A stretch of 36,744 nucleotides of DNA, from positions 1-36,744 of the forward strand of contig JAHFRU010000024.1 in assembly GCA_023266115.1 (NCBI GenBank). Reading direction: 5' to 3'. The notes under the pieces were generated by a model that worked only from the letters and a program-made list of their open reading frames with translations, made no database searches and was not told the DNA's origin. The translations under genes and the position numbers were made by a program. The DNA is from Gammaproteobacteria bacterium (lineage in GTDB: Bacteria > Pseudomonadota > Gammaproteobacteria > VBWC01). Positions 1 to 36,744 of the stretch are shown piece after piece; position 1 is the stretch's first letter, and each line of letters starts with the position of its first letter.

Positions 1-348
1 GCCATAAGGGTTCACATGACTGTAGATCAACGGCGTGAGACCACGATAATCTTCCGGCGTCATCCGCCCCGCCCACTTCGGCTCAACCAGTACGGTCTGA
101 AGCATGCGGGTGTTCACATAACCGGCTATCTCGCCAGCCTCGACACCGAGTTGCTCGGCCAGGTACGAGAGGCCATCGGTAGGGATTGAGCCGGGATCGA
201 TCGCGAAAAACCCCAGGGAAGCGAAGAATTTCAGCTGCGCGGCGAGGCCAAGGCGCGTCAGGGCCGGCTTCGAATTTACAAAATCAATATCGGCAAAGCT
301 CAGGCTCCATCGTCCGATCAAATCCCCGCCCGGAATACTCCGATCCAT
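1..348 (-). CDS. tnpA: Tn3-family transposase, N-terminal part (cut by window edge)
   Basis: Reading leftward from an ATG at 348, the frame stays open to the window edge and gives 116 residues. They resemble the N-terminal DUF4158 region of Tn3-family transposases, which precedes the DDE catalytic domain. The stretch ends in [13 protein letters not shown], a run well conserved in that family. A GGGAG Shine-Dalgarno lies about 8 bases before the ATG. The catalytic domain and the terminal inverted repeat would lie outside the window, so I cannot say whether the gene is intact. It may be related to the resolvase at 4555-5130, but the replication block lies between them, so they may be pieces of different elements. 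Tn3 transposases carry out replicative transposition with cointegrate intermediates. Confidence 0.75.
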
Positions 349-427
349 CAACCCACTCCCTATGATGGAGCGAACTGTCCTCTTCTATGATTTCCATCGT
401 CAATACCGAATGCCACGTTCCCAAAAC

Positions 428-473
428 GTTCTCCGACTTGGCCAAAATCGCAGCTTGGGGCCGACTGGGCCTA
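428..473. repeat. 46-bp repeat, left copy (inverted partner at 36624-36669)
   Basis: These 46 bases match the reverse complement of 36624-36669 at 42 positions. The core, ggccaaaatcgcagctt, is identical in both. The two copies lie near opposite ends of the window and face each other. Neither sits in a gene I can recognise. Both could be remnants of one mobile-element end or of one gene's 3' end. Confidence 0.7.
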
Positions 474-811
474 CTATGCCGATCGCGAGTTCGCCGGGCG
501 GTTCGATCCAGCGTGATTGATCGCGGAAAGCACGAATGAAGCTGGGAGCGGCCTGACCGATTTAAGCCCTGCTGGTGACGCTCGCCGCGTCAGGCTTCCC
601 GAACCACCCGAATCCCTTCCCCTGCCCTCACGGCGCGCCTGGGCGGCCGTAGTGAGTGATTGCGCCGCCCACCTGCCTTACTTCTTTCCCGCCTAGCCAG
701 CGGCGCTTGCGCCGCTTCTGTGACGCCGTAGGCGGCACCTAGCGAAAGCGCATCGGCCGGTAGGCCGATTCCGTTGGTCCCTTCTGTTCCCTGCCTCGAT
801 GCGGGCCGTTC

Positions 812-860
812 GACGTTAAAAGATTCTGTTAAATATGAATCGTTAAGTAGGTTAAGCCGA
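812..860. other. AT-rich segment with four GTTAA repeats; candidate unwinding element
   Basis: Next to the iterons the sequence becomes AT-rich and carries GTTAA four times, starting at 815, 828, 842 and 851. The spacings of 13, 14 and 9 bases resemble the short direct repeats of plasmid DNA-unwinding elements. Its place 50-100 bases from the iteron array fits an origin opening site. I did not recognise a classical DnaA box. The role is inferred from composition and position. Confidence 0.45.
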
Positions 861-910
861 AAAAACGGCCTTGTTTCAGTAAGGAAATCAACAGCTTGCC
901 AGAACCGCCG

Positions 911-1102
911 GTGGGTGAAAACACGTGATTCGGTGTGTGAAAACACGATAGTGCGGTGTGTGAAAACACGAGTCAAAGGTGTGTGAAAACACGATAGCAC
1001 ACGGCTCGGGAACGCCGATCGCCCATATCCTGGGAAGTCTTGCCGCCGATGATTCCAACCATGCCTCGCCGCTTCTGGGGGTGGCGGTGTGTGATAACAC
1101 GA
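911..1102. repeat. Iteron array, five copies; probable plasmid origin (oriV)
   Basis: The 16-base unit gtgtgtgaaaacacga occurs at 911-926 (two mismatches), 933-948, 956-971 and 979-994. A fifth copy with one mismatch lies at 1087-1102. The first four are spaced 22-23 bases, about two helical turns, so an initiator would bind one face of the DNA. Each unit contains the small palindrome GTGT-gaaa-ACAC. The fifth copy stands apart by 108 bases and ends 4 bases before the stop codon of the replication initiator. Iterons next to an RPA-type rep gene are the normal layout for theta-replicating alphaproteobacterial plasmids, where they serve as initiator sites and copy-number control. Confidence 0.85.
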
Positions 1103-1105
1103 TAG

Positions 1106-2059
1106 TTAGGAGCGGCCTGAAAGTCGGTCCATGAGGTCATCGACCTCTGTGGTGCGCCGTCGATCGGCCTCCATGCGGTCGCGCCGATCCTGCTCGGCCT
1201 GGAGCTGCTCGGAGAGCGCCAAGGCTTCCGCCTCCCCTCTCAACCGGAATTGAATGGCCGGGCTGCCATCGTTCGTCGCCACCATTTCGACCGCATAATC
1301 GGGAAGTTGGTTGATCTCCACGATCTTGCGGAGCATCCGGTTGAACTCTTTGGGCTTGCTGTCGCTGCCGGTCTTGTCGCGCAGCACCTCCACCCGGCAC
1401 GTCCACCCGCCGCGCTGGTTGCCGGCGTGCTTGCGGGCGATGCGATACAGCGCCCGCTCAAGCCCGCCGGTCAGCAGGAAGTAATCGGGGTGCATGGTGA
1501 GAAGCGACCGCTCCGCCATGATCCCCTCATAAACCCAATCCGACAGGGTGATGGTCATGCCGCGGGGCTGGTCGGTTTCGGGGTCGACCTCCAACGTCCA
1601 TTTGTCGAGCCAGTTGAAACCCGCCTTGCTGCGACGCTTCGGGGCGCGGATCGACGTGGAAATAGAAGTCGTCTGCAACCGCTGTAGAGCGGCTTGAAGG
1701 TCTTGATAGGCGCGCCCGCTGGTGTTGCGCTTGATTGCCCGCAAAAGGTCGTAGGACGTGGTTGTCAGCGTCCTGGGCAGGTCGTTGACCCCCTGCTCCC
1801 GCATCCGATTGAGCGCCGACGTGGCCCATATGATGATATCGGCGTCCCAGATCGTCGCCATGCCGTAGGCGGGTATTGCCTCGATCTTCACCCAGGTCGC
1901 GCCGTCCGGGCTGGTATATTCGATCGGCTTGACCCGCTTGCGTTTCTGCAAGGAAAAGAACGGTCGTTCCATCGTCTCCCGCTGATCCTTGAGCGGAAGG
2001 TCGCCCATGATTGGCAGGAACAGGTCGAACTCCGGACTAGGGTCACGCCGCTTCTTCAT
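1106..2059 (-). CDS. repA: Plasmid replication initiator, RPA (RepA) family
   Basis: This 317-residue protein matches the alphaproteobacterial replication initiator A family. Near the N-terminus it carries DLFLPIMGDLPLKDQRETM followed by ERPFFSLQKRKR and KPIEY, a very recognisable family opening. The body would form the winged-helix DNA-binding domains, and the C-terminal 50 residues are charged and probably helical. It should bind the iterons just beyond its 3' end (911-1102) and open the origin. The ATG at 2059 has AGGA about 11 bases upstream. It is the last gene of a leftward operon parA > RHH > rep, separated from the RHH gene by 43 bases that hold a copy of the par repeat motif. Partition and replication control may therefore be linked. 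Confidence 0.9.
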   Translation of the reverse strand: MKKRRDPSPEFDLFLPIMGDLPLKDQRETMERPFFSLQKRKRVKPIEYTSPDGATWVKIEAIPAYGMATIWDADIIIWATSALNRMREQGVNDLPRTLTTTSYDLLRAIKRNTSGRAYQDLQAALQRLQTTSISTSIRAPKRRSKAGFNWLDKWTLEVDPETDQPRGMTITLSDWVYEGIMAERSLLTMHPDYFLLTGGLERALYRIARKHAGNQRGGWTCRVEVLRDKTGSDSKPKEFNRMLRKIVEINQLPDYAVEMVATNDGSPAIQFRLRGEAEALALSEQLQAEQDRRDRMEADRRRTTEVDDLMDRLSGRS

Positions 2060-2083
2060 TGTTCAATCCTGCACGCTTGCAGA

Positions 2084-2097
2084 TTTGCATGTGTGCA
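2084..2097. promoter_or_regulatory. par-1 motif copy between RHH gene and rep
   Basis: The sequence tttgcatgtgtgca lies in the 43-base gap between the RHH gene and rep. It is the third copy of the motif also found at 2411-2424 and 3039-3052. It is probably an operator or centromere half-site for the RHH protein. Confidence 0.55.
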
Positions 2098-2102
2098 CAC
2101 GC

Positions 2103-2393
2103 TCAAGCACGTCCAAACTGCTTGTCGGCGTCGTATTTGGCGACCAGCTCGGCAATCGCTTCGGCCAGCAAGTCCTGGTGGCTGCGGCGCGTTCGTGCCG
2201 CCAACACCCGGAACGCCTCGGCGGTTGGATCGGCGGGATCGAAATAAGCACCCAAGTGATATTTGCCCGGACGTTGCCCGCTCAATCGGGGAGCGCGCGC
2301 GTTTGGTTGAGGCGCTGCACGCTCGGGGGATGCGGACTCGGGCTTTGCCTTTGTGGTGACGGCGGGCGCTAGGAGTGAGGAACGTCGTGCCAT
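2103..2393 (-). CDS. Small ribbon-helix-helix partition protein (ParB/ParG-like role)
   Basis: This protein has 96 residues. The first 40 are rich in A, P and S with several basic residues and look disordered. Residues about 43-90 (from GKYHLGAYF to AIAELVAKY) fit a ribbon-helix-helix DNA-binding fold. The gene starts 4 bases after the parA stop on the same strand, so the two are cotranscribed. In small par loci of this layout the second gene encodes the centromere-binding protein, which contacts ParA through its flexible N-terminus and often represses the operon. That is the inferred role here. Repeats at 2084, 2411 and 3039 are the obvious candidate sites. The protein at 35815-36129 is its counterpart in the second par locus. 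Confidence 0.7.
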   Translation of the reverse strand: MARRSSLLAPAVTTKAKPESASPERAAPQPNARAPRLSGQRPGKYHLGAYFDPADPTAEAFRVLAARTRRSHQDLLAEAIAELVAKYDADKQFGRA

Positions 2394-2397
2394 GATA

Positions 2398-3045
2398 TCA
2401 AGCCTTCACATTTGCAGGTGTGCAATTCTGCAATTCATCAAATAGGAATTGGCGAAGCGACGCAATCTCCTGGGCGGCTTTGCCGTTGGGTTCGTGCTCG
2501 GTCACGCCAAGCCCGTAGGGCCATGCTGCCCGATAGGCGCTGCGCTCCCTGATGACTGCGCGCGCGACCTTTAATCCAGTATCCTCCGCCAGTGTCCTCG
2601 CATCATCCAATAGCGTCGTTGCCGTAGGCGGGGCCGCATTGAGCACGACAAAGCCGGTCCTGCCGGTGCTGATGATGAGTTGGGCCGTGCGCTTGATCGC
2701 GTCGAGATCAATGAGGGAAGGGCGGCACGGTATCAGCACAATATCGGCCCGTTGCGCGGCTGCGGCTGCCTCGGCCCCGGCTGCCGGAGGCGTGTCGATG
2801 ATGGTGAGGTCGAAACCGTTCGCCTCGGCCGCGTCGATCGCCTGGTTCAAGCGGCGCGCGCTGATTGGCTCTACATGAGGTAGCTCGGCCTCACGGCGCT
2901 CGCTCCACGCCGTTGCGCTTTCCTGTGGGTCTAGGTCGAACAGCGCCGTCCTGATGCCTGCCGCTTGCGCCGCGACCGCCAGATTGACCGCGAGCGTCGT
3001 TTTGCCGACGCCGCCTTTTTGTGCCGCAAGCGTGATTATATGCAC
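2398..3045 (-). CDS. parA: ParA-type partition ATPase
   Basis: This is a 215-residue Walker-type ATPase of the small ParA/MipZ-like class. It has the deviant Walker A motif QKGGVGKTT at about residues 9-17, a Walker A' region ALFDLDPQ and the Walker B region TIIDTPPA. It lacks the N-terminal HTH of long ParA proteins. The frame stays open further upstream, but homology starts at HIITLAAQKGG, so I place the start at the GTG at 3045, with GGGAG nine bases before it. The start codon lies inside a par repeat motif, which suggests that repressor binding and translation start are close together. It partitions plasmid copies together with the downstream RHH protein. A paralogue with the same arrangement is at 35165-35818. 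Confidence 0.85.
   Translation of the reverse strand: MHIITLAAQKGGVGKTTLAVNLAVAAQAAGIRTALFDLDPQESATAWSERREAELPHVEPISARRLNQAIDAAEANGFDLTIIDTPPAAGAEAAAAAQRADIVLIPCRPSLIDLDAIKRTAQLIISTGRTGFVVLNAAPPTATTLLDDARTLAEDTGLKVARAVIRERSAYRAAWPYGLGVTEHEPNGKAAQEIASLRQFLFDELQNCTPANVKA
2411..2424. promoter_or_regulatory. par-1 motif copy at the 3' end of parA
   Basis: The sequence tttgcaggtgtgca differs from the 2084 copy by one base. It lies inside the last codons of parA, just before the RHH gene. The second par locus has a motif copy in the equivalent place (35774-35792). Confidence 0.5.
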
Positions 3046-3052
3046 GTGTGCA
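3039..3052. promoter_or_regulatory. par-1 motif copy over the parA start codon
   Basis: The sequence tatgcacgtgtgca includes the GTG start of parA and matches the 2084 and 2411 copies apart from two or three bases. A protein bound here would cover the translation start. The second par locus has the same arrangement at 35158-35174. Confidence 0.5.
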
Positions 3053-3074
3053 CACTCCCAATATTGATGACGTG

Positions 3075-3103
3075 ATAGTATGCAGAATGGCAGGACTGCA
3101 CAA
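3075..3103 (-). promoter_or_regulatory. Candidate promoter of the parA-RHH-rep operon
   Basis: On the minus strand TTGTGC (3103-3098) and TACTAT (3080-3075) are separated by exactly 17 bases and lie about 30 bases upstream of the parA start. Both match the sigma-70 consensus only partly. The start of transcription would fall next to the par motif at 3039-3052, as expected for an autoregulated par operon. Confidence 0.45.
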
Positions 3104-3133
3104 CCGTTCTCTTGCCGGCTGAAGGTGACCCCA

Positions 3134-3178
3134 GGGTTGGGTGGGTGGGACAACAGCACGGCCGCCTCGGCGGCCTCC
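3134..3178. repeat. Boundary repeat, copy A (partner at 4506-4552)
   Basis: This copy starts gggttgggtgggtgggacaa and ends cggcctcc. Copy B at 4506-4552 has the same two ends around a different hairpin loop. The two copies are in direct orientation and enclose the toxin-antitoxin and HNH genes. Each contains a GC-rich hairpin, so they may be related terminators that also mark a cassette boundary. Confidence 0.6.
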
Positions 3179-3184
3179 CTTTTT
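3160..3184 (+). terminator. Candidate rho-independent terminator
   Basis: The hairpin ggccgcc-tc-ggcggcc (3160-3175) is followed by tcccttttt. On the plus strand this is a good terminator shape. It lies between the leftward par operon and the rightward toxin-antitoxin pair. It could shield the pair from read-through. Confidence 0.45.
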
Positions 3185-3301
3185 GCGCGAGCGATCGTAG
3201 CCGTCAGGGACGAGACGCCAGCATGGCGGCTCGATCGGAGCTGCGAAGCGGAGATAGAGCGCGGCCCGTTAGGGCGCGTCCAGCCCTTGACGATTGGATC
3301 A

Positions 3302-3649
3302 ATGGTAACATATATGGAACTGATGGTGCTAAAGGAGTATGAGGACGGGGAAGGGCAAAGCCCCTTCGGACTCTGGTTCGCCGCGCTGGATGCGGTAGCG
3401 GCCGCAAAAGTGGTGGTGGCGCTGAATAAGGTCGAACGGGGCGCGCTTTCCAACGTCAAACCGGTGGGAGAGGGCGTCTCGGAATACAGGATCGATTTTG
3501 GACCTGGCTATCGTATCTATTTCGGAATGGATGGCCAAACCCTCGTCATCCTCCTGAGCGGCGGGACGAAGAAACGCCAGCAGCGTGATATCGACGCCGC
3601 CAAGTCGCTGTGGGCGGATTACAAGGCGCGGAAGAAAGGAAGATCGTGA
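3302..3649 (+). CDS. higB: Toxin of type II TA system, HigB/Gp49-like (RelE superfamily)
   Basis: This 115-residue protein resembles the phage-derived Gp49/HigB group of addiction-module killer proteins. It has the family run VKPVGEGVSEYRIDFGPGYR (about residues 60-79), followed by YFGMDG, LLSGGTKKRQQRDI and a final basic WADYKARKKG. Proteins of this group are small ribosome-dependent or free mRNA endonucleases. The stop overlaps the antitoxin start (TGATG), which gives toxin-first order as in higBA. The start is uncertain: ATG codons at 3302, 3314 and 3323 are all in frame. A TTGACG at 3287-3292 followed 17 bases later by ATATAT could be a promoter, which would favour 3323. Confidence 0.8.
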   Translation: MVTYMELMVLKEYEDGEGQSPFGLWFAALDAVAAAKVVVALNKVERGALSNVKPVGEGVSEYRIDFGPGYRIYFGMDGQTLVILLSGGTKKRQQRDIDAAKSLWADYKARKKGRS

Positions 3650-3963
3650 TGGCTCTCACCCGCAACTTCAAAGACACCGTGCGCGCACGTGTTCAAGCGG
3701 ACCCAGCGTTTCGCTCAGCACTCCTCACCGAAGCCGTTAACGCCTTCCTCGTCGGTGACATCGATACGGGTAAGGCGGTCCTGCGCGACTACATCAAGGC
3801 GACGGTGGGTTTCGAGGAACTGGCCGAACAAACCGGAAGACCGTCCAAGAGTCTGATGCGGATGTTCAGCCCGGCGGGGAATCCGGCTGCCGACAACCTG
3901 TTTTCGGTCATCAGCACGCTGCAACGAGCATCGGGTGTAACACTGGAAGTTCGCGCGGCGTGA
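3649..3963 (+). CDS. higA: Antitoxin of type II TA system, HigA-like HTH protein
   Basis: This 104-residue partner of the preceding toxin is translationally coupled to it through a TGATG overlap at 3647-3651. Residues about 50-100 contain a helix-turn-helix of the addiction-module antidote type: FEELAEQTGRPSKSLMRM followed by FSPAGNPAADNL and a further helix (FSVISTLQRASG). This is the pattern of the HI1420-type antidote family. It should neutralise the toxin by direct binding and repress the shared promoter. No membrane or secretion signal is seen. Confidence 0.8.
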   Translation: MALTRNFKDTVRARVQADPAFRSALLTEAVNAFLVGDIDTGKAVLRDYIKATVGFEELAEQTGRPSKSLMRMFSPAGNPAADNLFSVISTLQRASGVTLEVRAA

Positions 3964-4009
3964 TTTGAACCCTGAAAGTGGTAACTTTCCTCTTTCGTTC
4001 TCATCGGCC

Positions 4010-4480
4010 ATGACTCATAGAATCGTCATGCCGATCGCGCGTGAACATCGCTGGCTCTATCCGATCGACTGGCGCGAGCTGTCCAACCTCATCCGGTTCC
4101 AGCGTGCCAAAGGGCGCTGCGAGCATTGCCGTCGTCCGCACGGCCGCGACGTGCTGCACCTGGGCGATGGAGTATGGTGGGACGAGGACGCCGCGACCTG
4201 GCGCGACGGGCAGGGCAGGGGTCTTCGCCATCTGCCGTCGCCGGACGAGCTGGCGCGGGCGCAACCGGGTCTCGCCGGCATCGACCCGCCCGCTTATCTT
4301 CGGATCACGCGCGTGGTCCTCGCCAGCGCGCACCTAAACCACGATCCCGGCGACAACCGGCCGCGCAACCTCGCCGCGCTCTGTCAGCGCTGCCACATGG
4401 TCCACGATGCCACTGAACATCGCCGGCGCCGTTGGCTCAACGCGTTCCGGCTGCGCGCGATCGGCGACCTGTTCGCCTGA
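4010..4480 (+). CDS. HNH endonuclease-like protein
   Basis: This protein of about 156 residues contains a zinc-binding HNH-like arrangement. There is a first CEHC pair near residue 35, then a C-terminal block AHLNHDPGDNRPRNL followed by LCQRCHMVHD. Such small HNH proteins are common on alphaproteobacterial plasmids and prophages. Their substrates are rarely known, so a nuclease role is a family-level inference. The start could be the ATG at 4010 or at 4028; neither has a strong Shine-Dalgarno. The gene follows the HigA-like gene closely on the same strand and lies inside the boundary repeats at 3134 and 4506. A GC-rich hairpin follows the stop codon. Confidence 0.7.
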   Translation: MTHRIVMPIAREHRWLYPIDWRELSNLIRFQRAKGRCEHCRRPHGRDVLHLGDGVWWDEDAATWRDGQGRGLRHLPSPDELARAQPGLAGIDPPAYLRITRVVLASAHLNHDPGDNRPRNLAALCQRCHMVHDATEHRRRRWLNAFRLRAIGDLFA

Positions 4481-4505
4481 CTGCCGGGCCGTAGGACCGG
4501 CCCCC

Positions 4506-4552
4506 GGGTTGGGTGGTGGGACAAAAACGCGGCCGTCGAACAGACGGCCTCC
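4506..4552. repeat. Boundary repeat, copy B (partner at 3134-3178)
   Basis: The outer parts (gggttgggtgg-tgggaca and cggcctcc) match copy A, while the hairpin loop differs. Together the copies bracket the toxin-antitoxin/HNH cassette in direct orientation. Confidence 0.6.
4521..4549 (-). terminator. Rho-independent terminator of the resolvase gene
   Basis: On the minus strand the hairpin ggccgtc-tgttc-gacggcc (4549-4531) is followed by GCGTTTTTGT. It begins six bases after the resolvase stop codon, as expected for that gene's terminator. Confidence 0.7.
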
Positions 4553-4554
4553 AT

Positions 4555-5130
4555 CTAGGCCGGTTGGCTAAGTGAGCTGCGCCCGCCAGGAATATGCCGG
4601 TATAGCGTCGATGGCTGCACCCCGATCTGCTGCGCCACTTCCTCCACCGTAATAGTCGGATCGGCGAGCATCGCCTTGGCCCGCTTAATCTCGGCCGGCC
4701 CCATCGCCGGCTTGCGCCCGCCGCGCCGCCCCAAGGCCCGCGCCTGGGCAAGCCCGGCATGGGTGCGCTCCAGGGTCAGTTCGCGCTCGAACTCCGCCAC
4801 GGCCGCGAAGACGTGGAACACCAACCGCCCGCCGGGGCTGGTGGTGTCAATCGCCTGGGTGAGCACCTTAAGGCCGATCTCGCGCTTGGCGAGATCTTCG
4901 GCCGTCTCGACGAGCTGCCGCACCGATCGCGCGAGCCGGTCGAGCTTCCACACCGCCAGCGTGTCGCCGGCACGAAGATAGTCGAGCGCAGCTTTCAGCT
5001 CCGGCCGATCGCGCTGCGCGCCCGACGCCCTCTCCATGAAAACGCGCTCGCATCCGGCTTGCCGTAGCGCCTCGATTTGTAGGGCAGGGGACTGGTCCCT
5101 GGTGGACACGCGCGCATAGCCGACGAGCAA
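4555..5130 (-). CDS. tnpR: Serine site-specific recombinase (Tn3-type resolvase)
   Basis: This is a serine recombinase of about 191 residues. The catalytic serine lies in the opening motif LLVGYARVSTRDQ, followed by the usual KLDRLARS and EFERELTLERTHAGL regions and the long E helix. The C-terminal 45 residues (from GGRKPAM) form a helix-turn-helix DNA-binding domain. I place the start at the TTG at 5130, because resolvases usually begin MLVGYARVST and GGAG lies just upstream. A GTG at 5154 would add eight residues. The gene resolves cointegrates at a res site, probably 5135-5199 directly upstream. The matching transposase is not next to it; the only Tn3 transposase seen is at 1-348. Confidence 0.85.
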   Translation of the reverse strand: MLVGYARVSTRDQSPALQIEALRQAGCERVFMERASGAQRDRPELKAALDYLRAGDTLAVWKLDRLARSVRQLVETAEDLAKREIGLKVLTQAIDTTSPGGRLVFHVFAAVAEFERELTLERTHAGLAQARALGRRGGRKPAMGPAEIKRAKAMLADPTITVEEVAQQIGVQPSTLYRHIPGGRSSLSQPA

Positions 5131-5134
5131 GGGG

Positions 5135-5199
5135 CTTCTCCGAAAACTCGACACGACCTAGCCGGATTCCGGAGAAGGAAACAAGGGAGGGTTTTCGGA
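5135..5199. promoter_or_regulatory. Candidate res site upstream of the resolvase
   Basis: Two nested inverted pairs lie before the resolvase gene: TCCGAAAAC (5139-5147) with GTTTTCGGA (5191-5199), and cttctccg (5135-5142) with cggagaag (5170-5177). Paired inverted half-sites directly upstream of tnpR are the normal res layout. Sub-site borders cannot be fixed by eye. Confidence 0.5.
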
Positions 5200-5290
5200 C
5201 GCTTGACGGGCTGTTCTAGCGACCTCGGCCGCGATCGGCGCGGCCCTCCCGCAATCGACCGTTTGACAGACATTGGTCGATCTGTGGGGT

Positions 5291-5815
5291 CTATCTGCTG
5301 CACGCCTCACATAGGCCGCAAACTTCGATCACCGGCTTTGTTGGCCGAAACCCCGCATTGGTTGCGGCACCCCGGATACTTGTCGCAATGCTGTCGTCGT
5401 CCAAATGCGTGATCCTGCCGCACTGCTCGCAGAAAAGCAGGATGCAGTCGTGAACGCAGCCGGGGTGGACATTGGGTAGGTAACGGTTTGCAACCTCCAC
5501 GCGAGTGACGATGTTGGCTGCCACGAACAGGTCGAGAATGCGGTAGACCGAGTTTGCGGCTACGCGCCGGCCGCGCTGTTCCGAAAAGCGATCGGCGATG
5601 TCGTAAGCCGACGCGGGTCGGTCGAGACCGACGATGACATTGAATAGCTGAGCCCGCATATCGGTCCACTGCTCACCGACGCGCTCAAAGGCGGAGCGTG
5701 CGGCCTCTGCAAGCGCTTCTCCTTCCGGCTGCTCGTGCTTGTGACGCATGATGCAAGAATATGGCTCGACGGGGGTGGCGGGCAAGGCCACCCCTCTCTC
5801 AAGCACTTGGTTCAT
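5291..5815 (-). CDS. zur: Fur-family regulator, probably Zur (zinc uptake regulator)
   Basis: This 174-residue protein has the Fur-family winged helix (about residues 50-105, with SAYDIADRF and VAANSVYRILDLFVAANIV) and a C-terminal metal-binding dimerisation domain. Two structural-zinc cysteine pairs are visible, CEQC and CGLC, plus a final CEAC. Zur rather than Fur is suggested by the operon: it is the last gene after a ZnuD-like receptor and a MerC-like protein, and all three run leftward. The start at 5815 is supported by an ATGA overlap with the MerC stop. A shorter start at 5749 (MRHKHEQ) is possible. It would repress the operon when zinc is plentiful. Confidence 0.75.
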   Translation of the reverse strand: MNQVLERGVALPATPVEPYSCIMRHKHEQPEGEALAEAARSAFERVGEQWTDMRAQLFNVIVGLDRPASAYDIADRFSEQRGRRVAANSVYRILDLFVAANIVTRVEVANRYLPNVHPGCVHDCILLFCEQCGRITHLDDDSIATSIRGAATNAGFRPTKPVIEVCGLCEACSR

Positions 5816-6210
5816 GTCGCGCGCCCCAGCTTCAGATTGCCGACATGCGCGATGGCGAGGACGATAGCGCCGGCAACCGTCAGCGGCGTTTCCAGCGGCG
5901 TGTCACCGAACGACAGCACACCGATGGCGAGCACTATAAGCCCAGCCGCGCCAAGCATTACGGGCCACCAAGCGCCATGTCGTGTCCTGCCGGAGAGAAG
6001 GGCCAAGCTGCTCGTCGGCACGGCAATCGCCAGCATCACCAGGTGAAAGGTCCGGCTGACCGGAATGACGCTGCTGAGCGCGGGAAGGGCGGCAAAGAGG
6101 AGGGGCAGCGCGAGACAGTGAATGAGGCACAGCAACGAAGCACCCAAAGCCGTGTGTTCGATCAGCCCCCGATGCAAGTTTCTCAACGTCCCTGCCACAA
6201 ACCTCTCCAT
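5812..6210 (-). CDS. MerC-domain inner-membrane protein
   Basis: This protein of about 132 residues has four predicted hydrophobic segments. The first contains LLCLIHCLALPLLFAALP, with the paired cysteines typical of the MerC family. MerC proteins carry mercuric ion across the inner membrane in mer operons. Here there is no mer operon, and the neighbours are a zinc-type TonB receptor and a Zur-like regulator. I therefore infer a role in zinc or other divalent metal entry, with moderate confidence. The frame extends upstream to 6264, but ATG 6210 (MERFVAGT) gives the better family start. Neither start has a good Shine-Dalgarno. The stop overlaps the regulator's start. Confidence 0.75.
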   Translation of the reverse strand: MERFVAGTLRNLHRGLIEHTALGASLLCLIHCLALPLLFAALPALSSVIPVSRTFHLVMLAIAVPTSSLALLSGRTRHGAWWPVMLGAAGLIVLAIGVLSFGDTPLETPLTVAGAIVLAIAHVGNLKLGRAT

Positions 6211-6301
6211 TATGGGGGTGGGGCAGGCCCTACCCCGTCTCCCTGTAACCTTTTGAAATGGCATCCCAGGTGGGGGAGGCCTGCTGCCCGCGACATCTTT
6301 G

Positions 6302-8518
6302 TCAGAGGCCGAACCTTAGCGAGACCCGGATGTCGCGACCGGCGAGCGGCGCGAAGTCCTTGAGAAAGCTAGAATGACGGCGTGCAACCACGTCGAAGAT
6401 ATTGTTGGCGCTGAGCAAGAGCGAAGTCCTGCTGCTGTTGGCAAAGGGTTTGAGGCTCACACTGGCGTTGACCAAGGTGTAGCCGGGCGTAGTGGTCTCG
6501 AAGTCGGCGATACGGTCCTGCTTGAACACGCGCTCCACCTCGGTACGCGCGGTGAACTTGTCGCCCTGAGCCTCCAGACCGCCGAGTAGACGAAGCGGCG
6601 GGATGCGCGGCACGGGGCCGCGGTCGATGATGGTGGCCCGGACATAATCGCCGAGCAGGTCGGCGTTGATGCGCGTGCCGCCCACCTCGAACAGCTTGGC
6701 CGAAAGATCGCCTTCGATGCCCCAATAGCTCGCGCCGGCTTGCTGGTACTGAAAGCAGGGCAGGTCGACCTCGCGGCCTGACGGTGCGGCCGCAGCCTCG
6801 CATACAGCCTGGTCGACCTGCTGCTCCGAAATATAGTTGTTGAAGCGGTTGTAATAGGCGGATGCGTCGAAGCTCAGGCGCTCACCGTGAACGTGAAGCG
6901 TCGCCTCGATCCCATAGCTCCGTTCCAGCCGGAAGTCCGGGTTGCCCAGCTCATAAGCTTGTGTGCCGGCATGAGGCCCGTTTGCGAACAGCTCCTCGGC
7001 TGACGGCGCGCGCTCGGTATATGAACCGTTCAGGCCGATGCGGATCGCGTCGGTGACGCCGTAACCGACCCCCAGTGAGCCGGAGAACGCGCCATAGTTG
7101 CGCTTCCCGCCAAAGAATCTCGGGTCACTGCCCACGGTCTTGGCGGTCTGGTTGCTCCACTCGTAACGAGCGCCGGCCGCAGCATGAAACGGCCCCGCAT
7201 TATACTGCTGAAGCGTGAAGATGCCGGTCTGATTGGTTTCATTGCGGGGCAGGAAGGCTTCGACACCCTCGATGTTGAACGAACGGTTGAAATATTGGAC
7301 ACCGCTCGCGCCCTGCCATCCACCGCGATCTGCCTGAAGGAGTTCCAGTCGCCCCTCGGTGCCTTTGCTGTAGAACGCCGTGCCGATCTCGCCGGACGGT
7401 TCCAGCTCAAAATGGCGGTAGCTGGCATGGCCGGCGCGGATGCGGATGCGGTCGAGGAACCCGCCCCCGGTCTCGACTTCGCCGCGTAAGTCGACCCGGT
7501 CCTGCTTGACATCGAGCCGGGGCGACTCCTGCGCCTGGCCCACCTCGGTCGCATAGCGGATCGGCACGCCGTAGAGGCTGTCGTAACGACTGTAGCTTAC
7601 GCCAAGTTGGCCCGTGTCGGTGATGATCGACGCGCCGACGCCCGCCGTCCAGGTCTCGGCGGCGGTGTTGGGGAGCTTGCCTCGGATAGCAGCGGAGGCC
7701 GCGAAGTCGATCGGGTCCTCGCCTGGTGCCACGTCTTGCGGCAAGCCGACTTGCGAGAGCGCAGCAGCGCGTGCCGCTGGCGATAGCGCGTAGCCGCCGA
7801 TCCTGAGGTCGTCGGCTTTGAGATACGAGCCGTCGGCGTGGAGCACGAGGTAGGGACCGACCGCCACGTCAGCAGCGCCGGCGATCGAACGCTCGTTCGC
7901 GGCCGAGCCGTAGGTGGCGATGCCATTCAGCCGATAGCCGTTCTCGGGCCGGGTCCGCGGAATGCGCGTGTCGATGACGTTCACCACCCCGCCCACCGCA
8001 GACGAGCCGAACAGCAGCGCCGATGGCCCGCGCAGCACCTCAATGCGCTCGGCCAGGAGCGGGTCGATGACCACCGCATGATCGACGGAGGTATTGGACA
8101 GGTCGATCGCGCCAATACCGTCCGTCAGCACGCGGATGCGCTCGCCCTGGAAACCGCGCAGGATGGGCCGGGACGCCGAAGGGCCGAAGGAGGTCGCCGA
8201 CACGCCCGGCAGACGCGAGAGCGTCTCGCCAAGTGACGGGCGCAAGTCTCGGGTCAACGCCTCACCCTTCAGCACCGATGTGCCCTGAAGGACGTCGGTT
8301 TCGCTTTGCTGGAGTGGGGCGGTGACGATGATGTCGCGGTCCGAAGCGGGTATCTCCGGGCGGGATGGCCTAGGCGCAGTCGCCTGAGCGGTCGGCGCGT
8401 TCGCGGCATCGGTTTTGCTGCTCGGCATTGCGGTAGACGCGCTCTGCGCGACCGCGTTGCCGCTGATCGCAACAAGAGAAATCCCGATTAAAAGCACCGC
8501 CCTGGTTCTCATTCCCAT
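6302..8518 (-). CDS. znuD: TonB-dependent outer-membrane receptor, ZnuD-like
   Basis: This is a 738-residue outer-membrane receptor. A signal peptide (about residues 1-25, ending AVAQ) and a low-complexity linker precede the plug, which starts at RDIIVTAPLQQ. The plug contains LRGFQGERIRVLTDGIG and EVLRGPSALLFGSSAVGGVVNVID, both family hallmarks. The remainder is the 22-strand barrel. The wording of the plug, especially SNTSVDHAVVIDPL, fits the ZnuD-type zinc or haem receptor group. It is first in a leftward operon with a MerC-like protein and a Zur-like regulator, which supports zinc uptake. The gap to MerC is 91 bases. A possible regulator site is noted at 8552-8564. Confidence 0.85.
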   Translation of the reverse strand: MGMRTRAVLLIGISLVAISGNAVAQSASTAMPSSKTDAANAPTAQATAPRPSRPEIPASDRDIIVTAPLQQSETDVLQGTSVLKGEALTRDLRPSLGETLSRLPGVSATSFGPSASRPILRGFQGERIRVLTDGIGAIDLSNTSVDHAVVIDPLLAERIEVLRGPSALLFGSSAVGGVVNVIDTRIPRTRPENGYRLNGIATYGSAANERSIAGAADVAVGPYLVLHADGSYLKADDLRIGGYALSPAARAAALSQVGLPQDVAPGEDPIDFAASAAIRGKLPNTAAETWTAGVGASIITDTGQLGVSYSRYDSLYGVPIRYATEVGQAQESPRLDVKQDRVDLRGEVETGGGFLDRIRIRAGHASYRHFELEPSGEIGTAFYSKGTEGRLELLQADRGGWQGASGVQYFNRSFNIEGVEAFLPRNETNQTGIFTLQQYNAGPFHAAAGARYEWSNQTAKTVGSDPRFFGGKRNYGAFSGSLGVGYGVTDAIRIGLNGSYTERAPSAEELFANGPHAGTQAYELGNPDFRLERSYGIEATLHVHGERLSFDASAYYNRFNNYISEQQVDQAVCEAAAAPSGREVDLPCFQYQQAGASYWGIEGDLSAKLFEVGGTRINADLLGDYVRATIIDRGPVPRIPPLRLLGGLEAQGDKFTARTEVERVFKQDRIADFETTTPGYTLVNASVSLKPFANSSRTSLLLSANNIFDVVARRHSSFLKDFAPLAGRDIRVSLRFGL

Positions 8519-8879
8519 CGCCTTGCCTGAAGAATATTGCGTCCGCGCGGTGTTATACTGTTACGCGATTCGAGGCCGAGCAGCCGCGTTTCAAAGGCGG
8601 TTCAAGGGGAGGTGCATTTGATCTGGGCCCCACAACAGGCCGCTGGCTGAGAACCGGCCATGCTGCACGACGAAACCAGATGACTCTTTGTGTATAAGAG
8701 CCGCTTGCCACTTCTCTGCACGGTTTATGGACCATCCGCCGACGCCGACTTCGATCGAAATGCCGGCTGCTGCCACTCACTTCGATGGCTGCGAAACCGA
8801 CTGTGGCACTCCGGGAAACGGCAATGGCGGAAATGCCCCGCTTCTGCCGACACCGACTTACAAAACTGACATATTCACT
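8519..8879. other. Intergenic stretch upstream of the ZnuD-like gene
   Basis: I see no convincing gene. The stretch holds the receptor's promoter region and, at 8688-8700, a 13-base match (minus strand CTCTTATACACAA) to the outside end of IS50/Tn5-type elements. No transposase is present. This could be a relic or chance. Confidence 0.4.
8552..8564. promoter_or_regulatory. Possible Zur operator upstream of the ZnuD-like gene
   Basis: The sequence gttatactgttac lies about 35 bases upstream of the receptor start. It resembles the GTTAT-N3-ATAAC form expected of an alphaproteobacterial Zur box, but the second half is degenerate, so the palindrome is weak. On the minus strand it also contains TATAAC, which could be a -10 element. 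Confidence 0.25.
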
Positions 8880-8935
8880 GAGTTCATGTCGTACGCCCCA
8901 GCTTCAGGTTCCCGATAAGCGCAATGACTTGCAAG
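8880..8935 (-). pseudogene. Relic of a merC 3' end / zur start junction
   Basis: The bases 8883-8935 closely resemble 5811-5860, the place where the MerC gene ends and the Zur gene begins. On the minus strand the relic reads GNLKLGRTT-stop overlapping an ATGAAC start, just as the intact copy reads GNLKLGRAT-stop overlapping ATGAAC. Beyond this the reading frame breaks within a few codons. It is therefore a decayed second copy of the same operon junction, upstream of the intact operon. Confidence 0.65.
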
Positions 8936-8958
8936 GCCTTCTTGAGCCTCCGCAGATC

Positions 8959-9174
8959 TCACTTCTTCGCGCAGAATTTTTCACTTGATGAAATCCACGG
9001 GTAAATTAACACAAAGAAAGGCATCATGATAGCGGCCCGGATCGGTAACTCTCCTACCAATCCACTCCAGTGACCGGTATACCAACCATGAACAAATGTT
9101 CCTATCGCGACCGCGATAGCACCTGTTGCAAGTCCGGGTATCCACCTCAATCTATATTTCATAGATATTCTCAT
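8959..9174 (-). CDS. Small two-helix membrane protein, unknown
   Basis: This protein of about 71 residues has two strongly hydrophobic segments (IPGLATGAIAVAIGTFVHGW and AAIMMPFFVLIYPWI). It has a basic N-terminus (MKYRLRW) and a basic C-terminus, so both ends are probably cytoplasmic. I do not recognise the family. A second in-frame ATG at 9162 (MKYRLRW) has a weak GAGAA Shine-Dalgarno and may be the true start. The gene begins 16-29 bases after the stop of the membrane protein upstream, so the two are probably cotranscribed. Codon use is more AT-rich than in its neighbours, which hints at a different origin. Confidence 0.55.
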   Translation of the reverse strand: MRISMKYRLRWIPGLATGAIAVAIGTFVHGWYTGHWSGLVGELPIRAAIMMPFFVLIYPWISSSEKFCAKK

Positions 9175-9190
9175 TATTGTGAGATTTTTA

Positions 9191-10219
9191 TTAGATGAGT
9201 TGGTCCTTAAGCATCGGCGGCGACCGCTTGGCATCGTAAACAGGACCCGGCTCGCGACATGCCTGCGCGTGAGCGCGAATACGACGCTTATAGTGGTAGG
9301 TCTCGGGCGCGAGTGCGACGAATCCAAGTACGATACCCACGAGGACATGGGCCGCGACCGTGATACCTGTGACGAGTACGATCGCAGCAACGATCTCCAG
9401 ATTTTGGCCAACGAAAAGGGCAGCAACGCCCACGAGCGCGACGTCCTTGTTGGGGACTAGCGGAAGGCGCGACATCATCAGGCGGACGCTCGCCAGCAAT
9501 ATCCACCATCCTGCTGCGACGTCGGGAACAACGAGATGCCACATAAGCGCGGAGAGCGTCACCGTCGCCGCAATGCGCAGGAGATGGACGACGAAGATGC
9601 GGATCAGCACAGGACGACGAAGCGTGAACATTCGATGTCCGAATGCGGTGATACCGATCGACACGGCCATCACGAAAAACACAGACCCGACAATCGCGGT
9701 TCCGACGCTTCCGGTCCTCAACTCAAGGAACATGGGATAGGCGAGAGCGAGTACGGCGATCGTCGCCACATTGCCAGCAAGCGCGGACAGAATCGCGACA
9801 TCCTTTACGGCACCAAATGGCGACGCGACCATCTCAGCCCGGCGTTTTGCCCAAAGATAGAACTGCGTCTCTCCCATGTAGCCCAGGACAAGATTATTGG
9901 TCACCTGCTTGTGAAGCAACGGAAGCAGACCAACGACGGGCAAGCGCCATAGCCCCCGGAAGATCGCCCACTCGGACACCGGTGTAGCTAGGTAGGAAGC
10001 CGCAAACGCCAACCAGAACAGAGCGCTCGTCGGTACTAAGGTGGTGAGAGTTATGAAATCGATGGAGCGCAGCTGAAATGCAACGGCGGCAAGAATCCCT
10101 AGCGAGAACGCAAGGCTACCCCAACGGGTGAAGCCGGGCCGGACAACGCCCTGAAGCGTCCTGAGCGTGGCTGGCAGCGTACTCGGTTTGATGCGCAAGC
10201 CCAAAGGCCCGATATTCAT
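9191..10219 (-). CDS. Polytopic membrane protein, unknown function
   Basis: This protein of about 342 residues has roughly eight hydrophobic segments and a short basic C-terminal tail. A loop between helices 2 and 4 holds NLVLGYMGETQFYLWAKRR, the most distinctive conserved-looking stretch. The overall pattern loosely recalls the membrane region of lysylphosphatidylglycerol synthases (UPF0104-like), but I cannot confirm this. The frame is open to 10336. ATG codons at 10249 and 10219 are the realistic starts, and 10219 has GGGAC about 11 bases upstream. It runs leftward, apparently with the small membrane protein at 8959-9174. It is flanked by unrelated metal-uptake operons. Confidence 0.6.
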   Translation of the reverse strand: MNIGPLGLRIKPSTLPATLRTLQGVVRPGFTRWGSLAFSLGILAAVAFQLRSIDFITLTTLVPTSALFWLAFAASYLATPVSEWAIFRGLWRLPVVGLLPLLHKQVTNNLVLGYMGETQFYLWAKRRAEMVASPFGAVKDVAILSALAGNVATIAVLALAYPMFLELRTGSVGTAIVGSVFFVMAVSIGITAFGHRMFTLRRPVLIRIFVVHLLRIAATVTLSALMWHLVVPDVAAGWWILLASVRLMMSRLPLVPNKDVALVGVAALFVGQNLEIVAAIVLVTGITVAAHVLVGIVLGFVALAPETYHYKRRIRAHAQACREPGPVYDAKRSPPMLKDQLI

Positions 10220-10336
10220 GTTCGTTAAGTCCCGAAAATCGTAGCCCATTGTCACAGGCCGCGGACAATTCGTGTGGTTCGAACGCCGACACGGGGGTGG
10301 CATTGCGCGCAAATAGCGTTCCGCTAGGGGTCGCAT

Positions 10337-10566
10337 GGCTTGTCGGATAGAGTCACGACCATCATCGCCGCCACTGCTCCGATGCGATCGGCAACCCCCA
10401 GCTCAGACTGACACATTACCAACGCATGATTTGGCGCGCTGGGAGGCGTCCTTGCTCCCATCATCAATTTTCCCGGCCGCTCTGAAATAATGTCTATTGT
10501 CTGAAGACGCCGCGGCCGAACACATCCGCAGTCCGTTTGCAAAAAACGAGCGGACCTGCACGGCCT
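10337..10566. other. Intergenic stretch
   Basis: No gene is seen between the STN-TonB receptor's stop and the membrane protein upstream region. On the minus strand GTCCG and CGGAC bracket a T-rich stretch just after the receptor stop (about 10535-10560). This is not a standard terminator. Confidence 0.4.
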
Positions 10567-12903
10567 TCAAAAATCGCGAGATACCGAGATCGAGAAGGCG
10601 CGTGGGCGGGCGGGTGTGTACTGGCGTTCCGTGCGCACCGAAAAGGGATTGCCAAAGGCAAGCGTGTCGCCCCGCGCATTGAAGAGGTTCGTCACCGACA
10701 GGTCCACCACGAACGCTCCCCTGCGAGCCTCAAGCCCCGCCCCGAACTCGGCGAACCCGCCCATCCGCCGGTCGAGCCCAGGGTCCAGGCTCAGCCTAGA
10801 CCGTCCTAGGTAGCGACCGGTCACCGCGGGCGACACTCGCCAGGACCCTGCATCGATCGAATGTCGCATGTCGAAGTGGCCGGATACGTCAGGTACAACA
10901 GGAAGGCGCGGGTCACGCTCCAACTCTGCACCATCAATGCCGCGAACCAGCCGGGCGCGCTGGCCGGAGGCGCCCGCAACAAAGGACCATGCCGATGTCG
11001 GCCGCCACCGAACGGTCAGTTCGCCGCCCAGGATATTCGCGTCGCCAGCGTTACGCGTCGCCACAAGGCCGGAATTAAGAAGATAGTCCGACTGAACGTC
11101 CGACCAGATGGAGCTGAACGCGCCAACTTCAACCTGAAGCCTGCCCCCGTCCGAAGTGCGTCGAAATCCAGCTTCGAATGCGACCAACTGATCGGCATCG
11201 TAGCGGCCGGTTTCCACGTTGGTCGGATCAAGGCCCCCGGGCCGGAATGCGGACGCAACGCGAAAGTAGGCCAACGAGGCGGAGGAGGGCAACCATGACA
11301 GCGTCGCGCTGGGCGATACGCCCCATAAAGACTTGGACCGAACTTCGGTTCCGACATCGTCGTCGCGGTCCTCCTTGACGGTCGAGCGGAAAACGCGGAT
11401 GCCAAGGCCGAGACGAAGACCATCGATAAGGGGTCGGCTACCCTCGGCAAACATGGCTGTTTCGGTGACGCTTCTTGACGCGTCCAGCAAATCTGCGATC
11501 ATCGGGCTGATTTCCGATGCTCGGCCGCGAGCGCCGCTACGGGATGAGAGATAGGAAACGCCCAAAGCCCAAGGCGTTCGGCCGCTTTTGTTCGCAAGGC
11601 GGATTTCCTGGTCGAATACCTGATATGTGCGGGTTTCGGCATACCGCAGCGGCGCGGTCAGACCGAGGGACGAGGCCGCGCTGCTCGCGTCGTCAACCTT
11701 CAGCGTCCTCTGCGTTGCTAGGCTTGTAGAGACGGTCAGGGCATAAGGCCCAAGCTCACCTTGCAGGACGCCCGAGGTGAGCCAGACATTATTCGACCGT
11801 GGCTCCGGCGTCCGGTCTGCGCGTGTCAGCTCTTCCTTGTCGCGATCCACATATTTGCTGTCGAGCGCGCGGATGTTCTGACCGGCGCCAATGAGGTCAA
11901 AAGTCCACCCCTCGCTTGGGACAACGCGAAGCGACGCTCTGGTGCCGCGCACGACCGTTCGGTTGACGTCCGAGCGACCTCCAGCGTTGTTGATCCAGCC
12001 TGGCGCGACATCGACGTAGCCCACCAACCGCAAGGCGGCCTGATCCTGGCGCACGGGTAAGTTGACGACGCCCTCGACCGACGCGCCGACACCGTGACCC
12101 GGGAGGCCGGCGAGACGCTGACGGGAGCGACCGGCAAATTGGCCCAAATCGGGCGCAATGGTCATCACGCGGTAGACGCCGCCCAGTGCTCCCGTGCCGT
12201 AAAGCGGCCCCTGCGGTCCCTTCAGTACCTCGACCCGATCCACATCAACCATTCGGAAGTCGGGATCGGGCGCGTCGTAAGTGATCCGGGCCTCGTTCAG
12301 GTACACGCTCACCGGGGATTGTCCGAAGCCAATAAACGGACTGTCGGCTATGCCCCGCAAGAACAATCGGCTCGCACCTGGCCCGCCATTCGTAGCAATC
12401 AATCCCTGAACCTGGGTCGCCACCGCCGACGTGCCAGCGTCCGAGCCCGCGGCGGCGCTTCCATCCAGTACATGGACCGTGACCGGTCCCGGCACTTGCG
12501 AAAGCAACTCGCGCATCTTCCTGGCGGTGACGATGATGTCCGATGAAACGGTTGGATCTGCGCTGGCGGCTGTCGGGCCGGCGTTCGGGGCGGCGGGGGC
12601 AGCCGATATCCGAAAGGTCGCCGGTCCGACGCGGTGGGCCGAGAGGCCGGTGCCTGCCAAGAGTCGCGCGTAAGCGGCATCGATCGTCATCCGGCCTCGC
12701 AACGCGATCGCCCGGCGCTGTGGAAGCGGAGCATCGAGCGCGAACGATGTCTTCGTCTGAGTGGCGAGCGCGGCGAGCATCGTCTCAAGCGTACCAGCGG
12801 GGACGTCGATCGAAAGGACACGCTCCTGAGCCGCTGCCGGTCCGGCAACGCTAGTCGCCAGCGCCGCGGACGAGACGCACAGTGCTTCCTTCCACTCTCG
12901 CAT
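10567..12903 (-). CDS. TonB-dependent receptor with N-terminal signalling (STN) domain
   Basis: This is a 778-residue outer-membrane transducer of the FecA type. After a signal peptide ending PAAAQ, residues about 28-100 form the STN domain (VLSIDVPAGTLETMLAALA, then ALRGRMTIDAAYARLLAGTGL). That domain contacts FecR in the periplasm. The plug starts at SDIIVTARKM and includes RVEVLKGPQGPLYGTGALGG. The barrel ends in the terminal phenylalanine (SVSRDF) expected for outer-membrane insertion. Its start overlaps the fecR-like gene by 53 bases, and sigma factor, FecR and receptor form one leftward operon. The substrate is probably a ferric siderophore, but the sequence does not identify it. In the plug, LYGTGALGGVYRVMT departs from the usual VINV ending. 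Confidence 0.85.
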   Translation of the reverse strand: MREWKEALCVSSAALATSVAGPAAAQERVLSIDVPAGTLETMLAALATQTKTSFALDAPLPQRRAIALRGRMTIDAAYARLLAGTGLSAHRVGPATFRISAAPAAPNAGPTAASADPTVSSDIIVTARKMRELLSQVPGPVTVHVLDGSAAAGSDAGTSAVATQVQGLIATNGGPGASRLFLRGIADSPFIGFGQSPVSVYLNEARITYDAPDPDFRMVDVDRVEVLKGPQGPLYGTGALGGVYRVMTIAPDLGQFAGRSRQRLAGLPGHGVGASVEGVVNLPVRQDQAALRLVGYVDVAPGWINNAGGRSDVNRTVVRGTRASLRVVPSEGWTFDLIGAGQNIRALDSKYVDRDKEELTRADRTPEPRSNNVWLTSGVLQGELGPYALTVSTSLATQRTLKVDDASSAASSLGLTAPLRYAETRTYQVFDQEIRLANKSGRTPWALGVSYLSSRSGARGRASEISPMIADLLDASRSVTETAMFAEGSRPLIDGLRLGLGIRVFRSTVKEDRDDDVGTEVRSKSLWGVSPSATLSWLPSSASLAYFRVASAFRPGGLDPTNVETGRYDADQLVAFEAGFRRTSDGGRLQVEVGAFSSIWSDVQSDYLLNSGLVATRNAGDANILGGELTVRWRPTSAWSFVAGASGQRARLVRGIDGAELERDPRLPVVPDVSGHFDMRHSIDAGSWRVSPAVTGRYLGRSRLSLDPGLDRRMGGFAEFGAGLEARRGAFVVDLSVTNLFNARGDTLAFGNPFSVRTERQYTPARPRAFSISVSRDF

Positions 12904-13789
12904 CCAACCCCGTCAACTGCTTAAGCGTGTCGATGGCTGACGCGCCCGGTTCGATCGTGATGACGCCCGAGAAGCGCCTGTTGGCCAGGTCGCGGCGGAT
13001 CTCCACCCGCCGTCCTGCATAGCGCGACACATCAGCGACGACCAGCCCGAGCGGCGCGCGGTTATACACGAGCCGACCCCGCCGCCAGCTCCCGACGGCC
13101 TCGGTCGCCTGGGCGGTGATCTCCACCACACCGCGTCCCGGGTCTGCGAAAAGCGCCTTGCCCGCGTCTAGCACGACGGGCTGAGCGAACCGAACCGAGC
13201 TCACCGAAACAGTCCCGGCCTGAACCGCCACCCTGAGAATACCGTTCTCCAGAGAGACATCGAACCGGGTACCGACATCTTTGACGAGGAAGTCGGCCGC
13301 CTCGACAGTGAAGGGCGAAGCAGGATCGTGGCGCACGTCAAAGAACGCGGTCCCGGTCAGCCGCACGTGACGGGCATTGTCGACATTGGCAACCAATGTC
13401 GACCCAGGCGCAAGTGTCGCTTTCGCGCCGCTTGGCAGCGTGACGGACCTCATTTCGCTAGCGGCAGTGCGATAGACCGGCGAGGCGGTCGGCGCGTCAA
13501 AGCGCAGAAGCGGCAGTGATACGATGGCCACGGCCGAGGCTGCAACGGCGCCCGCGACGATGCGCCAGCGCAGCCATTTGCGTGCGCCTTTGTTTTTGAC
13601 CGCGCGCGGAAGAAGAGCGGGCCGTAGGCGATCGATCTCTTCATCAAGCAGCGCAATCTCGTTATAACACGCACGATGCTCAGGATTCGCAGCTAGCCAG
13701 CGAGTAAAGCCATCCCAGTCAAAGTCGTCGCGATGCTGTCCCTGATGCCACAGCGCGGCCTGCTCGTAGATGTCCTCTGTCGTGGTCAT
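12851..13789 (-). CDS. fecR: FecR-family anti-sigma / signal transducer
   Basis: This 312-residue protein has FecR layout. An N-terminal DUF4880-like cytoplasmic part contains HRDDFDWDGFTRWLAANPEH. One membrane helix follows at about residues 73-95 (after KWLRWR), and then a periplasmic FecR domain (SVTLPSGAKATLAPGS, VRLTGTAFFDVRHD, FTVEAADFLVKDVGTRFDV). The C-terminus, GRLVYNRAPLGLVVADVSRY, is a typical FecR end. It should hold the ECF sigma factor inactive and transmit the receptor's signal. I choose ATG 13789 (MTTTEDIYEQ); the frame is open further upstream, but only with a TTG at 13852. It follows the sigma gene by 74 bases and overlaps the receptor gene. Confidence 0.85.
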   Translation of the reverse strand: MTTTEDIYEQAALWHQGQHRDDFDWDGFTRWLAANPEHRACYNEIALLDEEIDRLRPALLPRAVKNKGARKWLRWRIVAGAVAASAVAIVSLPLLRFDAPTASPVYRTAASEMRSVTLPSGAKATLAPGSTLVANVDNARHVRLTGTAFFDVRHDPASPFTVEAADFLVKDVGTRFDVSLENGILRVAVQAGTVSVSSVRFAQPVVLDAGKALFADPGRGVVEITAQATEAVGSWRRGRLVYNRAPLGLVVADVSRYAGRRVEIRRDLANRRFSGVITIEPGASAIDTLKQLTGLDARVEGSTVRLVRGAGD

Positions 13790-13863
13790 TTCGCATCGCC
13801 GCCGACGGAGCACGCCGGCAGTCTCCTGGTTCGAACGTAAGACGCCGAGCAAGCCATCCCGCC

Positions 13864-14430
13864 TCAGTCCCTCAGCGATCGCCGAAGAAAAGTCATCGCG
13901 GTTGCCATGTGCTTCTCCACGCCGCTGCGCGTAATGCCGAGCTCTCGAGCCACATCCGCGTGCGGCAACCCATCGAGCTTGTGAAGCCGGAACACTCGGC
14001 CGGCTGCGGGCGGCAGCGCCGCGATGGCGGTCGCCAGACGTGCCGAGCGCTGTTGGTCCTCCATCGCCTGTTCGGCGCCCGGGCGCGGATCGGCTGTTTC
14101 GCCTGGGCTGGCGGCACCATATTCCGCAACCGACCAGTCACGGTCGCGCGTTGAGCGGCGGCGTCTTTCCCGCATCCGATCCAATACAAGGTTCTGTGCC
14201 GCGCGATAGAGATACGCGCGGCCATTTGCGACGGGGCTGCCGCCGGCCGCATGAACTCGCAGCCAGAGCTCCTGAAGCACGTCTTCCGCTTCGGCCGGAT
14301 CGCCTGTGCGCGTGATCAGAAAGCGGAGAAGCTCCGGACGGTACGCTGCGTACAAGGCGGCAAGACCGGATTGCGGGGCGTGGACGAGCTTCTCCCGTTT
14401 ACCTTTTTCTCCAGGGGCGTTCGGAGGCAA
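13864..14430 (-). CDS. fecI: ECF sigma factor, FecI-like
   Basis: This protein of about 188 residues has sigma region 2 (LRFLITRTGDPAEAEDVLQELWLRV, AYLYRAAQNLVLDRMR) and sigma region 4 (LPPAAGRVFRLHKLDGLPHADVARELGITRSGVEKHM), as in the FecI group of iron-responsive ECF factors. It should direct transcription of the receptor operon after a signal through FecR. The start is uncertain: no ATG precedes region 2, and the TTG at 14430 is the best in-frame candidate but lacks a clear Shine-Dalgarno. It is the first gene of the leftward sigma > FecR > receptor operon and diverges from the MlaA-like gene. Confidence 0.85.
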   Translation of the reverse strand: MPPNAPGEKGKREKLVHAPQSGLAALYAAYRPELLRFLITRTGDPAEAEDVLQELWLRVHAAGGSPVANGRAYLYRAAQNLVLDRMRERRRRSTRDRDWSVAEYGAASPGETADPRPGAEQAMEDQQRSARLATAIAALPPAAGRVFRLHKLDGLPHADVARELGITRSGVEKHMATAMTFLRRSLRD

Positions 14431-14556
14431 AAAATCCGTCTCGGCTTTTCGGCAGGTGCGGTTGCGTCCTGCGGCGGCGTCTCATTCGCAGAGGATGGCC
14501 CAAGGGCGGTGGACTTGCAACGCCCAGGTGAGCTCTTCCTGTCGAAAGGTTATGAG

Positions 14557-15504
14557 TTGGGCACTGCTATCGTGGCTGCGGCACTGTTTCTGCCTCCTCC
14601 AGTAATGCTGGATCAGATGGCGATCGTGCCGGTGCTTTTTCAAGAAACGGCACCTGTCGGCCATGTGCCGCAAGAGGTACCGGCTATAGGCTCCGAAGGC
14701 GAAGCAACGTCGGCAAACCCCGTTGAGGCTCCCACGCCACCGTCGTCACCGGAGGAAGGTTTGCCGATAGATATTGGCGCCGAGCAGCAGACGGTCGAAC
14801 ACAATGACATTGTGGTCACTGCTCGACCGGGTCATGCGCCGGGAGATCCGTTGCAAGCTGTCAACGCACAGGCATTTGCAATCACCCAGACCGTTGACAA
14901 GGCGGTCGTCGCGCCGGTGGCGATGACCTATCAACGCGCCTTGCCTGGCCCGGTTCGTGGGGCAATCCGCAATTTCTTCAATAATCTGGCTGAACCGGTT
15001 GCATTCCTCAATTTCCTCGTTCAGCTCAAACCCGGCAAGGCGGCCGAGACGGCCGGACGGTTTGCGATCAACACAACGGTCGGCGTCGCCGGGATGATCG
15101 ATGTCGCCCGGAAAAAACCGTTCAAACTACCTCGTAGATCGAACGGCTTTGCCAACACACTGGGCTATTACGGCGTAAAGCCCGGCCCCTTTCTGTTCCT
15201 TCCGCTGATCGGCCCTACGACCGTCAGAGACCTCATCGGCCTTGGTATCGACCGAATGGTTCTTCCGTCGGCGTTCGGCCAGCCGTTCAACCAGCCCACC
15301 TACACGGTTCCAGCAAGCATCGTTGGGTCGCTTGATTACCGGGTCCAGTTCGACTCACAACTTCGCGAGTTGAAAGACACGCCGGACCCGTATGCTGCTT
15401 CGCGCAGGAACTATCTGGAAGGCCGCCAAGCGGAGATTGACGCTCTGCATGGGCGAACGTCACCGCAACCGATCACGCGCCGTACGCTCCCGGTTTTCCC
15501 ATGA
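14557..15504 (+). CDS. mlaA: MlaA/VacJ-family outer-membrane lipid-asymmetry protein
   Basis: Residues from about 95 onward match MlaA: DPLQAVNAQAFAITQTVDKA, RGAIRNFFNNLAEPVAFLN, LQLKPGKAAETAGRFAINT, GVAGMIDVA, and the channel-forming GFANTLGYYGVKPGPFLFLP. MlaA removes phospholipids from the outer leaflet and passes them to MlaC. The 90-residue N-terminal part is acidic and proline-rich and ends in DIVVTARPG, a run like the plug start of sphingomonad TonB receptors. The start is uncertain: TTG 14557 has AAAGG upstream and gives a signal-like hydrophobic stretch, while ATG 14605 is shorter. I see no lipobox cysteine, unlike enterobacterial MlaA. Its stop overlaps the start of the next gene, so it is coupled to a phospholipid-synthesis enzyme. 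Confidence 0.8.
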   Translation: MGTAIVAAALFLPPPVMLDQMAIVPVLFQETAPVGHVPQEVPAIGSEGEATSANPVEAPTPPSSPEEGLPIDIGAEQQTVEHNDIVVTARPGHAPGDPLQAVNAQAFAITQTVDKAVVAPVAMTYQRALPGPVRGAIRNFFNNLAEPVAFLNFLVQLKPGKAAETAGRFAINTTVGVAGMIDVARKKPFKLPRRSNGFANTLGYYGVKPGPFLFLPLIGPTTVRDLIGLGIDRMVLPSAFGQPFNQPTYTVPASIVGSLDYRVQFDSQLRELKDTPDPYAASRRNYLEGRQAEIDALHGRTSPQPITRRTLPVFP

Positions 15505-16187
15505 TGCATGGCTCTCCTGCTCGTTCCGAACTACGCCGCATACAAGAGAATTGGCTTGCCAAGAGCGAACGACGGGTTCTCCAATGGCTTTGCGCCCGAA
15601 TGCCTGCTTCCATCACGCCGGATCGCCTGACCGCCATCGGCATGATTGGAGCCACAATGGTTTTTGGCGGCTACATTGCGAGCAATCTTGGCCACCTTTG
15701 GTTACTTTTGTCCCTCGCCGGCTATGTCGTTCAATGGTTTGGGGACTCAATGGACGGAAGCCTCGCGCGGTATCGTAAGATCGAGCGCCCCTCCTACGGA
15801 TACTTCATCGATCACAGTTGTGACGGGATGGCAAATCTGATGATCGTGGCCGGGATCGGCCTTTCCCCGTACGTGACCATGAACATCGCCATGGTCGCGC
15901 TGGCCGGTTACCTCTTGATGTCGGTTCACACATTCCTCGCGGCGCGAGTGATGGGCGAATTGCGACTGTCCTATCTCGCAATGGGTCCTACCGAGCTTCG
16001 CCTTTTCCTGATCCTGTTGACGATTGCGATGATGGCAATCGAGCCCGGCGGAGACCGTATCTGGACGATACCGGCACTAGACGCTCTGGTAGGATTCATC
16101 GGCGCCGCGCTGATTTGCCTATTTATAGTGCAAACCTTGCTAGTGGCTAGAACACTTGCTCGTGTCGATTCAAATGCGGATCGTTGA
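15501..16187 (+). CDS. CDP-alcohol phosphatidyltransferase family protein
   Basis: This 228-residue membrane enzyme carries the family signature D82-x2-D85-G86-x2-A89-R90-x9-G100-x3-D104-x3-D108, which binds the metal and the CDP moiety. Five or six hydrophobic helices surround it. The family transfers a phosphatidyl or similar group from a CDP-alcohol to a second alcohol (phosphatidylserine, glycerophosphate, inositol phosphate or choline). The acceptor cannot be told from the sequence. The helix after the motif holds MVALAGYLLMSVHTFLAARV. The start ATG overlaps the MlaA-like stop, and the 3' end overlaps the glycosyltransferase start by 14 bases, so the three genes are one transcript. Confidence 0.85.
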   Translation: MMHGSPARSELRRIQENWLAKSERRVLQWLCARMPASITPDRLTAIGMIGATMVFGGYIASNLGHLWLLLSLAGYVVQWFGDSMDGSLARYRKIERPSYGYFIDHSCDGMANLMIVAGIGLSPYVTMNIAMVALAGYLLMSVHTFLAARVMGELRLSYLAMGPTELRLFLILLTIAMMAIEPGGDRIWTIPALDALVGFIGAALICLFIVQTLLVARTLARVDSNADR

Positions 16188-17346
16188 TGTCAATGAGTAC
16201 TACTGCCCGACAGGAGGTGGGGTTCGAACGTACATCGACCGGAAAATGCGACTCCTGGCTGATCTTGGTCACGAACTTATTGTCATCGCACCCGGCCATG
16301 AGTATCGTCTCGAACACCGCCCCGGCGGGGGGCGCGTTTTCTGGGTAGCCGCACCCCGCCTTCCGTTCGACCGAAGCTACGGGATGTTCTGGGATGGGGC
16401 TCCGGTAACGGCACTGCTCGATGAACTAAATCCCGACGTCGTCGAGACAAGCTCGCCGTTTCGCCCCGCATGGATCGTCGCCAACTGGAGAGCGCCCGCG
16501 GCTAAAGTCTTCTTCGCACACAATGACCATATGACTGCCTACGCGCAGCGTTGGGTGGGACGACTGGCCTCGCGGCAAAAAGTTGAGAGTTGGTTTGGGT
16601 GGTACACCCGCTACCTTGCTCACTTCCTCGACAGGTTCGATGCCTTTGTCACGAATGGCAGGACGCTCGACCGTTGGTATTCCGGCCGCGGACTTCAGGT
16701 CGATGCACCGCTTCCGCTCGGCGTGGAAGGCGGCGTTTTCGCCCCGCATCTTCGAGATGAACAACTACGGGCAGCGCTACTGGGCGAGTGCCACCTTCCG
16801 CCTTGTGCGCATTTACTTATCGGGGTCGGGAGGCATCACCCGGAGAAGCGCTGGCCGATGGTTATTGATGCGGTTGAACAAGCCGGCCAATCGGCACCTA
16901 TTGGGCTCATCCTCCTTGGCGACGGCGTCGATCGACCCAAAATCTTCAGCCGCGTCGCTGGCAATCCCCACATCCGGCTGTTTAAGCCGATCTTCGAGCG
17001 TGAGCGATTTGCATCCGTGTTGGCCAGCGCAGATGCGCTCGTGCACGGATCGGATACCGAACCTTTTGGTCTCGTTGCCTTAGAAGCCATCGCGTCATGG
17101 CTGCCGTTGATTGTTCCTAACGAGGGAGGGTCAGCGGAATTTGCAGCACCAAGCCATTCCGAATCCTATAATGCGCGTGACGCGAAATCCTGCGCAGCGG
17201 CGATCCTGCGCCTGTTGGCGCGGGATTCCGTACAGTTACGTTCGGCAACCCTGGATGCAGCAGGAAGAGTTCGTACGGATCTCGATCACCTAATTGATCT
17301 ACTGGATTATTATAATCAGCTACTCTTACGACGATCGATTTCATGA
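16174..17346 (+). CDS. Glycosyltransferase, GT4/GT-B fold
   Basis: This is a 390-residue protein. The N-terminal Rossmann half starts MRIVDVNEYYCPTGGGVRTY, a glycine-rich acceptor-side loop typical of GT4. The C-terminal half has LLIGVGRHHPEKRWPMVIDAV, the nucleotide-sugar loop LILLGDGVDRP, and the EX7E-type motif HGSDTEPFGLVALEAIA. No membrane helix is evident, so it is cytosolic or membrane-associated. I choose the ATG at 16174; the frame opens 18 bases earlier. Overlap with the phosphatidyltransferase gene suggests that it glycosylates that enzyme's lipid product or a related lipid. The sugar and acceptor are unknown. Confidence 0.85.
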   Translation: MRIVDVNEYYCPTGGGVRTYIDRKMRLLADLGHELIVIAPGHEYRLEHRPGGGRVFWVAAPRLPFDRSYGMFWDGAPVTALLDELNPDVVETSSPFRPAWIVANWRAPAAKVFFAHNDHMTAYAQRWVGRLASRQKVESWFGWYTRYLAHFLDRFDAFVTNGRTLDRWYSGRGLQVDAPLPLGVEGGVFAPHLRDEQLRAALLGECHLPPCAHLLIGVGRHHPEKRWPMVIDAVEQAGQSAPIGLILLGDGVDRPKIFSRVAGNPHIRLFKPIFERERFASVLASADALVHGSDTEPFGLVALEAIASWLPLIVPNEGGSAEFAAPSHSESYNARDAKSCAAAILRLLARDSVQLRSATLDAAGRVRTDLDHLIDLLDYYNQLLLRRSIS

Positions 17347-17385
17347 TAAATTTCGCGAAAAAAAATGAAGCAAGGGTTGTAGTCA

Positions 17386-17859
17386 TTGACGTATCTTACG
17401 GAAAACATTCCCTGGTGGCTTGATATAGCGCGCATCCTACTGGCAGGGTTGCTGGGTGCCATAATTGGCTGGCAACGTGAGCACCACGGCAGGGAAGCCG
17501 GAATCCGAACCTACATGGCTGCTTCGCTAGGAGCCTGCGCCTTCGGACTTGTGTCGAACGCCATCGGGGACCAAGGTCGCATCTCTGCGGGAATTGTTAC
17601 TGGAGTAGGATTCATTGGCGCCGGCATCATCCTGCGCGACGCTGGGCGCGTGACGGGGCTCACAACGGCAGCTACGCTCTGGGCGTCTGCAGCGGTCGGG
17701 TTAAGCGCCGCGTACGGGATCTATCATCTGGCTGTCATAACCGCTCTGATGCTTCTTCTGATCCTTGAGCTGCCTCGCATGCCTGGGTGGACGCGGGTTT
17801 CGCACCGAGCCCGCTTGCATGTACACCATTCGGATTCCGACGACGAACCTACTCGATGA
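17386..17859 (+). CDS. MgtC/SapB-family membrane protein
   Basis: This 157-residue protein has four to five hydrophobic helices and the MgtC signatures LLGAIIGWQREHHGREAGIRTY, VTGVGFIGAGIIL and GLTTAATLWASAAVGL. MgtC proteins are tied to growth in low magnesium and to regulation of ATP synthase and phosphate uptake. Short versions lacking the C-terminal ACT-like domain, as here, are common. The start is a TTG at 17386 with AAGGG about 11 bases upstream; the ATG at 17365 is followed by a stop in its frame. It lies 39 bases after the glycosyltransferase, so it may be the fourth gene of that operon. Confidence 0.85.
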   Translation: MTYLTENIPWWLDIARILLAGLLGAIIGWQREHHGREAGIRTYMAASLGACAFGLVSNAIGDQGRISAGIVTGVGFIGAGIILRDAGRVTGLTTAATLWASAAVGLSAAYGIYHLAVITALMLLLILELPRMPGWTRVSHRARLHVHHSDSDDEPTR

Positions 17860-18025
17860 ACATCACCTTGCACGCCGAAGCAGGCCAATCGGCTCGGAAT
17901 CTAGCGCCGTGGAAGTTGGAATTGACGTCCCTTTCTCGGGATTTTCGCTTCGATGCAGCTTTTGAACGGCCAAATGAGCCTGCGGCTCAATCCGTGCTAT
18001 GATACGCTTGTACTGGGGATGTTCG
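17860..18025. promoter_or_regulatory. Upstream region of the cupredoxin gene
   Basis: This gap holds a small hairpin, TGAGCC-tgc-GGCTCA (17975-17989), followed by TATGAT at 17998-18003, which could be the -10 of the cupredoxin gene. The -35 is poor, so an activator or alternative sigma factor may be needed. Confidence 0.35.
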
Positions 18026-18421
18026 ATGCGCTCGCTAAGCCTCGCTGTTTGCGGCCTTCTTCTCGCGGGGCCTGGCTTTGCTCAATCGCCGAACTGGTTG
18101 AACGCCCGGACGATCGAAATCGACATGAAGAATTTCGCTTTCGTTCCAGCCACGATCACGCTTCAACGCGGTGTTCCCTACCGCTTGCGCTTTGTTAACA
18201 CGGCAGGGGGCGGCCACAATTTTGTCGCCAAGGCCTTTTTCGAGCAAGCCAGTATTGCCCCTGCCAGCCGGTCGACGATCAACAAGGGTGAGGTCGATCT
18301 GGGAGGCGGAGAAAGCGGGGACGTGCGCCTGGTTGTCAACCGGATCGGAACCTACGACGTGCATTGTTCGCACTTCATGCACTCGATTTTCGGCATGAAA
18401 GGCAAGATCGTCGTCCGGTGA
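18026..18421 (+). CDS. Exported cupredoxin (blue-copper-like) protein
   Basis: This 131-residue protein has a signal peptide ending GPGFAQ (residue 20). The mature part has the plastocyanin-like fold pattern, with a first copper-ligand histidine at H64 (GGGHNF) and a C-terminal ligand loop C114-x4-H119-x4-M124. That gives the His-Cys-His-Met set of a type 1 copper site. It is probably a periplasmic electron carrier or copper binder. The frame is open nine residues further upstream, but MRSLSLAV is the natural signal start. It lies upstream of a siderophore receptor on the same strand with a 247-base gap, so a shared transcript is not certain. Confidence 0.8.
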   Translation: MRSLSLAVCGLLLAGPGFAQSPNWLNARTIEIDMKNFAFVPATITLQRGVPYRLRFVNTAGGGHNFVAKAFFEQASIAPASRSTINKGEVDLGGGESGDVRLVVNRIGTYDVHCSHFMHSIFGMKGKIVVR

Positions 18422-18668
18422 GCGTCACTGGCTCGGCTCTCTTCCATGTCATGGCTGAGGACGTTCGGCGTAATGCAACGGCAAAGCCAACTCAGGCTCT
18501 GATAAGTGATCTCGTCGGGCTTCGTAACATTGCCGTAGTCCGTTTCGCTGGCCTCATATTTTAGAGAGCAAGTCAACGGGCCCGACAGCGACCACCCCGA
18601 AGGGCTATTGCGACGCACTCTCAAATCACCTATTGCGTTGGTGAGAGAGATTCGCAAAAGGGTCAACG
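18422..18668. promoter_or_regulatory. Leader of the siderophore receptor gene
   Basis: No gene is seen. About 50 bases before the receptor start, ctctcaaatcacc and ggtgagagag (18619-18651) form an imperfect inverted repeat around tattgcgtt. It could be an operator or a leader hairpin. I see no good match to a 19-base Fur box. Confidence 0.35.
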
Positions 18669-20813
18669 GTGAGAAATCTTGGTATTGGAACTGCACTCGG
18701 CTTCGGGCTGCTCACCGTCCCGGCAATGGCTCAAGACCAGTTCCTGCCGGGACCCGGCAGCACCTCGCAAACGATCATCGTGACCGGCGTCCGCGACGGC
18801 TATCAGATCGATGCGACCAGCACCGCCACGCGCACACCGACCGAGCTCAACGATGTCCCCCAAGCGGTCTCGATCATCACGGAAACGCAGATCGACGACC
18901 AGGCGATGCGCTCTATTGCCGATGTACTACGCTATGTCCCCGGCGCCGTAATCTCCCAAGGTGAGGGACACCGCGATCAGATCATCCTGCGCGGGAACAG
19001 CAGCACCGCAGACTTCTTCGTCGATGGCTTGCGGGACGACGTGCAATATTATCGCGGCCTCTACAATGCAGAGAGGATCGAGGTTCTGAAAGGTCCCAAC
19101 GCGATGATCTTCGGGCGCGGCGGCGGCGGGGGCGTAATCAACCGCGTCACCAAGCGCCCTGTCGCCAACGCCTTCATCAGCGGCAGCGGTTCGGCGGACA
19201 CATATGGCGCATGGTATGTCGACGCCGACATCAGTCAGCCACTCAGCGAGTCCGTCTCCACCCGGATGAACGCCGTTTACGAGGAGTTCCGAAACAATCG
19301 CGACTTCTATGACGGGCGCCGGGTTGCGATCAACCCGACCGTCGCGCTCTCGCTCGGCGGTGCGACTCGGATCGATCTGGGCTTCGAATATAACAGCGAC
19401 AAGCGAACGATCGACCGAGGCGTCCCCTCGGCCGTTCAGGGCTCGCTGACGAGCCCGTCACGCCCGCTCACCGGCGCCCGCGACACCTTCTTCGGTGTGC
19501 CGGGATTCAACGTCAGCGATTTCGAGGCCAAGGTCCTGAATGGGCGCGTCGAGCACCGCTTCAGCGACAATCTGACCCTGACCAGTCGGGTCCTGTATGG
19601 TGATTACGACAAGCTCTATCGGAACGCCTTTCCGGTCACCCCGGTCACGTCGCGCGGCGGCGTCCAGAGCGTCGGCCTCGAAGCGTATAGCGATCCCACG
19701 ACACGCAAGAACCTGCTCAACCAGAACGACCTTGTTTGGAGGGTCACCACTGGACCCGTCCGCCACGTGCTGCTCGCTGGCTTCGAAATTAGCGACCAGC
19801 GCACGCGCAACCAGCGGATCAACGGCTTTTTCGGGGGTGGTGATATCGTCAACGGGGGGCGGCGCGTCTTTGTCGGGTTGGCCGACCCGATCACGGTGCC
19901 GCCGGTCACGCTGCGCACCACTCCCAATACCGGCTACCGGTCAATCCGCACGAACGCCGACGCCGCCGCCTTCTATGTGCAGGACCAGATCTCGATCGGC
20001 GACCATGTCGATCTGATCGGCGGCGTTCGCCGCGACCGCTTCACGCTTAACGTCGACGACCTGGTTGCCGGGCAGAGCTATCGCCGGACCGACACGCTTT
20101 GGTCTCCCCGAGTGGGCGTGGTGCTCAAGCCGGTGCAACCTGTCTCGATATACGCCAGCTATAGCCGGTCCTTCCTGCCGCAGTCGGGGGATCAATTCTC
20201 ATCGCTCGATGTCACCAGCGCCGCGCTGGAGCCGGAGAGGTTCGACAATTACGAGCTTGGCCTCAAATGGGATATCCGCCCGACGCTGAACCTGACCGCC
20301 GCCATCTACCAGCTTGACCGCACCAACACCCGCGCGGCCGACCCCAATGACCCCGCACGGACGGTGCTCACGGGCGCGCAGCGCAGCAAAGGGCTCGAAC
20401 TCGGCCTTAGCGGCGCGATCACACCCCAGTGGCAGATCAGCGCGGGCTATGCGCTGCAGGACGCGACAATTCGCAAAACGACGAGTGCCGCCCCGGCCGG
20501 GCGCGAGGTTCCGCTGGTTCCAAAACAACAGGCTTCGCTCTGGACGCGTTACGACCTCACCCCACGCTTGGGGGCCGGCGCCGGTGTCTACCACCAGTCG
20601 AAAAGCTTCACGTCCATCAGCAACACCGCCATCCTGCCCGCCTTCACCCGCGTCGATGCCGCCGCATTCTTCAAGCTCACCCCCCAGATCGAGGCGCAAA
20701 TCAACGTCGAGAATCTGCTTAACAGCGATTATTTCTCGTCCGCCTACAACGACAACAACATCATGCCCGGCGCGCCGACGACGGTGCGCGCAACGGTTAG
20801 AATGAGATTATAA
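18669..20813 (+). CDS. TonB-dependent siderophore receptor
   Basis: This 714-residue outer-membrane receptor starts at a GTG with AAGGG about 8 bases upstream. A short signal peptide ends PAMAQ. The plug has TIIVTGVRDGYQ, TRTPTELNDVPQAVSIIT, LRYVPGAVISQGEGHRDQI, LRGNSSTADFFVDGLRDD and RIEVLKGPNAMIFGRGGGGG, the wording of the catecholate or hydroxamate siderophore receptor group (FhuE/Fiu/FoxA type). No STN domain is present, so unlike the receptor at 10567-12903 it is not a signalling transducer. It ends in RMRL rather than in an aromatic residue. The substrate cannot be determined. It faces a convergent hypothetical gene. Confidence 0.85.
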   Translation: MRNLGIGTALGFGLLTVPAMAQDQFLPGPGSTSQTIIVTGVRDGYQIDATSTATRTPTELNDVPQAVSIITETQIDDQAMRSIADVLRYVPGAVISQGEGHRDQIILRGNSSTADFFVDGLRDDVQYYRGLYNAERIEVLKGPNAMIFGRGGGGGVINRVTKRPVANAFISGSGSADTYGAWYVDADISQPLSESVSTRMNAVYEEFRNNRDFYDGRRVAINPTVALSLGGATRIDLGFEYNSDKRTIDRGVPSAVQGSLTSPSRPLTGARDTFFGVPGFNVSDFEAKVLNGRVEHRFSDNLTLTSRVLYGDYDKLYRNAFPVTPVTSRGGVQSVGLEAYSDPTTRKNLLNQNDLVWRVTTGPVRHVLLAGFEISDQRTRNQRINGFFGGGDIVNGGRRVFVGLADPITVPPVTLRTTPNTGYRSIRTNADAAAFYVQDQISIGDHVDLIGGVRRDRFTLNVDDLVAGQSYRRTDTLWSPRVGVVLKPVQPVSIYASYSRSFLPQSGDQFSSLDVTSAALEPERFDNYELGLKWDIRPTLNLTAAIYQLDRTNTRAADPNDPARTVLTGAQRSKGLELGLSGAITPQWQISAGYALQDATIRKTTSAAPAGREVPLVPKQQASLWTRYDLTPRLGAGAGVYHQSKSFTSISNTAILPAFTRVDAAAFFKLTPQIEAQINVENLLNSDYFSSAYNDNNIMPGAPTTVRATVRMRL

Positions 20814-20885
20814 CGGTGTTGGCCAACTTGGTCGGGTGCGGATCAAGCCGCCCTCGCAAAAGTCGGTGAGACGCCGCTGGCCGGT

Positions 20886-21341
20886 TTAGAAACCAGTCTT
20901 CGCCGATGGATCACAGGACTGGCGCATGAACTCCAGGGCATCACCGACGCGGCGCACCGCGTCGTTGTCCCCGACGAATATATCGAGACCCTCGTAGGGC
21001 TGCGCGCCCCCTTTGATCTCCACCGACGCCTGGGGCGCGTTGGCCGAGTAAAGCGGTCGGATCGCAACCACCTGATCTAGTTTCACGCTGAGGGCGCTTT
21101 TGTCGGCGAGCGTGAGCGTAACGAGGCAACCACCTTTCACTCCTACGCTCGTGATCCTGCTGTTCCGCACGAAACCCGGCCAAGGCTTTGCGACGGCTGT
21201 GCCGCGGGTCAGCATGTCCTGGACGAACTTCGACGCACCCGCGGCGGTTCGTGGTTTGGCGGGCACCACCTGCTGAGCCGCCACGGGCGCTGCGCTTCCG
21301 AGCGAAAGTGCGTAGATCAATAGGTCAGGACGATGGGGCAT
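20886..21341 (-). CDS. Exported protein of unknown function
   Basis: This 151-residue protein has an N-terminal signal peptide (to about residue 22, PVAAQQ). The mature part has no recognised domain. It contains GVKGGCLVTLTLADKSALSVKLDQVVAI and FVGDNDAVRRVGDALEFMRQSCD; the two cysteines may form a disulfide. The pattern of alternating hydrophobic residues suggests a small beta-rich periplasmic protein. It runs leftward, convergent with the siderophore receptor and 19 bases after the lipoprotein gene, with which it may be cotranscribed. Confidence 0.6.
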   Translation of the reverse strand: MPHRPDLLIYALSLGSAAPVAAQQVVPAKPRTAAGASKFVQDMLTRGTAVAKPWPGFVRNSRITSVGVKGGCLVTLTLADKSALSVKLDQVVAIRPLYSANAPQASVEIKGGAQPYEGLDIFVGDNDAVRRVGDALEFMRQSCDPSAKTGF

Positions 21342-21360
21342 CAGTGAACTTTAGCCGACC

Positions 21361-21624
21361 TTAGTCCTGCGTGGCGATAGGCGGAGGCGGCGCGGGCGCC
21401 TGATGCCGGGCGGGAAACAACGGCACGCCACCCCTATGATGGCCGTAGCCGTAATCACCTACGTCGAGCTGGAGAAGGCAATTCGCATAGCTCTCCGTTC
21501 CAGGCTGGAAGCCGTAGCTCGCACACGCCGCCCGATGGCGAGCGGCCATTTCTCGCGGACTGACGCAGCCAGAAAGCACGAGCGACGTCGAGATGGCGAG
21601 AAGCTTGAAAGCGTCACGCACCAT
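21361..21624 (-). CDS. Small lipoprotein of unknown function
   Basis: This 87-residue protein has a lipoprotein signal (MVRDAFKLLAISTSLVLSGC), with lipobox LSGC and the acylated cysteine at residue 20. The mature part includes AAACASYGFQPGTESYANC-like spacing around two further cysteines and a C-terminal tail rich in G, H and P. Proteins with GF.PGTE.YANC runs are common small lipoproteins of alphaproteobacteria with no known function. The frame opens at 21654, but 21624 gives the proper signal. It is upstream of the exported protein at 20886-21341. Confidence 0.65.
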   Translation of the reverse strand: MVRDAFKLLAISTSLVLSGCVSPREMAARHRAACASYGFQPGTESYANCLLQLDVGDYGYGHHRGGVPLFPARHQAPAPPPPIATQD

Positions 21625-21812
21625 TGTCCTGGTCCAAACAAGGGCGGAACCCAAGGGGAAGAGCGCCGCGCTGGACGCAGAATGAACCAGTCCTCGTCAA
21701 AAGCCAAATGCCATTGTGGCCGGGACTCGCGATGGGAAAGCGGTCGACGACAACGCCACATTAACCTTCTTCCTTCACGGTGGAAGCCGGACCAACCCCG
21801 ACGCGAGCGTGC

Positions 21813-22487
21813 ATGTCGCTTTTCCTCGATCAAACGTTTGCGAGCACCGGGTTAGCTGCGATCCTATTCGGGGCTGTTGGTCTCGGCTGCGTGGTGAGCT
21901 GGCCGCTCCTACCCTCGCGCCGGGGAGCGCTCATGGTGCAGGGCGCGGGCGCGGGCGCATTCGCGCTTCACTTCGCGCTGATCGGCGCGCCTACCGCTTC
22001 GGCCGCATGCGTTCTTTCCCTGATGCAGCTCACCGTCGCGCTGGTGGTTCGTGACCGGGTTGCCAAGCTCGCGCTCGACGGCGCGACGTTGCTCGCGCTG
22101 CTGTTGCTCACCGTGGCGACCTGGCATGGAATCCTGTCCGGCCTTGCCGCTTGCGGCGGTGCATCTTCTTTCATTGCGCGGACCCAGCGATCAACGACGC
22201 GGATGAAGATCGTCTTTCTCGTGGCCGCGCCCTTCTGGCTGGCCCACAATCTTCTCATTGGCGCACCGTTCGCCTTGGCCGTTGATCTTGTATCGGTCGC
22301 GGGGAATCTGCTCGGGCTTTTTGCCTTTTGGAAGCGGGAACAGCGTCAAGCGGACGGGCCGCGCAGCCTCAGCTATCCGGCGCGGCTTTCCCCACGTCAC
22401 GCTTTCCGCTCTGGTCACCTTTCCCTCGGCAAACTCGCGATCTCAAAGCGCGCGCGCGCGTTACAGGGAGTCCAGATCCTCACATGA
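21813..22487 (+). CDS. YgjV-like inner-membrane protein
   Basis: This protein of about 224 residues has roughly six hydrophobic segments (GLAAILFGAVGLGCVVSW, GAGAGAFALHFALIGAPTA, and FWLAHNLLIGAPFALAVDLVS among them) and matches the pattern of the YgjV inner-membrane family of unknown function. The hydrophobic core ends at about residue 175 (GLFAFWKREQR). The last 45 residues are basic and poorly ordered and may be a non-native extension. I choose ATG 21813 (MSLFLDQTF). The stop overlaps the acetyltransferase start (ATGA at 22484), so the two are coupled. Confidence 0.65.
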   Translation: MSLFLDQTFASTGLAAILFGAVGLGCVVSWPLLPSRRGALMVQGAGAGAFALHFALIGAPTASAACVLSLMQLTVALVVRDRVAKLALDGATLLALLLLTVATWHGILSGLAACGGASSFIARTQRSTTRMKIVFLVAAPFWLAHNLLIGAPFALAVDLVSVAGNLLGLFAFWKREQRQADGPRSLSYPARLSPRHAFRSGHLSLGKLAISKRARALQGVQILT

Positions 22488-23083
22488 CACAGGTAATATA
22501 CGCGCGCCCACTCCCGCCGGCGCGTTCGATAGCTCAAGTAGGCGGAAAGCAGAGCTGGAGCGAGCTACGGCCGGCGAACCTTGACGACGCTAAAGCTTTG
22601 GTACGCTTGAAGATCGCCCTCGCTCGCGAAGCGGAACATATGATCTTCGATGTCCGGGATCGAGGGGAACTCCTGCGCCGCACAACTGCCGAACTAAACG
22701 CCGCCGTAGCCGGCGAGCGAGGCATCTTCGTCCTGCAACGCATAGGCGACCTCGTCGGCTACATAGATGTACGGAGCGTGTGCATCGAAGGCGCTGCAGA
22801 ATTTGCCTCTTTTGATCTGGCTATCCGGACACGGTGGCAGGGACGTGGGCTTGGAGCAAGCCTGGTGAAGTCCGCCGAGGAATGGGTACGTCGCCGTGGC
22901 TTGCTCTTCCTGATCTTCCACGTCGCTGTTCGCAACGACCGGGCGTTCGCATTTTATGAACGGCTTGGCTATACCGTGTGCGGAGATGTTGTGGCAGCCA
23001 ATAAAGAATCAGGCGTTATTGGCGATTACTACGCGATGGGCCGAATGCTCGATGCTGATGCTGAGGAGGATGCGTTAGCGTGA
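22484..23083 (+). CDS. GNAT-family N-acetyltransferase
   Basis: This 199-residue protein has the GNAT acetyl-CoA motif A (RTRWQGRGLGASLVKSAEEW, with Q/RxxGxG/A) at about residues 110-130. Motif B follows, LIFHVAVRNDRAFAFYERLGYTVCG, as in RimI-like enzymes. It transfers an acetyl group from acetyl-CoA to an amine; the substrate is unknown. The ATG start overlaps the YgjV-like stop. The end lies only 20 bases before the left inverted repeat of IS6100, and the C-terminus (DAEEDALA) appears natural, so the insertion did not truncate it. Confidence 0.8.
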   Translation: MTQVIYARPLPPARSIAQVGGKQSWSELRPANLDDAKALVRLKIALAREAEHMIFDVRDRGELLRRTTAELNAAVAGERGIFVLQRIGDLVGYIDVRSVCIEGAAEFASFDLAIRTRWQGRGLGASLVKSAEEWVRRRGLLFLIFHVAVRNDRAFAFYERLGYTVCGDVVAANKESGVIGDYYAMGRMLDADAEEDALA

Positions 23084-23103
23084 TGCATAACTATCATCCC
23101 GCC

Positions 23104-23983
23104 GGCTCTGTTGCAAAGATTGGCGGCAGTCAGAGGTAGGCTGTCGCTCTGCGCCGATCAGGCGGCTGCTGCGAAATGGTGGTTGAGCATGCCCATGGCC
23201 TCCGTCAGCGCCGAGGGCCCAATGCCAAAAGCTCTCTCCACAAGGCGCACCTCGCCCCTGATGCCGGGCTGCAGGCACCAGGGGCGAGCCTGTCCTTTGC
23301 GCAGGGCTCGCATGACTTCGAATCCCTTGATCGTGGCATAGGCCGTGGGGATCGATTTGAAACCGCGCACCGGCTTGATCAGTATCTTGAGCTTTCCGTG
23401 ATCGGCCTCGATCACGTTATTGAGATACTTCACCTGCCGGTGGGCCGTCTCCCGGTCCAGCTTTCCTTCGCGCTTCAATTCGGTGATCGCTGCACCATAG
23501 CTCGGCGCTTTGTCGGTATTGAGCGTGGCAGGCTTTTCCCAGTGCTTCAGGCCTCGCAGGGCCTTGCCCAGGAACCGCTTCGCTGCCTTGGCGCTGCGGG
23601 TCGGCGACAGGTAGAAATCGATCGTGTCGCCCCGCTTGTCGACTGCCCGGTACAGGTAGGTCCACTTGCCCCGCACCTTGACGTAGGTTTCATCCAGGCG
23701 CCAGCTCGGATCAAAGCCACGCCGCCAGAACCAGCGCAGCCGCTTCTCCATCTCCGGGGCGTAGCACTGGACCCAGCGATAGATCGTCGTATGGTCGACC
23801 GAAATGCCGCGTTCCGCCAGCATTTCCTCAAGGTCGCGATAGCTGATCGGATAGCGACAATACCAGCGCACCGCCCACAGGATCACATCACCCTGGAAAT
23901 GGCGCCACTTGAAATCCGTCATCGTTCCGTCCGTCCAATCTCCGCCAAGCATGCTCAAGCTTCACGATTTTTGCAACAGAGCC
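23104..23983. mobile_element. Insertion sequence IS6100 (IS6 family), complete
   Basis: The element is exactly 880 bases, bounded by perfect 14-base inverted repeats ggctctgttgcaaa (23104-23117) and tttgcaacagagcc (23970-23983). It carries one transposase gene. Length, ends and protein agree with IS6100 as I know it. The flanking octamers are atcccgcc (23096-23103) and gctgcggg (23984-23991). They do not match, so the 8-base target duplication of a simple insertion is missing. Confidence 0.93.
23158..23952 (-). CDS. tnpA: IS6100 transposase
   Basis: This is a 264-residue IS6-family DDE transposase. Visible parts are the N-terminal zinc-finger/HTH region (YPISYRDLEEMLAERGISVDHTTIYRWVQ), the first catalytic aspartate in WRLDETYVKVRGKWTYLYRAVD, the second in LNTDKAPSYG and the glutamate in NNVIEADHGKLK. 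All catalytic residues are present, so the enzyme should be active. The start is the ATG at 23952 (MLGGDWTDGT); a TTG two codons earlier is possible. IS6 elements move by cointegrate formation and often leave single copies joined to unrelated DNA. Confidence 0.95.
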   Translation of the reverse strand: MLGGDWTDGTMTDFKWRHFQGDVILWAVRWYCRYPISYRDLEEMLAERGISVDHTTIYRWVQCYAPEMEKRLRWFWRRGFDPSWRLDETYVKVRGKWTYLYRAVDKRGDTIDFYLSPTRSAKAAKRFLGKALRGLKHWEKPATLNTDKAPSYGAAITELKREGKLDRETAHRQVKYLNNVIEADHGKLKILIKPVRGFKSIPTAYATIKGFEVMRALRKGQARPWCLQPGIRGEVRLVERAFGIGPSALTEAMGMLNHHFAAAA

Positions 23984-24082
23984 GCTGCGGGGCAGCCATC
24001 AGCGGCCCCGGCGGACCGCTAAGTTCTTGCATGATCGCAAATGCTAGTATACCTTGGTTCCGCTCATCACAAGAGTCAGGAG

Positions 24083-24172
24083 ATGGATATGGCTTGGAAG
24101 AAACCCGAAATCCGTGAAATCGCGCTCGGCGCGGAGATCAACTGCTATGCCTGCGCCGAACTGAGCGCCTAA
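24083..24172 (+). CDS. pqqA: PqqA, precursor peptide of PQQ
   Basis: This 29-residue peptide (MDMAWKKPEIREIALGAEI followed by NCYACAELSA) has the invariant glutamate and tyrosine of PqqA in the spacing E18-x3-Y22. These two side chains are joined by PqqE and become the PQQ skeleton. AGGAG lies directly before the ATG. It is only ten bases upstream of pqqB and heads the operon. Two cysteines (C21 and C24) flank the tyrosine, which is not typical of PqqA. A possible promoter lies at 24025-24055 (TTGCAT and TATACC), just beyond the IS6100 end. Confidence 0.9.
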   Translation: MDMAWKKPEIREIALGAEINCYACAELSA

Positions 24173-24182
24173 GCATCACTCC

Positions 24183-25085
24183 ATGAAGATCATTATGCTG
24201 GGGGCAGCCGCCGGCGGTGGCTTCCCCCAGTGGAATTCCAATGCCGGTGGGTGCCGTCGCGCCCGCAGCGGCGACCCCCTAGCGAAATCGCGAACCCAGA
24301 CCAGCGTCGCGGTTAGCCGTGACGGGGAGCGCTGGTTCGTGCTCAACGCATCGCCCGATCTGCGCCAGCAGATCAACGACACGCCGGCGCTGCACCCGCG
24401 CGATGGCCTTCGGCATACGCCGATCGCGGGCGTCGTGCTTACCGGCGGCGATGTGGATGTAGTCGCGGGGCTTCTGACCCTACGCGAGCGCCAGCCCTTC
24501 ACGCTCCACGCTTCGCACCGGATTCATGACGTGCTCGACGCCAATCCGATCTTCGAGGTGCTCGCGCGCGATGTCGTGACGCGCAGCGTCGAGCAACTCG
24601 GCGTGCCTTTCACGCTGGAGCCAGGATTGACCGCGCGCTTCTTCGCCGTGCCAGGGAAAGTGCCACTCTATCTCGAAAGCGGCAGCGAACCGCCGCCCAT
24701 CGTCGTCGATGATACGACCGTGGGGCTAGAAATCGTCGAGGGCGACAAGCGCATGCTCTTCATTCCGGGTTGCGCGGCCATGCCCGAGGATCTGCGCGCC
24801 CAACTCGTCGGCGTCGATATCGTCTTCTTCGACGGCACGCTCTGGCGCGATGATGAGATGGTGGCCGCCGGCTTCGGTGGCAAGACAGGCCAGCGCATGG
24901 GACATATGAGCCTCTCGGGACCGCAAGGCACGATCGAGGCCTTCCGCACCGTTCCGGTGAGGCGCAAGGTCATCATTCACATGAACAACAGCAACCCCGT
25001 TCTTCTCGCCGACAGCCCGGAGCGGGCGGAAGCGGAAACCGCCGGATGGACCATCGGGGAAGACGGCATGGAATTCATGCTATGA
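24183..25085 (+). CDS. pqqB: PqqB, metallo-beta-lactamase-fold PQQ biosynthesis protein
   Basis: This 300-residue protein, the usual PqqB length, has the typical opening MKIIMLGAAAGGGFPQWN. It also has ASPDLRQQI, LTGGDVDVVAGLLTLRE, FFDGTLWRDDEMVAAGFGGKTG, GHMSLSG and the C-terminal HMNNSNP. It belongs to the metallo-beta-lactamase fold and is thought to hydroxylate the tyrosine of the PqqA-derived intermediate. It is cytosolic. The stop overlaps the pqqC start (ATGA), and pqqA is ten bases upstream. Nothing suggests truncation. Confidence 0.95.
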   Translation: MKIIMLGAAAGGGFPQWNSNAGGCRRARSGDPLAKSRTQTSVAVSRDGERWFVLNASPDLRQQINDTPALHPRDGLRHTPIAGVVLTGGDVDVVAGLLTLRERQPFTLHASHRIHDVLDANPIFEVLARDVVTRSVEQLGVPFTLEPGLTARFFAVPGKVPLYLESGSEPPPIVVDDTTVGLEIVEGDKRMLFIPGCAAMPEDLRAQLVGVDIVFFDGTLWRDDEMVAAGFGGKTGQRMGHMSLSGPQGTIEAFRTVPVRRKVIIHMNNSNPVLLADSPERAEAETAGWTIGEDGMEFML

Positions 25086-25831
25086 CGGAAACGGCCGCCC
25101 CCCGATTGCTGAGCGCCGATGAGTTGGAGGCCGTGATGCGCCAGATCGGCGGCGAGCGATACCATATCCACCATCCCTTCCACCGCCTGCTCCATGACGG
25201 CAAGCTCGACCCGGCGCAGGTCCAGGCATGGGCGCTCAACCGCTATTATTACCAAGCTAGCATCCCGGCGAAGGACGCGACGCTGATGGCGCGCCTGCCC
25301 ACCGCCGAGATGCGCCGCGAATGGCGCCGGCGGATCGAGGATCATGACGGCGATGGCGACAAGCCCGGCGGCATCGAACGTTGGCTGAAGCTGGCCGAAG
25401 GGGTGGGACTCGACCGCGCCCTGGTCGAGAGCGCCGCCCAAATCCTGCCCGAGACGCGCTTCGCCGTGGATGCCTATGTGCACTTCGTTCGCGACAGGAC
25501 GCTGCTCGAAGCCATCGCGTCCTCGCTGACCGAGCTGTTCTCGCCGACCATCATCGCCGAGCGAGTCTCCGGCATGCTCACCAACTACGACTGGATCACC
25601 GAAGAGACGCTCGCCTATTTTACCCCGCGCCTCACGCAAGCGCCGCAGGACAGCAAGTGGGCGCTGACCTATGTCAAGCAGCATGCCAATACGATCGAGA
25701 AGCAGCAGGCGGTGCTCGCCGCGCTGCGCTTCAAATGCGACGTCCTGTGGTGCCAGCTCGACGGCCTCTATCTCGCCTATGTCTCGCCAGGCATGATTCC
25801 GCCTGGCGCCTTTGTTCCGGGGGAGAGCTGA
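25082..25831 (+). CDS. pqqC: PqqC, pyrroloquinoline-quinone synthase
   Basis: This 249-residue protein catalyses the last step, ring closure and eight-electron oxidation to PQQ, without a metal or cofactor. Family markers are RYHIHHPFHRLLHDGKL, VQAWALNRYYYQASIPAKDA, IEDHDGDGDKPGGIERWL, ELFSPTIIAERVSGML and YVKQHANT. The opening MTETAAPRLLSADELEAVMR fits the family. The start overlaps the pqqB stop and the stop overlaps pqqD, so all are coupled. The length is normal. Confidence 0.95.
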   Translation: MTETAAPRLLSADELEAVMRQIGGERYHIHHPFHRLLHDGKLDPAQVQAWALNRYYYQASIPAKDATLMARLPTAEMRREWRRRIEDHDGDGDKPGGIERWLKLAEGVGLDRALVESAAQILPETRFAVDAYVHFVRDRTLLEAIASSLTELFSPTIIAERVSGMLTNYDWITEETLAYFTPRLTQAPQDSKWALTYVKQHANTIEKQQAVLAALRFKCDVLWCQLDGLYLAYVSPGMIPPGAFVPGES

Positions 25832-26099
25832 TGGCGGATGGATCATCGGCTCCCGCCTTCCGGCGCGGCGTCAAGTTCCGCTTCGATTCCGTGCGCAATG
25901 CCTGGGTGCTTCTCGCGCCCGAGAAGCTGTTCATGCCCGACGAGATCGCGGTCGAGATCCTAAAGCTGGTCGGTGGCGCACGAACCATTGATGCGATCGT
26001 GGAGGATCTCGCCGCGAGCTTCGATGCGCCGCGCGACGTGATCGCGACCGATGTCATCGCGGCTCTTGAGGATCTCTCGACACGAGGCGCCGTAGAGCT

Positions 26100-26103
<4 letters not shown>
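25831..26103 (+). CDS. pqqD: PqqD, peptide chaperone of the PQQ pathway
   Basis: This 90-residue protein binds PqqA and presents it to PqqE. It shows the family pattern AFRRGVKFRFDSVRNAWVLLAPEKLFMPDEIAVEILKLVGG (beta-strand arm then helices), followed by TIDAIVEDLAASFDAP and a C-terminal helix VIAALEDLSTRGAVEL. The size is typical, and the gene is separate from pqqE rather than fused. TGATG overlaps the pqqC stop at the start, and ATGA overlaps the pqqE start at the end. Confidence 0.93.
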
Positions 26104-29519
<3,416 letters not shown>

Positions 29520-29612
29520 TAGACGCGCATGCGCGGCCCCGTCATCAGCGGGCTTCGGCCGATAAGCTGGCGGCTCGCGAGCGTCGTCGCGTTCGTCGCC
29601 GCCTACGCTCGC

Positions 29613-29690
29613 CACCAACCGCTCGAGATCCTTGGCGGATAGATCAGGATTACACTGCATCAGCTTCTGGATGAGTTCTGAACGAATCAT
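29613..29690 (-). pseudogene. Truncated ihfB-like gene (5' end only)
   Basis: On the minus strand an ATG at 29690, preceded by a strong GGAGG, begins MIRSELIQKLMQCNPDLSA and continues to KDLERLV. This matches the N-terminal helices of the IHF beta subunit. Similarity stops after about 26 residues, and the remaining frame loses the beta-arm region (VELRGFG type), so the gene is only a 5' remnant. It lies just after the end of the left tyrosine recombinase and downstream of the MFS gene. Host-factor fragments beside recombinases often mark past insertion or deletion. Confidence 0.6.
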
Positions 29691-29721
29691 GCCTCCTCCA
29701 ATCAGAGCGCAGCGACAACGC

Positions 29722-30690
29722 CTAGATCAACACCCGTTCCACCTCATCCAGCGTCACGTCGTCGGGACGGCGATCGTAAAGCTGGGTGGTGCGCGTGGAG
29801 GCATGGTTCGCCATCGTCGCGGCGCGCTCCAACGTGCCGCCGTTCTTCAGGTAGGCGGTGATCCCTGTCGCGCGGAACGAATGGTTGCCGATCGCCGTCT
29901 CGATCCCGGCCGCCGCGGCGCGCCGTCGCACCATCTGAAACGCGCTCGCCTGGGGCAGGGGGGTGTCGCTTAGTCGCCTGGTGCCCCGCGCGATCGTGCG
30001 GAACAGCGGCCCTTTGCGATCCTCGCGTAGATCGCAGCCATCGATGTAGGCGGTCATATACTCTTCCAGATTGTGGTGGCAGGGCATTTCGTGCCGCTTG
30101 CCGCCCTTCTCGTGCAGCCGAACCCATAGCCGCCGATTCTGCACGAACACGTCCTCAACCCGCATCGCCAGCGCCGCGCCTATCCGCGCGAACGAATAGA
30201 CCATCAGCCCGATCAGCGCCCGATCGCGAAGCCCGGCGGGCGTGGTCACGTCGATCGCATCGAGCAGCCGCCGCGCCTCGTCGGGGGCCAGCACGGGGGT
30301 CTTGCCGCGCCGCACGCTGTGCGCCGGCCCGCGCACCGACGCTGCCGGGTTCGTCGGCACCACTTGGCCCGTCACCAGCCAATCGAACAGGTGGCGCACG
30401 CCGGCGAGCTGCTGCTTGACCGTGGGCGCGCTCACCTCGCGCCCCAGCGCCTCGATCCATGCCGCAACGTGGAGCGGCTGCACCGCGGCGACCGACACGA
30501 CTCCGCGCGCATCGCACCATGCCAAAAACTCACTCGCGGCACGCGCGTAGGCGCGCCGCGTATGCGCGTTGCGGATGGTGACCGCGAAGAACTCAAGGAA
30601 GCGGCGTTGCGTGGCGTTGTCGGCCGATGCGACCAGCGCCGGCAGCGCCAACGCGGGAGCGGGAGCGGGCTGGAGGGCGAGCTGGTTCAC
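29722..30690 (-). CDS. Tyrosine recombinase / integrase, left copy
   Basis: This is a 322-residue tyrosine recombinase (XerC/D-like length). The N-terminal SAM-like core-binding domain includes RRFLEFFAVTIRNAHTRRAYARAASEFLAW. The catalytic domain has the first arginine in YSFARIGAALAMRVEDV, a lysine in HEKGGKRHEMP, the box HSFRATGI (H-x-x-R), a histidine in MANHAS and the nucleophile tyrosine in TTQLYDRR. The start is a GTG at 30690; the frame is open further upstream without homology. It is nearly the same protein as 31911-32873 but lies in inverted orientation. Two small genes precede it in the same operon. Its target site is unknown. Confidence 0.9.
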   Translation of the reverse strand: MNQLALQPAPAPALALPALVASADNATQRRFLEFFAVTIRNAHTRRAYARAASEFLAWCDARGVVSVAAVQPLHVAAWIEALGREVSAPTVKQQLAGVRHLFDWLVTGQVVPTNPAASVRGPAHSVRRGKTPVLAPDEARRLLDAIDVTTPAGLRDRALIGLMVYSFARIGAALAMRVEDVFVQNRRLWVRLHEKGGKRHEMPCHHNLEEYMTAYIDGCDLREDRKGPLFRTIARGTRRLSDTPLPQASAFQMVRRRAAAAGIETAIGNHSFRATGITAYLKNGGTLERAATMANHASTRTTQLYDRRPDDVTLDEVERVLI

Positions 30691-30692
30691 GC

Positions 30693-30869
30693 CTAGAAGC
30701 TGCGCTTCTCGATCGCTGCCAGCACCTCGGGCTCGGTGGCAAGCCGGCGGCTGGTATCGACCAGGCGCTCGATCCATGCGCGATTGCCCTGCTTCGCGGC
30801 CGCGCGCGCTGCCTCTTCTTTAGGCAGGTTGCTCTTGCCGCGAGTCCCGCCGCTCTCGTTGCTGCTCAT
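30693..30869 (-). CDS. Small hypothetical protein upstream of the left recombinase
   Basis: This 58-residue, highly charged protein (MSSNESGGTRGKSNLPKEEA and so on) is predicted to be mostly helical in its second half (NRAWIERLVDTSRRLATEPEVLAAIEKRSF). I do not recognise a family. The stop is followed after two bases by the recombinase GTG, and the start overlaps the stop of the tiny ORF upstream (ATGA). The tight spacing argues that it is real and made with the recombinase. It could be a small accessory or directionality factor, but no sequence evidence shows that. Confidence 0.5.
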   Translation of the reverse strand: MSSNESGGTRGKSNLPKEEAARAAAKQGNRAWIERLVDTSRRLATEPEVLAAIEKRSF

Positions 30870-30982
30870 GTCGGGCTTCCATCGTTCTTCGGCGGCCATT
30901 CAAGGCTGTCGATCGCCTCCTGCAAGCGGACGGCGGTTGCCACTGCGCCGGCGGCGTGAAGCTGCGCCAGCGCCTCCAGCAT
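30866..30982 (-). CDS. Tiny ORF, first gene of the left recombinase operon
   Basis: This 38-residue ORF (MLEALAQLHAAGAVATAVRL, QEAIDSLEWPPKNDGSPT) begins at an ATG at 30982. An in-frame TTG lies just before, and a stop about 60 bases upstream limits the frame. It ends in an ATGA overlap with the next gene. Most of it should form one amphipathic helix. The overlap is the main evidence; there is no clear Shine-Dalgarno and no known family. Confidence 0.4.
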   Translation of the reverse strand: MLEALAQLHAAGAVATAVRLQEAIDSLEWPPKNDGSPT

Positions 30983-31027
30983 CAACGCGCGCGCACCGGC
31001 CAAACGCAAGGCCGGGCTGATCTGGAG

Positions 31028-31054
31028 GGCCTATGGGGTCCTGGTCCATAGGCC
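31028..31054. promoter_or_regulatory. Perfect 9-9-9 palindrome between the divergent recombinase operons
   Basis: The arms ggcctatgg (31028-31036) and ccataggcc (31046-31054) are perfect inverted repeats around the nine-base spacer ggtcctggt. It lies in the gap between the two divergent operons, right before a possible -35 (31055-31060). The size suits a recombinase core site or a repressor operator. There is no T-run, so a terminator is unlikely. Confidence 0.55.
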
Positions 31055-31083
31055 TTCATAGCGCTCCCGATACATCCGATAAA
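31055..31083 (+). promoter_or_regulatory. Candidate promoter of the right recombinase operon
   Basis: TTCATA (31055-31060) and GATAAA (31078-31083) are separated by 17 bases and lie about 30 bases before the ATG at 31110. Each matches four of six consensus positions. The palindrome at 31028-31054 abuts the -35, and gataa-aggaca-ttatc (31078-31093) overlaps the -10. Confidence 0.35.
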
Positions 31084-31109
31084 GGACATTATCACACATT
31101 CAGGGGACC

Positions 31110-31481
31110 ATGATCGCCATGCCCGAGACGGCCTCGACACCGCCGCAGCGCCGCCCTGTCATCCGGACCGTAAGCTTCGATGAGGCCGGCGCGGCGATCG
31201 GCCGCTTGCTGCCGATCGCGCTGCCGCCCACGCGCGCGGCCGAGACCGGCGCGTCGGCCAAGGTCGCGGATTTTCTGTTGGCCTGGTGGAATGGCGACGA
31301 GTGCGGGCATTTCCCGATCCTGCATCTTTGCAACGTCGATGCCGTCATTGCCGAGGATATGCTGACGGTCATGGCCTATCTGGCGCAGGAGTCGACCACC
31401 TATGCCGATGCCTGGGGTTACCGCGACGCGATGCACGACCTTTGGGTGCGCTATCGCGGCGACCCCGCCGAGAGCGTTTAA
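31110..31481 (+). CDS. Hypothetical plasmid protein, first gene of the right recombinase operon
   Basis: This 123-residue soluble protein begins at an ATG with AGGGG five bases upstream; a second ATG at 31119 is possible. The N-terminal 20 residues look disordered. The rest is probably mixed helix, with ASAKVADFLLAWWNGDECGHFPILHLCNVD and LTVMAYLAQESTTYADAWGY as the striking parts. I recall similar plasmid proteins labelled as a domain of unknown function (perhaps DUF7673), but I cannot confirm this. It is followed after 37 bases by the RHH-type gene that is coupled to the recombinase. Confidence 0.6.
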   Translation: MIAMPETASTPPQRRPVIRTVSFDEAGAAIGRLLPIALPPTRAAETGASAKVADFLLAWWNGDECGHFPILHLCNVDAVIAEDMLTVMAYLAQESTTYADAWGYRDAMHDLWVRYRGDPAESV

Positions 31482-31518
31482 ACGTCTCCGAAGATCCACC
31501 GTAAAAAGGGATGCCGGC

Positions 31519-31914
31519 ATGATCGAAAATGACGACGAGGCTTTTGCCGACAACTGCGCCGAGCGCGACCAGGCCAAGGCGCTGCGCGAGCAGGCGCGCG
31601 GGGGCGGGCTGCGTTTCGAGGTGTATCTACCCGGCGACATGGCCGATTGGCTGTTGGCGCAGGTCGAGCGGGGCCATTTCGTTGATCCGTCCGAGGCGGT
31701 GTTCGCGATCGTCCAGAACTTCATCGAGATGGAGCCGCACCGCGATTTGCGCGACGAGCTGTTGCGCCGGATATTGGACGAGTCGGTTGGACGCGGGCTT
31801 GAGGACGTGAAGGCGGGCCGCGTTCGTCCCGCCGATGAGGTGTTTGACGAATTGCGCCGGGAGCTGGCGAAGCCCCGCCGCGAGCCGGCCCGCTGGCAGA
31901 AGATCGCACGATGA
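31519..31914 (+). CDS. ParD-like RHH protein coupled to the right recombinase
   Basis: In this 131-residue protein, residues about 30-70 (LRFEVYLPGDMADWLLAQVERGHFVDPSEAVFAIVQNFIEM) fit the ribbon-helix-helix of ParD-type antitoxins. A longer helical charged C-terminus follows (RDELLRRILDESVGRGLEDVKAGRVRPADEVFDELRREL), resembling ParD toxin-binding tails. However, no ParE toxin follows. Instead the stop overlaps the recombinase start by four bases (ATGA). It may be an orphan antitoxin or, more interestingly, the regulator or partner of the recombinase. The start ATG at 31519 is the best choice; the frame is open upstream without homology. Confidence 0.65.
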   Translation: MIENDDEAFADNCAERDQAKALREQARGGGLRFEVYLPGDMADWLLAQVERGHFVDPSEAVFAIVQNFIEMEPHRDLRDELLRRILDESVGRGLEDVKAGRVRPADEVFDELRRELAKPRREPARWQKIAR

Positions 31915-32873
31915 ACCAGCTCGCCCTCCTACCCTCGCCCGCGCTGGCGTTGCCGGCCTTGATCGCGGCGGCCGACGACGCCACGCGGCTGCGCTTCCTT
32001 GAGTTCTTCGCCGTCACCATCCGCAATCCGCATACGCGCCGTGCCTATGCGCGCGCGGCGGGCGACTTCCTGGCCTGGTGCGAGGCGCGCGGCGTTGCCT
32101 CTCTCGCTGGCGTGCAACCGCTCCACGTCGCGGCCTGGGTCGAGGCGCTGGGGCGCGAGCTGGCCGCGCCCAGCGTCAAGCAGCAGCTCGCCGGCGTGCG
32201 CCACCTGTTCGACTGGCTGGTAACGGGCCATATCGTGCCGGTGAATCCTGCCGGATCGGTGCGCGGGCCGGCGCATAGCCAGCGGCGCGGCAAGACGCCG
32301 GTGCTCGCCCCCGACGAGGCGCGGCGGCTGCTCGATACCATCGACGTGACGACGCCGGCGGGCCTGCGCGACCGCGCCCTGATTGGATTGATGGTCTATT
32401 CATTCGCACGGATCGGCGCGGCGCTCGCGATGCGGGTGGAGGACGTGTTCGTGCAGAATCGCAGGCTTTGGGTGCGCCTGCACGAGAAGGGCGGCAAGCG
32501 CCATGAAATGCCCTGCCACCACAACCTTGAGCATTATCTCGCTGAATATCTCGACGGGTGCGAGTTGCGCGAAGACCGCAAAGGGCCGCTGTTCCGCACG
32601 ATCGCGCGCGGCACTAAGCGCCTCAGCGATACCCCCCTGCCCCAAGCCAATGCGTTCGCGATGGTGCGCCGGCGCGCGGGCGCGGCCGAGATCGGGACGG
32701 CGATCGGCAACCATTCGTTCCGCGCGACCGGGATCACCACCTATCTGAAAAACGGCGGCACGTTGGAGACGGCCGCGACGATGGCAAACCACAGCTCGAC
32801 GCGCACCACCCAGCTTTACGACCGGAGACCCGATGACGTGACGCTGGACGAGGTGGAGCGGGTGTTGATCTAG
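31911..32873 (+). CDS. Tyrosine recombinase / integrase, right copy
   Basis: This 320-residue tyrosine recombinase has the same domain order and catalytic residues as the left copy: YSFARIGAALAM (R), HEKGGKRHEMP (K), HSFRATGI (H and R), MANHSS (H) and TTQLYDRR (Y). Most residues are identical between the two. Differences are concentrated in the N-terminal leader and in scattered positions of the middle. The ATG overlaps the RHH-like gene's stop. The gene ends four bases into the convergent phosphatase gene, and the last codons and the TAG are shared with the left copy (GTGTTGATCTAGGCG). Both enzymes look catalytically intact. Confidence 0.9.
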   Translation: MNQLALLPSPALALPALIAAADDATRLRFLEFFAVTIRNPHTRRAYARAAGDFLAWCEARGVASLAGVQPLHVAAWVEALGRELAAPSVKQQLAGVRHLFDWLVTGHIVPVNPAGSVRGPAHSQRRGKTPVLAPDEARRLLDTIDVTTPAGLRDRALIGLMVYSFARIGAALAMRVEDVFVQNRRLWVRLHEKGGKRHEMPCHHNLEHYLAEYLDGCELREDRKGPLFRTIARGTKRLSDTPLPQANAFAMVRRRAGAAEIGTAIGNHSFRATGITTYLKNGGTLETAATMANHSSTRTTQLYDRRPDDVTLDEVERVLI

Positions 32874-33499
32874 GCGGCGATCGCCGGCGCACACGCCCAG
32901 CGGTCGCCATCCCAATGAAACCCTAGCCGCTGCGCGTTGCTGATCGCGGGCGGCTCGCCCTTGCGCCAGAAGGCGCGCATCTTGGCGCGCTCGTCCAGAT
33001 CGGCGTCGGCGACGATCGCGCGCGCGGCCTGGATGAACTGCCCATGTCCGAACACATAGACGAGCGAAGCGGGCGGCATGGCCGCGAGGCGGGCCAGCGC
33101 CGCCTCGCAGCGCCCGAGCAAGGCGCGGAAACTCTCCGCCCCTTCCCCGTCGCAATAGTCCGGATCGGCCGCGCTCCAATAGCGTTCGAGGTGCGGCATC
33201 CGTTCGGCGCTGCGCGTGCCGTTCCAGCGCGCCGGTTGCAGATAGGTAAATTCTTCGATCGGCCACACTTCGACCGGCACGCCAGGAAAGCGCGCTATCG
33301 TCGGCGCGGCCGTCTGCCGGGTGCGGGTATAGGGCGACGTGACGATGAGCGCGGGCGCTTGCGTCCAGCTCGCCGCGACCTGGCGCGCTTGTTCGTGGCC
33401 GCGCTCCGTCAGCTCGATCGCCGCGAGATCATGGCACGGCACGCCGGCGTTGCCGGTGGATTCGCCGTGGCGGATGAAGATCGCCCGCATGTGCGTCAT
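32870..33499 (-). CDS. Histidine phosphatase family protein, in a TA operon
   Basis: This 209-residue protein has the catalytic RHG motif (R10-H11-G12 in AIFIRHGES), the second arginine in TSPYTRTRQTA, the acid in the region FRALLGRCEAA, and a second histidine in VYVFGHGQF. This is the phosphoglycerate-mutase-like histidine phosphatase set. The substrate cannot be told; related proteins act on sugar phosphates, nucleotides or phosphoproteins. Its ATG directly follows the toxin gene's TAG with no base between. It is therefore the third gene of the leftward antitoxin > toxin > phosphatase operon. Its end overlaps the right recombinase gene by four bases (convergent). Confidence 0.85.
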   Translation of the reverse strand: MTHMRAIFIRHGESTGNAGVPCHDLAAIELTERGHEQARQVAASWTQAPALIVTSPYTRTRQTAAPTIARFPGVPVEVWPIEEFTYLQPARWNGTRSAERMPHLERYWSAADPDYCDGEGAESFRALLGRCEAALARLAAMPPASLVYVFGHGQFIQAARAIVADADLDERAKMRAFWRKGEPPAISNAQRLGFHWDGDRWACAPAIAA

Positions 33500-33781
33500 C
33501 TATCCGAATACCTCGCTATGCGAGCCAAGGCGCGCGAGGCGCAGCGTTTCGTCGTCGGGCTTGGCGTAGATCAGCACCAGATCGGGCTTGACGTGGCAAT
33601 CGCGGTAGCCCGCCCAATCGCCGCTCAGATCATGGTCGCGGTATTTGGGATCAAGCGGCGTGTCGGTCGCGAGCGCGGCCAGGACAGGCAGAAGATCGGC
33701 ATCGAGGGTCGCTCGATGCCGGCCCTTTGATTCCCGCTTGTAGTCGCGCTTGAACCGGGTCGAACGATCAATCGTCCGCAC
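33500..33781 (-). CDS. yafQ: Toxin, YafQ family mRNA interferase
   Basis: This 93-residue RelE-superfamily protein closely follows YafQ. RFKRDYKRESKGR is near the N-terminus, and the C-terminal half is DHDLSGDWAGYRDCHVKPD, VLIYAK and RLGSHSEVFG. The histidines and aspartate known to be needed in E. coli YafQ (in DHDL, DCHV-x-PD and GSHS) are in place. It would cleave ribosome-bound mRNA at specific codons. It overlaps the antitoxin gene by 14 bases and is followed immediately by the phosphatase gene. Confidence 0.85.
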   Translation of the reverse strand: MRTIDRSTRFKRDYKRESKGRHRATLDADLLPVLAALATDTPLDPKYRDHDLSGDWAGYRDCHVKPDLVLIYAKPDDETLRLARLGSHSEVFG

Positions 33782-34034
33782 GGAGGTCCGCCATCAGCGC
33801 ATCGACGCTGGCGAACTTGGTCCCCTTCCCCGCCGCCAGCTCTGCCATTGCCTCGCGTGTCGCGGCGTTCGGAACCTTGACCTCGAAAGGCAAGCGCCGT
33901 TCGTCGGCGATACGCAGCATCAACAGTCGGATAGCGTCGGAGATCGAAAGGCCCATCGCGCCCAGCGCGGCGGTGGCGCGTTCCTTCGTCGTATTGTCGA
34001 TCCTGGCGCGGACATAGGTGTCGGAAACAGCCAT
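33768..34034 (-). CDS. dinJ: Antitoxin, DinJ/RelB family
   Basis: This 88-residue protein has an N-terminal ribbon-helix-helix (DTYVRARIDNTTKERATAALGAMGLSISDAIRLLMLRI), typical of DinJ/RelB. The C-terminal region (FEVKVPNAATREAMAELAAG and VDALMADLRADD) would wrap the YafQ toxin. I choose ATG 34034 (MAVSDTYV), with the frame open upstream. It comes first in its operon, overlaps the toxin by 14 bases, and is expected to repress its own promoter as dimers with the toxin. Confidence 0.85.
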   Translation of the reverse strand: MAVSDTYVRARIDNTTKERATAALGAMGLSISDAIRLLMLRIADERRLPFEVKVPNAATREAMAELAAGKGTKFASVDALMADLRADD

Positions 34035-34452
34035 TGGGATTTCCTTCTGAAAACGTAGTCCCAACGTAGTCACAAAATCTGATTTTGGCAATGGGTGCGG
34101 TGATTATGCGCCTGCCGCTGACGCGGCATCGTGGCTCTAGTCGCTCACGCTCCCCAAGCCCGCAAGCGGTCTTGGCCCAAGGTGACGATCCACATGGCGG
34201 AAGCGAGATCGCTGCGCGGATCTCGCGCAGCAATGCCGGCGTGCGCCGGCGCCGATCCTGTTTGAAGGGGGAAAGGCGGTCCCGGCCGCCTCTCCCCCGC
34301 AACGGGATAGACGGGCCGTGCCTCGCTACGCTGCGGCCGCTCCACCCCGTCGATTCCCGCTGCCCCCCTCTCCCGCCGGCGTTCTTGGGCGTCCGTGTTC
34401 CGGCCGATGGCATGGCCATCGCCGGACAGGCGATTTGAAGGGAGTAAAGACG
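34035..34452. other. Non-coding GC-rich leader upstream of the SprT-like gene
   Basis: I see no gene. The stretch has several perfect hairpins: gccggc-gtgc-gccggc (34226-34252 region), aggcgg-tcccgg-ccgcct (about 34274-34291) and gatggc-atg-gccatc (about 34406-34420). This density of structured DNA between the TA promoter and the SprT-like gene could be a regulatory leader, a single-strand origin or an old transfer origin. I could not recognise a nic site. Confidence 0.4.
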
Positions 34453-35082
34453 ATGACCCACGAAACCCGCGAAAGCTGGCTCAATGCCGTGGCGCAGGGC
34501 ATGGCTCCGCTGTTCGAGGCGCTGGACGCCCCCCTGCCCGACCGCGTGCGCGTGGCGATCGGCTTCACCAGTAGAGGCGCGAAGGGCAAGGCGATCGGTG
34601 AGTGCTGGGACAACCGGCTCAGCGCGGACGGGCATTTTGAAATCTTCATCCGCCCGGACCTAGCGCATGCGCCTGACGCCATGCCCGCGCAGATCGCCGC
34701 CATCCTCGCCCACGAGCTGGTCCATGCCGCTGTCGGCATCCCGGCAGGGCATGGGAAGGCGTTTAAACGGGTCGCGCTTGGGCTGGGCCTTGTCGGGCCG
34801 ATGCGCGCCACCACTCCCGGCGACGCCTTACTTGCGGCCATCGCACCGATCCTTGAGGCCGCTGGCTCCCTCCCCCATGCCCATCTCGACACCGGCGGGG
34901 AGTCGACCGCGCCCAAGAAGCAGAAAACCCGGATGCTGAAATGCGAGTGCGCGACGTGCGGCTATACTGTGAGGACCGCGCGCAAGTGGCTGGAATTGGC
35001 CGGAGCGCCGCTTTGCCCGATTGAAGGGCACGGGATCATGCAGCATGAGCCGCTGGACGCCGACGATGACGAGGGTGGTTAA
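34453..35082 (+). CDS. SprT-like zinc metalloprotease-domain protein
   Basis: This 209-residue protein has the SprT-like domain: HELVH at residues 87-91 (H87, E88, H91) with a third ligand probably at H100 in GHGKAFKR. A C-terminal zinc ribbon has CECATCGY and CPIEGHG. SprT/Spartan-like proteins cut proteins bound or crosslinked to DNA. Plasmid copies of this type are common next to parA, with unknown function. The ATG at 34453 has GGGAG upstream. It lies 82 bases before the second parA on the same strand, a gap that contains two copies of the par motif. Confidence 0.75.
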   Translation: MTHETRESWLNAVAQGMAPLFEALDAPLPDRVRVAIGFTSRGAKGKAIGECWDNRLSADGHFEIFIRPDLAHAPDAMPAQIAAILAHELVHAAVGIPAGHGKAFKRVALGLGLVGPMRATTPGDALLAAIAPILEAAGSLPHAHLDTGGESTAPKKQKTRMLKCECATCGYTVRTARKWLELAGAPLCPIEGHGIMQHEPLDADDDEGG

Positions 35083-35125
35083 GCGTCCTCCCCCTGCCCC
35101 TTTCATTCAGGCACGGCTTGCACTA

Positions 35126-35142
35126 TGCCCACATGCAAACAT
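35126..35142. promoter_or_regulatory. par-2 motif copy upstream of the second parA
   Basis: The sequence tgcccacatgcaaacat lies about 25-40 bases before the parA start, in the expected promoter region. It shares cacatgcaaacat exactly with the copies at 36131 and 36533. Confidence 0.55.
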
Positions 35143-35157
35143 GCGGTCATGTAAGGA

Positions 35158-35174
35158 TATTCACATGCCAACAA
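35158..35174. promoter_or_regulatory. par-2 motif copy over the second parA start codon
   Basis: The sequence tattcacatgccaacaa includes the ATG of parA and matches the 36131 copy at 14 of 17 bases. In the first par locus the motif also overlaps the start codon. Confidence 0.5.
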
Positions 35175-35818
35175 TCGCCATTATCAGCCAGAAGGGTGGT
35201 GCGGGGAAAACCACCCTCGCCCTGCATCTGGCCGCCGCCGCCGAGGATGCTGGCCATACCGCGCTGGTGATCGACCTCGACCCGCAGGCGACAGCGAGCC
35301 AGTGGGCGGCGTGGCGCAAGGATGCGCCCCCGGTCGTGATCGACAGCGCCCCCCCTCGCCTTGCCGCCAAGATCGAGCAGGCGAGGGCGCAAGGCGCAGC
35401 GTTCATCGTGATCGACACCCCGCCCCATGCCGACAGCGCCGCCAGCGCCGCCGTCGAGGCGGCCGACCTGGTGCTGATCCCATGTCGGCCGAGCGCGTTC
35501 GACCTGGCCGCGATCAAGACGACCGCCAGCCTTGTGAAGATGCGCGGCAAGCCCGCTTTCGTGATCTTCACGGCGGGAAGCCCGACCGCGCCGCGCATGT
35601 ATGAGGAAGCGACGCAGCTTGTGCAGGATTATGGGCTGGACGCCTGCCCGCACCGTGTTGCGGATCGTGCCGCGTTCCGTCACGCGGCGGCCGAGGGGAA
35701 AACCGCGATGGAGATCGAGCCGGACGGCAAGGCGGCAGACGAGGTGCGCCAGCTTTACAAGTGGACATGCGAGCATGTAAACATGCAAGCATCAACGAAG
35801 CGGAGGGCCAGCGCATGA
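35165..35818 (+). CDS. parA: ParA-type partition ATPase, second locus
   Basis: This 217-residue ParA of the same small class as 2398-3045 has the Walker A motif QKGGAGKTT at residues 9-17, ALVIDLDPQATASQW, and the Walker B region FIVIDTPPHADSA. It shares the ADLVLIPCRPSAFDLAAIK block with its paralogue but is clearly diverged from it. The ATG at 35165 has AAGGA eight bases upstream and lies inside a par motif copy. The stop overlaps the RHH gene start (ATGA). No rep gene is seen near this locus in the window, so it may serve a second replicon or be a leftover. Confidence 0.88.
   Translation: MPTIAIISQKGGAGKTTLALHLAAAAEDAGHTALVIDLDPQATASQWAAWRKDAPPVVIDSAPPRLAAKIEQARAQGAAFIVIDTPPHADSAASAAVEAADLVLIPCRPSAFDLAAIKTTASLVKMRGKPAFVIFTAGSPTAPRMYEEATQLVQDYGLDACPHRVADRAAFRHAAAEGKTAMEIEPDGKAADEVRQLYKWTCEHVNMQASTKRRASA
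35774..35792. promoter_or_regulatory. par-2 motif copy at the 3' end of the second parA
   Basis: The sequence catgtaaacatgcaagcat matches the 36131 copy at 16 of 19 bases and lies in the last codons of parA. This corresponds to the 2411-2424 copy of the first locus. Confidence 0.5.
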
Positions 35819-36129
35819 GCCGGAAGGGATCATTGCTTGCATTGCGGGATCGCGATCCCGCACCAACGCCGGCGTCGACCGAGCCGGAGGGAAGGGCGGC
35901 CGCGCTGACCGCCCGCAGCACTGGCGTAGGCACCGGCAGCAGTTCGAGCAGCAGCCCGGTTGCGCCGAGCCGTCAGGGCAAGAAGGCGATGACGGGCTAT
36001 TTCAGCCCGGAAATGTCGTTCGCCATGCACATGACCGCCCGCAAGCACGGCATGAGCTTGCAGGACGCGATGGCCGAGGCGTTCAACGACTGGCTCCGAA
36101 AGATGGGGGAAAGTCCTGTAGGCAAGTGA
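35815..36129 (+). CDS. Small ribbon-helix-helix partition protein, second locus
   Basis: This 104-residue protein has about 55 N-terminal residues that are disordered and rich in S, G, P and T (including TGVGTGSSSSSS). A C-terminal ribbon-helix-helix follows (KKAMTGYFSPEMSFAMHMTARKHGMSLQDAMAEAFNDWLRKMG). The first gene's product at 2103-2393 has the same build, a flexible head and an RHH tail, but little sequence identity. The ATG overlaps the parA stop. As in the first locus, it should bind the repeats around the operon, act as centromere-binding protein and regulate the operon. A motif copy begins two bases after its stop. Confidence 0.7.
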   Translation: MSRKGSLLALRDRDPAPTPASTEPEGRAAALTARSTGVGTGSSSSSSPVAPSRQGKKAMTGYFSPEMSFAMHMTARKHGMSLQDAMAEAFNDWLRKMGESPVGK

Positions 36130-36130
36130 G

Positions 36131-36149
36131 CATGTTCACATGCAAACAT
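36131..36149. repeat. par-2 motif, exact 19-base copy 1
   Basis: The sequence catgttcacatgcaaacat starts two bases after the RHH gene stop and recurs exactly at 36533-36551. It is a candidate centromere (parS/parC) or operator site. Confidence 0.6.
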
Positions 36150-36173
36150 ATAGCTTAGGGGAAAACTCATGCC

Positions 36174-36308
36174 GTGCTAATCGTGTCCGCCATCTTCGCA
36201 CTGGTGATGATCGGATTGTCCATCCGGGCAAACGCCCGTTTCCGGCAGGAAAGGAACTGCCGATGCAATAGCGGCTTTCACGATCAGAGCCGCTTTCCAA
36301 TTTGGTGA
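36174..36308 (+). CDS. Tiny membrane ORF downstream of the second par locus
   Basis: This 44-residue ORF starts with GTG and has one hydrophobic segment (VLIVSAIFALVMIGLSI) followed by a basic, cysteine-containing tail. Its stop overlaps the GTG start of the next ORF (GTGA at 36305-36308), which suggests coupling. AGGGG lies upstream, but at a spacing better suited to an ATG at 36169 that encodes only three codons. No family is recognised. The evidence is limited to the overlap and composition. Confidence 0.35.
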   Translation: MLIVSAIFALVMIGLSIRANARFRQERNCRCNSGFHDQSRFPIW

Positions 36309-36520
36309 ATTGGTCCGCACCTCGCGTTCTAGCTCTCAGCTTCACGCCCTTCCTTGCGATCTGTGTGCTGGGGCTGTTCAATGTTGCAGCGATGACCCTA
36401 ACGCCGAGGCCGGGGCAGGAGGGGATGCTGTTACCGTCCCTGATCTTTATTGGAGGCGCGTTCGTGGCGGCCCATGTTTTCCACCTTTGGTTGATCGGAA
36501 GGAGCCTGGGCCGAAGTTAA
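36305..36520 (+). CDS. Small two-helix membrane protein, unknown
   Basis: This 71-residue protein starts at a GTG that overlaps the preceding tiny ORF's stop. It has two hydrophobic segments (ALSFTPFLAICVLGLFNVAAM and LLPSLIFIGGAFVAAHVFHLWLIG) with a short polar loop between them, and a basic end. I do not recognise a family. Small two-helix membrane proteins downstream of par loci are seen on some plasmids, without known function. It lies between the two exact copies of the par-2 motif. Confidence 0.45.
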   Translation: MNWSAPRVLALSFTPFLAICVLGLFNVAAMTLTPRPGQEGMLLPSLIFIGGAFVAAHVFHLWLIGRSLGRS

Positions 36521-36532
36521 ACTCAATGTCGT

Positions 36533-36551
36533 CATGTTCACATGCAAACAT
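36533..36551. repeat. par-2 motif, exact 19-base copy 2
   Basis: This is an exact copy of 36131-36149 (catgttcacatgcaaacat) 402 bases further right and outside any gene. The distance from the operon suggests the repeats extend as centromere sites or regulate a gene to the right. Confidence 0.6.
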
Positions 36552-36623
36552 GGCAGTTAACGCCACGACACTGTCCTATTGCCGCCACGATTTTCGGCGA
36601 AGCAATCACGCCATGGTAGTTAT

Positions 36624-36669
36624 TAGGCCCAGTCGGCCCGAAGCTGCGATTTTGGCCAGGTTGAAGAAC
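36624..36669. repeat. 46-bp repeat, right copy (inverted partner at 428-473)
   Basis: The reverse complement matches 428-473 at 42 of 46 positions. On the minus strand this part could encode FFNLAKIAASGRLGLITTMA-stop, but an in-frame stop lies only a short way upstream, so it is at most a gene remnant. Apart from this repeat, I see no gene between 36552 and the window end. Confidence 0.65.
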
Positions 36670-36744
36670 GAACACTGAACGCTTGATTGATTCTACCAGG
36701 ACCGTTGCTGACCACCGACCTCGTAGATATCGGCTTCCATGGAG

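Follow-up and report, generated by a model that had tools for sequence, protein, structure and literature searches.

A plasmid-borne sphingomonad gene set with a GpgS-like glycosyltransferase as a possible FecIR-linked envelope-lipid remodelling cassette

In the present study, we analysed a stretch of DNA of 36,744 nucleotides (hereafter, the window) and found on it a mobile sphingomonad gene set, which probably lets a plasmid change the membrane lipids of its host, the lipid being predicted from the genes. For this set we computed which families the genes belong to, the catalytic motifs, the type of fold, the gene neighbourhoods and the mobility. We tentatively read it as a mobile, FecIR-linked envelope-lipid remodelling cassette which would make, glycosylate and redistribute a phospholipid, and the chance that its members work in one joint pathway is put a little below even.

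Sugar-modified phospholipids change the charge of the membrane and have been proposed to protect against cationic antimicrobials. The genes for one such lipid, GlcN-PG, came to light as late as 2025 (PMC12713373). If our reading is true, such lipid chemistry moves among sphingomonads on conjugative plasmids beside metal-resistance genes, and GpgS-like chemistry extends to a group with a well-known unusual outer membrane. In addition, an unannotated membrane-protein family would gain a role, that of a lipid flippase, which can be put to the test.

Results and Discussion

The forward-strand part of the set begins with an MlaA-like (VacJ) protein (14557..15504, + strand; PF04333, E 1.6e-57), whose start is uncertain, either TTG at 14557 or ATG at 14605, and the annotation of a Sphingomonas koreensis plasmid uses the start equivalent to 14605. 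It is followed by a CDP-alcohol phosphatidyltransferase of the six-helix type (15501..16187, +; PF01066, E 5e-6, above the cut-off), a GpgS-like family 4 glycosyltransferase (GT4) of clade A (16174..17346, +; PF13692/PF13439; NF053787; EPFGLVALE motif; ATG start) and an MgtC/SapB membrane protein (17386..17859, +; PF02308, E 1.6e-31; TTG start). The first two genes share the four bases ATGA at 15501-15504, the phosphatidyltransferase and GT4 genes overlap by 14 bases, with the GT4 ATG at 16174 lying within the former, and 39 bases separate GT4 from MgtC. This arrangement, described earlier in a sequence-only reading, was confirmed on the DNA and by Pfam matches, and the overlaps suggest co-translation. 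The four genes are as that reading gave them, but the set is larger on both sides. Downstream on the same strand it continues with a periplasmic-type cupredoxin (17999..18421, +; PF13473, PF00127) and then a TonB-dependent siderophore-type receptor (18669..20813, +; TIGR01783, 316.6 bits). Upstream lies a divergent half, which the earlier reading had missed: an ECF (FecI-type) sigma factor (13864..14430, -; PF04542, PF08281), a FecR (12851..13852, -; PF04773), a TonB-dependent receptor with a probable STN signalling domain (10567..12903, -; PF00593, PF07715 and PF07660, the last at E 1.3e-5 and 25.3 bits against a cut-off of 28.4) and an unannotated polytopic membrane protein (9191..10249, -; 45% to its yanoikuyae relative), whose family adjoins sphingomonad GpgS-like GT4 genes. 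Literature searches on MlaA/VacJ together with a CDP-alcohol phosphatidyltransferase, or with sphingomonad copper plasmids, turned up no account of the set.

The four genes occur in the same order and at 99.7% identity on the S. koreensis ABOJV plasmid NZ_CP018821, a 311-kb conjugative plasmid, where all reading frames are intact with zero internal stops. About 15.6 kb (5208-20806) is common to the window and this plasmid, including a further TonB-dependent receptor (6302..8518, -; PF00593), and the unit is therefore larger than the four-gene finding. Qipengyuania pacifica and Erythrobacter sp. HI0063 have near-identical copies on draft contigs, which start inside MlaA or the phosphatidyltransferase, and the part visible on them is in the same order. 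An apparent excess of differences in the GT4 of these two copies was not real and arose from comparing, without gaps, sequences that differ in length by one codon. The contig of the window encodes a RepA replication gene and 5.7 kb of it is 100% identical to a plasmid of Rhizorhabdus wittichii RW1; hence, judged by its content, it looks like a sphingomonad plasmid. The remaining assembly, with its chromosome, looks gammaproteobacterial from its gene order (uvrC-pgsA, mlaE-mlaD-mlaC), and a search of the assembly for 16S found none. Either the contig was mis-binned or the plasmid crossed classes, and tests on the assembly therefore tell little about the true host. Relatives of GT4 and the phosphatidyltransferase were sought in the assembly's own order, sampled by two genomes only, and in its class; none was found, which is uninformative on sphingomonads, as the bin is seemingly not one. 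Viral contigs gave no match, and an Rfam scan of the window found no family.

The best NCBIfam model for the GT4 was NF053787, N-acetylglucosaminyl phosphatidylglycerol synthase (GpgS), which aligned over nearly the full length; it scored 161.5 bits, where the cut-off is 480, and the next model reached 49. In Pseudomonas aeruginosa, GpgS attaches GlcNAc to phosphatidylglycerol and was characterised in 2025 together with the deacetylase GpgD and the predicted flippase GpgF; expressed alone in E. coli, it yields GlcNAc-PG (PMC12713373). The window set probably acts in the manner of GpgS-type phospholipid glycosylation. The sphingomonad relatives of its GT4 (39-66% identity) fall into two clades with support of 100/100 in the tree, and the window GT4 belongs to clade A. 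Clade B members lie in a cluster of a GpgD-like deacetylase, a second glycosyltransferase, an unannotated membrane protein, DUF2141 and GT4, often adjoined by sigma, FecR and TonB receptor genes. The deacetylase (NF053788, E 2e-35) is present beside most clade B relatives, and it was found in 11 of 14 genomes with GT4 and in none of six without it, these being related genomes and not 20 independent events. A GpgD deacetylase was sought in the window, Q. pacifica and HI0063, and none was found. Because the sole deacetylase of Leaf33 and of SP166, which carry both GT4 clades, adjoins the clade B copy, the clade A product is probably different or non-deacetylated; the counter-case is a clade A GT4 on a Sphingomonas parapaucimobilis plasmid, with a deacetylase adjacent.

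Since GpgD is absent and the GT4 score is under the cut-off, the window set falls outside GpgSDF membership. Like GpgSDF of P. aeruginosa (PMC12713373), it has a GT4 that, among named families, matches GpgS best and is clustered with a polytopic membrane protein, and phospholipid genes surround this GT4. Unlike GpgSDF, it has no GpgD, its membrane protein is not recognisably GpgF (PF03706), and its GT4 scores far below the equivalog cut-off. Moreover, it adds the phosphatidyltransferase, MlaA and MgtC, is plasmid-borne and is FecIR-linked.

The divergent half has its match in a sphingomonad cluster in which a GpgD-like deacetylase and a GpgS-like glycosyltransferase are encoded as well. The membrane-protein family was present at all 15 GT4 loci, which had been picked for GT4 and not for the membrane protein, and at none of 60 background loci amounting to about 1 Mb in total. 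Relatives of the sigma factor, FecR and the receptor were found at five, six and six of the 15 GT4 loci, compared with zero, zero and two of the 60. A Pfam search of the membrane protein gave no family, a profile comparison with one PF03706 (GpgF; UPF0104) protein detected no relationship, and its single-sequence structure prediction had a pLDDT of 53. In the tree, the window protein stands on a long branch outside the clade A partners, because of which the window looks like a mosaic of a clade A glycosyltransferase with clade-B-like membrane protein and regulators. The sigma factor, FecR and probable-STN receptor follow the order of FecI-FecR-FecA signalling, but the trio in the window is divergent from lipid genes and not from an iron transporter.

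By the criterion which the sequence-only reading set itself, the three lipid genes should stay together in other genomes, and one pair of them does. On the diverged plasmid pSAMIE_5 of Sphingobium amiense, an MlaA relative (71%) adjoins a phosphatidyltransferase relative (54%), a TonB receptor relative (42%; window counterpart 18669..20813) comes next, and 2.3 kb upstream there is an MgtC relative (78%). All four are on the same strand, and the plasmid lacks GT4. Because pSAMIE_5 keeps the other members without it, the association of MlaA, phosphatidyltransferase, MgtC and receptor looks older, with GT4 as an optional member. About 60 other sphingomonad phosphatidyltransferase loci are nearly always orphan, with GT4 absent near nearly all of them, and GT4 occurs at other places in a conserved cluster of its own. 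The clear exception is MAG12 (L065), in which the phosphatidyltransferase lies 0.6 kb from a GpgS-like GT4, with a deacetylase. The pathway proposed earlier is better founded for GT4 than could be known from the sequence alone, but its strict three-gene form is still a hypothesis. The genes may instead be independent envelope-fitness genes carried together and not one pathway, an account we consider possible but well short of even. The older plasmid cassette would then comprise MlaA, phosphatidyltransferase, MgtC and receptor, and GT4 would have been inserted later to act alone, for example on host phosphatidylglycerol. The GT4-less pSAMIE_5, the different partners kept by GT4 elsewhere and the different clades of the window membrane protein and GT4 are in its favour, whereas the gene overlaps, with the co-translation that they suggest, and the second phosphatidyltransferase-GT4 neighbourhood in MAG12 argue for the joint pathway.

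The phosphatidyltransferase shows both the signature D(x)2DG(x)2AR(x)8-9G(x)3D(x)3D and the PF01066 family score. Its sphingomonad family is tight (56-76% identity, 37 sequences), and the eight catalytic residues are invariant across all 37. The S. koreensis plasmid annotation starts this gene later, at the equivalent of 15600, which is probably wrong because the conserved N-terminus would be lost. An AlphaFold2 model (pLDDT 83.7) predicts six long transmembrane helices and a juxtamembrane helix. The structural neighbours of the model were PIP synthase (Z 17.5), cholinephosphotransferase (16.6), DIPP synthase and AF2299 (15.3), while PGP synthase (10.7) and PS synthase (7.8) were more distant. 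The enzyme thus resembles the Class I CDP-alcohol phosphotransferases (PIP synthase; CEPT1/CHPT1) in its eight-residue signature, six-helix model and Z of up to 17.5, but it reaches no named subtype by sequence and its family is sphingomonad-restricted within the sampling. PgsA, PssA and Pcs were not favoured as subtypes, no such NCBIfam model being listed at E 0.1. In RsPIPS, the arginines R153 and R191 bind inositol phosphate. By an eye-made mapping at 17% identity, R166 of the window enzyme may match R153, and no invariant arginine was found in the early part of the last helix as a counterpart of R191. As prokaryotic six-helix members take soluble acceptors (PMC4634129), we predict CDP-diacylglycerol and a soluble alcohol as substrates, on the strength of the model and of this analogy. 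The enzyme might instead be CEPT-like and transfer the phospho-alcohol of a CDP-alcohol to diacylglycerol or ceramide, for CEPT1 and CHPT1 are its only PDB matches by sequence profile; the six helices instead of ten, the soluble acceptors of the prokaryotic six-helix members (PMC4634129) and a fold equally close to PIP synthase make this unlikely. Since this alternative concerns the phosphatidyltransferase substrate only and can hold under any other reading, its probability overlaps with those of the others.

Less likely still is that GT4 acts on a polysaccharide, carotenoid or sphingolipid, with the phosphatidyltransferase unrelated to it: GT4 enzymes differ widely in function, the score falls well short of the GpgS cut-off, and DUF2141 genes, which accompany related GT4s, adjoin crtG as well in sphingomonads (PMC5989583). 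However, GpgS leads the other matches by far and aligns along nearly all of the protein, relatives are paired with a gene resembling the GlcNAc-PG deacetylase, and the window holds neither a DUF2141 relative nor, among its scanned ORFs, a carotenoid gene.

The MlaA domain (PF04333) of the first protein is complete, as in the Mla pathway. In contrast to that pathway, the protein has a long N-terminal extension and no lipobox cysteine; indeed there is no cysteine anywhere in it, and it is therefore not a classical lipoprotein. It also stands in an operon with lipid-synthesis genes and has no MlaC in the window, the MlaC matches of the assembly sitting on other contigs and none on the window's contig. 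The known role of MlaA in E. coli is the retrograde one of removing phospholipid from the outer leaflet. The MgtC protein has 157 residues, and its domain (PF02308, 109.6 bits) ends at 129; it comprises the membrane domain only, and the C-terminal soluble domain of the virulence MgtC is absent from it.

For the joint pathway, we infer the substrates, product, flipping, transport direction and regulation as follows. The phosphatidyltransferase would join CDP-diacylglycerol to a soluble alcohol and give a phospholipid. At the cytoplasmic face, the GpgS-like GT4 would glycosylate the head group of that lipid or of ordinary phosphatidylglycerol, perhaps with HexNAc. The unannotated membrane protein, in place of the GpgF flippase of P. 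aeruginosa, may then move the lipid across the inner membrane, and the MlaA-like protein could set the amount of phospholipid staying in the outer leaflet. The divergent FecI/FecR/TonB-receptor trio probably switches the set on, and the setting may be metal-related, given the cupredoxin, MerC and the copper genes that the S. koreensis plasmid carries. The earlier proposal that the set makes an unusual glycophospholipid has gained support from the GpgS-nearest GT4 and its relatives beside a GlcNAc-PG-deacetylase-like gene. The placing of this lipid in the outer membrane, proposed along with it, had MlaA as its single basis and fared less well, as the E. coli protein removes lipid and the window protein has no lipobox cysteine. 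In favour of the joint pathway we counted the GpgS match of GT4, the deacetylase and membrane-protein genes beside its relatives, the invariant catalytic residues and six-helix model of the phosphatidyltransferase, the 0.6-kb GT4 proximity in MAG12, the MlaA-phosphatidyltransferase adjacency of pSAMIE_5, the overlaps and the recurring sigma-FecR-receptor relatives. The GT4-less pSAMIE_5, the orphan phosphatidyltransferases, the low GT4 score, the absent deacetylase, a membrane protein with no detectable PF03706 relationship and an MlaA activity that is retrograde and not placement were counted against it. A still stronger form, in which a self-contained plasmid-transferable pathway combines a new glycosylated phosphatidyl-alcohol, a new flippase family, a non-lipidated MlaA adjusting its place in the outer membrane and FecIR/TonB signalling, is considered improbable.

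Other plasmid-borne MlaA relatives lie in unrelated settings. On an S. parapaucimobilis plasmid, a 58% relative is divergent from sigma, FecR and receptor genes, with a family-2 glycosyltransferase between them and heavy-metal efflux genes after the MlaA relative.

Discussion

The whole window (contig C26 of its assembly) looks like a sphingomonad plasmid, whereas the chromosomal genes with which it was assembled have a gammaproteobacterial look; either the contig was mis-binned or the plasmid was transferred between classes. The window's similarity to the copies of Qipengyuania pacifica and Erythrobacter sp. HI0063 stops in both cases at one base of the window, 23091, and just after it begins a stretch that matches IS6100-bearing plasmids.

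In a base-for-base comparison, made where the copies allowed it, the four operon genes together with the cupredoxin gene (14557-18421) were found to diverge much less than the TonB receptor gene (18669-20813), which carries 20 to 71 synonymous differences between plasmid copies. Such a pattern would be expected from recombination at the receptor gene or from a later spread of the operon.

An unannotated membrane protein is encoded at 9191-10249, and its family, which was also found at the compared loci L069-L074 and L100-L108, adjoins the GpgS-like family 4 glycosyltransferase in nearly all sphingomonad loci examined. The family had no match in Pfam, NCBIfam or PDB, and we regard it as a candidate flippase.

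The shared island also holds a MerC mercury-transport gene (5812-6264), which on the S. koreensis plasmid adjoins a gene for a Fur-family regulator. Genes resembling those of PQQ synthesis lie at 24183-29519 (PqqB-like PF12706, PqqC-type PF03070 and radical SAM/SPASM), and these are accompanied on the plasmid by a hydrolase and an MFS transporter.
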